DNA from: Persephonella marina EX-H1
GTDB lineage: Bacteria > Aquificota > Aquificia > Aquificales > Hydrogenothermaceae
Assembly: GCF_000021565.1 (NCBI RefSeq)
Contig: NC_012440.1
Location: 822,210 to 886,209, forward strand
DNA: 64,000 nucleotides
Direction of reading: 5' to 3'
In this document: in pieces, positions 1-64,000 of the stretch
How positions within the stretch are numbered: the first letter of the stretch is position 1
Layout of the letters: each line of letters begins with the position of its first letter
Notes under the pieces: model-generated
What the model was told of the DNA's origin: nothing
The model's input: the letters and a program-made list of their open reading frames with translations, nothing else
The model's database searches: none
Translations under genes and position numbers: made by a program

Positions 1-253
1 ACTCTTTCCTTTTTCATACCATACACTCAGAAGACTGATAAGCAACATAGGCAGTAGATCAGGAATACCTCTTCATCCACATAAACTTAGGCATACAGCT
101 GCAACAATAGCTTTAAAGTCTGGGGCAGAGCTCAGAGTTATTCAGGAGTTGCTGGGTCACGCATCTCCACTGACAACAGCAAGATATGCAAAAGTAGGTC
201 ATGAACAGCTTGTTAAGGCAACAAGGACATTGTCTGAAAGTATAGATCTATAA
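1..253 (+). CDS. Tyrosine recombinase, C-terminal fragment (5' end outside window)
   Basis: The reading frame is open from base 2 to the TAA at 251-253 and gives 83 residues with no start in the window. It carries the second half of a phage-integrase/XerC-XerD catalytic domain: the H-x-x-R box seen as HKLRHT, the third conserved His in LLGHAS, and the nucleophile Tyr in TTARYAKV. Such enzymes break and rejoin DNA through a phosphotyrosine bond, for chromosome dimer resolution or for element integration. The housekeeping XerC/XerD class fits the motif spacing, but the substrate cannot be decided from this end alone. Its stop overlaps the convergent hisF stop by 6 bases. Confidence 0.85.
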
Positions 254-1006
254 CCTTACCGGAATCCCTTTTTCCTTTAAAAACTCTTTAAGCTCCCCTA
301 TTGTAAGCTCTTTGAAATGGAAAAGTGAGGCAGCAAGTGCAGCATCAGCCTTCCCCTCTGTGAATGCATCATAAAAATCTTCCTTTTTTCCTGCTCCACC
401 TGAAGCTATAACAGGTATTGAAACGGCCTCACTTATGGCTCTTGTTAGAGCTATATCGTAACCATTTTTGGTTCCATCCCTGTCCATTGATGTTAGAAGT
501 ATCTCCCCTGCACCTAAATCCTCAACAGCTTTAGCCCATTCAACAGCATCTATACCTGTAGCTGTTCTTCCTCCGTTTATATAAACCTCCCATCTATCCT
601 TGCCTGTTCTTTTTGCATCTATCGCTACCACTATTGTTGACGAACCAAATCTTACAGCAGCTGATTCTACAAGGGATGGATTTTTTACTGCGGCTGTATT
701 TATAGATACCTTGTCAGCACCACTCTCAAGGAGTTTCCTCACATCCTCAAGTGATCTGACACCTCCCCCAACCGTTAGAGGCATAAAGACTGTCTCAGCT
801 GTCTGTTTAACAACATCAAGTATTATATCCCTTTCTTCTGCAGATGCTGTTATATCAAGGAAAACAAGTTCGTCAGCCCCTGCCTCGTCATAGGCTTTAG
901 CAGCCTCTACAGGGTCTCCCGCATCAACAAGATTAACAAAGTTAACACCTTTTACAACCCTTCCTTTATTAACGTCAAGACATGGGATTATTCTTTTAGC
1001 AAGCAT
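248..1006 (-). CDS. hisF: Imidazole glycerol phosphate synthase subunit HisF
   Basis: This is the 252-residue cyclase subunit of the histidine pathway. With glutaminase partner HisH it turns PRFAR and ammonia into imidazole glycerol phosphate and AICAR. The (beta/alpha)8 barrel is full length. The catalytic Asp pair is visible in [12 protein letters not shown] near residue 11 and VVAIDAKR near residue 130, and phosphate-binding glycines lie in VGGGVRS and ASGGAG. It is the last gene of a leftward run and overlaps the Toprim gene before it by 11 bases. No other histidine gene lies in the window, so the pathway is dispersed, as is common in Aquificota. Confidence 0.97.
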
Positions 1007-1382
1007 CTCTCACCTCGTTTTTTTTAAGTTCAGGTTCTCCTTCAAGAGGTATATTTTCTATCTCTTTTATATTGAATTTTTTTAAGAAATCTCTGAAATC
1101 TCTGTTAACAGGTATTCCTTCCCTCTGAAGTATCTGAAAGAACTTACAGAATATCTTTTCTCCGTGTTTATCCAGATCAAATAAAAGTATAACCTCACTG
1201 CAGTTTTCAACTTTTTCCAGAATATCATAAAATTTCTTTCCCTTGAGAGGTATTATATTTTTAATACCTAATTTTTTTAATCTATCCTCATCTTTTTTTC
1301 CTTCTACAAGAACAACAACATTTTCTCTGCTTCCTTCTTCTTTAAGCTTTTCTTTCCAGTCTTCAAAGGAGCTGAATTCCAT
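996..1382 (-). CDS. Small stand-alone Toprim domain protein
   Basis: This 128-residue protein has a Toprim nucleotidyl-transferase/hydrolase fold. The conserved Glu lies in [13 protein letters not shown] (about residues 22-34) and the DxD metal motif in [11 protein letters not shown] (about residues 67-77). Toprim domains bind Mg2+ in primases, topoisomerases, RNase M5 and OLD nucleases; short single-domain versions like this occur in archaea and thermophiles without a settled role. The C-terminal 40 residues are charged and have no motif I recognise. Its ATG overlaps the receiver gene's stop by one base, so translation is probably coupled. RNase M5-like RNA processing is possible but not shown. 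Confidence 0.75.
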
Positions 1383-1864
1383 TATTTCTTTTTGAAAATA
1401 TTCTTTAAGGCGTTTATGATCTTTTGGATTATGGATTTCAGGAGAGATCTGTCCACCTCTTCCTCTTCTAATCTCTCCCTTATGTACTCCTCACCTTTTA
1501 CTTTTTTAAGGTGCTCAAGTATCTCTGTAAAAACCTCCAGAGGGTTGAATGGTTTTTCAAGAATGGCTGTCACTTTCATATGTTCAAAAAACTCCTTTTC
1601 CTCATCGGAGAGGGGACTGCTGAGGACAATAAAAGGCAGTTCTTTTATATCCTCATTTTTTCTCATAAAGGAAAGTATCTCCCAGGTTGGCTGACCGTTA
1701 AGCCTTATCTCAGCTACTATTCCGTCAATATCCCTTTCAGATGAAAGTATCTCCTTTGCCTCCTGAATTGACCTTACCTGTATCACCTTTGAGTTACTGA
1801 ACTGAGCTACATCCTGTAGTACTCTGTAGGTCTCAACATCATCATCAAGCAGGAGTATCTTCAT
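1382..1864 (-). CDS. Receiver-like protein with Glu at the phosphoacceptor site
   Basis: Residues 1-115 look like a CheY-type receiver domain: the acidic triad D7-D8-D9 after strand 1, Ser82/Ser83 at the conserved Thr/Ser position, and Lys104 before Pro in LEKPFNP. Where an Asp phosphoacceptor is expected, the sequence DGIVAEIRL has Glu52 (GAG at 1709-1711), which often mimics the phosphorylated state. The remaining 45 residues are highly charged and helical, ending in a Lys-rich tail without a DNA-binding domain. The protein may therefore be constitutively on, or act only through protein contacts. It is packed between mqnD (11-base gap) and the Toprim gene (1-base overlap). No histidine kinase is nearby. 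Confidence 0.75.
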   Translation of the reverse strand: MKILLLDDDVETYRVLQDVAQFSNSKVIQVRSIQEAKEILSSERDIDGIVAEIRLNGQPTWEILSFMRKNEDIKELPFIVLSSPLSDEEKEFFEHMKVTAILEKPFNPLEVFTEILEHLKKVKGEEYIRERLEEEEVDRSLLKSIIQKIINALKNIFKKK

Positions 1865-1875
1865 CTATCCTTCCC

Positions 1876-2730
1876 TTATACAAATTTTATTTCTGGCAAG
1901 GTATCTATAAATCCTTTTTCGTAAGCTTCTTTTAAGAAAAGCTCAATGGCCTTTCTTCCCCTTTCTCCGTAATCGACTGTAAGCTCATTTACATACATAC
2001 CTATAAATCTGTCAGCCTTTTCCTTTGTCATTCCTCTTGCGTACTTCAATGCATACTCAACGGCCTCATCCCTGTGTTCAAGTGAGTATTTTATACTTTC
2101 CCTCAGTATTTCAGATACCTCTTTCATAACCTCTTCACCTAAATCTTTCCTGATTACATTTCCACCAAGGGGAAGTGGAAGACCTCCTGTCTTTTCGTAC
2201 CACCACTTTCCTAAATCAACAATACATACAAGACCTTCATCCTGGTATGTTAACTGTCCCTCATGTATTATAAGACCTGCATCAACCTTTCCTTCCTTCA
2301 CTGCAGGAATGATCTCATCAAAATCTATAACTTCGTAATCAAAATCAGAGGTTTCAAGGAAGAGTTCAAGGGCGAGAAATGCTGATGTCAGTTTACCAGG
2401 AACAGCTATCTTTTTATTCTTCAGTTCAGAAACATCAAAACTTTCCCTTGCAACAATCATTGGACCGTAATTATCGCCCATACTTGCCCCACTTGATAGA
2501 AGGGCGTACTTGTCTGCAACATACGGAAATGCATGGATTGAGATCGCACTTACCTCATAAACACCTTTTAAAGCTTTCTGGTTTAATGTCTCTATATCAG
2601 ATAAAACATCAATAAATCTGTAACCCTTTGTATCAATCTTGTTCTGATTGATAGCATAAAACATAAAAGCATCATCAGAGTCAGGGCTGTGAGCCACATG
2701 GATTACCATTTTTTCTTCTTTTATAGCCAT
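1876..2730 (-). CDS. mqnD: 1,4-dihydroxy-6-naphthoate synthase MqnD
   Basis: MqnD converts cyclic dehypoxanthine futalosine to 1,4-dihydroxy-6-naphthoate in the futalosine route to menaquinone. The N-terminus carries the family signature SPDSDDAFMFYA, and the periplasmic-binding-protein-like fold shows MGDNYGPMIVA and a central HEGQLTY whose His fits the catalytic His of the family. Length (284 residues) is normal. I place the start at the ATG ending at 2730 because GGAG sits six bases upstream of it; an upstream TTG at 2742 is possible but has no ribosome site. Together with the divergent mqnE this indicates menaquinone rather than ubiquinone as the respiratory quinone. Confidence 0.92.
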   Translation of the reverse strand: MAIKEEKMVIHVAHSPDSDDAFMFYAINQNKIDTKGYRFIDVLSDIETLNQKALKGVYEVSAISIHAFPYVADKYALLSSGASMGDNYGPMIVARESFDVSELKNKKIAVPGKLTSAFLALELFLETSDFDYEVIDFDEIIPAVKEGKVDAGLIIHEGQLTYQDEGLVCIVDLGKWWYEKTGGLPLPLGGNVIRKDLGEEVMKEVSEILRESIKYSLEHRDEAVEYALKYARGMTKEKADRFIGMYVNELTVDYGERGRKAIELFLKEAYEKGFIDTLPEIKFV

Positions 2731-2760
2731 CTTACTCTCCAACAGTTATTTTTATTAATT

Positions 2761-3579
2761 TTATAACAATTTTACTAACTTTCCAAAGTTATAAAAGTCG
2801 TGATAAACAGGTGCTTTTATATCAACAACCTTTCCTGTAAATGGGTGTAAAAATCTAAGTCTGTATCCGTGAAGCATCTGTCTTTTTACATTCTTTGTGA
2901 GGGGATCCTCGACCTTTTTTAATCCATAAATCTTATCTCCGACTATAGGGTGTCTTATCTTTGAGGAATGGATTCTTATCTGGTGTTTCCTTCCTGTTTT
3001 TATCTCAACTTCAAAAAGAGTGAAACCCTTTGAGATCTTTTTTGTAAAAAATATTGATTTTGCGTACTTTTTATCAACAGGCATATTAACAACCTTTTTT
3101 TTGAATTTTGCCTCCCCATATGATATGGAAAGGTAAACTTTTACTACCTCTTTCCTGTGCCACAGATCCTTAAACCTGTGAAAGATCTTTTCATTTTTTG
3201 CAAATAGAAGGACTCCTGAGGTTTCCCTGTCAAGTCTGTGAATTGCCTTTAATCTTCTGTCTAAAACCTTTCTCAACTGATATTCAACTGATCCTTTTCT
3301 GCCTTCGGATTCTAAAAAAGGTGGTTTTTGAACGGCTAATATAAACTGATCTTCGTATATTACGCTTTTTTCAGGTTTCCAGCTGAAAGAGTTATCTATG
3401 TCTGCTATCTCAACGATATCACCTTTTTTTAATGTATGTGAGGCTATCCAGACCCTTTTACTGTTAACAAAAACATTTTTGCTGTCTATAATCTCTTTTG
3501 CCTTATTCTTTGTCAGGCCTAACACTTCTGAGATGAAACTCTTAAGATCTGTCTCTTTATTTACAGGAAACTTCTTCAT
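2761..3579 (-). CDS. RluA-family pseudouridine synthase with S4 domain
   Basis: This is a 272-residue RNA pseudouridine synthase. Residues 1-60 form an S4-like RNA-binding domain. The catalytic motif with the essential Asp is HRLDRETSG, followed by LLFAKN, and the later KTGRKHQIRIH is also typical of RluA/RluC/RluD enzymes. The target base cannot be assigned: a second family member (rluD-like) lies at 6711-7670, so this one probably modifies a different 23S rRNA or tRNA position. The start has GGAGAG seven bases upstream and overlaps the hydrolase stop by 4 bases. Confidence 0.9.
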   Translation of the reverse strand: MKKFPVNKETDLKSFISEVLGLTKNKAKEIIDSKNVFVNSKRVWIASHTLKKGDIVEIADIDNSFSWKPEKSVIYEDQFILAVQKPPFLESEGRKGSVEYQLRKVLDRRLKAIHRLDRETSGVLLFAKNEKIFHRFKDLWHRKEVVKVYLSISYGEAKFKKKVVNMPVDKKYAKSIFFTKKISKGFTLFEVEIKTGRKHQIRIHSSKIRHPIVGDKIYGLKKVEDPLTKNVKRQMLHGYRLRFLHPFTGKVVDIKAPVYHDFYNFGKLVKLL

Positions 3580-4343
3580 AACTCTCCATCACATTTTTTA
3601 AGGAACTGTAATATATACCCTTTTACCTTAGGTATCAATGGTTTCCCGTGGTATTTACCTGATATAAGGATCAGGGTCCCGTTATTCAGTCTTTCCATAA
3701 GATAAAGACTTACTTTTGAAGAACCTAAAGGATCGTTTAATGAGGATACGATCATTACAGGATTTTCGTAATAGCTGAGAGAAAGATCTATCCTTTCTTT
3801 ACCTACAGATACAGGTGATCCTGGAGATATTGAAACTAAACATTTTATATCCTGCTGTAATACTACAGGGAATATTGAGATTCCTCCAAGTGATGACCCT
3901 ACAAGTATAACTCTTTCAGGATCAATATTCTCACTTTCAATAAGATGGTCTATCCATAGGGATATGTCATCAGGGATTAGAGAGAAATTTACATTCTGAT
4001 TACTCTTTTTAAAAAAGTTGATAATATCAGCAGGTGATCTGAAATTCTCCTTGAAGAATATTTTTGTTTCTTTTCCGTTTTTCAAAATTGATTTTCCGTG
4101 CCCTCTAAGGTCTATCAGTAAAACAGCGTAACCGGACTCAATTAACGATGGGTAAAAATCCTCCCACATTTTGAGAGAACTTCCAAACTGGTGGACGAGG
4201 ACAGCAACTGGAGGTTTCTTTTTACCTTCAGGTTTATAGAGCTGTCCTTTTAAAACAAAGCCGTCATCTGAAAATATCTGAACATCTTTTCCCATTGATA
4301 TTCCTGTAAGTAAAATCAGATAGATAATAAAAAAGTAAAACAT
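3576..4343 (-). CDS. Exported alpha/beta hydrolase
   Basis: This 255-residue protein begins with a hydrophobic segment (residues 1-18, MFYFFIIYLILLTGISMG) that looks like a signal peptide or anchor. An alpha/beta hydrolase fold follows. The nucleophile elbow is VGSSLGG, the likely acid lies in SSLNDPLGSS and the likely His in KYHGKPL; the oxyanion region is VLVHQFGSS. Substrate is unknown; dienelactone-hydrolase or acyl-esterase types fit equally. It opens the leftward six-gene run and faces mqnE, so the 65-base gap at 4344-4408 must hold both promoters. Confidence 0.8.
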   Translation of the reverse strand: MFYFFIIYLILLTGISMGKDVQIFSDDGFVLKGQLYKPEGKKKPPVAVLVHQFGSSLKMWEDFYPSLIESGYAVLLIDLRGHGKSILKNGKETKIFFKENFRSPADIINFFKKSNQNVNFSLIPDDISLWIDHLIESENIDPERVILVGSSLGGISIFPVVLQQDIKCLVSISPGSPVSVGKERIDLSLSYYENPVMIVSSLNDPLGSSKVSLYLMERLNNGTLILISGKYHGKPLIPKVKGYILQFLKKCDGEL

Positions 4344-4408
4344 AGTATGTTCACCTTTCTTAATTTTGTATATATTATTTTATCAGTGATTAATTAATGG
4401 AGGCTGTT

Positions 4409-5533
4409 ATGTTTTCTATTGATATTGAAAGAGCTGTTTCACTCGCATCTGATAAGGATCTTTTCCCGGTTATAGATAAGGTTCTTTCAGGAAAGAGGCT
4501 CTCATCTGAAGATGGTCTTAAGCTTTTTGAAACAGGCGATCTTCTGACAGTTGGGATACTCGCTAACTATGTAACGGAGAAGAAAAACGGTAAGTATGCT
4601 TACTTTGTTATAAACAGGCAGATAAACCCTACAAATATATGTGCCCTTGACTGTAAGTTCTGTGCTTTTGCAACTATGGACAGGAATGATCCAAAGGCAT
4701 ACGAGATGAGTTATGAGGATATTATTTCTAAAGCTGATTATGCTGTTAAACAGGGTGCATCTGAGGTTCATATAGTTGGCGGTCTTCATCCAGACTGGGA
4801 TTTTCAGGTTTATCTTAATATGATCTCTATTCTGAGGAAGAACTTTCCTGATCTTCATATAAAAGCATTTACAGCTGTTGAGATAGATTACTTCTCAAGG
4901 ATATCAGGACTTTCATATGAGGAGGTTCTTGTAAGTCTTAAAGAGGCAGGACTTAACAGTCTCCCAGGTGGTGGTGCAGAGATATTCTCACCAAGGGTTA
5001 GAAGAATTATCGCTCCTACAAAGATAGGCTGGAAGAAGTATCTTGAGATACACAAAACGGCTCACAGACTTGGATTAAACTCTACTGTAACAATGCTTTA
5101 CGGACATGTTGAGACATATGAGGAGAGGGTTGATCATATACTTAAGATCAGAGATGCTCAGGATGAGACAGGTGGTTTTACATGCTTTATACCCCTCGCA
5201 TACCAGCCTGAGAACAATGATCTGAATATAACAGAGCATACATCTGGTGTTGATGACCTGAAAACTATAGCTGTAGCAAGGCTTCTTCTTGACAATCTTC
5301 CCCATATTAAAGCCTACTGGGTTATGATAGGGGAGAAGATAGCCCAGACAGCTTTAAACTTTGGTGCTGATGATATGGATGGGACTGTTATGGAGGAGAA
5401 GATAGCACATTTTGCAGGTGCTAAATCACCAACTCAACAGCAGAAGGAGAAACTTATCAGACTTATAAAGGAAGCAGGAAAGATACCTGTTGAGAGGGAT
5501 ACACTTTACAACCACATACATGTTTACCAGTGA
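4409..5533 (+). CDS. mqnE: Aminodeoxyfutalosine synthase MqnE (radical SAM)
   Basis: MqnE joins SAM and 3-[(1-carboxyvinyl)oxy]benzoate to make aminodeoxyfutalosine, an early step of the futalosine menaquinone pathway. The radical SAM cluster ligands are in CALDCKFCAF (CxxxCxxC). PGGGAEIFSPRVR and the C-terminal NHIHVY are typical of MqnE rather than MqnC. The start is set at the ATG at 4409, giving 374 residues, because GGAGG at 4399-4403 sits five bases before it. The in-frame ATG at 4397 would place that ribosome site inside the gene. It is divergent from the run containing mqnD. Confidence 0.9.
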   Translation: MFSIDIERAVSLASDKDLFPVIDKVLSGKRLSSEDGLKLFETGDLLTVGILANYVTEKKNGKYAYFVINRQINPTNICALDCKFCAFATMDRNDPKAYEMSYEDIISKADYAVKQGASEVHIVGGLHPDWDFQVYLNMISILRKNFPDLHIKAFTAVEIDYFSRISGLSYEEVLVSLKEAGLNSLPGGGAEIFSPRVRRIIAPTKIGWKKYLEIHKTAHRLGLNSTVTMLYGHVETYEERVDHILKIRDAQDETGGFTCFIPLAYQPENNDLNITEHTSGVDDLKTIAVARLLLDNLPHIKAYWVMIGEKIAQTALNFGADDMDGTVMEEKIAHFAGAKSPTQQQKEKLIRLIKEAGKIPVERDTLYNHIHVYQ

Positions 5534-5534
5534 T

Positions 5535-5759
5535 ATGGATAGAAGAGATATAAAGGATTATCTTTTAGCCTTTTCTGTTTTGGCTGTTGTTCTTATAGTT
5601 TTTGTTGTGATCCTGATATCTGTTCCTTATCTTTTTTACCTGTTTTTTAAGATATTCTTTCTTACACTACAGTTTGGGATACTGTTTATAATCGTTTTCT
5701 GGCTTGTTATCGTTCTTATTGCATGGACTGTGAAAATAATATCTATCAGTAGATATTAG
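5535..5759 (+). CDS. Small two-helix membrane protein, unknown function
   Basis: This reading frame of about 74 residues starts one base after the mqnE stop with the ATG at 5535; an ATG at 5520 inside mqnE is the alternative. After a charged head (MDRRDIKDY) come two strongly hydrophobic segments, about residues 10-33 and 38-67, so it should sit in the inner membrane. There is no good ribosome site, but close spacing to mqnE would allow coupling. Its 3' end overlaps the convergent transporter gene by 14 bases. I recognise no family. The clean hydrophobic pattern supports a real gene, but a chance frame is not excluded. Confidence 0.45.
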   Translation: MDRRDIKDYLLAFSVLAVVLIVFVVILISVPYLFYLFFKIFFLTLQFGILFIIVFWLVIVLIAWTVKIISISRY

Positions 5760-6636
5760 GACATTTGAAATCTTCAGTCTCAGGCTGTATTGTTACATGG
5801 TTTATCCCCTTTTCCCCCATTATCTGGGATATCCTCTGAACCTTTCTGTCAAACTCCTCAACAGTTACAGACGGTTTAAGGACAACATGGGCGGTAAGGT
5901 ATATATCCTTTGAGGATAAAGCCCAGACATGGAGATCATGTAGTTCAAGGATATCCTTACACTCTTTTAATATAATCTCCTGTATCTCCTTTGTATTGAT
6001 ATCCGGTGGGACAGACTCCATAAGTATCATGTATGTTTTTTTTAAGACAGGGTATGTTTCCTTAAATATGTAGAGACTGAAAAGTATTGATATTAATGGG
6101 TCTACCCAGTAAATCTTATAGAAGTATATAAGAATACCACCGATAACCACTCCTACAGATATACCAGCATCACTGAGGAGATGCAGATATGCAGCCTTTA
6201 TATTAAGGTCCTCGTGTCCATGTTTGTCCTGGTCATGTTTGTGTAATCCAAGAAAATATGCAGATAGAGCGTTTACAACAAATGCTATAAATCCCACAAT
6301 GATTACATATATACTGTCAACCTCCTGTGGAAAGAAGAGCCTTTCAATACTGCTTATTATAATGAGAACGATAGCACCAACCAGGAATGCAGAGTTTATA
6401 AACCCTGCCATCGCCTCGGATCTGAGATAACCAAAAGTCATCTTTTCAGTTGGTTTTTTAGTCATAAATACAGCAGCTATAAAGGCTATAACAAGTGATA
6501 TAACATCCTGAAAGTTATGGACGGCATCTGTGATAAGAGCAAGAGAGTGGGCGTATATACCAAAGCCTATCTGTGATACAACAATAATAAGGTTTAAGAT
6601 TATTACAGTTATGAGTATCTTCTTTTTCTTCTCCAT
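5746..6636 (-). CDS. Cation diffusion facilitator family transporter
   Basis: This 296-residue metal/proton antiporter of the CDF (CzcD/ZitB) family exports divalent cations, usually Zn2+. Six membrane segments precede a cytoplasmic C-terminal domain ending in a short tail with ETEDFKCP. The two HxxxD metal-site halves are visible in DAVHNFQDV (helix 2) and LHLLSDAG (helix 5), and a His-rich loop, LHKHDQDKHGHED, lies between helices 4 and 5, as in Zn exporters. GGTGG precedes the ATG. It stands alone on its strand between mqnE and rluD, 3 kb from the RND metal pump. Confidence 0.93.
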   Translation of the reverse strand: MEKKKKILITVIILNLIIVVSQIGFGIYAHSLALITDAVHNFQDVISLVIAFIAAVFMTKKPTEKMTFGYLRSEAMAGFINSAFLVGAIVLIIISSIERLFFPQEVDSIYVIIVGFIAFVVNALSAYFLGLHKHDQDKHGHEDLNIKAAYLHLLSDAGISVGVVIGGILIYFYKIYWVDPLISILFSLYIFKETYPVLKKTYMILMESVPPDINTKEIQEIILKECKDILELHDLHVWALSSKDIYLTAHVVLKPSVTVEEFDRKVQRISQIMGEKGINHVTIQPETEDFKCPNIY

Positions 6637-6710
6637 CCTGCCACCTTGAAAGAATAAGACTTAATATTATAATGTGTTTCCTGCGGAAAATTTAAAGGAG
6701 GTTTTTTTAT

Positions 6711-7670
6711 TTGAATCATAAAGATGAGATTCTCAGCTTTATGGTTGATGAAGAGTATGATAGGAAGAGACTGGATCAGTTTCTGTCTTCAGTTTACCCG
6801 GAGTACTCAAGATCTTACTTCCAGAAACTTATAAAGGATGGTTATGTTTTTGAGGATGGTAAAGATATTAAAAAACCTTCTTATAAAGTCAGAAAAGGAC
6901 AGGAGATAACATTGGTTATTCCACCTCCAGAAACGCTGGAGATAAAACCTGAAAATATACCTGTTGATATCCTGTTTGAGGATGAAGATATAGCTGTTGT
7001 TTACAAGCCTGCAGGTATGGTTGTTCATCCTTCTCCAGGACATACATCAGGTACTCTTGTTAACGCACTTCTTTACCATTTCAGGAATATCTCAGAGTAC
7101 GGTGGAAAGGAAAGGGCTGGTATAGTTCACAGGCTTGATAAGGATACAGCAGGACTTATGATAATAGCAAAGTCAGAGTTTGCACATAAAGAGCTACAGA
7201 AACAGTTTCAGGAGAGAACCGTTGATAAAAGGTATATTGCCGTTGTAACAGGTATCGTTCAGAATGATCACGGTTTTATAGACCTTCCTATAGGAAGATC
7301 AATATACAACAGGAAGAAGATGGGAACAGAGGCAACAAATCTCAGAGATGCCCTTACAGAGTACTGGGTGAAAAATAGATCAGAAAAGGAGAATCTAACA
7401 GTTGTAGATATAAAACTTCATACAGGAAGAACACACCAGATAAGGGTACATTTCTCAGCTATTGGTCATCCATTATTCAACGATAAGGTTTATGGTTTTA
7501 AAAAGAGCCAGCTTAGATCAGAAAAGATGAGAAGTATATCAGATCAGACTTTATACCATGCACTTTTAGCTTACAGGATAGCTTTTGATCATCCAAGAAC
7601 TGGAGAAAAGATAGATATAACCCTTCAGAAGTTACCTGAGCATATAAGTAAGGTTATAGAGGCTATCTGA
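6711..7670 (+). CDS. rluD: RluD-type 23S rRNA pseudouridine synthase
   Basis: This 319-residue RluA-family enzyme has an N-terminal S4 domain (about residues 14-75) and the catalytic motif HRLDKDTAGLM, followed later by LHTGRTHQIRVH. The size and the GIVHRLDKDTAGL context match RluD, which makes pseudouridines in helix 69 of 23S rRNA; exact target assignment is inference. Translation most likely starts at the TTG at 6711, because AGGAGG at 6696-6701 lies nine bases upstream and no ATG is suitably placed. Its 3' end overlaps the convergent recN by 8 bases. Confidence 0.9.
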   Translation: MNHKDEILSFMVDEEYDRKRLDQFLSSVYPEYSRSYFQKLIKDGYVFEDGKDIKKPSYKVRKGQEITLVIPPPETLEIKPENIPVDILFEDEDIAVVYKPAGMVVHPSPGHTSGTLVNALLYHFRNISEYGGKERAGIVHRLDKDTAGLMIIAKSEFAHKELQKQFQERTVDKRYIAVVTGIVQNDHGFIDLPIGRSIYNRKKMGTEATNLRDALTEYWVKNRSEKENLTVVDIKLHTGRTHQIRVHFSAIGHPLFNDKVYGFKKSQLRSEKMRSISDQTLYHALLAYRIAFDHPRTGEKIDITLQKLPEHISKVIEAI

Positions 7671-9258
7671 CAACATCTGCCAGAAGTTCATCTGCAAGCT
7701 GAAGACTCTTACTGTTTATCACACCTGAGAGCATTCTGGCTATCTCCATTTTCCTCTCTTCTCCAGACACCTCTTTTACTACAGCACGGGTCTTTCCATT
7801 CTCTGAAAACTTGTCTATGTAGAAATGTTTATCAGCTCTGACAGCGACCTGTGGAAGATGTGTTACAAGAACTACCTGATAGTTCTCAGAAAGCTTCTTT
7901 AGTTTATCTGCCATCAGTATGGCAGTTTTTCCTCCAATACCTGTATCTATCTCATCAAATATCATACAGTCAGTATCGCTTCCTGCAACAACCTTTAATG
8001 CAAGGGATACCCTTGAGATCTCACCACCTGAGGCTGCCTCTCCAAGAGGAGATGGTGGAATATCCTTATTACCTGAGAAAAGAAAAGAGATATCATCCTT
8101 TCCAGTCCTGTCTAACTCCTTCTCCTTTATATCAACAATAAAAGTTGCATCTTTCAGGGCAAGATCAGTTAGATGCTTTCTTACCTTTTCCTCAAGCTCT
8201 CTCCCTTTTTTCTTTCTGATAGCTGATATCTCTTCAGCCAGTTCTTTTAACTCTTTGTATGCTTTTTCTTTTTCTTTAGTTACCTCTGGTATCTCAAACT
8301 CCAAATTTTCAAGATATTCTATCCTTTTTTTAAGTTTTTCTTTGAGGATGATAAGACCCTTCTCATCTGTGTTGTATTTCATCTCAAGTCTGTTAATTAG
8401 ATCCAATCTTTCCTGTATCCTGACCATTTCAGATCTATCAATATCAAGATCAAAATCAAGAAGGCTGTATGAGCTTTCTTTCAGCAGTATTCTTGCCTCT
8501 TCCAGGTTTTCCAGAATGTTTTTCAGTTCTCTATGTGTATCCGATATCTTCCCAATATCCTTTATAACCTGATCTAACTTATCAAGTATTGAGTTTTCCT
8601 CTTCTGATATATTCATAAGAGATCTTGATATGTTCTGATGTATCTCCTGAATTCTGCTTATATAGGAGTACTTTTCCTCTAAATCCTTTTTCTCCCCTTC
8701 TTTAATATCTGCCTCTTCAAGTTCCTGAAGCTGATACCTGAGTATGTCTAACTCTTTAATCCTGTTTGACTGTTCCTCCAGGAGTTTCTCTTCTTTTTTT
8801 CTAAGCTCTGTATATCTTCTGTAAACCTTCTGGTATTTTTCTAACACATCCAGAATGCCAGCGTATCTGTCCAGTATGTATCTGTGGTATTCCTTATGTA
8901 GAAGTTTTTGCTGCTGGTGCTGACCGTGTATCTCAACAACGCCTTCTGAAGCCTCTTTAACTGTTGAGAGTGTAGATCTCCTTCCATTTATATAGTAAGC
9001 ACTTCTGCCTCCTTTTATCTCCCTTGATATTATCAGTGTTCCATCTTCCGAGTATTGATTATCAACATTTTCAAAGACAAGCTCAACATAGCTTCCATCT
9101 GAGAAATTTCCTTTTTTCCCAAGAACGAACTCAACAGCATCAATAATTAGAGATTTTCCGACACCTGTTTCTCCTGTGAAAACATTAAGGCCTTCGTCAA
9201 GATCTATACTTATATCTTCCATATAAAGAAATTTTTTGATATTTATCTGGGTGAGCAT
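7663..9258 (-). CDS. recN: DNA repair protein RecN
   Basis: RecN is an SMC-like ATPase that acts early at double-strand breaks. The N-terminal ATPase half has Walker A as TGETGVGKS. A long coiled coil spans roughly residues 150-360, and the C-terminal half has the ABC signature EAASGGEISRVSLAL and Walker B MIFDEIDTGIGG, then the His switch VTHLPQVA. I choose the ATG at 9258 (531 residues) because the protein then begins MLTQINIKKF like other RecN proteins; a TTG at 9294 would add 12 residues and has no ribosome site. Confidence 0.95.
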   Translation of the reverse strand: MLTQINIKKFLYMEDISIDLDEGLNVFTGETGVGKSLIIDAVEFVLGKKGNFSDGSYVELVFENVDNQYSEDGTLIISREIKGGRSAYYINGRRSTLSTVKEASEGVVEIHGQHQQQKLLHKEYHRYILDRYAGILDVLEKYQKVYRRYTELRKKEEKLLEEQSNRIKELDILRYQLQELEEADIKEGEKKDLEEKYSYISRIQEIHQNISRSLMNISEEENSILDKLDQVIKDIGKISDTHRELKNILENLEEARILLKESSYSLLDFDLDIDRSEMVRIQERLDLINRLEMKYNTDEKGLIILKEKLKKRIEYLENLEFEIPEVTKEKEKAYKELKELAEEISAIRKKKGRELEEKVRKHLTDLALKDATFIVDIKEKELDRTGKDDISFLFSGNKDIPPSPLGEAASGGEISRVSLALKVVAGSDTDCMIFDEIDTGIGGKTAILMADKLKKLSENYQVVLVTHLPQVAVRADKHFYIDKFSENGKTRAVVKEVSGEERKMEIARMLSGVINSKSLQLADELLADVVR

Positions 9259-9346
9259 CTTATAGAATTTATTACATTTTTTTATCTCAGGCAATATGAT
9301 CTATATTATTTGTTTTCGTAAAATACAGATGTTATATTTAATAGTA

Positions 9347-9637
9347 ATGAAAATCAGAAAGGTTATATTTAGCTTTTTATTAATAGGTTTGCTGTTTAAC
9401 ACATTTCATGATTACCTGTTTTACAATGTAGACCCCTGTATGGAGTATGCAAACACAGCCTTCCAGATTGATGACGGCTACTGTCAGATACATGAAAATC
9501 TACATATGCCTTATATAAAGCCTTTTTTTATCATTCCCATATCAGACAGGTTTGAGGAGAAATACAGCTTTTACTATAAAAAGCCTGAGTTAGACCCTCT
9601 CGCCTCAGAGATATTCAAACCACCTAAACATATCTGA
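9347..9637 (+). CDS. Small exported protein upstream of the RND efflux genes
   Basis: This 96-residue protein starts at the ATG at 9347, with in-frame starts possible at 9296 and 9329. Residues 1-20 are a hydrophobic signal-like segment. The mature part has two cysteines (in VDPCMEY and GYCQIHENLHMP), several His and many aromatics, so a periplasmic metal or redox role is conceivable. I recognise no family. It ends 60 bases before the efflux operon and is on the same strand, which hints at a link to metal efflux. No clear ribosome site precedes it, so the exact start is uncertain. Confidence 0.55.
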   Translation: MKIRKVIFSFLLIGLLFNTFHDYLFYNVDPCMEYANTAFQIDDGYCQIHENLHMPYIKPFFIIPISDRFEEKYSFYYKKPELDPLASEIFKPPKHI

Positions 9638-9697
9638 TCAATCTTTTCACACCCTTATTCTGTCTTTTTACCACACTTAAATTTTCAGGAGGAAAGT

Positions 9698-10882
9698 ATG
9701 ATTAGAAGGTATATGTTCCTGTTTGTGTTGTTCTTAGCAGGTCTTTCCTATGGTGAGACCGTTGAACAGCTTATTGATTATGCAGTAAAAAACAGTCCGC
9801 AGATAAAGGCTTACAGGTATGAGGTTGAGTCTGTTAAGGGGGATATAAAGTCTGCAGAGGCTCTGCCTAACCCTGAGGCTTACGTACAGTTTGGGAGGTT
9901 GTATTCCCAGTCTGAAAGCGGTTTTAACCTGACTGAGATCTCCATACACCAGCAGTTGAGACTGTGGGGAACAAGGAAAAATGCTGTAGAGGAAGCTTTA
10001 CTTAAAAAATCTGCCTTTGAGTATATGTTTGATTTTTACAGAAATCAGATAGCTGGTGAGGTTTACAAAAAGTTTTATGAAGCCCTTTACTACAGGGAGC
10101 TTTTAAAAATAAAAGAGGAGAACCTGAATATAGTAAAGTCCTTTTACGATTTTGTTAGGAAGAATTATGAGCTTGGGGAGGAGACAAAGTTAAACCTTTT
10201 CAGGGCTGAGAAGGATCTTAAGATAGCCCAGCTTGAACTTGATCAGGTTAAAACAGAGTTCCAGATAAGACTAAAAGAGCTTTCAGGTACAGTTGGAAGA
10301 GAGGTCAGAAGTGTAGAAGGAGATCTAAAGGTTATAAAAGATATAAAGGATCTTCAGATAGATCAGCTTCCTGAGATAAAGTATCTGGAAAAACTTAAGG
10401 AATCTGTAGAAAAAGCTGTTTTAGTTCAGAAAGGTCTTGCAAAACCGCAGATAGGCGTTGAGCTGATAGCAGGTGAGGATGCAGCAGAACTTGGGAAGTA
10501 TGAGTTTGGTATAGGTATATCAACAACCCTCCCTGTGTTTTACAGAAATGAAGGTGAGATTATAAAGCTTGTCGGTACAAAAAACAGTATCTTACAGAAG
10601 ATAAAACAGAGGAAGCTCATATACAGATCAAAGATTGAAGGTCTGAAACAGAAGTATGCGATCCTCAGATCACAGCTTAAAGATATTGACAGTAAGATAA
10701 TCCCTTCACTTTCAGATGCTCTAAACCTTGGGAAGAAAAGCTTTAAGCTCAAGGTAATAACACTTTTTGAGCTTTCTGATTTAAGAAAGCAGTATATAGA
10801 GGCTTTAGTTTACAGAGCTCAACTTCTAAATGAGATACACCAGGCTTACGGAGAATACATAAAAATAGGAGGAATAAGATGA
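9698..10882 (+). CDS. Outer membrane efflux protein (CzcC/CusC type)
   Basis: This is the outer membrane channel of a tripartite metal efflux system. It is 394 residues with a signal peptide (MIRRYMFLFVLFLAGLSYG) and then two TolC-like repeats dominated by long amphipathic helices. Motifs such as NPEAYVQFGR near residue 60 and the YRAQLLNEI-type helix near the end suit the OEP/CzcC family. The ribosome site AGGAGG is seven bases before the ATG. The next gene's ATG overlaps this stop by four bases, so the adaptor is translationally coupled. Confidence 0.9.
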   Translation: MIRRYMFLFVLFLAGLSYGETVEQLIDYAVKNSPQIKAYRYEVESVKGDIKSAEALPNPEAYVQFGRLYSQSESGFNLTEISIHQQLRLWGTRKNAVEEALLKKSAFEYMFDFYRNQIAGEVYKKFYEALYYRELLKIKEENLNIVKSFYDFVRKNYELGEETKLNLFRAEKDLKIAQLELDQVKTEFQIRLKELSGTVGREVRSVEGDLKVIKDIKDLQIDQLPEIKYLEKLKESVEKAVLVQKGLAKPQIGVELIAGEDAAELGKYEFGIGISTTLPVFYRNEGEIIKLVGTKNSILQKIKQRKLIYRSKIEGLKQKYAILRSQLKDIDSKIIPSLSDALNLGKKSFKLKVITLFELSDLRKQYIEALVYRAQLLNEIHQAYGEYIKIGGIR

Positions 10883-11970
10883 GATCAATACTTTACTTTC
10901 TGATATCTTTCCTTGGTTTATCTTTTATCGCCTTTGCAGGTGGAGGACATGGACATGGAGACCTTGGAGAAGGGGAGTTTGAACTGAGTAAGGAGATAGT
11001 TGAAAAACTGAATATAAAATGGGATCTGGTTAAAGAGAGGGAGATTTCCTTAAAAAGGAAGTATCCTGCTGTTGTAAAGGATGATCTTACACTATCAGAA
11101 GCTGTTTACTCACCTGTTGAAGGTATCGTTAAAAAGCTATTTGTAAAGGAAGGAGATCCTGTTAAAAAAGGTCAGAAACTTGCACTTATATACTCACCTG
11201 AGATAAGGAAGCTCATAGCTGATATAAAACTTGCACAGGTAAAAGTCAGAAATCTTAAGGCTGTTTATGAGAGGGAGAAGAAGCTATATGAAGCTGAAGT
11301 GATACCATACGGTAGATTTTTTACAGCAAAGATAAATTATGAGAACGCTTTAGGTGAGCTTAACGCACTCAAGGAATCTCTCAGAGCTTACGGGGAGATA
11401 GAAGGAACATACCTTGTTCTCAAATCTCATATGGACGGGTATGTTGCCGTTCAGAATGTTGTTCTTGGAGATAGTGTTGATCTTTCAAAACAGCTTTTCA
11501 AGATACACTCCCATGAAAAACTGTGGGTTGTTGCACTGGTTCCCGTTGGGGAGACAGGAATTTTCAAGGAAGGAATGAATGTTGATATCCTTTCTCCACT
11601 TGGGAAAACAAAAGGTTTCGTAGATTTCATAAGTCATAAGGTAGACCCTGAAACCAAGAGAAATGAGGTGAGAATCATAGGTGATAACTCAAATGACACA
11701 TTAAAACCAAATATGTTTGTTGATGTTCTGGTGAAAAAGAAGAAGGTAAAAGGGATTTTTATACCTGAAAAGGCTGTTGTCCTTAAGGATGGAAAGTTCT
11801 ATGTTTTCCAGAAGGAAAACAGTCATGTCTCACCTGTGGAGGTTGTGTTAGGTGAAAAGATAGATGGCTTTTACAGACTTATAGATGGTTTACATGAAGG
11901 TGATCAGATAATAGTTGAAGGTGTCTCTTTTCTGAAAAGCAGATTTTTAGCTGAAGTTGAAGGACATTAA
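10879..11970 (+). CDS. RND efflux periplasmic adaptor subunit (CzcB/CusB type)
   Basis: This 363-residue membrane fusion protein links the inner-membrane pump to the outer-membrane channel. A signal peptide (residues 1-20) is followed by a His-rich mature N-terminus, GGGHGHGDLGEG, which may bind the exported metal. A lipoyl-like half (SPVEGIVKKLFVKEGDPV), a helical hairpin (about residues 105-160), the second lipoyl half (LKSHMDGYVAVQNVVLGDSV) and beta-barrel domains follow in the usual order. It sits between the channel and pump genes with four-base overlap upstream and an 11-base gap downstream. Confidence 0.9.
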   Translation: MRSILYFLISFLGLSFIAFAGGGHGHGDLGEGEFELSKEIVEKLNIKWDLVKEREISLKRKYPAVVKDDLTLSEAVYSPVEGIVKKLFVKEGDPVKKGQKLALIYSPEIRKLIADIKLAQVKVRNLKAVYEREKKLYEAEVIPYGRFFTAKINYENALGELNALKESLRAYGEIEGTYLVLKSHMDGYVAVQNVVLGDSVDLSKQLFKIHSHEKLWVVALVPVGETGIFKEGMNVDILSPLGKTKGFVDFISHKVDPETKRNEVRIIGDNSNDTLKPNMFVDVLVKKKKVKGIFIPEKAVVLKDGKFYVFQKENSHVSPVEVVLGEKIDGFYRLIDGLHEGDQIIVEGVSFLKSRFLAEVEGH

Positions 11971-11981
11971 GGGAGGAAAAG

Positions 11982-14900
11982 ATGATTAGATGGATACTTC
12001 AGTATAGATTACTTGTTATTTTTGCCCTTATAGGTGTTATCTCTTACGGTTATTACTCATTTAAAACTATCCCTGTTGATACATTTCCTGATCCAACACC
12101 ATTACAGGTAAATATATACACGGAAGCACCCGGTTACTCTGCAGAGGAGGTTGAGGCTCTCATAACAAAAAAGATAGAAACTGTTATGTCCGGGATAAAG
12201 GATGTTGAGAAGGTAAGGAGTACATCTATACCTGGTCTTTCCTATGTTGCGATATTCTTCAAAGACGGAACGGATATCTACTTTGATAGAAGACTTGTTA
12301 TGGAAAAACTCCCTGAGGCCCAGAGTCAGCTTCCCCCAGGTATCGTTCCTATTATGGGGCCTAACACTTCAGGACTTGGAAATGTTCTTATATACGCGCT
12401 TATCACTGAGAACAATAAGTACTCTCTAACAGATCTAAGGGCGATCCAGGAATGGCTTATAAAACCTATACTTAAATCTATAGACGGTGTTGAGGATATA
12501 TCACAGTGGGGTCCTGAAAAGGCATACCTTATTAAGCCAGATCCTGAAAAACTTATACAGTACGATCTCACACTTGGAGATATATTTGAGGCTGTTGAGA
12601 GAAACGGCGGTCTTGCAGGTGGTGGATACACAAAGACACCTGAGGGAGATCTTGTTGTAAGAGCCGTTGCAAGTATAACAGAAATAGATCAGATAAAGGA
12701 GATCCCTGTAAAGGTAGATCACGGAACTGTTATAAGAGTAAAGGATCTGGCTGTTGTTGAGGAAGGTGAAGTTCCCCAGAGAAGAGGTGCATTCACACTC
12801 AATGGAGAGGAAGTTCAGGGTAATATCGTTCTTAAAAGGGTTCACACAAACACAAAAGAGCTTATAAAAAAACTTAAAGCTGAGATAGAAAAGATAAACA
12901 GTGAGGTTCTACCGGAGGATGTAAAGATAGTCATACTTTACGATCAGTCTTATCTCACAGACAAAGCACTTTCAACGATAGAAAAGGCATTACTTGAAGG
13001 TATAATTCTTGTTTCAATAGCTATGATGATATTCCTCTGGAATGTAAGGGCTGCTGTTTTAGTTATTCTATCAATCCCTTTTACACTTCTGATAGCATTT
13101 GCCGTTATGAAAAATCTCGGACTTACCGCTGATCTTATGTCACTTGGAGGTCTTGCTATAGGACTTGGTCTTTTTGCTGATGCTACAGTTGTTGTTATAG
13201 AGAATATATTCAGACATTTAAGTCATGCTAAAAACAGGGTGAATAATAAAGAGGTAAAACTTGAAATTATTAAGTTATCAGTTCAGGAGATAACAAGACC
13301 TGTATTCTTTGCGATAATCATAATAATGGTTGTTTTCCTTCCTATCTTCAGTTTTGAGTCTGTTGAAGGTAAATACTTCAAGCCCCTTGCCTTAACCATA
13401 ATAGTTGCCCTTGCTGCATCTCTCCTTGTTGCATATGTCTCAATGCCTGTTCTCGCTTACTTTGGTCTGAAACCAGGATCAGAAAAGAATGTTGTTATGG
13501 ATTTTATAGAGAAGATCTATATAACAGTCCTGAAAGGGGCGATGAAAATAGGTCTTCCACTGTTTGTTGCAACGGTTATTCTTTTTGGTTTTTCTGTATA
13601 TCTTCTCACGAAAGTGGGAACAGAGTTCACACCTGAGCTTGATGAGGGAGCTGTATTACTTGAGGTTTTTCTGGATACTAACATATCGAGGGAGGAAGCT
13701 AAGAAGATAGCAAATGTTATTGAGGAAAGGGCAAAATCCTTTGATGTTGTTACAAATGCGTTCACAACGGTAGGAAGGGCTGAGAAAGGTGAGGTTACAG
13801 ATGTTTCATACTTTGAGGTATGGATACTTCTAAAGCCGTACAGGGAATGGAAAAGTATGAAAACGAGAAAGGAGTTTGAGGAGGCTTTAAGGGAGAAGTT
13901 ACATGATCTGCCTGTAGCAGGACTTGTTTTCACACAGCCGATTGCTATGAGGATAGAGGAGCTTCTATCCGGAGTCAGGGCTATGATAGCTGTTAAGGTT
14001 TTTGGTGAGGATCTTAATGAGATAAATAGGATAGCCATGAAGGTTGAGGAGGTAGCAACAAAGATACCAGGTGCTGTTGATGTTGAAACGGAGATACAGT
14101 CTGGAAGGCTCCAGCTCCAGATTATACCGAAGTACGATCAGCTTTACAAATACGGATATGATGTCCAGAGATTGTTAGACCTTGTAGGCGAGTATATGGC
14201 TGGTGTTGAGGTGAATGAGTTCAGAAAAGAGCTTATCAGCTTCCCCGTTATGATAAAACTTCCTGAGGACACGCTTGATAATATTGAAAAGATAAAAAAT
14301 ATTCCTCTTTTCAGGAAGGATGATGGAACACTGCTCAGGCTTCAGGATGTGGCAGATGTTAGAATAGTCCCTGGATTTTCAAAGATCAGACATGAGAACG
14401 GGCTCAGGTATGCTCTTGTTCAGATGAATCTTGAAGGAAGAGATCTTGGAGGTTTTATAAGGGAGCTTGAGGCAAAGATAAAGGAGGAGATAAAGCTTCC
14501 TGAAGGATATTTCATAAAGTTTGCAGGACAGTTTGAGAATCAGGAAAGGGCTATGAAGAGACTCTCTATAGTCGTTCCTATAGCTATCCTTCTGATATTT
14601 GTTCTCCTTTATATAAATTACAACTCTGTAAGGGATTCTCTCCTGATAATGTTAAATGTTCCGTTTGCGACAATTGGAGGTATATTAGCCCTATATATAT
14701 CAGGTTTTCATCTTTCAGTTCCGGCAGCGATAGGTTTTATAGCCGTATTTGGTATAGCAACGCTTAACGGTGTTGTTCTAGTTTCATACATAAGGCAGAT
14801 GCTTGATGAGGGCTTTGATATTGAGGAATCAATAAACAGAGCCACAAAGCTAAGATTAAGACCTATACTTATAACGGCAACAGCTGCATCCCTTGGTCTT

Positions 14901-15053
14901 CTCCCTATACTCTTTACACAGGATATAGGTTCAGAGATACAGAAACCTATAGCTGTTGTTGTGATAGGAGGTATATTCACATCAACATTCTTAACATTAA
15001 TACTTCTGCCTATAGTTTATAAGATCGTTTACAGACTGACACAGAAGGCCTAA
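11982..15053 (+). CDS. Heavy-metal efflux RND pump (CzcA/CusA family)
   Basis: This 1023-residue inner-membrane proton/metal antiporter of the HME-RND family has twelve membrane helices and two large periplasmic loops. The TM4 proton-relay motif reads GLGLFADATVVVIEN, with Asp400 and Glu407 present. The first Asp of the CzcA motif (DFGxxxD) is replaced by Gly394, and CusA has Ala there. This points to a CusA-like (Cu+/Ag+) or another HME subgroup rather than classical Zn/Co/Cd CzcA. It is the last gene of the three-gene pump operon, and a strong hairpin follows three bases after its stop. Confidence 0.93.
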   Translation: MIRWILQYRLLVIFALIGVISYGYYSFKTIPVDTFPDPTPLQVNIYTEAPGYSAEEVEALITKKIETVMSGIKDVEKVRSTSIPGLSYVAIFFKDGTDIYFDRRLVMEKLPEAQSQLPPGIVPIMGPNTSGLGNVLIYALITENNKYSLTDLRAIQEWLIKPILKSIDGVEDISQWGPEKAYLIKPDPEKLIQYDLTLGDIFEAVERNGGLAGGGYTKTPEGDLVVRAVASITEIDQIKEIPVKVDHGTVIRVKDLAVVEEGEVPQRRGAFTLNGEEVQGNIVLKRVHTNTKELIKKLKAEIEKINSEVLPEDVKIVILYDQSYLTDKALSTIEKALLEGIILVSIAMMIFLWNVRAAVLVILSIPFTLLIAFAVMKNLGLTADLMSLGGLAIGLGLFADATVVVIENIFRHLSHAKNRVNNKEVKLEIIKLSVQEITRPVFFAIIIIMVVFLPIFSFESVEGKYFKPLALTIIVALAASLLVAYVSMPVLAYFGLKPGSEKNVVMDFIEKIYITVLKGAMKIGLPLFVATVILFGFSVYLLTKVGTEFTPELDEGAVLLEVFLDTNISREEAKKIANVIEERAKSFDVVTNAFTTVGRAEKGEVTDVSYFEVWILLKPYREWKSMKTRKEFEEALREKLHDLPVAGLVFTQPIAMRIEELLSGVRAMIAVKVFGEDLNEINRIAMKVEEVATKIPGAVDVETEIQSGRLQLQIIPKYDQLYKYGYDVQRLLDLVGEYMAGVEVNEFRKELISFPVMIKLPEDTLDNIEKIKNIPLFRKDDGTLLRLQDVADVRIVPGFSKIRHENGLRYALVQMNLEGRDLGGFIRELEAKIKEEIKLPEGYFIKFAGQFENQERAMKRLSIVVPIAILLIFVLLYINYNSVRDSLLIMLNVPFATIGGILALYISGFHLSVPAAIGFIAVFGIATLNGVVLVSYIRQMLDEGFDIEESINRATKLRLRPILITATAASLGLLPILFTQDIGSEIQKPIAVVVIGGIFTSTFLTLILLPIVYKIVYRLTQKA

Positions 15054-15055
15054 AA

Positions 15056-15087
15056 AGACTCCCTTCCTTCCGGAGGGAAGGGAGTCT
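15056..15087 (+). terminator. Hairpin after the RND pump gene
   Basis: A 12-base perfect stem (AGACTCCCTTCC at 15056-15067 with GGAAGGGAGTCT at 15076-15087) encloses an 8-base loop. It starts three bases after the pump stop codon. An A-rich stretch precedes it and a weak AT stretch follows, with no long T-run, so it may act as a terminator with partial read-through or as an mRNA 3'-end stabiliser between the pump operon and the DUF2231/VIT pair. Confidence 0.75.
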
Positions 15088-15120
15088 AAATTTAAAAATA
15101 TCAATAATAAGGAGGATACG

Positions 15121-15609
15121 ATGGAGTTACTATCACAGTTACACCCACCGATGGTTCATTTTGCTATAGCACTTGTGATGATAGGTGTGTTTTTTGATAT
15201 AGCAGGTTTTGTTCTAAAGAAGGATCATCTTAAACATGCAGGTTTCTGGACTATAGTTTTTGGTATGCTTGCAGTATGGGGAGCAGCATTTACAGGTCAT
15301 CAGGCAGAGGAGCTCGTTGAGGAAGCCATAAAAGGAACAGCAGCTTACGAACTTCTTGAGAAACATGAGGAGATAGGGGAGATACTGCCCTGGGCTGTAA
15401 CTGTATTGGGTCTTTTAAGGATATATCTGTTTTTCAAAAGTAAGGATCTATTATTTATCGTTTACCTGATCGCAGGTATTGTTGTAGCAGGTGTTATAGG
15501 TCTTCAGGGAAGAATAGGTGGAAAACTTGTTTATGAACATGGCGTTGGGGTGAAAGGAAAAGGTGTCCAGATACAGGAAAAGTACCACAACCATGAAGAT
15601 GAAGAGTAA
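15121..15609 (+). CDS. DUF2231 family membrane protein
   Basis: This 162-residue protein has four hydrophobic segments and the DUF2231 signatures LHPPMVHFAIALVMIG at the N-terminus and GGKLVYEHGVGV near the C-terminus; conserved His residues lie in both. The family is often found beside metal or redox membrane proteins, and its function is not established. The tail is rich in His and acidic residues (EKYHNHEDEE). AAGGAGG lies five bases before the ATG. Its stop overlaps the next ATG by one base, making a two-gene unit with the VIT-like protein, probably read with or just after the metal pump. Confidence 0.85.
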   Translation: MELLSQLHPPMVHFAIALVMIGVFFDIAGFVLKKDHLKHAGFWTIVFGMLAVWGAAFTGHQAEELVEEAIKGTAAYELLEKHEEIGEILPWAVTVLGLLRIYLFFKSKDLLFIVYLIAGIVVAGVIGLQGRIGGKLVYEHGVGVKGKGVQIQEKYHNHEDEE

Positions 15610-16082
15610 TGATAAGTTATATTAAGAAAGGTATAGGATTTGGTCTGACTTCAGGTGTGATCACAACCTTAGGTATGCTGATCGGACTTTCTGCTATATC
15701 TGAATCAAAAGCTATCATCGTTGGTGGTATAATCTCCATCGCTATAGCTGATGCTGCTTCTGACGCACTTGGGATACATATAGCCGAGGAATCTCACGAG
15801 AAATCAGAGGCAAGACATATATGGACAGCTACTATCTCAACATTCATCTCAAAGTTTGTTATAGCCTCTTCATTTCTTGTCCCTCTTCTTTTTCTTGATA
15901 TGAGGCTTGCCGTTCCTGTCTGTGTTCTGTGGGGGTTTTTCCTTCTTACAGTTTTCAGTTATAAGATAGCCAAGGATAGAGATGAGAATCCTTTAATTAC
16001 TATACTTGAGCATATCAGTATAGCCTCTGTTGTTCTTATAATCATACATTTAACAGGTGAACTGATAAGAAGATTACAGTAG
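15609..16082 (+). CDS. VIT1/CCC1-like membrane transporter
   Basis: This 157-residue protein with about four to five membrane helices resembles the VIT (vacuolar iron transporter)/CCC1 family. The N-terminal helix GFGLTSGVITTLGMLIGL, the second helix IVGGIISIAIADAASDALG and the acidic AEESHEKSEA stretch are typical, and an Asp and several Glu/His could handle iron or manganese. It is shorter than eukaryotic VIT1 and lacks a separate cytoplasmic metal domain. Context (metal efflux genes, DUF2231) suits a metal-related role. Substrate is inference. Confidence 0.75.
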   Translation: MISYIKKGIGFGLTSGVITTLGMLIGLSAISESKAIIVGGIISIAIADAASDALGIHIAEESHEKSEARHIWTATISTFISKFVIASSFLVPLLFLDMRLAVPVCVLWGFFLLTVFSYKIAKDRDENPLITILEHISIASVVLIIIHLTGELIRRLQ

Positions 16083-16094
16083 GGTAAAATTACC

Positions 16095-16121
16095 TTGATT
16101 TATAAGTTATAACCATATAAT
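16095..16121 (+). promoter_or_regulatory. Probable sigma-70 type promoter of the PqqD/ATP-grasp operon
   Basis: TTGATT at 16095-16100 and TATAAT at 16116-16121 are separated by 15 bases, shorter than the ideal 17 but with a perfect -10. Transcription would start near 16128, about 20 bases before the ATG at 16147. GAGG lies just upstream of that ATG. It separates the new operon from the VIT gene that ends at 16082. Confidence 0.55.
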
Positions 16122-16146
16122 TTAATCTAAAAAAAGAGGTTTTAAG

Positions 16147-16383
16147 ATGGACAGGATTTCACAGCTTGCTATAAATGAAGAAGGTTTTGTTTTTGATCCT
16201 TTAACAGGTGAGAGTTTTACCGTAAACCAGACAGGGCTTTTGATACTGAAAGGGTTAAAAGAGGGGAAAACAGAAGAGGAGATCGTTGAGGAAATCGTTG
16301 AGAACTTTGAGGTCTCAAAGGATGAGGCTGAAAGGGATCTGACAGATTTTATAGAGAAGCTGAGAAGCTATAGACTCATTTAG
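16147..16383 (+). CDS. Stand-alone PqqD-like RRE protein
   Basis: This 78-residue protein matches the PqqD fold: an N-terminal beta portion (EGFVFDPLTGESFTVNQTG), the ILKGLKEGKTEEEIVEEI helix pair, and a C-terminal helix ending DFIEKLRSYRLI. The phrase with NQTG before a helix and LxxG-K/T-EEEI is characteristic. PqqD-like domains are RiPP recognition elements that bind leader peptides and present them to modifying enzymes. Here it is the first gene of a seven-gene unit and lies 8 bases before an ATP-grasp ligase. No PqqA/PqqE, radical SAM or lasso genes are present, so its peptide partner is unknown. Confidence 0.8.
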   Translation: MDRISQLAINEEGFVFDPLTGESFTVNQTGLLILKGLKEGKTEEEIVEEIVENFEVSKDEAERDLTDFIEKLRSYRLI

Positions 16384-16391
16384 GAGGAGGT

Positions 16392-17432
16392 ATGGATATT
16401 AAGATAGGTGTTTCAGGGGTAAATGCTGTTGACAATCCGGGTCCCGGCATCGGTGTTGCAAAAAGCCTGAAGGAAGCCGAAGATTTTAAAGCTGAGATCA
16501 TCGGTCTTGCATATGATGCTATGGAACCTGGGATATACATGGACTGGATAGTTGATAGGTCTTTCATAATGCCTTACCCATCGGGAGGACATGATGCCTT
16601 CATAAACAGACTTTACTACATAAAGGAAAATAACGGTCTTGATTTTTTTATGTCAGTTTTAGACTCTGAGCTTCCTGTCCTTATAAAGTATGCCGATGAG
16701 CTTGAGAGAAATGGGATAAAAACATTTCTCCCAACACTTGAGCAGTTTAAACTGAGAGGGAAAGACAGACTTGAGGAGATAGCAGTTAGTATAGGTATAG
16801 ATATTCCAGAATCTGAGGTTGTCTCATCTGTTGACGAGCTTTTAAAAGCTGTTGATAGGATAGGACTTCCTGTTATGGTAAAAGGGGCATTTTACAAGGC
16901 TTACAGAGCTTACACAAAACAGGAGGCTGTAAATTACTTTAATAAGATCGTTGCACAGTGGGGTTATCCTGTGATTGTTCAGCAGGTTGTTACAGGTGAG
17001 GAGATGAATGTTGTTGGTGCAGGTGATGGAGAGGGGGGATCACTTGGAATGGTAGGTATAAAAAAGATCTGGATTACAGAGCTTGGCAAGATATGGACAG
17101 GTGTGACCATAAAGAATGAAAAGATGCTCTCAGCAGCTGAAAGGTTTATAAAAAAGTTTGGGTGGAGGGGGGCCTTTGAGCTTGAGTGTATTGTTGATCT
17201 GAAAAATGATAAGGTTTACCTGATAGAGATAAACCCAAGATTTCCGGCATGGTCTTACTTCGCAACAGGTGTTGGTGTGAACATACCTGCAAATATCATA
17301 AGAAAAGCGTTTGGAATGCCTGTTGTTCAGTATAAGGATTATCCCGCCGGGAAGCTTTATGTAAGGTACACAGATGATCTTGTTACAGATATGGAAAGAT
17401 TCCAGAGAATAATAACAAGAGGTGAGAGCTGA
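16392..17432 (+). CDS. ATP-grasp ligase of unknown substrate
   Basis: This 346-residue ATP-grasp enzyme resembles carbamoyl-phosphate synthase and biotin-carboxylase ATP-binding domains. The N-terminal Rossmann-like part has IGVSGVNAVDNPGPGIGV. The ATP-binding Lys lies in GLPVMVKG and the hinge in VIVQQVVTGEE. The Mg-binding Glu279 and Asn281 are in LIEINPRFPAW. These enzymes make an acyl-phosphate and join it to an amine or thiol. The stop overlaps the next start by one base, and the PqqD-like protein is immediately upstream, so all three proteins probably act on one substrate. I do not recognise a characterised member. Confidence 0.85.
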   Translation: MDIKIGVSGVNAVDNPGPGIGVAKSLKEAEDFKAEIIGLAYDAMEPGIYMDWIVDRSFIMPYPSGGHDAFINRLYYIKENNGLDFFMSVLDSELPVLIKYADELERNGIKTFLPTLEQFKLRGKDRLEEIAVSIGIDIPESEVVSSVDELLKAVDRIGLPVMVKGAFYKAYRAYTKQEAVNYFNKIVAQWGYPVIVQQVVTGEEMNVVGAGDGEGGSLGMVGIKKIWITELGKIWTGVTIKNEKMLSAAERFIKKFGWRGAFELECIVDLKNDKVYLIEINPRFPAWSYFATGVGVNIPANIIRKAFGMPVVQYKDYPAGKLYVRYTDDLVTDMERFQRIITRGES

Positions 17433-18787
17433 TGAAAAAGGTTTATGAGAAGCCTGTTATAACAAAGCTTGAGACAGGTTTTATGAATAAATTTGGGGGT
17501 TCTCCCCTTTATGCAAGAAAGATAAGAAAGGATATAGACGGCGTTCCCGTTTCTGAACTTGTTGAAAGGTACGGCTCCCCTCTATTTGTGATATCTGAAA
17601 GAAAACTGAGGGAAAGATACAGAAAGATATACAACGCCTTCTCATCAAGATACCCTAACGTCCAGTTTGGCTGGTCTTACAAAACAAACTATCTAAAGGC
17701 TGTCTGCTCAGTACTCCATCAGGAGGGGGCTATAGCTGAGGTTGTCTCAGCCTTTGAGTATGAGAAAGCGAGAAATCTCGGTATAGATGGTAAGAATATA
17801 ATATTCAACGGTCCTCACAAAACCCTGGATATTCTTGAAAAGGCTGCATCTGAAGGGGCAATGATACATATAGATCATTTTGATGAGATAATTGATCTTG
17901 AGAAGATTGCAGACAGACTGGGAAAAAAGATAAAGGTAGCCATAAGGGTGAATATGGACACCGGTATACACCCACAGTGGGACAGATTTGGGTTTAATCT
18001 TGAAACGGGACAGGCTTTAGATGCTGTAAAAAGGATAGCAACAGGTGGAAAGCTTGTTCTGAATGGGCTTCACTCACATATAGGAACATTCATACTTGAG
18101 CCAGAAGCTTACGGAAAGGAAGTTGAGAAGCTTGTTAAACTTGCATATGAGATAGAGGATAACTTCGGTTTCAAGATAGAGTATCTTGATATAGGTGGTG
18201 GATTCCCTTCTAAAAACAAACTGAAGGGAACTTATCTTCCACCGGATGTTCTCGTTCCTTCAGTTGAGGAGTATGCTGAAAAGATAACTGAGGCTCTGTA
18301 CTCAAATTTGAGACCTGGAGACTTTCCAAAGCTTATACTTGAGACGGGAAGAGCAATTATAGATGAGGCTGAGTATCTTATAACCACCATATTCGCATCA
18401 AAAAGACTTCCAGACGGAAGGAAGGCTTACATAGCTGATGCTGGAGTGAACATCCTTTTTACAGCTTTCTGGTATAAGTTCAATATAGAGATTGACAGAG
18501 AAGTTCAGGGGACGAACGAGCCTTCCGTTATATACGGACCTTTATGTATGAATATAGATGTTATAGACGATGGAACGATGCTCCCACCTCTTGAGAGGGG
18601 AACAAGACTGATCATATCACCTGTAGGAGCATACAACAACACACAGTGGATGCAGTTCATTGAGTACAGACCTAATGTTGTTATGATCATGGAGGATGGA
18701 TCTGTTGAGATAGTCAGAGAAAGGGAAGATATCTCCGATATTGAAAGAAGGGAGAGATTACCTGAAAAACTTAGAATAAATCAGTAA
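17432..18787 (+). CDS. Fold-type III PLP decarboxylase homologue (LysA/ODC-like)
   Basis: This 451-residue alanine-racemase-fold enzyme belongs to the diaminopimelate/ornithine decarboxylase group. The PLP-binding residue is Lys84 in SYKTN. Further active-site elements are HSHIGT, LDIGGGFP, ETGRAI, Cys372 in YGPLCMNID and the final GAYN. These suggest real decarboxylase chemistry, although substrate is unknown. An extra N-terminal segment of about 30 residues begins MKKVYEKPVITKLETG, which resembles the YxxPxLxxxG leader motif that RRE domains bind; the RRE-like PqqD gene is two genes upstream. It is translationally coupled to the ATP-grasp gene. The housekeeping LysA is less likely because of the context and this extension. 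Confidence 0.82.
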   Translation: MKKVYEKPVITKLETGFMNKFGGSPLYARKIRKDIDGVPVSELVERYGSPLFVISERKLRERYRKIYNAFSSRYPNVQFGWSYKTNYLKAVCSVLHQEGAIAEVVSAFEYEKARNLGIDGKNIIFNGPHKTLDILEKAASEGAMIHIDHFDEIIDLEKIADRLGKKIKVAIRVNMDTGIHPQWDRFGFNLETGQALDAVKRIATGGKLVLNGLHSHIGTFILEPEAYGKEVEKLVKLAYEIEDNFGFKIEYLDIGGGFPSKNKLKGTYLPPDVLVPSVEEYAEKITEALYSNLRPGDFPKLILETGRAIIDEAEYLITTIFASKRLPDGRKAYIADAGVNILFTAFWYKFNIEIDREVQGTNEPSVIYGPLCMNIDVIDDGTMLPPLERGTRLIISPVGAYNNTQWMQFIEYRPNVVMIMEDGSVEIVREREDISDIERRERLPEKLRINQ

Positions 18788-18794
18788 TGGATCT

Positions 18795-20879
18795 ATGAGA
18801 GTAAAGATAAAAGAGGATATAAAAGCTATCTTTAACAGTTACTCTGAGATATTTTTCTTTGAGAACTATTTAGCCGGATCAGTTCTGTTTTTTCTCACAT
18901 TTTTGAACCCAAATATCGGTGTAGCAGGTATAATAGCACTTTTCTCAGCTTACATATTTGCAAGATTTCTTAAGATGGAAAAGGAGTTTTTATCATCAGG
19001 ATTTTATACCTATAATCCTCTCCTTGTTGGACTGTCCATCGGGTATCTTTTCAAGATAACACCTCTTACAGTGTTCTTTATAGCTGCTTCAGGGATCTTG
19101 ACTTTCGTTTTTTCTGTTATGCTTTTCAGCCTTTTCTCATACTATCTCAGGCTACCAATACTCAGTATACCTTTTGTTGTTATAAGCTCAACAATATACC
19201 TTGCTGTTTCAAACTACTCAAACCTATTTGTAAGCTCCCTTTATCCACACATAAATTTTTCCTTTCTTGAAAACTATATTCCTGTATGGGTGTCAGGTTA
19301 TTTTAAATCCCTTGGGACGATACTTTTCTTACCTGACATACTTGCAGGTTTTATCTTCTCCCTTGTGATCTTCTATATCTCAAGGATACTCTTTTTCCTG
19401 TCAGTTATCGGTTACTACAGCGGAACTTTTGCCTCAGGTATCTTGACAGGCTCTCTCTACCAGGCGTTTTCAGATATAAGCCATTTTAATTTTATACTGA
19501 TATCAATGGCACTTGGAGGTATATTTCTTATACCATCTATAAGGTCCTACTTTGTTGCTTTAACAGGTGTTATAACCTCAACCATTGTTCTTTCAGCTAT
19601 AAAAACCTTCTGGGCATTGTACGGCATACCGGCATTTACACTTCCTTTTAATATTATCACCTTAACATTCATATATGTTTTAGGTATCGTTGGGTTCCCT
19701 TTTGTTGCAAGGATAATAAGGAAAACACCTGAAGAGACACTTGATTTTTACCTTACCAACCTTAAGAGATATAAAGGGTCTGAAAGAACTCTACACCTGC
19801 CTTTCTCAGGCAGATGGACTGTGTATCAGGGTTTTAATGGAAGATGGACGCATAAAGGTGGATGGAGGTATGCTTACGATTTTGTTATAACAGATGAGGA
19901 AGGGAAGACCTACAGGAATGAAGGTCTTGAACTTGAGGATTACTATGCATTCAGAAAACCTGTTTTATCCCCTGTTAGAGGAAGGGTTGTAAAGGTCATA
20001 AATGATCTTCCTGATAATCCTATAGGTCAGGTGGACAGGGAGAACAGCTGGGGAAATCTTGTTATTATCCACGATCCGAGAGGTTTTTATGTTGAGATAT
20101 CCCATCTCTCATACAGATCAGTAAAGGTAAAGGAGGGGGACTGGGTTGAGGTTGGAAGTTATATAGGACTGTGTGGAAATTCAGGTTACTCCCCACAGCC
20201 ACATATTCATATTCAGGTACAGCTGTCTGACAGTGTGGGAGGATATACAGTTCCCTTCAGTTTTGTTAATTTCATATCTGATGGAAGATTTTACTCAAAC
20301 GATCTTCCTGATGAGGGAAGCGTTGTGGAGCCTGTATTCCCAGATAAAACTCTTGAACTTAAGTTCTCATTCGTCCTTGATAACTCCTTTGAGTATAAGG
20401 TTTTAAAAAAGGGAAAAGAGGAAGAAAGGCTTAAGATCACTGTAAAGATGTCCCCTGACGGAACTTTTTATTTTGATTCAGGTAAGGGAAAGCTTTACTT
20501 TGGAAAGTATGAGGGAACATTTTACTTTTTCAGGCTTGATGGTGATGATGAATACCTTAAACTGCTCTTTGAAGCTTTACCTAAGATACCTCTGTTCTAC
20601 AGGCAGGGTATCAGATGGGAAGACCATATACCTTTAAAGATAGTAACAGGAAAGCTTAAAAATTCAGTCATACTTTTTATAAGCTCTTTTAAACATGATT
20701 TTGCAGATGTAAAATATACAGGGGAGTTTCTTGATATTAGAAAGATAAAAGGGTCTGTAAGATCAAGCATACTTAATATGAGGAAAGATTTTTATGTTGA
20801 GTTAGACGAATTTTTGGGTATAAAAAGTGTCAGAACGGATGATATAGAGTTAGAACTTGTAAAAACAGAGTACAAGTAG
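18795..20879 (+). CDS. Urea-transporter-like membrane domain fused to M23 peptidase
   Basis: This protein has 694 residues. Residues 1-310 contain about ten hydrophobic helices and resemble the urea transporter (UT) family, for example YNPLLVGLSIGYLF near residue 73 and the late TLPFNIITL helix. Residues 340-500 form an M23/LytM metallopeptidase domain: QGFNGRWTHKGGW with His353, Asp362 in YAYDF, His437 in HLSYRSV, and the PHIHIQV pair His470/His472. The last 190 residues are beta-rich without a recognised motif. If the even number of helices is right, the C-terminal parts should be periplasmic and could act on peptidoglycan or a peptide. No urease genes are in the window. Confidence 0.82.
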   Translation: MRVKIKEDIKAIFNSYSEIFFFENYLAGSVLFFLTFLNPNIGVAGIIALFSAYIFARFLKMEKEFLSSGFYTYNPLLVGLSIGYLFKITPLTVFFIAASGILTFVFSVMLFSLFSYYLRLPILSIPFVVISSTIYLAVSNYSNLFVSSLYPHINFSFLENYIPVWVSGYFKSLGTILFLPDILAGFIFSLVIFYISRILFFLSVIGYYSGTFASGILTGSLYQAFSDISHFNFILISMALGGIFLIPSIRSYFVALTGVITSTIVLSAIKTFWALYGIPAFTLPFNIITLTFIYVLGIVGFPFVARIIRKTPEETLDFYLTNLKRYKGSERTLHLPFSGRWTVYQGFNGRWTHKGGWRYAYDFVITDEEGKTYRNEGLELEDYYAFRKPVLSPVRGRVVKVINDLPDNPIGQVDRENSWGNLVIIHDPRGFYVEISHLSYRSVKVKEGDWVEVGSYIGLCGNSGYSPQPHIHIQVQLSDSVGGYTVPFSFVNFISDGRFYSNDLPDEGSVVEPVFPDKTLELKFSFVLDNSFEYKVLKKGKEEERLKITVKMSPDGTFYFDSGKGKLYFGKYEGTFYFFRLDGDDEYLKLLFEALPKIPLFYRQGIRWEDHIPLKIVTGKLKNSVILFISSFKHDFADVKYTGEFLDIRKIKGSVRSSILNMRKDFYVELDEFLGIKSVRTDDIELELVKTEYK

Positions 20880-20888
20880 AGGTTCGTT

Positions 20889-21743
20889 ATGGTAAGAAGG
20901 GTTATAGCTGTTTTTCTTTCATTATTTACACTTTCAACAGCAGGAACAGCTTACAGATTTGATACAGTTTTTTATACAGGTGCTATACAGTATGACAGCT
21001 CAATAAGAGATTCAGGTATGACAGCAGGTGTTTACTGGTATCTTGGAGTAGGGCTTGAACACTCCTTAGAAGGGGAGATAGATTACACATACATAAAGTA
21101 TCTGACTCAGCCTGATCTGAACCAGTTTGATCTTACTCTTCTTTATACAAACTACTCCTTTATGAACAGAAAGATAAGATTTGGATACCACCGTATATTC
21201 TCAGATGATAAAAATACAGATATGGGAAGTATATTCACATTAGGCTATGAGTATTACATACCTTACAGGTACAGTGCAGGTTTTGATATTAACTACTCAT
21301 TTTATCCTGATTACTCAACTGGTAAAAAGGGATTATCAGTTTTCCAGATAACACCTGGTATAAGCTACAGTTTTGGTGACTACTACAGTTATGGAAGTTT
21401 TACAGCGGGACTTAAAGCTTATCTGATACAGCTGTCTGATAATACAGGGTTCGGTAAGAGCTTTTACTCAACAGAGGGAAGTTTAGATTATTACTACGGC
21501 AGTCTTACAGCAGGTTTTTCTTTATGGGCTGGGGAGCAGTCATTCGCCGTTAAGAACCACGGCTTTATCGTTTACAATCTTTCAGAAAAATACACAGGAG
21601 GATACTCTTTATACCTTAGGTATATCTTAAGTAAAAATATGAGCTTTACAGGAAAGTACAGCAGAACAGAGTTTAAAGAAGCAGGGAGTCCTTTAAAGAG
21701 TAAGGCGAGTATATTTGTGATCACGGTGGGAACAACATTTTAG
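20889..21743 (+). CDS. Exported, probable outer-membrane beta-barrel protein
   Basis: This 284-residue protein has a signal peptide (residues 1-22, cleavage likely after STAGTA) followed by alternating aromatic/polar strands rich in Tyr, Phe, Gly and Ser. It ends in a strand with terminal Phe (ITVGTTF), a common feature of outer membrane barrels. Six to ten strands are plausible from the pattern. I recognise no named family. It is nine bases downstream of the UT/M23 gene and six bases upstream of the TPR gene, so it is probably the outer-membrane part of the same envelope system. Confidence 0.65.
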   Translation: MVRRVIAVFLSLFTLSTAGTAYRFDTVFYTGAIQYDSSIRDSGMTAGVYWYLGVGLEHSLEGEIDYTYIKYLTQPDLNQFDLTLLYTNYSFMNRKIRFGYHRIFSDDKNTDMGSIFTLGYEYYIPYRYSAGFDINYSFYPDYSTGKKGLSVFQITPGISYSFGDYYSYGSFTAGLKAYLIQLSDNTGFGKSFYSTEGSLDYYYGSLTAGFSLWAGEQSFAVKNHGFIVYNLSEKYTGGYSLYLRYILSKNMSFTGKYSRTEFKEAGSPLKSKASIFVITVGTTF

Positions 21744-21749
21744 AGGAAT

Positions 21750-22364
21750 GTGATGAGAGGAATCATATCTATCTTACTTATACTTTCTGTTTTTTCTTAC
21801 GCTTTAGATTATGAAAAGATAAAAGATGCCTACTACAGATCCTACCAGTATGAAAAGGTTGGGGATTTTGAGAATGCTGTAAAATCAATCATGATCGTGT
21901 ATAAAGAGTATCCTGAAGGTTACACTGTAAATCTCAGACTTGGATGGCTTTATTACCTTAATAAGAATTACGCAAACTCCATATACCATTATGAGAAGGC
22001 TTTAAAGGTCATCCCGTCATCTGTTGAAGCGAAACTGGGGTACACGCTCCCCCTTTTAGCCCAGGGGAAGTATACAGATGTTGAGAAGATATGCTACCAG
22101 ATACTTAACACAGATTTTTATAACTATTATGGAAATCTAAGACTGTCCTTTGTCTTAAGGATGCAGAAAAAGTATGATATGGCTGTAAAGGTTATAAATA
22201 AGATGCTCTCTTTATATCCTACAGATATTAATTTTCTAACTGAGCTTGCTCTTGTAAGGTTTTATCAGGGGGATAAAAAACAGGCTGAGTATCTTTTTAA
22301 GGATATACTCATACTTGATCCTGAAAATGTAACAGCAAAGGAGTACCTGAAAAAATTAAGATGA
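21750..22364 (+). CDS. Exported tetratricopeptide repeat protein
   Basis: This 204-residue protein starts with a signal-like segment (residues 1-18). Four to five TPR units follow, visible as repeated pairs of helices: GDFENAVKSIMIVYKEYPEG, KNYANSIYHYEKALKVIPSS, GKYTDVEKICYQILNTD, KKYDMAVKVINKMLSLYP and GDKKQAEYLFKDILILDPEN. TPR proteins are scaffolds for protein contacts; the export signal places this one in the periplasm. It lies between the barrel gene and the cyclotransferase-like gene (4-base overlap). Confidence 0.8.
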   Translation: MMRGIISILLILSVFSYALDYEKIKDAYYRSYQYEKVGDFENAVKSIMIVYKEYPEGYTVNLRLGWLYYLNKNYANSIYHYEKALKVIPSSVEAKLGYTLPLLAQGKYTDVEKICYQILNTDFYNYYGNLRLSFVLRMQKKYDMAVKVINKMLSLYPTDINFLTELALVRFYQGDKKQAEYLFKDILILDPENVTAKEYLKKLR

Positions 22365-22705
22365 CAGACCACCTTTTCGTTTATGGAACGTTAAAAAGGG
22401 GCTACAGACTTCATCACTATCTAAAGAATTCCAGATTCGTATCTGAAGGTTTTGTAAAAGGATACAGGATGTATCTCGTTTCATGGTATCCGGCTGTTGT
22501 GAAAGGTGATGGTATCGTTTATGGTGAGGTTTATAAGATAGATGAAAGAACTCTTAAGATTATAGACAGGGTTGAGGATGAAGGGAGTCTATATGTAAGG
22601 GAGATTGAAAATGTTGAGACAGAAAAAGGGATAATACCGTGTTATATCTATATTTACAGGGGAAAAGTGGAAGGGCTAAAAGAGATAAAGTCAGGCAGAT
22701 TTTAA
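22361..22705 (+). CDS. Gamma-glutamylcyclotransferase-like (AIG2/GGCT) protein
   Basis: This 114-residue protein has the GGCT/AIG2 fold. The substrate loop YGTLKRG lies at residues 8-14, and the candidate catalytic Glu is in DRVEDEG (about residue 73). Family members release 5-oxoproline from gamma-glutamyl peptides or gamma-glutamyl amines; some small bacterial members are uncharacterised. It ends the seven-gene unit, starts four bases before the TPR stop, and overlaps the convergent nasA stop by four bases. An involvement in cleaving a gamma-glutamyl-type conjugate made by the ATP-grasp protein is possible but speculative. Confidence 0.8.
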   Translation: MTDHLFVYGTLKRGYRLHHYLKNSRFVSEGFVKGYRMYLVSWYPAVVKGDGIVYGEVYKIDERTLKIIDRVEDEGSLYVREIENVETEKGIIPCYIYIYRGKVEGLKEIKSGRF

Positions 22706-25173
22706 TCCTGCTTTCTTAGCTCCCTATCCTCGTAGTATCTCTTAACTATCTCAAATATACCGTGGAATAAAAACTCGTAGGTGTATTCCCATGCTATAAG
22801 CTCATCTTTATCAAGATCAAATATCCTTTCCATACTTTTTGAAAAGCTTTCAGTCAGGGATCTCTGGTATTCAGGCTGGAAGTTTAGTGAGATATAAATA
22901 GATGCTATCTCTTCATTTAAAACCATAGCTTTTTCCCAGTCTGTAGGATTGAGTATGAAAAGTCTTATTAGCTCTCCTGTTTTCATTGTTAAAAGTTTAA
23001 CACTTTCGCTGTCCATACCAAGTTTATCTTTTATACTGTGAAATCCTGTTTCTAAAGCATCATCCAGGAATCTTTCAACGGCTTTAAAGCTGTTCTTTAC
23101 CTTCTGGTATGTATCATCTGAAAGTCTGTATATCCTTTTCTTCCTTGCCTTCATATAAACGGAGCTGAACTTAAGTTCAGGTTCCTTTGAGATAGGGTCT
23201 ACAGCATCTGAAACAAGGATGTTTGTAGGGAAATGGTAGATCTTTCCGTATCCAAAGGGTGCAAAAAGAACACCCCTTCTGATACTTCCAACCTTTGTTT
23301 TTATATAGATCTGTCCCCTCTTTGATCTTACATTTATGTAGTCATTGTCTACAATACCAAGTTCAAAAGCATCCTTCTCATTTATCAGTATGTAAGGCTC
23401 GGCCTCGTCTCTGAGCAGTTCAAGGGATTTTCCTGTTCTGGTCATTGTGTGCCACTGCTTTTTTGTTCTTCCTGTAGTCAGGATAAAAGAGTATGGATAC
23501 TTTACCCTGTCTTCAGGTTCTTTAAAAACAGCTCTGTTGAACTTTGCCTTTCCGGATGGGGTTGGAAACTTTTTGTCCCTGTATAGCCATCTTTCACCCC
23601 ATCTCTTTGGAAGGTCTTCATAACTGAAATCAGAGATATCACACAGCCTGCCTTTTGTTGTCTTTTTATACTCGTCAAATATTTCCTTTGAGCTTTTATA
23701 ACTGAAATGTTCTTCCCAGCCTAATCTTTTTGCTACCTCACAGAATATCTCCCAGTCGTGCTTACACTGTGGTGGAGGATCTCTGAATATGCCGTTGTAT
23801 GTTATGGTTCTGTCAGAACCTGTCATCACACCTTCTTTCTCACCCCACTGTGTTGCAGGAAGGACTAAATTTGCATAATCAACAGAGTCAGTCAGATAGG
23901 CATCCTGAACTATCACAAATGTATTTCTTAAAGCTTTCCAGAATTTATTAAGGTTAGGCATGGTAACGGCAGGATTTGTACAGACAATCCAGAAGAGCTT
24001 TATATCACCATCTATCATTCTTTCAACAGCTTCAACAGCGGTTACTCCAGGTTTTTCTTTTATAGATCCTTCATGAATCTTCCAGAATCTCTCCATAAAA
24101 TCCCTGTCCTCTTTATTTCTCACATCCCTGTATCCTGGAAGTCCGTTAACAAGATAGCCAACCTCCCTTCCACCCATGGCGTTTGGCTGACCTGTAAGTG
24201 AGAACGGACAGCCTTTCTCATTAATTCTGCCTGTGGCAAGATGAAGGTTTATCAGGGAGATATTTTTCATCGTTCCATTTGAAGACTGGTTCAACCCCAT
24301 AGTCCAGAAAGAGATCAGTTTCTTACTGAAAGCATAGATCTCTGCCAGTTTATATATATGACTCTCTTTTATACCACATATCTGAGCTGCTATATCAGGA
24401 GGGTATCTCTCTGCTTCATCTATAGCATCTTCAAAGTTTTCAGTATGTTCTTTTATAAATCCGTAATCAAGCCATCCTTTTTTGTTAAGTAAGTACAGAA
24501 CACTGTTAAAAAGTACCGTATCTGTTCCAGGTTTTATATCAATCCATATATCAGCTTTATCTGCTGTTGCTGTTTTAACAGGGTCTATAACTATTATTCT
24601 GGTTTCAGGATACTCTTTCTTTCTCTTCAGAACCCTTTTAAAGAGTACAGGATGTGTCCATGCTGCGTTAGATCCTGCGAATACAAAGGCATCTGAATCA
24701 TCAATATCCTCATAACTTCCAGGTACACCATCAGAGCCAAAAGAGAGTTTGTATCCCATAACAGCTGATGCCATACACAGCCTTGAGTTTGCATCTATAT
24801 TGTTTGTTCTTATAAACCCTTTAACAAATTTGTTTATAACGTAGCTGTCCTCTGTTGTTAGCTGGCCTGATATATAGAAGTAGTTTTCATCTGGTTTATT
24901 ATGGGTCAGTTTTTCAGAGATTATATCAAATGCCTCCTCCCAGCTTATCTCTCTGAACTGTTCTTTTTTATTCTCCCTGTAAAGTGGGGATGGAACACGT
25001 CCAATATCCATAACCTTGGGATATGGTACAGGCTTTAGACAGAGGTCACCTGATGTTGCAGGATGTTTTTTATCACCTCTTATCTTTGTTCTTCCTTTTC
25101 TGTCTTTAAAGATCTCCAGACCACATCCTACCCCACAGTAAGGGCACTGGGCTTTTGCGAGAATCTCACTCAT
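22702..25173 (-). CDS. nasA: Assimilatory nitrate reductase catalytic subunit
   Basis: This molybdopterin enzyme reduces nitrate to nitrite in the cytoplasm. The N-terminus binds a [4Fe-4S] cluster through CPYCGVGC and LCLKP. Molybdopterin-binding segments follow (SNAAWTHPV, TNPAVTMPN, LPATQWGEKEGVMTGSDR), and the C-terminal MGD domain includes TTGRTKKQWHTMTRTG. The start is placed at the ATG ending at 25173 (823 residues), because GAGGAG lies seven bases upstream; narK stops one base before it. The protein is about 100 residues longer than ordinary NasA/NarB: residues about 683-823 are an added helical domain of unknown function. It lacks the BFD-like [2Fe-2S] tail of enterobacterial NasA, and ferredoxin is the likely donor. 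Confidence 0.93.
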   Translation of the reverse strand: MSEILAKAQCPYCGVGCGLEIFKDRKGRTKIRGDKKHPATSGDLCLKPVPYPKVMDIGRVPSPLYRENKKEQFREISWEEAFDIISEKLTHNKPDENYFYISGQLTTEDSYVINKFVKGFIRTNNIDANSRLCMASAVMGYKLSFGSDGVPGSYEDIDDSDAFVFAGSNAAWTHPVLFKRVLKRKKEYPETRIIVIDPVKTATADKADIWIDIKPGTDTVLFNSVLYLLNKKGWLDYGFIKEHTENFEDAIDEAERYPPDIAAQICGIKESHIYKLAEIYAFSKKLISFWTMGLNQSSNGTMKNISLINLHLATGRINEKGCPFSLTGQPNAMGGREVGYLVNGLPGYRDVRNKEDRDFMERFWKIHEGSIKEKPGVTAVEAVERMIDGDIKLFWIVCTNPAVTMPNLNKFWKALRNTFVIVQDAYLTDSVDYANLVLPATQWGEKEGVMTGSDRTITYNGIFRDPPPQCKHDWEIFCEVAKRLGWEEHFSYKSSKEIFDEYKKTTKGRLCDISDFSYEDLPKRWGERWLYRDKKFPTPSGKAKFNRAVFKEPEDRVKYPYSFILTTGRTKKQWHTMTRTGKSLELLRDEAEPYILINEKDAFELGIVDNDYINVRSKRGQIYIKTKVGSIRRGVLFAPFGYGKIYHFPTNILVSDAVDPISKEPELKFSSVYMKARKKRIYRLSDDTYQKVKNSFKAVERFLDDALETGFHSIKDKLGMDSESVKLLTMKTGELIRLFILNPTDWEKAMVLNEEIASIYISLNFQPEYQRSLTESFSKSMERIFDLDKDELIAWEYTYEFLFHGIFEIVKRYYEDRELRKQD

Positions 25174-25174
25174 C

Positions 25175-26494
25175 TTAAAGCTCCTCAATCGGCTTGTTTA
25201 TCTCTTTTCCGTAGGCTTTCCATAGTAGTCCTGATATGATAATTGCCATAACAGATAGAAGAACGTAAACTATAAAACCTTTTGAGTAACCTGAGATACC
25301 AAAGTTCTGGACAAAAATGCCCAGTATAGGTGGAACAACAAATCCCCCAAATGCTCCCAGACCACCAACCCATCCTGCAGCACCACCTGTAGCATGTGGA
25401 ACATACTTGGGGACAAGTTTGAAAACAGCACCGTTTGCAATACCCATACCTGCTCCCATTAAGATCTCACCTGCCAGAGAGACTGAGAAGTTTGTATTTC
25501 CACCTGATATAACGATAAGAGCGCCTATCAGTATCATTCCAAAAGCAACTATTGAGACGAGTTCACCACCGATCTTATCAGACATCCATCCGCCGAAAAT
25601 CCTTATAACAGAGGCGAGTAAGGAAAAACCAAAGGCCATCAGAAGTCCTGCATGTCTCACTTCCATATCATAGCTCTCAACCCAGAAAACGATAAACCAG
25701 CCTGTCAGAGCGAGGAAACCACCAAAAGAGGTGAAATATAATGCTACTAAAGCCCATGTTTCAATATGTCTTGCTGAGTTTTTGAGGGATTCAATAAGAC
25801 TGCCTGTTGGTATAAGTTCCTGTCCTTTTTCCTTTGCTCTGATTATAGCCTCATCCCTTGGGATACCAGATTTGATTAGCTGGAAGTAAGGGGCATCTTT
25901 TGCAAAAAGGATATAAATAACAGTTCCAACAAGTAAAAAACCAAACCAGAGTATATATGATGTTGTTAGTCCGATCTCTTTTAAAGCAAAGGGGAGAACA
26001 AGTCCAAAGAGACCAGGAGCAAGATTTCCCACACCTGCGTAAATCCCAAGTGCAAAACCCTGTTTATTTTCAGGAAACCAGTAAGCTGTCTGGGCGATTC
26101 CCACTGAAAAAGTGGCTATACCACATCCACTTAAAAAACCGAAAAATAGTATAAGCCAGTACATCCATGGTTCAAGGTTAGGGTAGTAGAAGTATAGGAG
26201 CGTAGATAAACCTCCCATACCTATAACAGACAGTACGAGCAGTGTTGTTAATGGTATCTTTCCACCAGCCTTATCCACCCATGCTGCAAAAGGTATTCTT
26301 AAAAGAGAACCTGTGAGATTAGGTGCTGCAACGAGAAGTCCAAGTAAAAAACCAGAAAGCCCTAAGATCTCTTTCAGATTTTTTGCAACAGGTCCGTACA
26401 GTGAGACAGCTGCAAACCCTATAAAAAATCCAAATGTTGCCATTATAAGTCCTGTCATAGGACTACCTTTGATCCTGAAACTGTTACTTTCCAT
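25175..26494 (-). CDS. narK: Nitrate/nitrite MFS transporter
   Basis: This 439-residue major facilitator of the NNP (NarK/NrtP/NasA-transporter) family has twelve membrane helices. The family nitrate signature regions show as LGIYAGVGNLAPGLFGL and GGAAGWVGGLGAFGGFVVP. Context between nirA and nasA indicates nitrate uptake for assimilation. AAGGAGG is six bases before the ATG, and the start overlaps the nirA stop by 11 bases; nasA begins right after it. The narK symbol is used loosely for the family. Confidence 0.93.
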   Translation of the reverse strand: MESNSFRIKGSPMTGLIMATFGFFIGFAAVSLYGPVAKNLKEILGLSGFLLGLLVAAPNLTGSLLRIPFAAWVDKAGGKIPLTTLLVLSVIGMGGLSTLLYFYYPNLEPWMYWLILFFGFLSGCGIATFSVGIAQTAYWFPENKQGFALGIYAGVGNLAPGLFGLVLPFALKEIGLTTSYILWFGFLLVGTVIYILFAKDAPYFQLIKSGIPRDEAIIRAKEKGQELIPTGSLIESLKNSARHIETWALVALYFTSFGGFLALTGWFIVFWVESYDMEVRHAGLLMAFGFSLLASVIRIFGGWMSDKIGGELVSIVAFGMILIGALIVISGGNTNFSVSLAGEILMGAGMGIANGAVFKLVPKYVPHATGGAAGWVGGLGAFGGFVVPPILGIFVQNFGISGYSKGFIVYVLLSVMAIIISGLLWKAYGKEINKPIEEL

Positions 26495-28400
26495 AAAAAA
26501 CCTCCTTCAGGTCTTCTTCTATCTCTGTAAAAACCCTGTATCTTTTTTTGTTGTCCTTTGTGATCATTCTCAGAATCACTGATTCTAATTTTTTTGGGAT
26601 GTAAGGATTCAGTTTTGAGGGGCGTTCAGGTTCCGGCTGATCGTATATCTCAAGTATGTTATTCCTTGAATAAGGGTTTTTTCCTGTGGCTCTCCTGTAA
26701 AGCTGAAATCCCAATGTAAATATCTCTTCCTCTTCAGATGATCTGTTTAAAACTGAACTGTTGACCGTTAAAGATAGTTGTGGATAATCATTCTTTATCA
26801 GATTGTTAAATATGATTATAAATCTTAAAGCCTCTTTAGATATTCTTGATAAAACCCTTTTGTAGAACTTCTCAAAACTTTCCTTCTCTTTCTTCAGCTC
26901 TATATAGATCTTTACAATCTGCTCGATGTAGGAGCTTATCTGATCTAATGGGATGGATCTGAGAAGGAGCTTTCCTTCTGTGCTCTCACCTATAACCGTT
27001 CCACCGTAATAAATATCAACCCCTGTAACAACCTTTCCGTCCTTTTTGAACTTTACACCTACGAAACCCAGATCTCCCATTCCGTGAATACCGCATCCTT
27101 TCTGGCAGGCGGACCAGTACATTCTTATCTTTCCTTCACTGCTGTCCAGTGGGTATTTTTCAGAAAGGTAGTCTGCCAGTTTTATAGCATCTGGCTTGTT
27201 TGGGATGATGCCAAACGGGCAGTGCTCTGTTCCTGCACAGGCAGTAAGGTTTGTAAAGTAGGCTGTTGATCTGTTTCTGTATTTTTTAAACAGTGGGTAA
27301 TCTTTTATGCTTTCAGGATCTTTTATCCCTGTAATGTAAAAGTTCTGTTCAACGGTAAATCTTATCTCTCCATTTCCGTTTTCCTCAATGATACGTACCG
27401 CTTCTAAAAGATCAGAACCGGAAAATATACCGGCAGGAACAACAACATGAACAGCAAAACTTCCATCTTTTAGCTGGATTTTTTCTGGGTGATCTCCTCC
27501 ATCTAACTCTGTTAAGGTTCTTCCTGATTTTTGAAACTCAATACCGATCTCATTCTCAACAGCATTGATAAACTCTTTCATACCTACAGCATCTATCAGA
27601 TACTTTATTCTGTTTCTGTTTCTGCTGTCCCTAAAACCGTATTTTCTATATATCTTCCCGACACCTTCAAAAAAAGTGGGGACAAGGTCCCCAGTTAAAA
27701 ATAGATCTGCTGGTTTTGCTACTTCTCCCACCTTCCCCCCGAGGTACACGTTAAAACCAAAAATCCCATTCTTCTCAGCCAATACAAAACAGAGATCATG
27801 ACCAAAAGCGTTACATCTGTTTGAGAAACTTCCATTTATTGAGATATTGAACTTCCTTGGTAGTTTACAAAGCCATTCTGGATTCTTTAAGAAGATAGAC
27901 TGGATTTTCTGGAGAATATCCCATGTAGTTATAACATTATCAAATGAAAGTCCATCTAAAGGATCCTGAACAATATTTCTGAAGTTATCAACACCTGTCT
28001 GGTATGTTGTTATTCCTACAGATTCAAGTCTCTCTAATATAACCGGAATATCCTCTATCCTTATATACCTGAGTTCAACCTGCATACGTGTTGTTATATC
28101 TATATAATCTCTTCCAAACTCCCTGGCTATTCTGCCTATCTCTATTGCCTGTTCTTTTTTTAATCTTCCACCGGGAACTCTTACCCTTATCATGAATCTT
28201 TCAGGTGTTGAAGGTCTGTAAAAGATACCGAAATTTTTTAAAAAGAAGTTAAGATCATGCTCAGGTATTGATGAAAATCCTTTCTGTGCATAAATTTTAA
28301 TTCTCTCAAAAGCTTCTTCTGCTGAATACCGCTCTTTAAGCTGTTCTATCTTATTTAATCTTTTATTCTTCTCCTCGCTTATTTTAATTAACCTTTCCAT
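26484..28400 (-). CDS. nirA: Ferredoxin-nitrite reductase with kinase-like C-terminal tail
   Basis: NirA reduces nitrite to ammonium with six electrons using siroheme and a [4Fe-4S] cluster. The cluster/siroheme ligands are in TACAGTEHCPFG and WSACQKGCGIHG, and two nitrite/sulfite reductase half-domains start near residues 65 and 320. About 80 residues at the C-terminus (559-638) are not part of the known enzyme. They read like the last part of a Ser/Thr protein kinase C-lobe: IFTLGFQLYRRATGKNPY, then a Pro-rich loop with IPKKLESVILRMITKD and the invariant Arg in NKKRY. Normal NirA ends near 510-560 residues. It is the first gene after the sigma-54 promoter. Confidence 0.93.
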   Translation of the reverse strand: MERLIKISEEKNKRLNKIEQLKERYSAEEAFERIKIYAQKGFSSIPEHDLNFFLKNFGIFYRPSTPERFMIRVRVPGGRLKKEQAIEIGRIAREFGRDYIDITTRMQVELRYIRIEDIPVILERLESVGITTYQTGVDNFRNIVQDPLDGLSFDNVITTWDILQKIQSIFLKNPEWLCKLPRKFNISINGSFSNRCNAFGHDLCFVLAEKNGIFGFNVYLGGKVGEVAKPADLFLTGDLVPTFFEGVGKIYRKYGFRDSRNRNRIKYLIDAVGMKEFINAVENEIGIEFQKSGRTLTELDGGDHPEKIQLKDGSFAVHVVVPAGIFSGSDLLEAVRIIEENGNGEIRFTVEQNFYITGIKDPESIKDYPLFKKYRNRSTAYFTNLTACAGTEHCPFGIIPNKPDAIKLADYLSEKYPLDSSEGKIRMYWSACQKGCGIHGMGDLGFVGVKFKKDGKVVTGVDIYYGGTVIGESTEGKLLLRSIPLDQISSYIEQIVKIYIELKKEKESFEKFYKRVLSRISKEALRFIIIFNNLIKNDYPQLSLTVNSSVLNRSSEEEEIFTLGFQLYRRATGKNPYSRNNILEIYDQPEPERPSKLNPYIPKKLESVILRMITKDNKKRYRVFTEIEEDLKEVFYGK

Positions 28401-28442
28401 CCAACTTCAGTCCTCATATTTTTTTTCTTTAAAAGCTATTTA

Positions 28443-28457
28443 GCAATAAGCGTGCCA
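28443..28457 (-). promoter_or_regulatory. Sigma-54 (-24/-12) promoter of nirA-narK-nasA
   Basis: Read on the minus strand, TGGCAC (28457-28452), five bases GCTTA, then TTGC (28446-28443) match the sigma-54 consensus TGGCAC-N5-TTGC exactly. Transcription should start near 28431, about 30 bases before the nirA ATG at 28400. Sigma-54 promoters need an AAA+ activator; the NtrC-like site at 28553-28569 lies about 120-140 bases upstream, a normal enhancer distance. Confidence 0.85.
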
Positions 28458-28552
28458 AAAGAAAAGAATCCTCTCTAAATATTGAAATTCCTGAAAAAAA
28501 AGGAAATAAGATGTATAATTGTGATTAACACTCTGGACTAATTAAGTGCAGA

Positions 28553-28569
28553 TGCACTAATTTTGTGCA
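28553..28569. promoter_or_regulatory. NtrC-like activator binding site
   Basis: TGCAC-N7-GTGCA at 28553-28569 (TGCACTAATTTTGTGCA) fits the NtrC consensus TGCACY-N5-RGTGCA except for one base (T for R). A further half-site AGTGCA lies at 28545-28550, so the region may hold overlapping sites. It is upstream of the nirA sigma-54 promoter and ends 11 bases before the start of the divergent amidotransferase gene. It could therefore also affect that gene, whose likely -10 box (TATAAT at 28514-28519) is upstream of the site. Confidence 0.6.
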
Positions 28570-28580
28570 GTGAGGGAAGG

Positions 28581-29273
28581 ATGAGGATACACTACATACA
28601 GCATGTCCATTTTGAGACGCCGGCAAATATTTACAGATGGGCAGATTATAAAAAGCACCAGATAGAGGGAACAAAACTTTTCTTAAATGATCCTTTTCCT
28701 GATATAGGCTCATTTGATCTTCTTGTTATTTTAGGAGGACCCATGGGTGTTTATGATGAGGATGAATACCCATGGTTAAAAGATGAGAAAAAATTTATAG
28801 AAAGATCTATAAAATCGGGAAAGAAGATACTTGGCATATGTCTTGGAGCTCAGCTTATCGCTGATGTTCTTGGAGGAAAGGTTTACAAAAACAGATACAA
28901 GGAGATAGGCTGGTTTGATGTTCAGCTTACATCTGAAGGGAAAAAATCAAAATTTTTCTCAGATCTTCCTGAAAGATTTACAGCTTTCCACTGGCATGGT
29001 GATACTTTTGAGATACCTGATGGAGCTGTCCATACGGCAAGATCTGAGGCCTGTGAAAATCAGGCTTTTGTTTATGAAGACCGTGTTGTAGGTTTACAGT
29101 TTCATTTGGAGACAGATTTACAGACTGCAAAGGGACTTATTGAAAACTCAGAAGAGGAGCTAAAGGAAAAGGGCATATATATACAGTCTCCTGAGTATAT
29201 TCTTTCTAGAGAGGATAATTTCAACACAATAGAGAAATTACTTTACAGATTTATGGACAGATTTGAGGATTAG
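28581..29273 (+). CDS. Class I glutamine amidotransferase (GMP synthase-like)
   Basis: This 230-residue stand-alone class I glutamine amidotransferase has the nucleophile Cys in GICLGAQL, the oxyanion region ILGGPMGVYDEDEYPWL, and the catalytic His in VGLQFHLET; a Glu follows. Such enzymes hydrolyse glutamine for a synthase, or act on gamma-glutamyl compounds. Start is set at the ATG at 28581 with GGGAAGG just upstream. It is divergent from the nitrate operon and three bases upstream of the siroheme synthase gene, so it belongs to the nitrogen island. The acceptor is unknown. Confidence 0.85.
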   Translation: MRIHYIQHVHFETPANIYRWADYKKHQIEGTKLFLNDPFPDIGSFDLLVILGGPMGVYDEDEYPWLKDEKKFIERSIKSGKKILGICLGAQLIADVLGGKVYKNRYKEIGWFDVQLTSEGKKSKFFSDLPERFTAFHWHGDTFEIPDGAVHTARSEACENQAFVYEDRVVGLQFHLETDLQTAKGLIENSEEELKEKGIYIQSPEYILSREDNFNTIEKLLYRFMDRFED

Positions 29274-29275
29274 AG

Positions 29276-29830
29276 ATGGCTTTATTTCCTATGTTTGTTG
29301 ATCTTAAAGACAAGGAGGTTCTTGTAGTTGGTGCGGGGAATGTTGCACTGAGAAAGATAGAGAAACTGATACCATTTTCCCCAAATATCACTGTTGTGGC
29401 AGAAAAGGTATCGGAAGATGTTAGAAAAATATGTACAGAAAACGGTATAAAAGTAATAGAGAGATCATTTAAAAAAGAGGATCTGATAGATAAAGAAATG
29501 GTGATAGTAGCGGTTGATAATATTGATCTTCAGAAGGAGATATTTAAGTACTGCAGAGATCTTAAGATTCCCGTGAACTCTGTTGACAGTCCTGAGTACT
29601 GTGATTTTATTTTTCCAGCTTACGTAAAGATAGGTGATATAGTTATAGGGATAACAACCTCAGGAAAGGCTCCAGGTTTATCTGCAAAGATAAGGGAGAT
29701 CATTGAAAACTGCCTTCCTGAGAACTTGGAAGATATACTTGAGGAGCTTTCCAATATAAGACAGACTAAAGAGAAAGGAAAGGAGAGACAGGAGCTTATA
29801 AAAAAGATAATACAGGAAAAGCTCGGCTGA
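29276..29830 (+). CDS. Precorrin-2 dehydrogenase / siroheme synthase N-terminal type
   Basis: This 184-residue protein matches the SirC/Met8/CysG N-terminal NAD-dependent dehydrogenase, which oxidises precorrin-2 to sirohydrochlorin. The Rossmann motif VVGAGNVALRK is near residue 18, the catalytic Asp lies in VNSVDSPEYCDF, and TTSGKAPGLSAKIRE follows. It has no methyltransferase domain. It sits immediately downstream of the amidotransferase, near nirA, which needs siroheme, so its job in the nitrate island is clear. Ferrochelatase could be done by the same enzyme as in Met8, but that is not visible. Confidence 0.9.
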   Translation: MALFPMFVDLKDKEVLVVGAGNVALRKIEKLIPFSPNITVVAEKVSEDVRKICTENGIKVIERSFKKEDLIDKEMVIVAVDNIDLQKEIFKYCRDLKIPVNSVDSPEYCDFIFPAYVKIGDIVIGITTSGKAPGLSAKIREIIENCLPENLEDILEELSNIRQTKEKGKERQELIKKIIQEKLG

Positions 29831-30376
29831 TTATCTTCCGTAAAGTCCCACTATATGTGTCTGTGCAAGAACGTGACCTTCCATTTTGTACATAACATCC
29901 TGTTTAACAGCTCCTGGAGGAAGACCCAATACAGGAATATCAAGGGCATAAATTCTTATGTAGTATCTGTGAGGCATACCTTTTGGAGGACACGGCCCAA
30001 AATAACCGATCCTTCCAAAATCGTTAATTCCCTGCTTCATGTAACCATTGACCACAGGTGTTTTTGGAATGTTCTCATTTAATGCAGTAACTGTATAAGG
30101 GATATCATAAATTATCCAGTGTGTGAAGACACCCATAGGAGCATCCGGATCTTCCATTATTATTACAAAGCTTTTCGTATCAGGAGGAAAATCTCCCCAG
30201 AAAAGATCAGGAGAAACATTCATACCATCACAGGTATACTTACGGGGTATAAATCCGTTTTCCATGAAAGCTGAAGTCCTTATAAAAAATGAAGGTTTAC
30301 CAAAGTTGTTCTCGTCAGCTTTCACAGAGTATAGAGAAGTGATAAGTATAATAAATAAGCCTATGATCCTTAACAT
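29831..30376 (-). CDS. Exported PEBP (YbhB/YbcL) family protein
   Basis: This 181-residue phosphatidylethanolamine-binding-protein-like protein starts with a signal peptide (MLRIIGLFIILITSLYS), so it should be periplasmic. The family core is visible in DPDAPMGVFTHW and GPCPPKGMPHRYY, which line the anion-binding pocket. Bacterial members (YbhB/YbcL) have no settled function. It is a tandem paralogue of the next gene, which lacks the signal. The two ORFs share an exactly identical 42-base stretch, suggesting gene conversion or recent duplication. It is convergent with and abuts the siroheme gene. Confidence 0.88.
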   Translation of the reverse strand: MLRIIGLFIILITSLYSVKADENNFGKPSFFIRTSAFMENGFIPRKYTCDGMNVSPDLFWGDFPPDTKSFVIIMEDPDAPMGVFTHWIIYDIPYTVTALNENIPKTPVVNGYMKQGINDFGRIGYFGPCPPKGMPHRYYIRIYALDIPVLGLPPGAVKQDVMYKMEGHVLAQTHIVGLYGR

Positions 30377-30379
30377 CTG

Positions 30380-30844
30380 CTACCTCCCGTATATTCCTGT
30401 TAATTTTCCTTTTGATAGTATTTTACCTTCCATCCTTTCTTCAACTATCTTTTTTGTTGCACCTGTAGGAAGTTCGAGGGAAACAACGGAAATGGCGTAA
30501 ACGTTAAAAACATACCTGTGGGTACTTCCCCTGGGAGGACAGGGTCCACCATAACCTATTCTTCCAAAATCATTAATCCCCTGTTTTATTCCGTCTATCT
30601 GCGGAACTTTTGGAAAGTTTTCAGGGAGAAGTCTTAAAGAGGATGGGATGTCGTAAACTACCCAGTGTGTGAAGACACCCATAGGAGCATCCGGATCTTC
30701 CATAATGAGAACGAAGCTTTTTGTTTCTTCAGGAACATTGTCCCAGACTATCTCAGGGGAAATGTCCATACCATCACATGTATAATCAACAGGGATAGGC
30801 TCTCCCTCATCAAAGGACATGCTTTTTACAATTATAGGTTCCAT
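30380..30844 (-). CDS. Cytoplasmic PEBP (YbhB/YbcL) family protein
   Basis: This 154-residue PEBP-family protein has no signal peptide. DPDAPMGVFTHW and GPCPPRGSTHRYVF are the same pocket motifs as in its paralogue, and YTCDGMDISPE precedes them. It lies three bases upstream of the exported paralogue, so one mRNA would make a cytoplasmic and an exported copy. Function unknown. Confidence 0.9.
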   Translation of the reverse strand: MEPIIVKSMSFDEGEPIPVDYTCDGMDISPEIVWDNVPEETKSFVLIMEDPDAPMGVFTHWVVYDIPSSLRLLPENFPKVPQIDGIKQGINDFGRIGYGGPCPPRGSTHRYVFNVYAISVVSLELPTGATKKIVEERMEGKILSKGKLTGIYGR

Positions 30845-30900
30845 TTTTATCTCCTGTGTTACGGATATAATACTAAATCTATAGTTTTTTTTGCAATTTT

Positions 30901-31467
30901 CTATCTTTTTTTCAGGAGATAAAATACTTTACTGCAGAACTCAAGGTCAGATGTGAGTTTTAGAGCCTGATTAAGATTATTTCCTATAACAAAACTCCCA
31001 TGTTTCTTAACTATCACGATTTTTTTATTCTGATTTTTGAAGGTTTCTGAAAGTTTTTCAGCAAGTTCTTTAGAACCACTTGGTTTTTCAACGTCGAGAA
31101 TAGGGACCTCCCCTACAAAAAGCTTTCCTTCATTGTCTACAGGTACAAAAATATTTTCTGTTAAAAAACTTATCACAACTGCATGAACAGGATGTGCATG
31201 GATTACAGCTTTAGCCTCTGTATTTTTGTATATCTCCCTGTGAACTATAAGCTCGCTTGATGCTATCCTGTCCTTTACAGTTTCGTAAAATATAGGAAGT
31301 TTTACTATATCATCTTCTTTAAGGTAGCCAAGCATACTCCCTGTCTTTGTTATATAAAGGTGGTCACCTTCTCTGACTGATATATTCCCTGCATGACTGT
31401 TTACCAGTCCCTCCCTGTAAAGAACTTCCCCTGTAAATATTATCTCTTTAATGATCTCTCCATTCAT
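30901..31467 (-). CDS. Class II aldolase/adducin family protein
   Basis: This 188-residue protein resembles L-fuculose-phosphate aldolase and related sugar aldolases. The zinc-binding His residues are seen in HAHPVHA and VKKHGSFV, and the candidate acid in SSELIVHREIY. N-terminal NSHAGNISVRE binds the phosphate in the family. The substrate is probably a small phosphorylated sugar; methylthioribulose-phosphate dehydratase (MtnB) is another close possibility. Distinguishing them needs comparison. A 30-base intergenic space and the tpx promoter region flank it. Confidence 0.82.
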   Translation of the reverse strand: MNGEIIKEIIFTGEVLYREGLVNSHAGNISVREGDHLYITKTGSMLGYLKEDDIVKLPIFYETVKDRIASSELIVHREIYKNTEAKAVIHAHPVHAVVISFLTENIFVPVDNEGKLFVGEVPILDVEKPSGSKELAEKLSETFKNQNKKIVIVKKHGSFVIGNNLNQALKLTSDLEFCSKVFYLLKKR

Positions 31468-31500
31468 ATCTATTTCCCTTCAATGTGCTGTGATATTTCT

Positions 31501-31538
31501 ATTTTATGACATTTCTCATTTGATAAAAATCATAAAAT
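31501..31538. promoter_or_regulatory. Nine-base inverted repeat upstream of tpx
   Basis: ATTTTATGA at 31501-31509 and TCATAAAAT at 31530-31538 are exact reverse complements, 20 bases apart, in the 138-base gap between the divergent aldolase and tpx genes. The centre-to-centre distance is about 29 bases. It could be a two-half operator or simply part of both promoters. No known peroxide-regulator box is recognised. Confidence 0.4.
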
Positions 31539-31605
31539 AGAGCTGATTTTTCAGGTATCTTTTTCACAGATTTTAAAACAAAAATAAAAAACAGGAGGAA
31601 AATAC

Positions 31606-32109
31606 ATGGCTACAACAGTAACATTAAAAGGAAACGCAGTTGCACTGGCAGGTCCAGAAATTAATGTTGGAGACAGAGCTCCTGAAGCTGTGGTGGTAGC
31701 TTCAGACCTTTCAGAAAAAACAATAGGTGGAGCTACAGGAAAGACTCAGGTTATCATTACAGTCCCTTCACTTGACACACCTGTCTGTGAGGCTGAAACT
31801 AAAAAGTTCAACGACATTCTGGCAGGACTTGATGTTGATGTAACAGTTGTCTCAATGGATCTTCCATTTGCTGAGAAAAGATTCTGTGAGTCTTTTAACA
31901 TAGGAAATATCACTGTAGCATCTGATTTCAGATACAGAGATATGGAAAAGTACGGTGTTCTTATAGCTGAAGGTGCTTTAAAGGGAATTTTAGCAAGAGC
32001 TGTATTTGTTGTTAACGGTGAAGGAAAGGTTGTTTACAAACAGATCGTTCCTGAGATAACAGAAGAACCAAACTACGATGATGTTTTAGCCTGCTTAAAA
32101 TCTTTATAA
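31606..32109 (+). CDS. tpx: Thiol peroxidase Tpx
   Basis: This 167-residue atypical 2-Cys peroxiredoxin reduces H2O2 and organic peroxides with thioredoxin. The peroxidatic Cys is in TPVCEAET (with the Pro, Thr and Arg-type framework), and the resolving Cys is in KRFCESF, at the spacing usual for Tpx. The N-terminus MATTVTLKGNAV is typical. AGGAGG is five bases before the ATG. It is followed by a short hairpin, and its 3' end overlaps the convergent 423-residue gene by 37 bases. Confidence 0.95.
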   Translation: MATTVTLKGNAVALAGPEINVGDRAPEAVVVASDLSEKTIGGATGKTQVIITVPSLDTPVCEAETKKFNDILAGLDVDVTVVSMDLPFAEKRFCESFNIGNITVASDFRYRDMEKYGVLIAEGALKGILARAVFVVNGEGKVVYKQIVPEITEEPNYDDVLACLKSL

Positions 32110-33344
32110 AATCTGTAGGGGCTCTCAAGCCCCTTCTCACTTATAATCATAGACAGAATGTAAATAAAAAATAAAAACCCTGCTAGATAAACCACAGAGT
32201 AAAAAAGGAACTCTACTTTATTAATGTTTCCAGTAATCAGTATGAATAGATCCTTCTGGCTCAAAATCAGATATACAGATCTCAGATATATTAAAAGTTG
32301 AACAATAAAAATCAAAATCAGGTAATACCTGTTAAATATGAAACTGTCTGTTAGATAATATATTTTGTAAAGCCTGTCTTCTGAATCGGATAGTGATATT
32401 AAAATCTGCTTCAAGCTTATAATCTTCCTGAAATTCAGGTATACAATCAGTGTTATAAGACTTACTATAACCGGAAATGTTTTTATAAAATCTGTAAGAT
32501 TTACCGGAAGTTTACCTATTGGTGAATCTATTGTACTTAACTTTCTTTTCAGACTCTCTTCATGTAGATTAACCTCATTGATCTTTTCTTTGAGTTTATC
32601 GGCTTTTATCCTTTCTCTATCGAGATATCCTCTGAACCGATCAAGGTAATCTTTAATTTCTTCCAGGAATATCCTGACGGTCTGTTTGAAACTGGATGAG
32701 ATTTTCTCAGCTATCACACTCCTATCTTCAATTATGAGATCATAATCTTTCCAGAAATTTTCATCAAGGGATCTGTAGTAACTCTCAAAAGATCTGAATG
32801 TGGAGTTATAAATTTTTAAAAGATTTTTCGAGTCTATACCGATTTCCATAGAGGTTCTGTTTAGAGGTCTTATTATCTCCTCATCCGCCATCTTGAACAT
32901 ATTTCTGTACCATTTATCAACATACCATAGAACAGCCTCTTTAACCCCTGAAAGATGTTTGAAATACTCGTAGTCTTCTTCTGTGATACCGGGATCAGGT
33001 GGTTCCCTATTCTCCGATCCAAAGTATTCCTTGAAATCAATGATGGCACCTGCAAGTTCGTAAGGAAATATATCAATTCTGTTTTCAAGATCCTCGTAGG
33101 AAATAACAGATCTTGATATGGTTTTCTGAAGTTTTTTTATCTTTTTTTCAAGTTTCTCAACCTCAGTAAGCTGAATCTTAAGGGTTATTTCAAGTGATCT
33201 TTTCTGGGACTGGTATGAGAAGTAAGGTTCAAGTATGTATACATATCCAAAAACGGCAAAGAAAAGCCCTCCAATAAGAATTTTATTGTATCTTCTTCTT
33301 GATTCAATAAACTCTTTAAAAAAGAAGCTGAAGAGATCTGACAT
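32073..33344 (-). CDS. Unrecognised coiled-coil membrane protein
   Basis: This 423-residue protein is not recognised. It has a hydrophobic segment near residues 23-40, then a long charged, partly coiled-coil region (about residues 45-275) rich in Glu, Lys and Ser. Four hydrophobic segments follow in the last 150 residues (for example about 295-310, 345-365 and 380-400). The layout suggests an inner-membrane protein with a large domain on one side. It lies 77 bases from the repeat protein gene upstream on the same strand and overlaps tpx at its 3' end. Confidence 0.7.
   Translation of the reverse strand: MSDLFSFFFKEFIESRRRYNKILIGGLFFAVFGYVYILEPYFSYQSQKRSLEITLKIQLTEVEKLEKKIKKLQKTISRSVISYEDLENRIDIFPYELAGAIIDFKEYFGSENREPPDPGITEEDYEYFKHLSGVKEAVLWYVDKWYRNMFKMADEEIIRPLNRTSMEIGIDSKNLLKIYNSTFRSFESYYRSLDENFWKDYDLIIEDRSVIAEKISSSFKQTVRIFLEEIKDYLDRFRGYLDRERIKADKLKEKINEVNLHEESLKRKLSTIDSPIGKLPVNLTDFIKTFPVIVSLITLIVYLNFRKIISLKQILISLSDSEDRLYKIYYLTDSFIFNRYYLILIFIVQLLIYLRSVYLILSQKDLFILITGNINKVEFLFYSVVYLAGFLFFIYILSMIISEKGLESPYRFYKDFKQAKTSS
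32117..32134 (+). terminator. Short hairpin after tpx
   Basis: AGGGGCT (32117-32123) pairs perfectly with AGCCCCT (32128-32134) across a four-base loop, eight bases after the tpx stop. There is only a weak T-rich tail. It lies inside the 3' end of the convergent 423-residue gene. Confidence 0.5.
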
Positions 33345-33421
33345 AACAATACCTTAAAATTTGACACGGGAGGCAGATAGAGTGCTGTATTTTTAATTAA
33401 TATAAATCCTGGTGTATTTTT

Positions 33422-34063
33422 TTAAACCTTCTTTTTTATCTCACTTTCAAGATCCTCATTATTCTTTAATATCTGGATCAGCCTATCTTCATCAAAATTG
33501 TCTGATACTTTTTTCTTTGTTTTAAGATCGTAGATAAAAAAGATCTCATTTCCGTAACTTCCGATTACATAATCTGACTTTCCTATTACGGCTCCTGCAA
33601 TAACTGATGACTTGAAATCATCTGTCAGTTTTTCACCAGTATTGATGTTGTAAAGGGCATAATAACCATCTCTTTTCCCCCAGAAATAACAGCTTTCTCC
33701 CGTTAAGGCTCCCCTGTCTCTTATCTTATCAAACCACTCAGTTTTCCTGCCTTCAAGGGTGAATAACGCCTCTTTCCCTTCTTCTGTTACCCTGAAAAAT
33801 CCTGACTGTCCCTTAACAAGTCCAAGGGGAGAGATCCAGTCGTGGTATTCTGTAACCTGTTCACCTGTAATTCCATTGAAGATAGCCCATTTAACCCTGT
33901 TTAGATATCTTAATGGATCTTTTTTATCCTTTATTTTTTCTTTCGTTCCTATAAGGAACTCAGACTCTCCTTTCAGATACCCTGAATTAAGTATCCATCC
34001 AAGCTTTAAAGTTTTTGTTGCCGTTTCTATATATATGAAACAGTCCTTTTCTATTACTCTCAT
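33422..34063 (-). CDS. Unknown protein with four ~38-residue WG-like repeats
   Basis: This 213-residue protein has no signal peptide and no family I can name. It contains repeated units of about 38 residues with a G-x-x-x-G-x-S-x-[YF] core: GYLKGESEF, GLVKGQSGF, GALTGESCY and GAVIGKSDY, each followed by a beta strand such as ALFTLEG or ALYNINTGEKL. The pattern suggests a small beta-propeller or WG-repeat-like solenoid. It sits between the unknown membrane gene and divergent cheR. Confidence 0.65.
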   Translation of the reverse strand: MRVIEKDCFIYIETATKTLKLGWILNSGYLKGESEFLIGTKEKIKDKKDPLRYLNRVKWAIFNGITGEQVTEYHDWISPLGLVKGQSGFFRVTEEGKEALFTLEGRKTEWFDKIRDRGALTGESCYFWGKRDGYYALYNINTGEKLTDDFKSSVIAGAVIGKSDYVIGSYGNEIFFIYDLKTKKKVSDNFDEDRLIQILKNNEDLESEIKKKV

Positions 34064-34124
34064 TTATATCTCCCTGTTGTATAATTTTTGAACTAAATTC
34101 AAACATCTAATTAAAGGAAGTTGT

Positions 34125-34946
34125 ATGACAAATTTAATAGACAGAGTTTCATTTAATGATTGTTTTGATAGGATTCTTGATCTGTTTTATATGGAAACAG
34201 GTATTGTATTTAAAACTAAAAGGGATATAGCAAAGAGAAAGATTGATACTTTTCTTAGAAAACAGGGATTCAGAGACTGCAGTTCTTTTTTAAAAGCCCT
34301 TGAGGATAGCGATAATCTGATGCAGAAACTCATAGATTTTCTCACTGTTAATGAGACATACTTTTTTAGAGAGAAACATCATTTTGAGATCATCTATGAT
34401 CTTTTGAAAGATAAAAAGAAACCTGTAAGAATACTTTCAATTCCTTCTTCATCTGGTGAGGAGGTTTACTCACTTTTAATATTCTTACTTGAGAAAGGGG
34501 TTGATCCATCAAATTTTGAGATAGTAGGGGCTGATATTAACAGAGAAGCTGTTGAGAAGGCGAAAAAGGGTGTTTTTTCATTTAGAAGCATGATGAATGT
34601 TGATGAAAGTGTGCTGGACAGGTATTTTGAGCGTGTTGACGGTAATGTATACAGGATAAAGGATATTTATAAGAGATATGTCAGTTTTTTAAATATAAAT
34701 CTTTTTTCTGATAGAATCTTTACACTTGGTAAGTTTGATTTTATTCTTTGTAGAAATCTGTTTATATATTTCAGTGAGGAGTACAAACAGAAGGCTATGG
34801 ATATTTTTTATAAACTTTTAAAGGATGATGGAGTCCTTATTCTGGGGCACGCTGATACGGTGAGAGAGTTTAAAAATTTTAAAAGGGAGTTTAATAAGGG
34901 AAGTTACATATACAAAAAACTAGAGAGGGAAGAAGATGTTGGATAA
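34125..34946 (+). CDS. cheR: CheR-type protein-glutamate methyltransferase
   Basis: CheR uses SAM to methylate glutamates on chemoreceptors. The 273-residue protein has the N-terminal helical domain (about residues 1-75) and the SAM-binding domain with TVNETYFFRE, ILSIPSSSGEEVYSL, the DINREA loop and FDFILCRNLFIYF. The family's usual second sequence (CSTGEEPYS) is altered here to PSSSGEEVYS. AAGGAAG precedes the ATG. The stop overlaps bioA by 11 bases. No other chemotaxis gene is nearby, so it may act in a different signalling system. Confidence 0.9.
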   Translation: MTNLIDRVSFNDCFDRILDLFYMETGIVFKTKRDIAKRKIDTFLRKQGFRDCSSFLKALEDSDNLMQKLIDFLTVNETYFFREKHHFEIIYDLLKDKKKPVRILSIPSSSGEEVYSLLIFLLEKGVDPSNFEIVGADINREAVEKAKKGVFSFRSMMNVDESVLDRYFERVDGNVYRIKDIYKRYVSFLNINLFSDRIFTLGKFDFILCRNLFIYFSEEYKQKAMDIFYKLLKDDGVLILGHADTVREFKNFKREFNKGSYIYKKLEREEDVG

Positions 34947-36300
34947 AAGTTACCTTGAAAAATGGGATAAGGAGTACTTCTGGCATCCTTTTACACAGAT
35001 GAAGATTTATAGAGAAGAGGAAAATGTTATCGTTGAGCGTGGAGAGGGCGTTTATGTATATGATATACATGGAAATAGATATCTTGATGGCGTATCTTCC
35101 CTTTGGTGTAATGTTCACGGACATAACCACCCGAAACTAAATCAGGCATTGATAGATCAGGTTAACAGGATAGCCCACTTTACAACACTGGGAGCATCAA
35201 ATGTTCCTGCTGTTGTCTTTGCCAAAAACCTTATTGATATAGCCCCACCAAAGTTGAGAAAGGTTTTTTACAGTGAGGATGGTGCTGAGGCTATGGAGAT
35301 AGCGATAAAGATAGCATACCATTACTGGCATAATAAGGGAGAGTTTCAGAGAAATAAGTTTGTAACCCTTTCTGAGGCATACCATGGTGATACTATCGGG
35401 AGTGTAAGTGTTGGGGGTATAAATATATTTCATGAGAAGTACAGACCTCTTCTTTTTGATGTTTACAAGATGCCGTCACCTTACCTTGAGGCTGTTAAGA
35501 AAGCTGGAAGGGAAAAGGCCCTTGAGTATGACACAACAAAACTGCTTATTGAGGAGGTTGAGGAGTTTATATTCAAAAATCATCAGGAGATAGCAGGATT
35601 TGTTCTGGAAGGTGGTGTTCAGGGAGCTGCTGGAATACTGCCGTTTCCTAAAGGTTATCTTAAGGAGATAAGAAGGATATGTGATGAGTATAACATACTT
35701 ATGATTGTGGATGAGGTTGCTACCGGATTTGGAAGATCAGGCTATATGTTTGCCTGTGAGAAGGAAGGTATTGAGCCTGATATTATGGCTTTAGGAAAAG
35801 GTATAACGGGTGGCTATCTCCCACTTGCTGCAACACTGGTCACAGATGAGATATTCAACGAGTTTTTAGGTGAGTTTGGAGAGGCTAAACATTTTTACCA
35901 CGGACATACTTATACAGGAAATCCTCTTGCCTGCAGTGTTGCTATAGCAAATCTTGAGGTTTTTGAAGAGGAACAGACACTGAAAAAACTACAGCCAAAG
36001 ATAAAACTTCTTGAAGAGAGATTAAAAGAGTTCTGGGACCTGAAACATGTTGGTGATGTAAGACAGTACGGATTTATGGCTGGTATAGAGCTTGTCAGGG
36101 ATAGAAAAAGTATGGAGCCTTTCCCCTATGGAGAGAGAACAGGCTTCAAGGTGGCAGGAGAGATGTTAAAAAGGGGAATATGGGTAAGACCCCTTGGCGA
36201 TGTAATGGTTATAATGCCACCCCTTGTTATAACGGAAGACCAGCTCAACTACTTTTTAGACAGTCTTAAAGAAAGTATTAAGGCTGTTACAGAGGTATAA
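34936..36300 (+). CDS. bioA: Adenosylmethionine-8-amino-7-oxononanoate aminotransferase
   Basis: BioA transfers an amino group from SAM to 7-keto-8-aminopelargonate in biotin synthesis. This is a full-length 454-residue fold-type I PLP enzyme. The N-terminal WHPFTQMKIY, the SSLWCNVHGHNHP stretch, VDEVATGFGRSG, and the PLP Lys in ALGKGITGGYLPL identify it. Its start lies 11 bases inside cheR, so it is coupled to that gene despite unrelated function. No other biotin gene is in the window. Confidence 0.93.
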   Translation: MLDKSYLEKWDKEYFWHPFTQMKIYREEENVIVERGEGVYVYDIHGNRYLDGVSSLWCNVHGHNHPKLNQALIDQVNRIAHFTTLGASNVPAVVFAKNLIDIAPPKLRKVFYSEDGAEAMEIAIKIAYHYWHNKGEFQRNKFVTLSEAYHGDTIGSVSVGGINIFHEKYRPLLFDVYKMPSPYLEAVKKAGREKALEYDTTKLLIEEVEEFIFKNHQEIAGFVLEGGVQGAAGILPFPKGYLKEIRRICDEYNILMIVDEVATGFGRSGYMFACEKEGIEPDIMALGKGITGGYLPLAATLVTDEIFNEFLGEFGEAKHFYHGHTYTGNPLACSVAIANLEVFEEEQTLKKLQPKIKLLEERLKEFWDLKHVGDVRQYGFMAGIELVRDRKSMEPFPYGERTGFKVAGEMLKRGIWVRPLGDVMVIMPPLVITEDQLNYFLDSLKESIKAVTEV

Positions 36301-36738
36301 TTAAGCTTCTTCTATAAACTCCCTTAACTGTTTTGGGAGTTCAGCTTCCACATCTTTTATTTCACCATCTGAAACATGTCTTTTTATAACCCTTATAACA
36401 GCCTTTATAGCCTCTTTTGCATGCTGCTCATTTCCAAGATCTCTTGCTGCTGTTCTTCTATCCTCTTCCATTACTGCGTGGATAAGATCTTCCACATGCT
36501 TGATAGACTTATCAGGGCTTTCTGTAATTCTCCAGCCATCAACAGCTATAGCCTTTATACACATCGGTAGCTGTGCAAGAAGGTCCAGAAACTCCTCAGG
36601 AGTTAATCTTCTTCTTAAGGCGTGTAAGACAGCTCTTAGAATTCTTCCTGCTCTGTCTTTATCTCCGGGAACTCCAAGTTCCTCAGCAAGCTCTTTTAAA
36701 AACAGATTTCCGTTTGCAACGTATTTCTCAAAGTTCAT
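36301..36738 (-). CDS. DUF2267 family protein
   Basis: This 145-residue all-helical protein matches DUF2267: a repeated segment ending in LHALRRRLTPEEFLDLLAQL and the later AIKAVIRVIKRHVSDGEI and VEAELPKQLREF. The family is small, cytoplasmic and of unknown function, often seen in extremophiles. It directly abuts bioA on the opposite strand and faces dnaE across a 182-base gap. No motif suggests catalysis. Confidence 0.75.
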   Translation of the reverse strand: MNFEKYVANGNLFLKELAEELGVPGDKDRAGRILRAVLHALRRRLTPEEFLDLLAQLPMCIKAIAVDGWRITESPDKSIKHVEDLIHAVMEEDRRTAARDLGNEQHAKEAIKAVIRVIKRHVSDGEIKDVEAELPKQLREFIEEA

Positions 36739-36920
36739 CTCTGAACCCTCCTTGTTATATTATTTTTTCTAATTTTAAATATATGAATGGAATGTACTTA
36801 ATTCAATAACGAAATATGTTTTATATCTCCGTTAATCTTATGTTAATTTTCCAGATTGATTTAAACGAAAAAATTTTATAGATTGTATATTCCCTTCCAA
36901 AAAATTTTTGAGGTAACGGA

Positions 36921-39900
36921 ATGTCAGGAGATTTTGTCCATTTACATCTACACACCCATTACTCACTGTTAGACGGTGCAATCAAGATTCCCGAGCTTGC
37001 ACAGAAAGCTGTTGAGTACGGATATAAAGCTGTTGGGATGACAGATCACGGAAATATATTCGGGGCTGTCCAGTTCTACCAGGAGATGAAGAAGGTAGGG
37101 ATAAAGCCTATCATAGGTATGGAGGCATACTTCACATCTAACAGGTTTGAGAAAAAAGGGAAGGGATCAGAGGATATACTTTCTGATAAAAACTACCATC
37201 TTATACTACACGCAAAGGACAAAACAGGATTTAAAAACCTTATGAAGCTTTCATCACTGGCTTATACAGAAGGTTTCTATTACAAACCGAGAATAGACTG
37301 GGAACTGCTTGAAAGATACCATGAGGGACTTATATGCCAGACTGCATGTCTGAAAGGTTTTATCCCCCATCTACTATCACAGGGAAAGTTTGATGAGGCA
37401 TACCAGCAGGCAAAAAGGTTAAAGGATATATTTGGTGATGATCTTTACTTTGAGATCCAGATAAACGGTCTTCCAGAACAGGAAGTTGCAAATAAAGGGA
37501 TAATTGAGCTTGCCAGAAAGTTAGGTGTCAAGATAGTTGCGACAAATGATTCACACTACCTCAATCCTGAAGATCAGAAAGCCCATGATGTTATTAAAGC
37601 TCTCCAGATGAAAAAAACTGTAGCAGAGCTTAAAAAGGAAGGAAAGGTATTTCAGGTAACAGGTCTTCATTTCACAAAACCTGAAGAGATGTACAGAAAG
37701 TTCAAAGGGTATGAGGAAGCATTAAGAAATACAGTTGAGATAGCTGAGAAATGTAATGTTGAGATTGAAACAGCTGACACAAGAGGCTATCTTTTCCCAA
37801 AGTACCAGATACCTGGACTTGACAGGGAGGCAACTGAAGAAGAGAAGGTTGAGTACTTTGAGAAATTATCATGGGAAGGTCTTGAGAGAAGATTATCAGA
37901 AAAGAAAGATCTTCCAAAATCAAAAATTGAGGAGTACAGGGAGAGATTAAGGTATGAGATAGATGTTATAAAACAGATGGGTTTCCCTGAATACTTCCTT
38001 ATTGTTCAGGATTTTATCAACTATGCTAAGAAAAATGGCATCCCTGTTGGCCCCGCAAGGGGAAGTGCGGCAGGTTCTTTGGTCGCATACACACTTGGGA
38101 TAACAGATGTTGATCCATTACAGCACGGCCTTATCTTTGAAAGATTTCTCAATCCTGACAGGATATCAATGCCAGATATTGATGTTGATTTCTGTATGGA
38201 GAACAGAGGAAAGGTTATTGAGTATGTTAAAGAGAAGTACGGTGAGCAGTCTGTTGCACAGATTATCACTTACAACTTTATGAAATCCAAGATGGTTATA
38301 AGGGATGTTGCCCGTGCCCTTGGATTTTCATATTCAGAGGCTGACAGAATAGCAAAGATGATACTTCCAGGTCCCGTTCAGGGCTCAACACTGACTATAG
38401 ATGAGAATCTTGAGGCTAATCCTGAGTTCAGAAAGCTTTATGAGACAGATGAGAAGGTTAGGGAGCTTATTGATCTTGCAAGGAAGTTAGAGGGCCTGGC
38501 AAGACATACAGGTATTCATGCTGCAGGTGTCGTTATTGCTCCAGGTCCACTTGATGAGTTTGTTCCTGTATATGTTGATAAGGATGGAACTAAAGCAACA
38601 CAGTTTGATATGAACACACTTGAGACACTTGGTCTTGTCAAGATGGACTTTTTAGGTCTGAAAACGTTAACAGAACTGAACTATATGAAAAATCTTATCA
38701 AAGAAAGACATGGTATAGATATAAACTTCCATAAGCTTCCTATAGATGACCAGAATGTTTACAGACTACTACAGTCAGGAAAAACAACAGGTGTTTTCCA
38801 GCTTGAATCAAAGGGTATGCAGGATCTTTTAGTAAGACTTAAGCCTGATAAGTTTGATGAGATCATAGCTATACTTGCGTTATTCAGACCTGGACCTTTA
38901 ATGTCAGGAATGGTTGATGATTTTATAGACAGAAAGCACGGTAGAAAGCCTGTTGAGTATCCTTTTGAAGAGGTTAAGGAGATACTTGAAGAGACCTACG
39001 GGCTTTGTCTGACTGGGGATACGCTGATAACGATGGCAGATGGAAGCAGAAAAACTATAAAAGAGATCGTTGAAAACGATCTTATTGATGAAGAGATCCT
39101 TACCCTAGACCTTTCAGACAACGGACTCAAAAAGGGAAAGATAACCCACTGCTTTGACAACGGTATAAAAGACGTTTATAAGATAACCCTCCAGAATGGC
39201 CTTGAAATAAAGGCAACAGCAGACCATAAATTTCTTACACCTTTTGGCTGGAAAACGGTGAGAGAGTTACAGGCGGAAAAGGACCTGCTTGCAGTTCCTG
39301 TTAATGTGGATGTAGAAGGAGAAGAATCTGATGAGGACAAGTTAAGAGTTTTAGCCTATTTACTTGCAGATGGCTATTTAGCAAAAAGCTCCATAAGTTT
39401 TGTAAACAAAGATAAAACACTGATAGAAGCTTTTAAAGTATCTGTAGAAAGGGCCTTTGATAATGTAAGTTTCAAAGAGTTTTTAAGGGCAAGGGATGTA
39501 TGGAATATATATATTGTGAGTAAAGAAAGAAACAGATACCACAGCAATCCATTAATAAACTGGTTTAAAGAACTTGGTCTATTCCACAAAAAATCAGAGG
39601 AGAAGTTTATACCCGAGTTTGTATTTAAACTGAATAAAGAAAGTATAAGTAAGTTTTTAGCCTACTACTGGGACTGTGATGGCTATATAGGAGAAAAACT
39701 GGCCCACATCAAAACGATATCAAAGGACCTGGCTTATGGACTTTATTACCTTCTTTTAAGACTTGGTATCAAGGCTAATATTTATAAATCCTACTACGAC
39801 GACAAAACCTCATACCAGGTAACGGTTTATGACCTTAAAAACTTTAAAAAGTATATCCTTCCACATATGATTTCACAAAAAGCCAGAAATTTAACCAGAG

Positions 39901-41645
39901 AGGTATCAGATAACTCTTTCTATCTAAAAGATATTGCATTAGAAAAAGTAAAAGCATTCTGCGAAGAAAATGGAATTTCCCAGAGAGAGTTTTCCAGACT
40001 TACAGGAATTCAAAGAAACAACTTCTTTAACGGAAAACAGCAGTTTATCAAGAGCAGTGTAATAGAGAAAATCGCACCTGTTATTGAAGATGAAGAGCTT
40101 TTAAAACTTATGGATGGGGATATAGGATTTGTTCCTATAAGAGAAATAGAGTATGCGGGAAAAGAGCATGTTTATGACATAGAAGTAGAAGGAACCCACA
40201 ACTTTATAGCAAACAACATTATTTCCCACAACTGTATTTACCAGGAACAGATAATGTTCATGGCCAATATCCTCTCAGGATTTACAATGGCAGAAGCTGA
40301 CACACTCAGAAAGGCTATAGGTAAGAAAAAAGCTGATGTTATGGCAAAGATGAAGGACAGATTTATATCAGGAGCTGTTGAAAGGGGATTTGATAAAGTT
40401 AAGATAGAGAAACTGTGGGATGATATAGAGAAGTTTGCATCTTACTCATTTAATAAATCGCACTCAACAGCATATGCGTATCTTACTTACTGGACTGCAT
40501 ACATAAAAACGTACTATCCTGAAGAGTTTTTCGCCGTTAAACTCTCCATAGAGAATAACGACAACAAGTTTTTAAACCTTCTACTTGATATGGAAGATTT
40601 TGGTATAAAGCTACTTCCACCGGATATTAACAGAAGCAGGTCAAACTTCAGTATAGAGGATAAAGGTAAGATAAGGTTTGGTCTTTCAAGGATAAAAAAT
40701 GTTGGTGAACAGTCTGCAAAACTCATAGTTGAGGAAAGGGAAAGGAATGGGGATTACAAGGATATCTTTGATATTGCTGAGAGGATGGATTCAAAAGCTT
40801 TAAATAAAAGAGTTCTTGAGGCACTTATAAAGGCAGGTGCCTTTGATTTTTCAGGTGTTGACAGAGGTGTAATGCTTGCATCTGTTGACAGAGCCTTATC
40901 GGCAGGACAGAAAGCAAGAGAGAAAAAAGCATCAGGTCAGAACTCCCTTTTCGGACTTATGCCCCAGATTGAAGACGGTAACGGGTTTGCTTATGAGAAT
41001 GCAGAACCGATATCAGAGAAGGAAAAACTTAACTTTGAAAAAGAGGTGTTAGGTTTCTATATCTCAGGGCATCCATTAAACGCATACAAAAAAGAGCTTC
41101 AGGGGTATGTTATCAAGATTAACTCCCTTGCTGAAAGGAAAACAGGAGATAAGGTGAGAATAGCAGGTGTTATATCCGATATAAAGAAGAAAAAGACAAG
41201 ATCTGGAAGTACAATGGCTATTCTCACCGTTCAGGATGAGACAGGGATTTTAGATGTGAGGGTATTTACCGAAAAGATGGAAGACACATCATTCTTGGAA
41301 GAAGACAGGATTGTAATAATTGAAGGAACTGTAGAAATAAGTGAGGAACAGGAGAGGATATCAATGAACGCGTTATCTGTTGAACCTATAGAAAATATAA
41401 ATAAACAGGTGAGAACTGTTAAGTTCAGACTCCCAAAAGAAAAAGCTCTGAATGGGGTTGCATTAAAGATAAGGGAGATATGTGAAAAGTACAGAGGCGA
41501 CAAAGAAGTTATTATTGAGGTTTTTGAGGAAGGAAAGTTTTTCTGTGAGATAGCTGTTCACTCAGACTACTACGTTGATATAAATGACAGTTTTAAACAG
41601 GAGATATCAAATGTTCTGTCTCCTGATGAGTACTTTTTTGAGTGA
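36921..41645 (+). CDS. dnaE: DNA polymerase III alpha subunit with an in-frame intein
   Basis: This is the replicative polymerase catalytic subunit, 1574 codons. An N-terminal PHP domain begins FVHLHLHTHYSLLDGA. The C-family polymerase core shows GPARGSAAGSLVAY and the catalytic DIDVDF, followed by thumb/fingers, KSHSTAYAYLTYW, and C-terminal HhH and OB-fold parts. Codons 696-1104 (39006-40232) form a 409-residue intein; once spliced the polymerase would be 1165 residues, the normal size. The insertion point, after EETYGL and before CIYQEQ, differs from the split-intein site of cyanobacteria (before FNKSHST). GAGGT precedes the ATG. Confidence 0.97.
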   Translation: MSGDFVHLHLHTHYSLLDGAIKIPELAQKAVEYGYKAVGMTDHGNIFGAVQFYQEMKKVGIKPIIGMEAYFTSNRFEKKGKGSEDILSDKNYHLILHAKDKTGFKNLMKLSSLAYTEGFYYKPRIDWELLERYHEGLICQTACLKGFIPHLLSQGKFDEAYQQAKRLKDIFGDDLYFEIQINGLPEQEVANKGIIELARKLGVKIVATNDSHYLNPEDQKAHDVIKALQMKKTVAELKKEGKVFQVTGLHFTKPEEMYRKFKGYEEALRNTVEIAEKCNVEIETADTRGYLFPKYQIPGLDREATEEEKVEYFEKLSWEGLERRLSEKKDLPKSKIEEYRERLRYEIDVIKQMGFPEYFLIVQDFINYAKKNGIPVGPARGSAAGSLVAYTLGITDVDPLQHGLIFERFLNPDRISMPDIDVDFCMENRGKVIEYVKEKYGEQSVAQIITYNFMKSKMVIRDVARALGFSYSEADRIAKMILPGPVQGSTLTIDENLEANPEFRKLYETDEKVRELIDLARKLEGLARHTGIHAAGVVIAPGPLDEFVPVYVDKDGTKATQFDMNTLETLGLVKMDFLGLKTLTELNYMKNLIKERHGIDINFHKLPIDDQNVYRLLQSGKTTGVFQLESKGMQDLLVRLKPDKFDEIIAILALFRPGPLMSGMVDDFIDRKHGRKPVEYPFEEVKEILEETYGLCLTGDTLITMADGSRKTIKEIVENDLIDEEILTLDLSDNGLKKGKITHCFDNGIKDVYKITLQNGLEIKATADHKFLTPFGWKTVRELQAEKDLLAVPVNVDVEGEESDEDKLRVLAYLLADGYLAKSSISFVNKDKTLIEAFKVSVERAFDNVSFKEFLRARDVWNIYIVSKERNRYHSNPLINWFKELGLFHKKSEEKFIPEFVFKLNKESISKFLAYYWDCDGYIGEKLAHIKTISKDLAYGLYYLLLRLGIKANIYKSYYDDKTSYQVTVYDLKNFKKYILPHMISQKARNLTREVSDNSFYLKDIALEKVKAFCEENGISQREFSRLTGIQRNNFFNGKQQFIKSSVIEKIAPVIEDEELLKLMDGDIGFVPIREIEYAGKEHVYDIEVEGTHNFIANNIISHNCIYQEQIMFMANILSGFTMAEADTLRKAIGKKKADVMAKMKDRFISGAVERGFDKVKIEKLWDDIEKFASYSFNKSHSTAYAYLTYWTAYIKTYYPEEFFAVKLSIENNDNKFLNLLLDMEDFGIKLLPPDINRSRSNFSIEDKGKIRFGLSRIKNVGEQSAKLIVEERERNGDYKDIFDIAERMDSKALNKRVLEALIKAGAFDFSGVDRGVMLASVDRALSAGQKAREKKASGQNSLFGLMPQIEDGNGFAYENAEPISEKEKLNFEKEVLGFYISGHPLNAYKKELQGYVIKINSLAERKTGDKVRIAGVISDIKKKKTRSGSTMAILTVQDETGILDVRVFTEKMEDTSFLEEDRIVIIEGTVEISEEQERISMNALSVEPIENINKQVRTVKFRLPKEKALNGVALKIREICEKYRGDKEVIIEVFEEGKFFCEIAVHSDYYVDINDSFKQEISNVLSPDEYFFE
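39006..40232 (+). mobile_element. DnaE intein with LAGLIDADG homing endonuclease
   Basis: This 409-residue insertion begins with Cys (CLTGDTLITM) and ends with HN followed by extein Cys (IISHN then CIYQEQ), so splicing by the standard class 1 mechanism is possible. Splicing blocks are visible: TADHKFLTPFG (block B) and HVYDIEVEGTHNFIA (block F). The endonuclease blocks are LAYLLADGYLA and LAYYWDCDGYIG, both with the needed acidic residue, so it may still cut. A charged helical segment with an HTH-like stretch (ISQREFSRLTGIQRNNFFNG) sits before block F. Confidence 0.95.
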
Positions 41646-41649
41646 TCGG

Positions 41650-42207
41650 CTATCTTCCGTTATGTATGAGATTTAGGAACTCGTTTCTTGTTTTTTCATC
41701 TTCCATAAACGCACCTGTTAGCTTGCTCGTTATGGTGTATGAAGTTGGGTTTTTAACACCTCTCATTGACATACACAGGTGCTCGGCCTCAAGAACCACA
41801 GCAACACCTTTTGGACTTAACTCTTTCTCAAGAAATTCTGCTATCTGTGCCGTCAGTCTTTCCTGAACCTGAGGTCTGTACGCAAACTTGTTAACAACCC
41901 TTACGAGCTTTGAAAGTCCACACACCTTCTTTTCAGGTATGTAAGCTATGTGGGCTTTTCCGAAAAAAGGAAGGAGATGGTGTTCGCAGAATGAGTAGAA
42001 CTGTATGTCTCTCACAACAACCATCTCATTATAATCACCTATATCTTCAAAAACTGTCATATTAAAGTTTTCGTAGGATTTAAACTCTTCCCACAGTCTC
42101 ACTATTCTGTCAGGGGTTTCCTTTAAACCTTCCCTGTCCGGATCCTCTCCGATAGCTTCAAGAAAAAGTCTGATAGATCTTTTTAATTTTTCCCTGTCAA
42201 TACTCAA
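41650..42207 (-). CDS. folE: GTP cyclohydrolase I FolE
   Basis: FolE converts GTP to dihydroneopterin triphosphate, the first step of folate and pterin synthesis. The 185-residue enzyme is full length. Zinc ligands are in [17 protein letters not shown] and EHLCMSMRG, and the [15 protein letters not shown] helix is typical. It converges on dnaE with a four-base gap and is preceded five bases upstream by the CoA-binding gene. Confidence 0.97.
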
Positions 42208-42211
42208 CTTA

Positions 42212-42634
42212 TCACTCCTCTAAAAGTCTCATACATTCAACTTTCATACATCTGTCAACCACAACATTATATCCTTCACTGCTAAGCTCTTCCACAACCT
42301 GATTGTTAACAGTTCCTGGCTGAAACCAGAATGTTTTAAACCCTTTTTCTTTAGCCTCTCTGGCCACATCTGGAACATCAGCAGGTCTTCTGAAGATATC
42401 AACAATATCTATATCTTCCGGAATTTCCTTAATAGAACTGTAAACTTTCTCTCCAAGTATCTCCTGCCCTGCATACTTGGGATTAACAAGGAAAAGCTTA
42501 AAGCCGTACCTTTGTACAACTTCAGAGACAAAATAGCTTGGCTTTGAAGGGTTTGGGGATATTCCTACAACAGCAACATTTTTACTCTCTTTAAGTATTT
42601 CTTTAATCTCTTTATCACTATTTATCACAGGCAT
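42212..42634 (-). CDS. CoA-binding domain protein (YccU type)
   Basis: This 140-residue Rossmann-fold CoA-binding protein resembles YccU. It has [17 protein letters not shown] near the N-terminus, [17 protein letters not shown] in the middle and [11 protein letters not shown] near residue 105. The family lacks ligase active-site residues and its role is uncertain, perhaps CoA metabolite binding. It is coupled with folE on the same strand. Confidence 0.88.
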
Positions 42635-42727
42635 AACTTAAACCTCCTTCTTTGTAAGAGATGATTAATTTAATAGATACAGGTGTATTCATGTTATGAT
42701 TTATTTCATAACAGAGCGGAGGTTTAT

Positions 42728-43570
42728 ATGAGACCGAAAGTTATATCTCCCCTTATACCTGAAGTTACAGAGATGAAAAAGATGCTGAGAAGGTTAAGTT
42801 TGAATACTGTATGTGAAGAGGCATCATGTCCAAATATAGGCGAGTGTTTCAAGAAAAAAACAGCTACATTTATGATTTTAGGTAATATATGTACAAGGGC
42901 CTGTCCTTACTGTGATGTTGATTATGGAAAGCCTGAGCCTCCTGATCCTGAGGAACCGCAGAATATAGCTACAGCTGTTAAAAGACTTAAACTGAGGCAT
43001 GTTGTTATAACATCCGTAACAAGAGATGATCTTCCTGACGGTGGTGCATCCCATTTTGCTGAGGTAGTTAAAGCTGTTAGAAGAACAGCTCCTGAGTGTA
43101 GGATAGAAGTTCTTATTCCTGATTTTTCTGGGGATAGAAAATCCCTTGAAAAAGTTGTGGAAGTTAAGCCTGATATAATAAATCATAATATAGAGACTGT
43201 TCCACAGCTTTACAAAAAAATAAGACATAAGGGGGATTATAAGAGATCACTTGAGATACTCAGATGGGTTAAGGAGATGGACAGTTCTGTTATAACAAAA
43301 TCAGGTATCATGGTTGGGCTTGGTGAGAGTGTTGAACAGGTTCTTTCTGTTATGAGAGATCTGGTATCGGTAGGTTGCGATATATTCACTGTGGGACAGT
43401 ATCTTCAACCTTCTATCCATAACTACCCTGTGAAAAAGTATTATACGGAAGATGAGTTCAGGATGTTTGAGACTGAAGGATACAGGATAGGATTTAAAGA
43501 GGTTTACAGCGGTATCCTTGTCAGGAGTTCTTACAACGCATCTGAGGTTTTTGAGAGGCTTATCAGCTGA
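42728..43570 (+). CDS. lipA: Lipoyl synthase LipA
   Basis: LipA inserts two sulfurs into octanoyl chains bound to carrier proteins, using two [4Fe-4S] clusters. The auxiliary cluster ligands are in CEEASCPNIGEC and the radical SAM ligands in CTRACPYCDV. VITSVTRDDLPDGGA and TKSGIMVGLGE are also typical, and a Ser occurs in the final LVRSSYNA stretch. Start is the ATG at 42728 (280 residues), with GGAGG five bases upstream. The 3' end overlaps a convergent small gene by 8 bases. Confidence 0.96.
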   Translation: MRPKVISPLIPEVTEMKKMLRRLSLNTVCEEASCPNIGECFKKKTATFMILGNICTRACPYCDVDYGKPEPPDPEEPQNIATAVKRLKLRHVVITSVTRDDLPDGGASHFAEVVKAVRRTAPECRIEVLIPDFSGDRKSLEKVVEVKPDIINHNIETVPQLYKKIRHKGDYKRSLEILRWVKEMDSSVITKSGIMVGLGESVEQVLSVMRDLVSVGCDIFTVGQYLQPSIHNYPVKKYYTEDEFRMFETEGYRIGFKEVYSGILVRSSYNASEVFERLIS

Positions 43571-43925
43571 TCCTTTCCTTTATCTCGTTTAGTATTTTCT
43601 CAAATCTTATCTCAAGGTTGTCTTTCTCCCTGGTATCTGAAACTATGACGACTGTCTTGAGTGGATCAATTCTCATAAAATAGGCAAGGACAAGCTTTTT
43701 ACCTATATAAACAGGAACCTCATGCATCTTGTTCATCTCAAAGTTTATTATATTTTCCATTATCTCCCTTAAACCCTGTGAAACCTCAAAGAATAGGGTT
43801 TTTGTGTCAGCGTAGGGAGGGTGTACAAAAACAGATGGAAGCTCATTTTCATATATCAGGACAGCTGTTATATGCTTGAAATCGTTCTTTAAAACATCAT
43901 TTACTACCGCTTTATAATCGGTCAT
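43563..43925 (-). CDS. Unknown small protein, possible roadblock-like fold
   Basis: This 120-residue soluble protein has no family I can name with confidence. The pattern (helix MTDYKAVVNDVLKND, strand TAVLIYENELPSVFV, then VYIGKKLVLAYFMRIDP and a final helix) is reminiscent of the roadblock/LC7 fold, but there is no specific motif. It overlaps lipA by 8 bases at its 3' end and faces the DEAD-box helicase gene. Confidence 0.6.
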   Translation of the reverse strand: MTDYKAVVNDVLKNDFKHITAVLIYENELPSVFVHPPYADTKTLFFEVSQGLREIMENIINFEMNKMHEVPVYIGKKLVLAYFMRIDPLKTVVIVSDTREKDNLEIRFEKILNEIKERIS

Positions 43926-44000
43926 TATTTTCTCCTTATGTTTGCTTTTAAGTTTTTTTGGTATATACTTATATGAGTATTAAAATAAAACAAAAAAGGC

Positions 44001-44052
44001 AAGAAAGGAAGAAGGATTTTCAAAAATCAGAGGTCAATCGTTCTTTCTTTTT
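44001..44052 (+). promoter_or_regulatory. Hairpin with T-run in the leader of the DEAD-box helicase gene
   Basis: AAGAAAG (44001-44007) can pair with CTTTCTT (44043-44049), which runs straight into T residues. Inside the loop GATTTT and AAAATC form a second small stem. The layout resembles an attenuator or leader terminator just before the ribosome site at 44060. Pairing is AT-rich and weak. Confidence 0.3.
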
Positions 44053-44069
44053 AAATCCAAGGAGGAAAT

Positions 44070-45281
44070 ATGTCAGAAGTTATGTTGTCAAAAGAAAATC
44101 TCAGTTTCAATGATTTTCAGATCTCAAAGGAAACATTAAATTCCATCAGGAAGATGGGGTTTAAAAAACCTACAGAGGTTCAGGAAAAAACAATCCCTTT
44201 AATCTTAGAAGGGAAAGATATTATCGCTCAGGCGCAGACAGGAACAGGAAAAACAGCTGCTTTCGGAATTCCTATAGTTGAAACTGTTAACACAAAGAGC
44301 AGAAAAATTCAGGCTCTTGTACTTGTACCAACAAGAGAGCTGGCTATTCAGGTTACAAAGGAGATCAAGGATATAGGAAGAGAAAAAAGGATCTTTGCCC
44401 TTGCGGTCTATGGTGGAAAGTCTATAAGACACCAGATAGATTTCTTAAAAAAAGGAAAGGATGTTGTTATAGTTGGAACACCCGGTAGAATAAAGGATCT
44501 TATAGAAAGAAAGGTTTTAAATCTGAATGATGTGAAGATATTTGTTCTTGATGAAGCTGACAGAATGCTTGATATGGGTTTTATAGAGGATATAGAGTTC
44601 ATATTTGAACAGACCCCGCCTGTTAAACAGACACTTCTATTTTCTGCAACAATGCCAAAAGCTATTATGAGGCTTGCTGAGAGATTTTTAAATGATGATT
44701 ACGAGATTGTAAAGATAAAGCCTGAAGAGGTTACCGTTGATAGAATTAAACAGAAAGCTTACAGGGTTGATACAGGTAAGGAGTTTGAGACATTAACAAA
44801 GATACTCAATGAGAACGAAGGTAAAAAGAGTATTGTGTTTACAGAGACAAAAAGAGGAGCTGATGAGCTTTCAAAGAAGTTAAGAAGAGAAGGTTTTAAT
44901 GCTGATGCTATCCATGGAGATTACTCACAGGCTAAAAGGGAAAGGGTATTAAGGGATTTCAGAAGAAACAGAATAGATATACTGGTTGCTACAGATGTTG
45001 CTGCTAGAGGCCTTGATATTAAAGGTGTTGATGTTGTGTATAACTACTCTCTACCAAGAGATGTTGAGAGCTATATTCACAGGATAGGAAGAACAGGCAG
45101 AGCAGGAAAAGATGGTCTTGCTATCTCCATAATTTCAACTCTTGAAGACAGACTTTTTGAGATAGTTAAGAAGAAAACAAGATCTGATATTCAGCTTATA
45201 AATCTTTCAGATAAACCTATAGAGAAGCTTGAAAGAAGAGATTTTACATCAAACAGAAGAAGAAGATTTTTAAGAAGATAA
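44070..45281 (+). CDS. DEAD-box RNA helicase
   Basis: This 403-residue RNA helicase has all standard motifs: Q motif (FNDFQISKETLNSIRKMGF), Walker A AQTGTGKTAAFG, PTRELA, TPGR, DEAD in VFVLDEADRMLDMGF, SAT in LLFSATMPK, and the C-terminal HRIGRTGRAG. It is of the short RhlE/CshA type; the C-terminal tail (RRDFTSNRRRRFLRR) is basic and likely helps RNA binding. A long leader of about 140 bases and AAGGAGG precede it. It converges on dnaA across a hairpin. Confidence 0.93.
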   Translation: MSEVMLSKENLSFNDFQISKETLNSIRKMGFKKPTEVQEKTIPLILEGKDIIAQAQTGTGKTAAFGIPIVETVNTKSRKIQALVLVPTRELAIQVTKEIKDIGREKRIFALAVYGGKSIRHQIDFLKKGKDVVIVGTPGRIKDLIERKVLNLNDVKIFVLDEADRMLDMGFIEDIEFIFEQTPPVKQTLLFSATMPKAIMRLAERFLNDDYEIVKIKPEEVTVDRIKQKAYRVDTGKEFETLTKILNENEGKKSIVFTETKRGADELSKKLRREGFNADAIHGDYSQAKRERVLRDFRRNRIDILVATDVAARGLDIKGVDVVYNYSLPRDVESYIHRIGRTGRAGKDGLAISIISTLEDRLFEIVKKKTRSDIQLINLSDKPIEKLERRDFTSNRRRRFLRR

Positions 45282-45283
45282 AA

Positions 45284-45302
45284 GGAGGGGATCTTCCCCT
45301 TC
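45284..45302. terminator. Shared hairpin between the helicase and dnaA
   Basis: GGAGGGG (45284-45290) and CCCCTTC (45296-45302) can pair with one wobble around a five-base loop, between the convergent stop codons at 45281 and 45302. It may end transcription in both directions. No strong T-run is immediately adjacent. Confidence 0.5.
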
Positions 45303-46615
45303 TATAGACTCATAATTTTTTCTTTAAGAAACTCAACAGTTAATCTGAACTTTCTGTCCTTTTCCATATTTTTCTCAACCTTTTCTACCGCGTTTATAAC
45401 AGTTGAATGATCTTTCTTTTTGAAAGCCTTTGATATCTCACTTAATGATCTATCGGTAAGATATCTTGATAGATACATGGCGATCTGTCTTGCTGTAGCA
45501 ACCTTTTTCTTCCTTGAGTTACCTAAAAGCTCGTTTATGTTCACGCCAAAGTAATTTGATACCTCCCTCTGTATCTTTTCTATGGAGAGTTCTTCTACCT
45601 CTTTTATCTCAAGGATATCCTTGAGAACTTCCCTCGCCATATCAAAGGTGACAGGTCTTCCAAGTATCTCACTGTAAGCTTTCAGCTTGCTGAGAGATCC
45701 TTCTAACTCCCTTATATTTGTATTGATCGTTTTTGCTATAAGAAGTATAACGTCATTAGGTAGTTTTATGTTCATATCCCTGGATTTCTTATTTATTATG
45801 GATATCTTTGTCTGGAGATCAGGAGCTTTTACCTCAACAACAAGCCCGCTTACAAATCTGCTTTTCAGTCTTTCCTGAAGACCTTTAAGATTTTTTGGAG
45901 GTGTATCAGAGGAGAGTATAACCTGTTTACCTATAAGGTGAAGTGCGTTAAATATATGGTAAAGCTCTATCTGCGTTCTCTCCTTTCCTTCAAGGAACTG
46001 AACATCATCAATCAGAAGAAGATCAACATCCCTGTATCTTCTTCTGAACTCAAGAACGGAGCCATTCTGCATATAGTAGATAAGCTCGGACATAAATGTG
46101 TCAGCTGTGGTGTAAATTATGTTTGCGTCAGGATTTTTTGATAAAACATAATGGGCTGTAGCGTGTAAAAGATGTGTTTTCCCTAATCCTATACCACCGT
46201 ATATAAATAAAGGGTTATAAATCTTTCCAAGATTTTCTGCAACGGACATACACGCACTGTACGCGATCTTATTACAGTTTCCGACAATGAAGTTTGAGAA
46301 TACAAACTTTGGATTGAGATTTGTCAGTCTGTACGGTTTTGATTCAACCTTCTGAACAGGCTCATCTATATAAATATCCTCTTCGTCTTCTGATAAAACG
46401 AATATCTTTAGATTTTCACCAAAAAGTGAAGATGCTGATATTTTTATTTCGTCAAGGAGGTTGTTTTCAAGCCAGTCTTTATAAACTGGATCTGGGGCTG
46501 ATATATAAAGCTCTCCATTCCTGTACTCGGCCTTTTCCACACCTTTAAGAAGTTTTAGTGTGGAAGGGTCTAACTTTGATGACATTGAGGACAGGATATT
46601 ACCCCAGACGTCCAA
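45302..46615 (-). CDS. dnaA: Chromosomal replication initiator DnaA
   Basis: DnaA binds oriC and opens DNA with ATP. The 437-residue protein shows the N-terminal domain I (MDVWGNILSSM), AAA+ domain with GGIGLGKTHLLHA and LLLIDDVQFLEGKERTQ, box VII-type region SRFVSGLVVEVKAPD, and the C-terminal DNA-binding domain with the signature KKDHSTVINAVEKVEK. The start appears to be a TTG at 46615 with GGAGGGG seven bases upstream. No cluster of DnaA boxes is visible next to the gene, so this may not be oriC. Confidence 0.95.
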   Translation of the reverse strand: MDVWGNILSSMSSKLDPSTLKLLKGVEKAEYRNGELYISAPDPVYKDWLENNLLDEIKISASSLFGENLKIFVLSEDEEDIYIDEPVQKVESKPYRLTNLNPKFVFSNFIVGNCNKIAYSACMSVAENLGKIYNPLFIYGGIGLGKTHLLHATAHYVLSKNPDANIIYTTADTFMSELIYYMQNGSVLEFRRRYRDVDLLLIDDVQFLEGKERTQIELYHIFNALHLIGKQVILSSDTPPKNLKGLQERLKSRFVSGLVVEVKAPDLQTKISIINKKSRDMNIKLPNDVILLIAKTINTNIRELEGSLSKLKAYSEILGRPVTFDMAREVLKDILEIKEVEELSIEKIQREVSNYFGVNINELLGNSRKKKVATARQIAMYLSRYLTDRSLSEISKAFKKKDHSTVINAVEKVEKNMEKDRKFRLTVEFLKEKIMSL

Positions 46616-46795
46616 TAATCAACCCCTCCGTATTTCTTTGGTGGATATCCATTATGCTACTGTTGGGGAAAAAAGAAAAGAAAAATTTTCTTTTGATTTG
46701 GGAATTTTTTATGGTAAAATTTCAAAGTTTATATTGAGGAATTAAGGCGTTGTATAAGACCCTATAACTACATTTCGTCAAAATCTCTCGGTACT
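46616..46795. other. dnaA upstream region with AT palindrome
   Basis: This 180-base region upstream of dnaA holds no gene. It contains a perfect AT palindrome, AAAAGAAAA-A-TTTTCTTTT at 46676-46694, in a purine/pyrimidine-rich stretch. On the minus strand this lies in the dnaA leader. No DnaA box close to TTATCCACA with neighbours is seen. Its use is unknown. Confidence 0.4.
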
Positions 46796-47083
46796 TTAAC
46801 TTTTAAATCTCTCCTCAATAAATTTCCTTAGAGACTCTCTATCATCAGTTATAACGAAGACCTCCTGAACAGTAGATCCTTTCTTAAGAAGAAGCTTTGC
46901 TCCAGATTTTGTATCGTACTGGTATGTAAGTCTCGGATTTCCCGGTTTTCCCTTTGGTGTTGTTTTTATTCTCCCGGGGATCACAGATTTAACAAGCCTG
47001 TTCTTTACGAGCTCATTTAAAAGCTGTTCACCCTCTTCAATAATATGATGCTCTTTTTTTATACCCTTCTTTCTGTACTTCAT
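46796..47083 (-). CDS. DUF2103-like small protein
   Basis: This 95-residue basic protein resembles the DUF2103 family (putative metal-binding, archaea and thermophiles): HHIIEEGEQLLNELV, VKSVIPGRIKTTPKG and a Lys-rich middle, then VQEVFVITDDRESLRKFIEER. I am not sure of the family. It lies downstream of the transaldolase gene on the same strand, separated by a hairpin, and 180 bases from dnaA. Confidence 0.6.
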   Translation of the reverse strand: MKYRKKGIKKEHHIIEEGEQLLNELVKNRLVKSVIPGRIKTTPKGKPGNPRLTYQYDTKSGAKLLLKKGSTVQEVFVITDDRESLRKFIEERFKS

Positions 47084-47094
47084 CTTTTAATGGA

Positions 47095-47112
47095 AAGGGG
47101 AGAACTCCCCTT
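47095..47112 (-). terminator. GC-rich hairpin after the aldolase gene
   Basis: AAGGGGAG and CTCCCCTT form a perfect eight-base stem around AA at 47095-47112, overlapping the aldolase stop. There is no clear T-run beyond it on the minus strand, and the DUF2103-like gene starts only 11 bases further on. It may be an mRNA 3'-end signal or partial terminator. Confidence 0.5.
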
Positions 47113-47767
47113 AGAAAGGTTTTTCCGGTACAGATTCCCAGTCTTTTAAGAATCTTTCAATTCCTAAATCTGTTAAAGGATGTTTTACAAGCTGTGCTAT
47201 CACCTTATAAGGTATAGTTGATATATGGGCTCCTATTAAAGCAGCCTCTAAAACATGCATAGGGTTTCTTATACTTGCAACAATTATCTGTGAGCTGAAA
47301 CCGTAGTTATCAATGATAGTCTTAATCTGTGATATAAGCTCCATACCTGTATGGCTTATATCGTCAAGTCTTCCTACAAATGGTGATATATAGCTTGCCC
47401 CTGCTTTCATGGCAAGTAACGCCTGTGCAGGTGAGAATATTAATGTAACATTTGTTTTAATCCCGTTATACTCAAAGTACTTAACAGCTTTAAGGCCATC
47501 AATCGTCATAGGTATCTTTATAACAACATTCTTTCCAAGCTGTGCTAGCATCTCCCCTTCTCTTATCATTCCCTCGTAATCTGTTGATGCAACCTCTAAT
47601 GAGACAGGTTTGTCAGGAACCTCAGCCAGTATCTCCTTAACAACATCCATAAAAGGTTTTCCTGTTTTTGCAATCAGTGTCGGGTTTGTAGTAACACCGT
47701 CAAGGATCTTAAGCTCATTCGCCGCTCTGATCTCTTCTATGTCTGCCGTATCAATGAAAAACTTCAT
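47111..47767 (-). CDS. Transaldolase / fructose-6-phosphate aldolase-like protein
   Basis: This 218-residue protein is of the small TalC/FSA transaldolase group. It starts [17 protein letters not shown], has [13 protein letters not shown], and the Schiff-base Lys lies in [18 protein letters not shown] also fits. Small members do transaldolase or fructose-6-phosphate aldolase chemistry, linking sugar phosphates; which one cannot be read from sequence. It directly follows the M23 gene with no gap. Confidence 0.93.
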
Positions 47768-49099
47768 CTACCTACCTCCGTAAAGTCTGTTTATTCTCTT
47801 TATCTCATTCAGAAATCTTGATCTTAACCATCTTTTATCAAGCCATTCAATCGGATGAACCTCAAGTCCCTGAACAAGAACTCCAAAATGTAGATGATCA
47901 CCTACAGCAAGACCTGTAGTATCAGTTATCCCTATATCCATTCCTCTACTAACCTTGTCCCCTTCCTTTACCTTTATCTCAGCAAGGTGGGAGTAAAGTG
48001 TGAAAACACCCATTCCATGTTCTATTATTATACTGTTTCCGTATAAACCTAAAAATCCTGTAAACACAACTATTCCATCTTCAGCAGCCTGAACTGTTGC
48101 ATTTTTTATTGATGCAAAATCCATCCCTTTGTGGTATGCATCTGCTCCTTTTATAAGTTTACCCTTGTACCTGTATTTTCTGTAATCTGCAAATCCACCG
48201 AGCATCTTTGAGTTTTTAAGCTGGAGGAAAGGTCTGTGGAATAAGGGTTTTACCTGTGTGACATTTCTTGTTATCTCGTGTATCTGGTCTTCATTCATCT
48301 TTCTCACTTCAACATTAACATATCTGAACAGTTCGACAGGATCGGATATCTCCCTGTCTGAAAGTGGTTTTACCTTTGTCTGTATAAACTCATCAGTTAT
48401 ATTTATAACGGATCTTCTGTATTTTACCCTTTTAAAGTAGTATGTAAGTGAGTTTGATGTTCTGTTTCCTGCCCTGTCTTCAGCAAAAACGATTATCGGT
48501 TTTTTAACATTCCAGTAATAAGGATAGGGGAATGCACACCCGTATATATTCTCATTTTTAAATATCCCTTTAAAACAGTTAAACTCAAGATCACCTACAG
48601 CAACACCTGTTTTGACAACATCAGACGATGCCCTGTAGAATACGAAACCTGTTCCACCGTTCATTATGGTTGCAGGGGAAGAAAGGATAGTAACTGTAGG
48701 CGGTGTAAGGTCAATCTGGACCTCAAATGATAGATTTTTTGTGTTTGAAAGGAGAGAACCATCAATCGCAACAACCGATAGCTTTGCCTTGCCCTGTCTT
48801 AGGCCGAGCTTTCTTGCGTTTATCTCTATTGAGTAATCTTTTTCTTTAAGCTTAGGTGGGAAATCTGTATCATGGAGTATTTTGATATTCTTATTCTGGA
48901 TTATATAGACCTGGACCTCCTTTATGCCGGGATTGTTATCCTTGACTTTGAACTTTAGCTTTGATCTCGCACCAAGGTACTCTGGCTTTTTTTCAAAGAT
49001 AATATCAGGTTCGGTAAAATCAATTATTCCCTGCCAGTAGCTGTAGCCTGCACCTGCTATTGCTACCAGCAGGAGAAAGATTATAAATTTACCCTTCAA
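47768..49099 (-). CDS. M23 family metallopeptidase with N-terminal anchor
   Basis: This 443-residue cell-wall peptidase has a hydrophobic N-terminus ([18 protein letters not shown]) that acts as anchor or signal. A beta-rich region of about 270 residues resembles Ig-like or bacterial invasin-like domains ([20 protein letters not shown]). The LytM domain in the last 130 residues has the zinc ligands in YHKGMDFAS and GDHLHFGV. It should cleave peptidoglycan cross-bridges in the periplasm. It sits between leuA (11-base gap) and the aldolase. Confidence 0.9.
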
Positions 49100-49110
49100 T
49101 TAAACCTCCT

Positions 49111-50655
49111 TTATACTCCTTCTGATATTCTTTTCTCAATAAAGGTCTTTCTTGCTATATACCTGTTGTAAGCATCAAGGTATGCTTTTACGCTTGCCTC
49201 TATAATATCCGTTGATGTTCCCTTTCCTGAGACTGTTGTTCCCTCAAAATCAACTACAGTTCTCACCTCACCCATAGCATCCTTACCTGCACTTAATGAT
49301 CTTATGGAGTAGTCCTTAAGTCTTCCTGTCATACCAAGGGCTTTTTCTATAGCCTTAAGTGCACTGTCAATAGGTCCGTCTCCACAGGCTGTAGCTGTTA
49401 TCTCCTTTCCGTCCTTCTCTATCTTTACTGTAGATGAAGGTATAGCACTGTTCCCGCTTAATACATGGAAGTATACAAGTTTTACCTCTTCATATGTTCT
49501 GAATAGTTCATCAAATATCAGAGCCTCTATATCCTCATCAAAAACTTCCTTTTTCTTGTCAGCTAGAGCTTTAAACTTTCTGAAAAGTTTATCAACCTCT
49601 TCCTCTGAGAGATTTCTGTATCCTAACTCCTCTAACCTTGTTTTAAATGCGTGTCTTCCAGAGTGTTTTCCAAGAACTATCTTGGAAGCTGGTACACCAA
49701 CATCCTCAGCTCTCATGATCTCGTAGGTCTCCCTGTGGGCAAGGACACCATGCTGGTGTATTCCCGCTTCATGGGCAAAGGCGTTATCTCCAACAATAGC
49801 CTTATTTGGCTGGACAAAACTACCCGTTATTCTGCAGAGAAGTCTGCTTGTTTTGTATATCTCCTTTGTGTTTATCTCAGTGTATACATCCTTGAAGTAG
49901 TCATGTCTTACCTTTATTGACATCACCACCTCTTCAAGTGCAGCATTCCCTGCCCTTTCTCCAATACCGTTTATGGTTACATGTGCCTGTCTTGCACCTT
50001 TCTTAATGGCTGAAAGTGAGTTCGCAACAGCGAGACCCAGATCATTATGACAGTGAACTGAGATTACAGCTTTGTCTATGTTCGGGACGTTGTTTATTAT
50101 ATCTTCTATAAGCTGTCCAAACTCCTCAGGCATAGCATAACCAACGGTGTCAGGTACATTTATCGTTTTTGCTCCTGCATCAATAACAGCCTCAAAGACC
50201 TTAAAAAGAAAATCCCTTTCTGATCTGAAAGCATCTTCCGCGGAGAACTCAACATCATCTGTGAAATTCCTTGCAAACTTCACAGCATCAACGGCTCTTT
50301 CAAGTACCTGCTCTGGGGTCATCTTAAGTTTGTACTGCATATGTATTGGAGATGTTGCAATAAATGTGTGTATCCTTTTTCTCTCAGCAGGTGCAAGAGC
50401 TTCTCCTGCCTTCTCTATATCAGAATGTAGTGATCTTGCAAGTGAGCAAACTGTAGAATCTTTTATCGTTTCTGCGATTGCATTAACAGCCTGAAAATCA
50501 CCTTCAGATGCCGCCGCAAACCCTGCCTCTATAACATCAACACCTAACTTCTCAAGCTGTTTTGCCATTGTAACCTTTTCTTCAACAGTCATAGAAAATC
50601 CTGGTGCCTGTTCACCATCCCTTAAAGTTGTATCAAATATGATCAATCTATTCAT
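49111..50655 (-). CDS. leuA: 2-isopropylmalate synthase LeuA
   Basis: LeuA condenses acetyl-CoA with 2-oxoisovalerate in leucine synthesis. The 514-residue protein starts at the ATG at 50655, with GGAGG upstream. The TIM barrel has [11 protein letters not shown] at the N-terminus and the zinc-binding [12 protein letters not shown]. The C-terminal about 130 residues form the regulatory LeuA dimer domain. Feedback by leucine is expected. The gene is first of a three-gene minus-strand run. Confidence 0.95.
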
Positions 50656-50756
50656 AATATCCTCCGTTATCAGTAATAATTCCTGATAAGATAAAGTTAA
50701 ACATTTATAAAAATTAAGCAATACAAATATTTTAACCTATTTTGAACCTGTTATCT

Positions 50757-52130
50757 TCAGTGTGTTGTACATACAGAGCATACATCAAAGCTTCTGAGGA
50801 TCATCTCTGCTTTTAGAGAGCTTTCCAGACCTATAATGGCTTTTTCAGCAGGTGAGTGGTATCTTTCACATCTAGGACCTAAATTCCATGTTGTAGGTGT
50901 GATGATCGTGTACTTTTTTATCTTTCCTTTCTCAAGTTCTAACCTGTGTAAGAGTGAACCCCTTGCAGCCTCTATAAGACCTGTTCCCTCACCTTCAAGA
51001 TTTTCTATCTTTACAGGTGGCTTTATATAAGAGGGCTCTTTAGTATTTATACTCAGAAGATAGCTTTTTAATGTGAGTGCCATCCTTCCTATCTCATCAA
51101 TCCTTGCCCATATCCTCACAAGATAGCTGTCACCAAATCTTGAGATAAGATCCTGAAAAAGACTGTTTTTTGAAACAGCCTTTCTTGCAAGAGGTCCTGT
51201 TTCCATAGGAAGTCCGTCATACCTTACAGCTTTTGCCCATGAGTATCTCTTCCTTGAGAAATCTGTACCATCCTTTGTAAGAAAAGAGTGGCTGTCTACC
51301 TCTTTTATTCTTGATGGATCAAACTTACAGCTTCTCTTCTTCTTAACACCTTCCCTGACACAGGGGAGTATAGCATCAACAGTTATAAATCTGTCATAGG
51401 CCCTTCCTGTCTTCTCCATACCATTTTTAAATGTAAGTTCAATAAACCTTCTCAGATCTCCTTTATTGATCTTATCCATAAACTGATCAAAACTTTCCAC
51501 AGAAAGGTAGGTATTTATATCCGTTCCTATGATCTCTTCCTCAAAAAATCTTATAACACTGTCTGTGATTGATATAGCCTCAACAATATCTGTGTTTATA
51601 GGGTCTGACATAACACCTCCGGGAACTGCATAAGAGGTGTGGGGCCACTGTCCGGAAAGTATGGATATTATCTTTAAGATCTCATTGCTTATACCGAGGG
51701 CTTTTTTCCATTTATCTCCCTTTAAAGGTGTAAAATCTTCAAGAATGTCTTTGTCTTTCTCAAGCTTAAGAAAGTCAGGCATAACAAAAAGGTAAAACCA
51801 TCTTATATGGTTCTGTATTATCTCAACTGTGTGTGTCACATTTCTTATAAGAGATGCTTTGTAGGAGATATCTATACTGTATCCATTTTTTCTGTAAATA
51901 TCCTCAAGGGCCTTTACTGTTGCTATAAGATGGGAATGTCCGCATATACCACATATTCTTGGGGTTATAACGAGGGCGTCTAACGGTGGTCTGTTTTCAA
52001 GTATAAACTCAAACCCTCTGAAGTTCAGGTTCTGTATAAATGCATCTTTTATTCTTCTGTTTTCCCATATCAGTTTTAACTGGATCTCACCTTCAACCCT
52101 GTGAAGAACCTTTCTCTCAATCTTCGGCAT
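50757..52130 (-). CDS. [NiFe]-hydrogenase large subunit, group 2 type, no C-terminal extension
   Basis: This 457-residue subunit carries the Ni-Fe active site. The N-terminal motif RICGICGHSH and the C-terminal FDVCSVCTTH provide the four Cys ligands. The usual large subunit continues about 15 residues past this His and is cut by a maturation endopeptidase; here the protein ends exactly at the His. Asp-Val replaces the usual Asp-Pro before the Cys pair. The overall sequence recalls cyanobacterial HupL. It directly follows the small subunit without a gap. A group 2 sensory or uptake function is likely; without Tat signal or membrane partners it is cytoplasmic. Confidence 0.92.
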   Translation of the reverse strand: MPKIERKVLHRVEGEIQLKLIWENRRIKDAFIQNLNFRGFEFILENRPPLDALVITPRICGICGHSHLIATVKALEDIYRKNGYSIDISYKASLIRNVTHTVEIIQNHIRWFYLFVMPDFLKLEKDKDILEDFTPLKGDKWKKALGISNEILKIISILSGQWPHTSYAVPGGVMSDPINTDIVEAISITDSVIRFFEEEIIGTDINTYLSVESFDQFMDKINKGDLRRFIELTFKNGMEKTGRAYDRFITVDAILPCVREGVKKKRSCKFDPSRIKEVDSHSFLTKDGTDFSRKRYSWAKAVRYDGLPMETGPLARKAVSKNSLFQDLISRFGDSYLVRIWARIDEIGRMALTLKSYLLSINTKEPSYIKPPVKIENLEGEGTGLIEAARGSLLHRLELEKGKIKKYTIITPTTWNLGPRCERYHSPAEKAIIGLESSLKAEMILRSFDVCSVCTTH

Positions 52131-53051
52131 CTAATCTGTCTCTTCAAGTTTTTTTGTCAGTCTCTCATTTTTAAATGTTTTTGCAACACCTGTTATCATT
52201 ATGTACGCTCTTTTTGTTACTCCAAGGGGTATATCCTGTGGAATACCCATATACTTTTTCGTTTCAAGGTAGTTTTCCCTGTAAGGGAAATCAAACTCTG
52301 TACATCCAATACAGGGCATACCCGCCCTTGTTTTTGATGATCTTCCATTCCAGAGTATCCTGTTACATGGGGCATGAGTTACAGGACCTCTACAGCCAAG
52401 CTCATAGAATAGACAGCCCTCTTTTGTTCCAAACTCTTCAGCCTCAACCTTCCACTCAAAATACTCATTTCTTGTACATCCATCGTGGGAAAGGTACATG
52501 TACAGCTCCTTTGGTCTGTTCTGACTGTCAAGTTTAAGATCAAGTCCGTATGATAATGTCAGAACAGTCTTTGTTATCCATTCTGGATGGACAGGACATC
52601 CTGTTATATTTATCACAGGATAACCTGATTTAGTTCTGAATTTCTGTGGTAAGAGACCTTTTTTACCGTTCAGTCCAAACTGGATGCCAGTTATCTGGTC
52701 AGGATTGTATAAAGCCGGATAGTTACCGTGAACTGCACAGTTTCCAACAGCGATGATATAATCGGCTTTACTTTTAAGTTTATTTATTATGTACTTTATT
52801 GAGTACTTTCCTATTCTGTGAAATCTTTTGTTACTTGTTACAGCACCTTCAATAATTAAAAAATCAAGCTTTATCTCATCCCTGTATATACCGTTGAGTA
52901 TATCCATTATATCTTCAGAATAGCTTATCTCAGGATGCCATAAAAGATTTATCTCACTGAAAAAGTCTGAGACCGTTGGATTTTCACCGCACAGAAAAGA
53001 CTGGGAGTTTCCACTACATGTTAAACCCTGTATCCATAGGAGATTTTTCAT
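52131..53051 (-). CDS. [NiFe]-hydrogenase small subunit, group 2 type
   Basis: This 306-residue electron-transfer subunit has three Fe-S clusters and no Tat signal. The proximal cluster motif is CSGN at residues 12-15: the second Cys is replaced by Asn15, as in cyanobacterial HupS. Other ligands are in VGNCAVHG and ITGCPVHPEW, and the distal and medial sets in SHDGCTRNEYF, EGCLFYELGCRGP, HAPCNR and MPCIGC. The sequence is close to Nostoc-type HupS. It is one base after the TetR gene and directly upstream of the large subunit. Confidence 0.92.
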   Translation of the reverse strand: MKNLLWIQGLTCSGNSQSFLCGENPTVSDFFSEINLLWHPEISYSEDIMDILNGIYRDEIKLDFLIIEGAVTSNKRFHRIGKYSIKYIINKLKSKADYIIAVGNCAVHGNYPALYNPDQITGIQFGLNGKKGLLPQKFRTKSGYPVINITGCPVHPEWITKTVLTLSYGLDLKLDSQNRPKELYMYLSHDGCTRNEYFEWKVEAEEFGTKEGCLFYELGCRGPVTHAPCNRILWNGRSSKTRAGMPCIGCTEFDFPYRENYLETKKYMGIPQDIPLGVTKRAYIMITGVAKTFKNERLTKKLEETD

Positions 53052-53052
53052 C

Positions 53053-53652
53053 TTATGTCTTTAAAGCTCTCCATATATTTTCTGCAAGCTCGTCTGAGTA
53101 CTCAATAGGTTTTTTAGGGAGTATATCCTCACCTTTAAGAAAAACCATACCTCCAAGTGGTCCCATAAGAGTTACAAATGCAGGGAAGAAGTCCTGCTGT
53201 CTCAGGTCTCCTTTTTTTGCTCCCTCTTCAAGGAATATCATAAGTTCAGTAACAACCTCACTTACACAGAGAAAACCTTCACACCCTTCCTGAAATACCT
53301 CCCTGTTTGCGAGAAAAACCCTCAAAAAGTACTCTATAAGCTCAGGTCTCTCCTCAGATATCTCAAAAAACTTCCTGACTATCCTGTAAACCTTTTCCTT
53401 TGTAGTTATATCCTGCTCATTTATCTTTTTTATCTCCTCACCAAGAAGTCTTGATGAGTACTGCATTATGAATTTTGCAAGCTCCTCTTTTGATTTAAAG
53501 TAGTTGTAAAGATTACCAACACTCATTCCCATAGCTTCTGCAATATCAGGAATTGTTGTGTTGTAGTATCCCTTTTCAGCAAAGAGCTTGCATGCTACCT
53601 TTATTATCTCTTCCTTTCTTTTTTCCCTGATATCCTTCTTTGCCTTAGGCAA
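53053..53652 (-). CDS. TetR family transcriptional regulator
   Basis: This 199-residue repressor has the TetR N-terminal HTH: EIIKVACKLFAEKGYYNTTIPDIAEAM, then MSVGNLYNYFKSKEEL (shown here in two parts). The C-terminal ligand domain is helical and Phe-rich. The start is a TTG at 53652 with GAGAGGG upstream. It precedes hupS by one base, so it is co-transcribed with the hydrogenase and probably controls it, perhaps through the palindrome at 53674-53694. Confidence 0.85.
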   Translation of the reverse strand: MPKAKKDIREKRKEEIIKVACKLFAEKGYYNTTIPDIAEAMGMSVGNLYNYFKSKEELAKFIMQYSSRLLGEEIKKINEQDITTKEKVYRIVRKFFEISEERPELIEYFLRVFLANREVFQEGCEGFLCVSEVVTELMIFLEEGAKKGDLRQQDFFPAFVTLMGPLGGMVFLKGEDILPKKPIEYSDELAENIWRALKT

Positions 53653-53673
53653 CTTAAACCCTCTCTGTTAATT

Positions 53674-53694
53674 TTTTAATATTTTATATTAAAA
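53674..53694. promoter_or_regulatory. Perfect 21-base palindrome upstream of the TetR-hydrogenase operon
   Basis: TTTTAATAT (53674-53682) is the exact reverse complement of ATATTAAAA (53686-53694), with three bases between. It lies 22 bases before the TetR start codon and four bases after the VOC stop. TetR proteins often bind such palindromes in their own promoters. A terminator function is unlikely because the stem is all A-T. Confidence 0.55.
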
Positions 53695-53697
53695 TTT

Positions 53698-54147
53698 TTA
53701 TATATTCCTATCGTCCTGAACTATCTCAACGAATATACCGTCAGGATCCCTTATAAAGAAGTATAGTATCCCTGTTCTCCCTTTATTTATTCTGGTATTC
53801 TCAGGTACTATCCCGATCTCTGAAAGGAACTTTTTAGCTTTTTGTATATCTTTTACTCTTAAGGCAAAATGCTTCACACCTATAATCTTAAGCTCTTCTT
53901 CCAAGCTTTCCCTCTGGTCTGATGAGCTTTCAGTCTCTTTAAATGAGAATATCTCAAGTATGAGATCGTTCAGTTTCATATGGATCACTGTTGTACTGCT
54001 ATCTGACCATCTGAAAACCTCTTTGAAACCAAAAAGTTTGTAGAAATTTCTGCTTTTTTCAGGATCTTTGACCGTTATTGATACATGGTGTGGTCTGAAA
54101 ATTACACCTTTCTCAATGCTGTTTTCATCTTCAGGTAGTTTATCCAT
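53698..54147 (-). CDS. VOC (glyoxalase/bleomycin-resistance) family protein
   Basis: This 149-residue protein has a VOC fold: HHVSITVKDPEKSRNFY, then a second half with GVKHFALRVKDIQKAKKFL and PDGIFVEIVQ, matching the metal-binding His/Glu pattern. The substrate is not known. The start overlaps hypB by 46 bases, so the two reading frames share DNA. A later start would remove conserved residues. Confidence 0.8.
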   Translation of the reverse strand: MDKLPEDENSIEKGVIFRPHHVSITVKDPEKSRNFYKLFGFKEVFRWSDSSTTVIHMKLNDLILEIFSFKETESSSDQRESLEEELKIIGVKHFALRVKDIQKAKKFLSEIGIVPENTRINKGRTGILYFFIRDPDGIFVEIVQDDRNI

Positions 54148-54824
54148 CTTTCCATTCCTTCACCTGTTTTAGTTGAGATCTGTATAACATCCATCTTGGG
54201 ATTCAATCTTCTCGCCTCTCCAATAGCCTTTTCAGTATCAAAATCAAAGTAAGGTAAGAGATCTATCTTTGTTATGAGAAGTAGATCTGCTGATCTGAAC
54301 ATCACAGGATACTTTGCAGGTTTGTCATCACCTTCTGGAACTGAAAGAAGAACAACATTTATATGTGTTCCTATATCGTAAGATGCTGGACATACAAGGT
54401 TCCCAACATTCTCAACAAAGATGATATCAAGATCTTTTAACGGAAGGTGGTGTATACCTTCATGAACCATAAATGCATCAAGATGGCATGCCTGACCTGT
54501 TGTTATCTGGTAAGCAGGTGCACCTTTCTCTTTTATCCTTTCCGCATCTCTATTTGTCTCAAGATCACCTTCTATAACGCCTATCTTTATCTGATCAGAA
54601 AGGGTCTCAATAGTCTTTTCAAGTAGTGTTGTTTTTCCCGCACCTGGTGAGCTCATAAGGTTAACAGCCAGAATACCATACCTGTCAAAATGTTCCCTGT
54701 TACTCTCAGCCTGTCTGTCGTTCTGATCAAGTATTTTAGTGAGAACCTCTACAGTCTTTTTATCGTGTGTATGATGGTTGTTTTCGTGAGAGTCTGTTAT
54801 AGAGCATCCGCAGTCTTTACACAT
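54102..54824 (-). CDS. hypB: Hydrogenase nickel incorporation GTPase HypB
   Basis: HypB is a GTPase that supplies nickel during [NiFe] maturation. The N-terminus has the CKDCGC metal motif and a short His-rich run (HENNHHTHD). GTP-binding motifs are SSPGAGKTTLL, VIEGDLETNRDAERI and LLLITKIDL, and ENVGNLVCPASYD carries the inter-subunit Cys. It lies between nikR and the VOC gene; hypA is not next to it. The protein is full length at 240 residues. Confidence 0.95.
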   Translation of the reverse strand: MCKDCGCSITDSHENNHHTHDKKTVEVLTKILDQNDRQAESNREHFDRYGILAVNLMSSPGAGKTTLLEKTIETLSDQIKIGVIEGDLETNRDAERIKEKGAPAYQITTGQACHLDAFMVHEGIHHLPLKDLDIIFVENVGNLVCPASYDIGTHINVVLLSVPEGDDKPAKYPVMFRSADLLLITKIDLLPYFDFDTEKAIGEARRLNPKMDVIQISTKTGEGMERWINYLKMKTALRKV

Positions 54825-54874
54825 ATTAATCCTCCGGTGAATGATTGTTCAGTTTAAATATAATACCAGATCTT

Positions 54875-55291
54875 TTAAAGTTCCACCTTTGAGCTTTTAG
54901 TCAGTTTTGAGAACTTAACCCCTTTAAGACCGCCTATCTCTATTGATAATTTTTCTATCTCAGAGGGCTTACCTTTTATTATTATCGTCTCAAGGCAGTT
55001 GTTGTGATCAAGATGTACATGTGTACTGCAAAGTATATTAACGTATTTACTGTGCTGTATATCTATCATCTTCCTTGTAAGATCCCTCTGGTGGTGGTCG
55101 TAAATGATAGTAAGAACGCCGAATACCTCTTCTGTCTCACTATCCCATTTCTCTTCAATTATGAGCTCCCTTATAAGATCCCTTATAAGCTCAGATCTTG
55201 ATGAGTATCCTTTCTTTATCACCCTGCTGTCAAGCTCTTTAAGAAGATCCTCAGGAAGTGAAACTGAAAATCTTATAGTTTTCTCACCCAT
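54875..55291 (-). CDS. nikR: Nickel-responsive regulator NikR
   Basis: This 138-residue repressor has an N-terminal ribbon-helix-helix ([17 protein letters not shown]) and a C-terminal ACT-like nickel domain. The nickel ligands are visible: a His in DIQHSKY and HVHLDHNNC giving the HxH and Cys, preceded by YDHHQRDL. It lies downstream of the CbiO-like ATPase and upstream of hypB, consistent with control of nickel uptake. Its operator was not identified. Confidence 0.95.
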
Positions 55292-55299
55292 CTTCCCAC

Positions 55300-56070
55300 C
55301 TAAAAATCATGAGTGTGGTAATGTTTATGTTTTAGTTTACCATGTCTGTGGTAATGGGTATGAACAAGGTTCGCCTTCTTTAGAAGATCAATATTATCAA
55401 TGAAGCTGTTAATATCACCGTCGTATATTACCGTATGATCCTCAGAAAGTACTATCCCTCTCTCACCAAGTTCTGGTGCAAGACTGAGATTGTGTGTTGT
55501 TGTTATAACTGTTGTATCAAGCTCAGACAGAAAATCAATAAACCATCCTGTTGTTCTTGGATCAAGATTTGCTGTAGGCTCGTCAAGAAGAAGTAGCTCA
55601 GGTTCCAGTACAAGTATTGATGCGAGGCATACCTTCTGTTTTTCACCACCGCTAAGCTCAAATGGGGATCTATCAAGATATCTGTAAATACCGAGTTTAT
55701 CAGCCCAGAATCTAACCTTCTCATCAATACCATCCTGTGAAAGCTGTCTCAGTCCAAATGCTATCTCGTCATAAACTGTAGGATTAAATATCATACTGTC
55801 CGGACTCTGGAAAAGTAAGACATTGCTCTTCCTGAATTTTCTGGCAAACTCTTTATCTTTAAGTCTTTTCTCTGTTATAAGCTCATCTTTAAAGTAGTAA
55901 CTTCCCCTGTCCGGAAAAATTAAACCGTTAAGTATCTTTAAAAGTGTTGATTTTCCACTGCCGTTTATCCCGAGTAAAACAACCTTCTCCTTCTCTTTTA
56001 TACTGAAGTTTATATCCTTAAGAACCTGTTTATCTTCGTAACTGAAAGATAAGTTCTCAATCCTTATCAT
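55300..56070 (-). CDS. ECF-type ABC ATPase for nickel/cobalt with His-rich tail
   Basis: This 256-residue ATPase is of the CbiO/NikO type. Walker A is [12 protein letters not shown], the Q-loop lies in LLFQSPDSM, the signature is [16 protein letters not shown], Walker B is [12 protein letters not shown], and the His switch is in TTHNLSL. The last 20 residues (from about 237) are unusually His-rich ([17 protein letters not shown]), suggesting nickel or cobalt binding. The membrane partners are not in the window. It overlaps the Fe-S protein gene by 14 bases and leads to nikR by 8 bases. Confidence 0.9.
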
Positions 56071-57295
56071 CTTCTAACCTTTCATAAAGATAGTCGGCAA
56101 GATGTTTAACATTAATATTCTTATAATCTCCATGTTTGTACATCCCATCGGCTAAATTAAAAACACATCCTGGACAGTCAGAAAGAACAAACTGTGATCC
56201 TGTGTTCTGTATATCATTTATCTTTCTTTTCTGGAGCTCAGTTGCAACTTCATAGTTTGATACTGAGAAGTAACCTGCAAAACCACAGCACATCATCGCC
56301 TCATTTCCTTCTCTGTATTCTGCGTTCTTTATATTTTTCAACAGATCCCTGTAAATATCAGGGTTCATTTTCATCGCTGTGTACGAATGACATGGGAAAT
56401 GGAATGTGACCCTCTCTCCATTTCCACGGAATGTTATATAACCTTCCTCTCTCAGTATCTCAGCAAAATCCTTAACAGGATACCCGTACTCTTCTTTCAG
56501 GGCACCTCCACATGTTGGACATGCAACAACTATATAATCAAAGTTGTACCTGTCTATCTCTTTCTTATTGTGTTCGTAAAGCTTCTCAAAAAGATCAACA
56601 TATCCACCGTAAAGCTGAGGAGCTCCACAGCATCTTATATTTTCAGGAACTATTACCTCGTAACCTGCCTTTTCCATAAGTTTTATAACACTCTCACCTG
56701 TCTTTCCGTAAAAAGCATCTATCATACATCCTGTAAAGAAAAGTAGCGTTCCTTTTTTGTTTTCAGGCGTTACCTTTTTACCTCTCAGTCCAAATGGTTT
56801 TCCTGTCGGCTTTGGTATAAGTTTTGTGAACTTTGGGATTCCTGTGTTCAGGAAGACTGCGTTATACTCTGGAACTTCCTTTTTAAAAAGAGATCCGTAA
56901 GCTTTCATAAGAGATGGGGCAAACTTCATACTGATCTTTGAGATCGCTGTTCCAAACGATGCAAGACCTTTATAAACAGCTGTTTTTACAGGCTCCTTTA
57001 TCTTTTTGTCCGCCTTATATCTTGCCCTGAACATTATCTCCTTGTACTCAACCTCATTTGGACAGATCCATTCGCATCTTCTGCACATGGCACACTCATT
57101 CCACTGTCTCGCTATATCATCAGTTAAGGGGAGAATCCCATCTATCACAGCTTCTGCAAGGGCAAGTCTTCCCCTCGGTGATGATCTCTCCTCTTTAACA
57201 ACGCTGTAAGTTGGACATACTGATCTACATGCAGAACATTTTACACACTGGTGTGCAAGCTCAACGGAAAGCTGTACATCTATCTTATCTGTCAT
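56057..57295 (-). CDS. GlcF/HdrD-like Fe-S oxidoreductase subunit
   Basis: This 412-residue protein has two N-terminal 4Fe-4S clusters (CVKCSACRSVCP and CAMCRRCEWICP) and two C-terminal CCG domains (RCCGAPQLYGG and MMCCGFAGYFS, with FTGCM and SDCPGC). It resembles glycolate oxidase Fe-S subunit GlcF and heterodisulfide reductase HdrD. Electron donor and acceptor are unknown; a flavoprotein subunit is not adjacent. The start is the ATG at 57295 with GGAGG upstream. It is first of the hydrogenase/nickel run. Confidence 0.85.
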   Translation of the reverse strand: MTDKIDVQLSVELAHQCVKCSACRSVCPTYSVVKEERSSPRGRLALAEAVIDGILPLTDDIARQWNECAMCRRCEWICPNEVEYKEIMFRARYKADKKIKEPVKTAVYKGLASFGTAISKISMKFAPSLMKAYGSLFKKEVPEYNAVFLNTGIPKFTKLIPKPTGKPFGLRGKKVTPENKKGTLLFFTGCMIDAFYGKTGESVIKLMEKAGYEVIVPENIRCCGAPQLYGGYVDLFEKLYEHNKKEIDRYNFDYIVVACPTCGGALKEEYGYPVKDFAEILREEGYITFRGNGERVTFHFPCHSYTAMKMNPDIYRDLLKNIKNAEYREGNEAMMCCGFAGYFSVSNYEVATELQKRKINDIQNTGSQFVLSDCPGCVFNLADGMYKHGDYKNINVKHLADYLYERLEDDKD

Positions 57296-57384
57296 AAAAA
57301 CCTCCTGTATAAATTGGAAAGGTATAAAATAATAAATCTTTAAGCCGGTAAAATACAATAAGATAAATCATATCTTAGTTCTTT

Positions 57385-57500
57385 CTGTAAAAAAAATTTA
57401 CAGTGTAAAAAAGATTTACAGATTCTCTTAATAAATCTTCATAAGTTTTCTAAAGGATATGGAAAAATTTTTTACATTTTTTTCTGTTTTACAGTGAAAA
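57385..57500. promoter_or_regulatory. Cluster of TTTACAG repeats, candidate activator sites
   Basis: Half-sites TTTACAG or its reverse CTGTAAA occur at 57385-57391 (reverse), 57397-57403, 57415-57421 and 57488-57494, with TTTACA at 57471-57476. At 57397-57409, TTTACA-G-TGTAAA is a full palindrome. They lie 24-160 bases upstream of the -24/-12 motif at 57518-57531 and of the Fe-S operon on the other side. A bound regulator (perhaps the sigma-54 activator gene nearby) is likely but unproven. Confidence 0.55.
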
Positions 57501-57517
57501 TTATGATGATTTTTAAA

Positions 57518-57531
57518 GGCATGATTTTTGC
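57518..57531 (+). promoter_or_regulatory. Possible sigma-54 (-24/-12) promoter of the 73-residue peptide gene
   Basis: GGCAT-N5-TTGC (GG at 57518-57519, GC at 57530-57531) has the exact 10-base spacing between GG and GC, with one mismatch in the -24 box (T for C). Transcription would begin near 57543, at the first base of the gene at 57544, so the mRNA could be leaderless. A second candidate is not seen. Confidence 0.5.
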
Positions 57532-57543
57532 ATGTAAAAGGGT

Positions 57544-57765
57544 ATGATGCGAAAATTAATTCTTATTCTGGCTTTAAGTATAGGGTTGGTTTATATTCCT
57601 TCTGATAAAGGAGGGACAGGATACAGGGAAGTATCTGATCAGGAACTTGACAGTATATCCGGAAGAGGTTTTATTACAGGTGGAAAGATTATTATTGATT
57701 TTGGCAGTAAAAAGGTAATTCTGTGGGATGAGATTGAACTTGGTACTAAAGGTGGAAATAAATAA
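57544..57765 (+). CDS. Small exported peptide with ELDSISGRG motif
   Basis: This 73-residue protein has a hydrophobic N-terminal signal-like segment (residues 1-19), then VSDQELDSISGRGFITGG. The SDxELDxISG run resembles the DELSxVxGQ stretch of DUF6160/FilA-like surface proteins and, more loosely, double-glycine leader sequences. The rest is beta-prone with several Gly and Lys. Function is unknown. The gene is convergent with the sigma-54 regulator and ends one base from its stop codon. Confidence 0.65.
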   Translation: MMRKLILILALSIGLVYIPSDKGGTGYREVSDQELDSISGRGFITGGKIIIDFGSKKVILWDEIELGTKGGNK

Positions 57766-59196
57766 TTACTCTGGTATTTCACCTATTCCGTGTTTTTCCA
57801 TCAGTTTATAAACTTTTGGTCTGCTAATTCCAAGCATCTTTGCAACTTTTGATATATTCCCTTTTGCGAGTATGAATGCTTCTTTAAGCAGTCTTCTCTC
57901 CAGATCCTCAATGTTTCTCTTCAGGTTAAGTATGTCCTCTCCGTTGCCTGATCCTTGCGGATTGCATTTTACCTTCAGATCCAAATCCTCAACATCTATA
58001 AACTCTTTATCAGTTAAAACAACAGCCTTTCTTATTGTGTTAATAAGCTCCCTCACATTCCCCGGCCATGGATGATCTCTTATAACTTCCAACGCATCAG
58101 CTGTAAGGCCTTTTATATTTTTACCAAGTTCCTTAGAGTATCTCTCAACAAAGTATTTGGCCATAATGACAGGGTCTTCACCTCTGTCCCTTAAAGGTGG
58201 TAGTTTTATTGTCAGAACACTCAGTCTATAGTACAGATCCCTCCTGAACTTACCTTCCTTTACAGCCTGATCCAGATCAACATTTGTAGCTGCTATTATT
58301 CTCACATCAGCAGTTTTTGTCTCATTACTACCTATTCTTTCAAATGTGTATTCCTGTAGAAATCTTAAGATCTTAGACTGTAGATCGTAAGGCATATCAC
58401 CTATCTCATCTAAAAATAGAGTTCCACCGTTAGCATACTCAATTTTCCCTATTCTTTTCTTGTCTGCCCCTGTGAATGCACCTTTCTCGTAACCGAAAAG
58501 TTCAGCCTCTAACAGATCGTGTGGTATGGCAGCACAGTTCACAACAACAAAAGGTTTGTCAGCTCTGTTGCTTCTTTCATGTATGGCTCTTGCTGTTAGT
58601 TCTTTACCTGTACCTGTCTCACCAATAATAAGAACAGGGTAGTCTGTAGGTGCAAACTTTCTGATGAGCTGGAAGACCTTTTTCATAGCCTCGCTTGTTC
58701 CTATCATCTCCTTGTTTTCTTCCAGCCCTCTCTCTATCTTTTCTTTCTCTGTTCCTGTAAGTCTCTCTATAACTTTTCCTATCTTAAAATCTTTCAGTAT
58801 TTTGATGATATCAGGGGATGTAAAATCGAGGTACATATTGCATTTTGGACAGGATTTCTCCTCATCAAAAAGCCTTTCCTTACAGTAAGGGCATCTTTTC
58901 CCTTCGTATATCTTTTTTGTTATGTATCTCCCAATTGTTGAGGCAAGTGTTTCTGGTGACTCTTTGAATAGAACTACAGAATGTCCGGGACGATAATTTA
59001 ACATCCGACCCCTTAAAGAGACAACACTGTCTGTCTCAAAGGTTATCTCAACATTATCATTGTCACATGTATCAAGAGGATGATTTTTTATTTTCATTCC
59101 ATAGAGGGAGAGGTCTATTGACTGGGCTGGGATTATTTGATGGTCGCATTTAATTATGACGCTTTTGTTAAAATTGATTCTTGGAGATATTCTCAT
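57766..59196 (-). CDS. Sigma-54 activator with PilZ and zinc-ribbon domains
   Basis: This 476-residue enhancer-binding protein has four parts. Residues about 1-85 form a PilZ domain with RISPR (RxxxR) and DLSLYG (DxSxxG), the c-di-GMP-binding motifs. A CPYC/CPKC zinc ribbon follows at about 100-125. The AAA+ domain has GETGTGKE, GAFTGA (contact with sigma-54) and TLFLDEIGDM. A Fis-type HTH ends the protein (GNISKVAKMLGISRPKVYKLM). No receiver domain exists. I choose the ATG at 59196 because GAGG is 8 bases upstream; an ATG at 59217 would add seven residues. It is convergent with the small-peptide gene. Confidence 0.88.
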   Translation of the reverse strand: MRISPRINFNKSVIIKCDHQIIPAQSIDLSLYGMKIKNHPLDTCDNDNVEITFETDSVVSLRGRMLNYRPGHSVVLFKESPETLASTIGRYITKKIYEGKRCPYCKERLFDEEKSCPKCNMYLDFTSPDIIKILKDFKIGKVIERLTGTEKEKIERGLEENKEMIGTSEAMKKVFQLIRKFAPTDYPVLIIGETGTGKELTARAIHERSNRADKPFVVVNCAAIPHDLLEAELFGYEKGAFTGADKKRIGKIEYANGGTLFLDEIGDMPYDLQSKILRFLQEYTFERIGSNETKTADVRIIAATNVDLDQAVKEGKFRRDLYYRLSVLTIKLPPLRDRGEDPVIMAKYFVERYSKELGKNIKGLTADALEVIRDHPWPGNVRELINTIRKAVVLTDKEFIDVEDLDLKVKCNPQGSGNGEDILNLKRNIEDLERRLLKEAFILAKGNISKVAKMLGISRPKVYKLMEKHGIGEIPE

Positions 59197-59284
59197 GCCA
59201 GATTCCTCACCCTCCATTAATATTATACTGGTATGTCATATAGTTGTAATAATAAATATAAAATATTGATGAAATTTTACAAGT

Positions 59285-59968
59285 TTAATTAATAATCAGT
59301 AAATAAGTTGTCTGGATAAGACCTATCAGAAATCCAAGAACCGCACCTGTATAGGTAATATGTTTGAGCTGTTTTTCTGAAAAACCCATAACAACTTTTT
59401 CCATCGTCTCAATATCAATTTCCATAAATGTCTCAACAACCATATCTTTTATCCTTAACTGGGATAGCATAATCGGAAGTTCTTCTTCTATATGCTTCTC
59501 TATTGTACCTGAGACCTTTTCTATAAGCTTTTCCTTCAGTTTCAGCCTTAGCTTTTCAATGGCTTTATCTAAAAGTTTATCTACAGCTGTAACAACAACA
59601 GCACCTTTTATTGTTATCTTCCCTAAGGAGATTCCCTCTTTTATATTCTTTCTTAGATCATCAAGTATGTTTGATATCAGTTCATCAATAACAAGTTCAA
59701 CCCTCTGGTGAAGTCTTTCTTTGTAATTGCTGTCCTCAAAGAGCTTCTGGAGTTTTTCAAGGGGAAGTATATGTTCTTCAACAGTTTCTGCTATAGAGTT
59801 TGCTATTTCCTTTCTTCTTCTTGGTATCAGTCCTGGGGTAAATGGTACTTTGAAGCCAAAGATATACTTCTCCTCAAAAGGTCTGAAAAGCATCTTTATA
59901 GCTATATAGTTTGTTACGTAACCTATAAAAGCTCCAAGTAATGGAGGTATTAAGTATTCAATCCACAT
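59285..59968 (-). CDS. DUF445 family membrane protein
   Basis: This 227-residue protein has an N-terminal hydrophobic helix with GAFIGYVTNYIAIKMLFRPF and the PFTPGLIPRRRKEIA motif typical of DUF445/YheB. A long helical, charged region follows, and a C-terminal hydrophobic helix closes it (AVLGFLIGLIQTTYLLI). The function is unknown. It lies one base downstream of typA on the same strand. Confidence 0.88.
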   Translation of the reverse strand: MWIEYLIPPLLGAFIGYVTNYIAIKMLFRPFEEKYIFGFKVPFTPGLIPRRRKEIANSIAETVEEHILPLEKLQKLFEDSNYKERLHQRVELVIDELISNILDDLRKNIKEGISLGKITIKGAVVVTAVDKLLDKAIEKLRLKLKEKLIEKVSGTIEKHIEEELPIMLSQLRIKDMVVETFMEIDIETMEKVVMGFSEKQLKHITYTGAVLGFLIGLIQTTYLLIIN

Positions 59969-59969
59969 C

Positions 59970-61778
59970 TTAAGGTTTTTTCAGTATTTTTTTCCTGATT
60001 CTTATTGAATCAGGGGTTACTTCTATCAGTTCGTCATCTGATATCCATTCTAAAGCCTTCTCAAAATCCATCTTTTTTGGAGGTATCAGCTTTATATTCT
60101 CATCATTGGCTGCAGCTCTTACATTTGTAAGTTTCTTTTCCCGCGTTATATTTACCCACAGATCTTTATCCCTGTTGTGTTCGCCTAAAACCATACCTTC
60201 GTAAACCTCAGTTCCGGCCTCAATAAAGAACACTCCTCTGTCCTGAAGACCATTTATAGCGTAGGCTGTTGATACTCCCTTTCTGTCGGATACAATAGCC
60301 CCGTTTATTCTTGTTTTAATGTCTCCCTGCCATTCTGTCCATCCTTCAAATATTGTGTTCAAAACTCCTTCACCTTTAGTGTCCGTCTTAAATTCTGATC
60401 TGTAACCTATAAGTCCCCTTGATGGGATTAGAAACTCAAGTCTTACTCTCCCTGAACCAAGATTTGTCATTCCTACCATCTGTCCTTTTCTTGAGCCTAA
60501 CTTCTGTGTAACACTGCCTACAAACTGTTCAGGAATGTCTATCACAACCCTTTCTAAAGGTTCGTACAGTTTACCATCTATACTTCTTTTTATAACCTCA
60601 GGTTTTGATACCTGAAACTCATATCCTTCTCTTCTCATCATCTCTGCCAGTATTGAAAGTTGCAGTTCTCCTCTTCCTTTTACAAGAAAAGCTTCAGGGT
60701 TTTCAGTGTCCTCAATTACTATTGCAACATTCGTTAACGTCTCCCTGTAAAGTCTTTCCCTTATATCCCTTGATGTTAGAAATCTTCCAGATCTTCCTGA
60801 AAATGGTGAATCGTTAACTGAAAATATCATTGATATTGTCGGCTCTTCTACCTTTAAGGATGGAAGGGCTTCAGGATTTTCAAAGTCTGAGATGGTATCT
60901 CCTATATTTATATCTTCAATACCAGCTATAGCGATAATATCTCCAGCTTTTGCTTCTTTTGTTTCAACCTTTTTCAGTCCTTCATATGTGTATAAAACTT
61001 TTACAACACCTTTTATGATTTCTCCATTATCTTTTATAATTGATACCTGCTGATTTACCTTTATACTACCGTTGAATATTCTTCCAACAGCAAGTCTTCC
61101 AACATAACTGTCATAATCAAGGGATGTGATGAGAAACTGGAAGGGTTTTTCCGGATCATAAGATGGAGGAGGAATATAGTTTACTATCTTCTCAAATAGA
61201 GGCTTCATATCTTTACTTTCTTCATCTGGATCCTCTTTTGCTATCCCATCCTTTCCTACTGTGTAAAGTATGGGAAAATCAAGCTGATCTTCAGTAGCAT
61301 CAAGATCTATAAAAAGATCGTATACCTCATCTATAACCTGGCTTATTCTTGCGTCAGGTCTGTCAATCTTATTTATAACAACAAGAGGCGTTAAACCTTC
61401 CTGTAAGGCTTTATGTAAAACGAATCTTGTCTGTGGCATAGGTCCTTCTGCAGCATCAACTAACAGAACTACACCGTCAACCATCTTCAGTGTTCTCTCA
61501 ACCTCACCACCAAAGTCAGCGTGTCCGGGAGTATCAATTATATTTATCTTTACATCCTTATATCTTATTGCTGTGTTCTTTGCTACGATAGTTATTCCCC
61601 TTTCCCTCTCAAGATCTATACTGTCAAGAACTCTTTCCTGAATATCCTCATTATCTCTGAAAGTTCCGCTCTGTTTAAGCAGTGCATCTATAAGTGTTGT
61701 TTTACCGTGATCAACATGTGCTATTATCGCTATATTTCTGATCTCTTTCCTTAATATCTTTTTTTCTGTTGCTTCCAA
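59970..61778 (-). CDS. typA: Translational GTPase TypA/BipA
   Basis: TypA is a ribosome-binding GTPase active in stress and ribosome assembly. G1 [11 protein letters not shown]3 [14 protein letters not shown] and G4 NKIDRPDAR are clear; the C-terminal domain contains [18 protein letters not shown], typical of TypA. 602 residues is normal. It is divergent from the small redoxin-like gene. Confidence 0.96.
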
Positions 61779-61892
61779 AAATTCTCTCCTTGTTTTTTTA
61801 AATCCTATAATTCTAACACAATTGTTTGATAATTGATTGAAAACAATATATATTTATATGGTTTTTATTCAAACGATTGAAGGGGGAATTTT

Positions 61893-62246
61893 ATGACTGT
61901 AAGAATAGGTGAACAGGCACCTTACTTTGAGTTTCTTGATGGTATAAAGGGAAAAAGCCTTTATGATCTAAAACAAAAATACCATATCGTTATATATAAA
62001 GCAAAGGATGATCAGCTTGAGGATAAAGAGGAGGAGTTTGAGAGGGCAAATATAAAGCTTATTGATTATGTTCAGCTTCTGACTGAAGATTTCTGTGAGC
62101 AGTTTGGCTGTGATCCAGATGGGGATTTTATAGTGATTATTGATAAGTATGGAACTGTTCAGTATGTAAGCAGTTCTGTACCGTCCTTTCAGGATATAAT
62201 GAGTATAATATCTTTCTCTGAAGATGAAGGATGCTGTTCACTCTGA
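61893..62246 (+). CDS. Small thioredoxin-fold (peroxiredoxin-like) protein
   Basis: This 117-residue protein begins VRIGEQAPYFEFLD, like AhpC/TSA proteins, with later FIVIIDKYGTVQYV. It lacks a cysteine at the usual peroxidatic position; cysteines occur at DFCEQFGC near the middle and as a CC pair near the C-terminus (EGCCSL). It may be a degenerate redoxin or a small electron-transfer or metal-binding protein. It is closely followed by uvrC. Confidence 0.7.
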   Translation: MTVRIGEQAPYFEFLDGIKGKSLYDLKQKYHIVIYKAKDDQLEDKEEEFERANIKLIDYVQLLTEDFCEQFGCDPDGDFIVIIDKYGTVQYVSSSVPSFQDIMSIISFSEDEGCCSL

Positions 62247-62250
62247 CGAG

Positions 62251-63966
62251 ATGGAAGATCTAAAAAATTTAATAGATGAAGCTCCCCAGTCTCCAGGTGT
62301 TTATCTTTTCAAAGGAAAGAAAGGTGAGTATATCTATATAGGAAAGGCAAAAAATATAAAAAACAGGCTTAAAGGCCATCTGAACCAGTACAGGATAGAC
62401 CCTAAAGAGAAAAAGATATTTGATGAGAGCTCAAAGATTGAATGGATAATAACAAAATCAGATTATGAGGCATTTGTTCTTGAGAATGAGCTTATAAAAC
62501 AGTATAAACCGAAGTATAACGTCAGATTAAAGTCAGGCTCAGGTTATCCGATGCTCGTTATAACGGATGATGAATATCCCACGGTTGTTATAAGCAGAAA
62601 GTTTGGAGAGATTGAGGGTGAGTATTTCGGTCCTTTTTTACCAGCAAGAACTGCAAGAGCTATGAAAGACCTTATCCATAAACTGTTCAGGCTGAGAACA
62701 TGTGATCCGTTGCCTAAAAGGGATATCGTATGTTTTGATTACCATCTTGGGCTTTGTTCCGCCCCGTGTGTAAACAAGATATCTAAAAAGGATTATAACT
62801 TTGATGTAAAGGCTGCAAAAGCTTTCCTCTCAGGTGATGTTAAAAAGTTTATATACAGGCTTTATGACAGATTAGAGGAGTACAAAAATAAACTCAACTT
62901 TGAGAAGGCATCTGTAGTCAGAGACCAGATACTTGCTATGGAAAATCTGATATCAAAACAGGAAGTCCTCGGTCTTCCTGTTAATGAGGCTGATATATTC
63001 TATTTTTCCGGAAAGGATGTTTATCTGATTGTAGTTAGAGGAAGCAGAATAGTGGGAAAGGAGTTTATACAGATAAAACAGGAAGGTATACAGGATTTTG
63101 AGATTTCTGTGATTTCAAACTATTACATCAGGGGAAACTTTATCCCTGAGGTTGTGATCTCAAACAGAAAGTTTTCAGACCATAAAAACCTAAAGAGATG
63201 GCTCTCTGAAAAAAAGGGAAGTGATGTTAGACTTCTGTTTGATATACCTGATGAGATAAAAGGATTTATAGACAGAAATATAGGGAGTGTTGATCTCTCC
63301 GATCTAAAGGAGATATTCAAGAGAACTTTTGGTTTTGATCTTCCGGAAAGAATAGAAGGTTTTGATATTTCAACACTTTTTGGTGATTTTACCGTTGGAT
63401 CCGCTGTTGTATGGGAAAATGGAAAGATGAACAAAAGGGAGTACAGAAGATTTAAGATAAAAACTGTTGATGGGATTGATGATTACGCATCATTAAGGGA
63501 GTTGCTTTTCAGAAGGTTCAGAAAGTACAAAGAGATGGATAATCCCCCCAGACTTGTTCTGATAGACGGTGGCAAAGGTCATCTTAAACAGGGTGAGATA
63601 GTCAGGGATGCATTAGGAATAAAAAATCTCAGGATCTTCTCACTGGCTAAAAAGGAAGAGATCTTATACACAGATGATGGTAAATCTGTTTATCTTTATA
63701 ATTACCAGCCTCTTTTGAAGCTTTTCACAACAATCAGAGATGAGGCACACAGGTTCGCATTATCGTATAATAGAAAGCTGAGGGAGAGGGATACCTTAAA
63801 AGAACTCCTTGATAAGATTGAGGGTGTTGGGAAAAAGAGAAAGGAGATCCTCTACAGAACGTACAAAACTGTTGATAGAATAGCACAGGCTTCTGTAGAG
63901 GAGTTGAAAAAGCTGGGTATTCCTGAGAAAGTCGCTCAGAATATTAAAAAGTATTTATCAGTATAA
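62251..63966 (+). CDS. uvrC: Excinuclease ABC subunit UvrC
   Basis: UvrC makes both incisions in nucleotide excision repair. The GIY-YIG domain at the N-terminus is seen in GVYLFKGKKGEYIYIGKAK, a UVR coiled coil in the middle, the RNase H-like C-terminal domain with EGFDISTLFG and LVLIDGGKGHL, and tandem HhH motifs at the end (IEGVGKKRKE). The start is the ATG at 62251 (571 residues); an ATG at 62224 would overlap the upstream gene by 23 bases. Confidence 0.95.
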   Translation: MEDLKNLIDEAPQSPGVYLFKGKKGEYIYIGKAKNIKNRLKGHLNQYRIDPKEKKIFDESSKIEWIITKSDYEAFVLENELIKQYKPKYNVRLKSGSGYPMLVITDDEYPTVVISRKFGEIEGEYFGPFLPARTARAMKDLIHKLFRLRTCDPLPKRDIVCFDYHLGLCSAPCVNKISKKDYNFDVKAAKAFLSGDVKKFIYRLYDRLEEYKNKLNFEKASVVRDQILAMENLISKQEVLGLPVNEADIFYFSGKDVYLIVVRGSRIVGKEFIQIKQEGIQDFEISVISNYYIRGNFIPEVVISNRKFSDHKNLKRWLSEKKGSDVRLLFDIPDEIKGFIDRNIGSVDLSDLKEIFKRTFGFDLPERIEGFDISTLFGDFTVGSAVVWENGKMNKREYRRFKIKTVDGIDDYASLRELLFRRFRKYKEMDNPPRLVLIDGGKGHLKQGEIVRDALGIKNLRIFSLAKKEEILYTDDGKSVYLYNYQPLLKLFTTIRDEAHRFALSYNRKLRERDTLKELLDKIEGVGKKRKEILYRTYKTVDRIAQASVEELKKLGIPEKVAQNIKKYLSV

Positions 63967-64000
63967 ATATTTTGCTGTTAAAACCGAACTTGATATAAAT

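Follow-up and report, generated by a model that had tools for sequence, protein, structure and literature searches.

A six-gene cassette encoding a PqqD-like RRE, an ATP-grasp ligase, a PLP decarboxylase, a UT/M23 fusion, a 14-strand outer-membrane barrel, and an exported TPR protein is the real conserved unit within a run of seven genes in Persephonella marina, and its decarboxylase begins with a leader-like tail that holds a predicted RRE recognition motif. In the open literature searched, the six-gene set with its leader-tailed decarboxylase is undescribed, and an earlier mention as a neighborhood in a 2009 survey of ATP-grasp amidoligases is possible. We favor, at a probability of about 0.5, the reading that the six genes form a conserved pathway in which the RRE, rather than acting on a RiPP precursor, organizes an enzyme complex, and whose product is a decarboxylated amino-acid conjugate handled in the envelope. 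The window (the whole stretch of DNA that was analyzed, 64,000 nucleotides) carries these features:

16147..16383, + strand: stand-alone PqqD-like RRE, 78 aa (PF05402, E 3e-16)
16392..17432, + strand: ATP-grasp ligase, 346 aa, NAVDNPGPG family (domain and family matches)
17432..18787, + strand: fold III PLP decarboxylase, 451 aa (Orn/DAP/Arg decarboxylase match, 5e-34; nearest solved relative FigC/FslC, 7kh2)
17432..17497, + strand: N-terminal leader-like tail of the decarboxylase, residues 1-22, YxKPxIxK..G.xNKFG (conservation in readable tails)
17444..17461, + strand: YEKPVI, predicted RRE recognition motif, decarboxylase residues 5-10 (motif match)
18795..20879, + strand: UT-M23 membrane protein, 694 aa (PF03253, UT, 6e-62; PF01551, M23, 2e-11; AlphaFold pLDDT 92.4)
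18819..19691, + strand: UT (SLC14-like) domain (fold match, dvUT TM-score 0.81-0.85 by target length)
19815..20234, + strand: M23 metallopeptidase domain (invariant H353, D362, H437, H470, H472, and C460)
20259..20876, + strand: C-terminal beta-rich domain of UT-M23, function unassigned (predicted structure, family alignment)
20889..21743, + strand: exported outer-membrane beta-barrel, OmpG-like, 14 strands (structure prediction, pLDDT 91.5)
21750..22364, + strand: exported TPR protein, GTG start (TPR domain match)
22361..22705, + strand: GGCT/AIG2-like gene, overlapping the TPR gene in the window (PF06094, E 1e-27)

The seven plus-strand ORFs that the sequence-only reading had placed here were confirmed, with gaps of 2 to 9 bases or overlaps of 1 to 4 bases, and its domain calls (PqqD, ATP-grasp, Orn/DAP/Arg decarboxylase, UT plus M23, TPR, and GGACT/AIG2) hold by Pfam matches. 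The gene order RRE-ATPgrasp-PLP-UTM23-(barrel)-TPR is nearly constant across 80 loci, which span about 15 phyla, with median gaps between cassette genes of -8 to 13 bases, and recurrence of the same order over this range almost certainly lies far above chance expectation. For the six proteins, distance matrices correlate with one another (r 0.73-0.90). The RRE is present in 74 of the 75 loci having room for it, the barrel and TPR were not found near some loci, and the family is patchily distributed inside genera. In the window and its close relatives the cassette sits downstream of a CusCBA-type efflux operon, and some other loci have an efflux or metal-type gene upstream. When cassette loci were compared, no universal extra neighbor emerged, the recurrent neighbors being mixed and differing between lineages, and no recurrent uptake receptor was seen in the neighborhoods of the wider loci.

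Ligase and tailed decarboxylase were found together in every ligase-positive genome, namely 18/18 among 61 relatives examined, 4/4 in a sample of 188, and 10/10 in a sample of 198; conversely, the decarboxylase occurred in none of 415 genomes lacking the ATP-grasp (three independent samples). This co-occurrence persists where the two genes are genomically unlinked. Full-length UT-M23 was likewise present in all 18 ligase-positive relatives, including those with the gene located elsewhere, and was confined to exactly the same 4 of 188 genomes as the other two. Decay is also joint, as genome G038 retains a broken ligase and a 51-residue decarboxylase remnant. Apparent exceptions were rejected on inspection: G276 carries a pair of ligases in tandem, and the tailed decarboxylase after them is truncated where the contig ends, and Aquificales genomes that seemed ligase-only have the decarboxylase at another site. 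Recurrence and co-occurrence thus support the earlier proposal that an RRE, an ATP-grasp, and a PLP decarboxylase form with envelope proteins a genuine, undescribed unit; neither rare co-occurrence nor assignment of each gene to a separate known pathway, the outcomes named as counting against it, was what we found across genomes.

The recognition motif published for PqqD/lasso-type RREs is [Y/W]xxPx[L/V/I/F/A] (PMC13381572), also given as W/Y/LxxP (PMC12710340), and the decarboxylase tail fits both. In readable tails Y5 and P8 are invariant, and the residues just past the motif are about as conserved as the motif itself (N19 95%, K20 94%, G22 92%). Such conservation beyond the motif is not needed by simple docking and counts against a docking-only role. 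The tail is retained in relatives whose ligase is merely 33-42% identical, with NK kept in several deep ones, and also where the RRE and decarboxylase genes are unlinked. K20 is replaced in a few intact loci (Pro in L093, Thr in L090, Gly in L167), and L124, L125, and L128 have a degenerate tail core. LysA paralogs have no counterpart of the tail, and its motif occurs once per genome in 14 genomes, none of which has a second tail-bearing protein. Six-frame reading of the long ligase-decarboxylase gaps of Verrucomicrobia revealed no conserved small ORF that could be a separate precursor peptide. Because the motif matches, its Tyr and Pro are invariant, each genome has a single copy of it, and the search for a precursor peptide found none, the RRE probably docks onto the decarboxylase rather than onto a RiPP precursor. 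The original idea of an RRE with its leader peptide has to be changed: the predicted recognition motif sits on the decarboxylase N terminus and not on a separate peptide. With discrete-RRE RiPP pathways (lasso peptides, PQQ, and LPP; PMC13381572, PMC12710340) the cassette shares a stand-alone PqqD-like RRE, a YxxPx(hydrophobic) motif near an N terminus, and a neighboring enzyme able to form amide bonds. It differs in carrying the motif on a 451-residue PLP enzyme instead of a short precursor, in lacking genes for a lasso cyclase, a radical SAM protein, or a precursor, and in envelope genes without RiPP precedent.

At the level of sequence, all three catalytic sites (ATP-grasp, PLP, and M23) are conserved. 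The ATP/Mg residues of the ligase (K164, E265, E279, N281, and R283) are invariant in 81 sequences; its nearest solved structure is 2pn1 (E 6e-13), and the solved enzymes closest to it are generic and CPS-like. A ligase of graspetide type (RimK/MvdD-type beside a graspetide precursor) was rejected, since the family is CPS/PRK12767-like and the precursor is absent. In microviridins the leader is bound by the ATP-grasp itself (PMC8939145). The best NCBIfam score of the RRE was to the lasso PqqD chaperone NF033530 (53.7 bits, under its cut-off).

The intact fold III active site claimed for the decarboxylase was borne out: of 71 sequences compared, all or almost all keep the PLP lysine K84, HIGT, GGG, ETGRA, the catalytic Cys C372, and Y401. 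Its best solved match is FigC (E 4e-60; the best DAPDC reaches 1e-41), and it shares with the FigC/FslC and SbnH/AcsE/MccE/BtrK clade (PMC7857480) the fold, the catalytic residues, a C-M-x-x-D loop, and equivalents of FigC T327, Y331, M355, and Y383. The FigC citrate contacts H357 and R387, however, are replaced by I375 and Q405, the leader-like tail is additional, and the partners are an ATP-grasp and an RRE instead of an NIS synthetase. An identity as FslC/FigC was rejected on the lost citrate contacts and a score of 232 bits against 500 for NF041039, and an identity as LysA on 223 bits against a TIGR01048 cut-off of 298 and a separate LysA gene that coexists with the cassette in the same genomes. 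FigC decarboxylates N-citrylornithine, a conjugated amino acid, and BtrK and MccE are AR-fold decarboxylases that use carrier- or peptide-borne amino acids, the BtrK substrate being carrier-bound glutamate (PMC7857480).

The UT domain of the membrane protein shares with SLC14/UT urea channels (dvUT and UT-B) its fold and the motifs NPLLVG, LPxLSxPF, and LPFN, but the dvUT urea-filter positions Q24 and E187 are E18 and T175 here, and across 61 UT-M23 sequences they are variable and mostly Ala, respectively (E18 in 41/61, Ala at 175 in 47/61). Although the UT fold itself is present, a canonical urea channel was rejected because the selectivity residues are lost and TIGR03441 gives 106 bits against 274.6. 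Unlike those channels, this domain is fused to an M23 and a beta-rich domain. The M23 zinc ligands (His, Asp, and HxH) and catalytic His are all invariant, so that the full zinc/catalytic set of M23/LytM peptidoglycan endopeptidases is shared, as is the fold (matches to Csd1-2, DipM, ShyA, and lysostaphin). It differs from these in being joined to a UT channel, in a first His 9 residues ahead of the Asp rather than 4, and in its location, which homology, charge bias, and free cysteines suggest is probably the cytoplasmic face.

Under our preferred reading, the RRE would likely bind the decarboxylase tail and hold that enzyme against the ATP-grasp ligase. The ligase might then form an amide conjugate by coupling an amino acid, either via its side chain or to a carrier, and the decarboxylase would strip the alpha-carboxylate from that conjugate, by analogy with FigC and BtrK; we rate this chemistry at slightly below even odds. 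The earlier suggestion that envelope proteins move or process the product has a more tentative standing: UT-M23, with a cytoplasm-facing peptidase, could trim or release it beside the modified UT channel, and the porin-like barrel and the TPR protein would act on it in the periplasm and at the outer membrane.

The conservation of N19, K20, and G22 raises the alternative that the enzyme has a substrate or carrier built into its tail: presented by the RRE, the tail would receive an amino acid from the ATP-grasp at the N19-K20 region or be cross-linked there, the decarboxylase would act on the attached group, and M23 would later cut the tail, making the enzyme its own precursor peptide. Retention of NK in deep relatives, the precedent of BtrK and MccE (PMC7857480), and an M23 domain that would be on the same membrane side all agree with this, but the K20 substitutions and degenerate cores are unexpected for a modified residue, and we consider it unlikely, if worth keeping in view. 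Its fullest form, a self-carrying enzyme with RiPP logic whose tail is handed by the RRE to the ATP-grasp, loaded on NKFG, processed by the decarboxylase, and released by the membrane M23, seems slightly less likely again. An ordinary RiPP pathway, in which the precursor lies elsewhere, too short or divergent to detect, and the tail merely helps complex entry, would suit the RiPP-like pairing of RRE and ATP-grasp, and short precursors are easily overlooked. It appears improbable given the single tail motif per genome, the long gaps without a conserved small ORF, and the tight spacing that leaves no space for a precursor in most loci.

The other readings start from the enzymes' relatives. A metal-linked metallophore pathway, yielding a chelating conjugate by analogy with the FigC/SbnH/AcsE siderophore routes, draws on the nearest solved decarboxylase and on the efflux and metal-type genes upstream; with the citrate-binding residues lost, the neighbors lineage-dependent, and a recurrent uptake receptor not seen, we find it rather doubtful. 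Recycling of peptidoglycan peptides or amino acids would have the porin and UT import small molecules, M23 cut DAP-containing peptides, and the ligase and DAP-decarboxylase-like enzyme reuse the parts. M23 domains usually target peptidoglycan, the structural matches here being Csd, DipM, and ShyA, and LysA belongs to the decarboxylase family. Yet the same genomes have a separate LysA, the decarboxylase is closer to FigC than to DAPDC, the RRE and tail are left unexplained, and the patchiness within genera is unlike housekeeping, all of which makes recycling improbable.

RREs serve as a class-independent marker for finding RiPPs, with a precursor peptide assumed to be nearby. Here the predicted recognition motif is located on a metabolic enzyme, in a cassette found over about 15 phyla. 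If our reading is correct, RREs double as enzyme-docking modules, RRE-based genome mining also collects pathways other than RiPP ones, and a metabolite or modification that is widespread and strongly conserved in diderm bacteria has escaped description.

Two claims about the seven-gene run were not borne out. For a single promoter ahead of it there is no signal above chance, as 20 promoter-like sites were counted in 15400-23000 and 22.4 +/- 5.2 in shuffles. The GGCT gene, taken as an operon member, was absent from the cassette in all 17 related genomes whose ligase locus is intact and in all 80 wider loci; apart from one unlinked gene, 3 kb away in a single genome and recovered twice (L047 and L121), nothing matched. 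In the butirosin side-chain pathway BtrJ is an ATP-grasp and BtrG a cyclotransferase. The cassette shares with it an ATP-grasp and an AR-fold decarboxylase (BtrK, PMC7857480) acting on a held amino acid, and a GGCT-like gene is incidentally in the window, but it has no acyl carrier protein, and FigC outscores BtrK by far; a butirosin-like set including GGCT was rejected since the GGCT linkage is not conserved. The barrel has no Pfam match; it is predicted to be closed and antiparallel, with an N-terminal helix compatible with a signal peptide, and its best PDB matches are OmpG-type porins (OmpG TM-score 0.64). The TPR gene that follows it was present in 42 of the 49 loci having room for it.

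The sequence-only reading placed seven plus-strand ORFs in one operon, and all seven were found, separated by 2-9 bases or overlapping by 1-4 bases. Its domain calls agree with Pfam (PqqD, ATP-grasp, two-domain Orn/DAP/Arg decarboxylase, UT plus M23, TPR, and GGACT). The fifth gene, called barrel-like, has no Pfam family match, but AlphaFold, using a 21-sequence alignment, confidently predicts (pLDDT 91.5) an N-terminal helix plus a barrel of 14 strands, and OmpG, OmpC, CymA, and FadL-type porins take the top Foldseek ranks. The promoter proposed for the seven genes was without support, and GGCT, also counted in the unit, was never found at the ligase loci of related genomes. The region is arranged as follows:

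9698-15053, plus strand: CusCBA-like efflux operon (OEP, CusB/HlyD-type, and 1023-aa AcrB-type RND genes), then DUF2231 and a VIT1-like gene immediately upstream of the cassette
16147-22705, plus strand: RRE, ATP-grasp ligase, PLP decarboxylase, UT-M23, barrel, TPR, and GGCT
22702-26494, minus strand: molybdopterin oxidoreductase-like and NarK-like MFS genes (translation reading only), which, being convergent, set the 3' limit of the cassette

RND and DUF2231 also lie upstream of the cassette in several relatives, and VIT in one.

Close relatives of the ATP-grasp protein (60-84% identity) occur in 17 of 60 related genomes, with a distribution that is patchy even inside single genera. The order RRE-ATP-grasp-PLP is repeated in related loci, most of which continue into UT-M23, barrel, and TPR. 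Scanning a single genome for each species gave at least 80 loci from roughly 15 phyla as labelled, some MAG titles being surely wrong (e.g., a "Klebsiella" bin). These lineages comprise Aquificota, Calditrichota, Ignavibacteria/Kapaibacteria, Verrucomicrobia/Lentisphaerae, Planctomycetes, Gemmatimonadetes, WOR-3, Wallbacteria, Aminicenantes, Omnitrophus, Thermodesulfobacteria, Desulfurobacteriaceae, Desulfurellaceae/Hydrogenimonas, Deltaproteobacteria, Thiomargarita/Chromatiaceae, and Lambdaproteobacteria. Among the loci listed that had enough flanking sequence, RRE was present in 74/75, the decarboxylase in 71/73, UT-M23 in 52/56, TPR in 42/49, and the barrel in 38/54. Median intergenic distances are -8 to 13 bases, the six proteins have correlated pairwise distances (r 0.73-0.90), and the arrangement is unchanged in relatives whose ligase identity is only 33-42%. 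We put the probability that the six genes form one cassette at about 0.97.

Regardless of linkage, the ligase and tailed decarboxylase are both confined to the same 18 of 61 related genomes, with presence and absence matching exactly in genera g4 and g7. UT-M23 is present in all 18, unlinked in three genomes of group g9 and most of group f3, and also in two ligase-negative draft genomes, one copy being merely a contig-end fragment. In f3 genomes the decarboxylase lies away from RRE-ligase, and both are intact. Genome G038 (L154, L048) shows joint decay: its ligase is broken over three frames, and its decarboxylase is cut to 51 N-terminal residues, the tail plus about 15. An independent class carries the ligase in 4/188 genomes, with the decarboxylase and full-length UT-M23 in the same four; in another phylum the ligase occurs in 10/198 and the decarboxylase in 10/10, reading in contig-end case G276. 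Fisher p values for ligase-decarboxylase co-occurrence, uncorrected for shared ancestry, are 8e-16 (61), 2e-8 (188), and 5e-17 (198).

About 34 N-terminal residues of the decarboxylase have no counterpart in LysA paralogs, and LysA and FigC alignments start near residue 35. Across phyla this tail reads YxKPxIxK(L/V/I)xxGxMNKFG; in readable sequences Y5 and P8 are invariant, K7 (95%), G16 (89%), N19 (95%), and K20 (94%) are conserved, and position 12 is K in 89% and K or R in nearly all. PqqA has the identical W-x2-P-x7-G spacing. Discrete lasso RREs require the recognition sequence [Y/W]xxPx[L/V/I/F/A] for binding (PMC13381572), and FusE/McjB/PqqD/StsC-group RREs take W/Y/LxxP-type ligands (PMC12710340). 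A 37-residue tail query found exactly one real copy per genome, on the decarboxylase, in 14 genomes, and the longer intergenic gaps yielded no conserved small ORF. Because the tail fits the published motif, is single copy, and met no small-ORF competitor in those gaps, the simplest reading, and a likely one, is that the RRE binds it.

ATP-grasp residues K164, E265, E279, N281, and R283 are kept in 81/81 sequences, and CPS-like enzymes are the nearest solved relatives. The decarboxylase matches FigC (E 4e-60) ahead of the best DAPDC (1e-41) and BtrK (near 1e-24); the FigC clade, with SbnH, AcsE, MccE, and BtrK, decarboxylates amino acids already joined to something else (PMC7857480). When docking residues were transferred through the FigC alignment, T327, Y331, M355, and Y383 corresponded to T344, Y348, M373, and Y401, whereas citrate contacts H357 and R387 became I375 and Q405. 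A conjugate is thus a plausible substrate, but a citryl conjugate is not.

UT-M23 has a confident predicted fold (pLDDT 92.4). Its UT part resembles dvUT (TM-score 0.81-0.85 by target length), but the dvUT Q24 and E187 positions are changed, making urea selectivity doubtful. For the M23 part, the structural matches are Csd, DipM, and lysostaphin; its site residues are all invariant, so it is likely an active peptidase. The UT fold consists of two inverted halves, which leaves both ends on one membrane side. K+R exceeds D+E in the N-terminal (2.4 vs 0.5) and C-terminal (1.9 vs 0.2) flanks, compared with 1.0 vs 1.4 in the loop between halves. Beyond residue 300 the protein averages 3.4 Cys, including invariant C460, against 0.8 in the exported barrel and 0.5 in the exported TPR. 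Flank charge and Cys counts together suggest that the M23 domain faces the cytoplasm.

RRE, tail, and ligase could form a cytoplasmic complex in which the ligase would make an amide conjugate and the decarboxylase would remove a carboxylate from it; UT-M23 might trim or release the conjugate at the membrane, with barrel and TPR acting outward. Confidence drops stepwise from the cassette to RRE-tail docking, to the conjugate chemistry, which is tentative, and to the direction and envelope roles, which are more speculative still. Functionally, the cassette resembles parts of RiPP and of conjugate-decarboxylase pathways, but it is a member of none tested: RiPP, LysA, FslC, and canonical urea-transporter families were each rejected on a tested feature. 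No paper uniting these families was found in the open literature searched.

Individual loci vary. L077 (CALQJI020000002.1), titled a Klebsiella pneumoniae MAG, carries the cassette almost as in Verrucomicrobia loci and is probably a mislabelled bin. Eight Verrucomicrobia-type loci (L065, L068, L074, L077, L081, L087, L091, and L096) have a large exported surface-like protein directly after the TPR gene, about 6.5-7.2 kb past the ligase start. In Desulfurobacteriaceae (L104:4294-8748), a sigma54-type two-component pair, a DUF2202 ferritin-like protein, and a DUF4405 membrane protein lie upstream, and similar sets precede the cassette in L089, L098, L103, and L124. A second RRE and truncated ligase, 2.6 kb upstream of an intact cassette (L100:187-900), is perhaps a recent partial duplication. 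G276 (L169:1783-3923) may be a two-step ligation variant: its RRE and tailed decarboxylase are separated by two tandem divergent ATP-grasp ligases.
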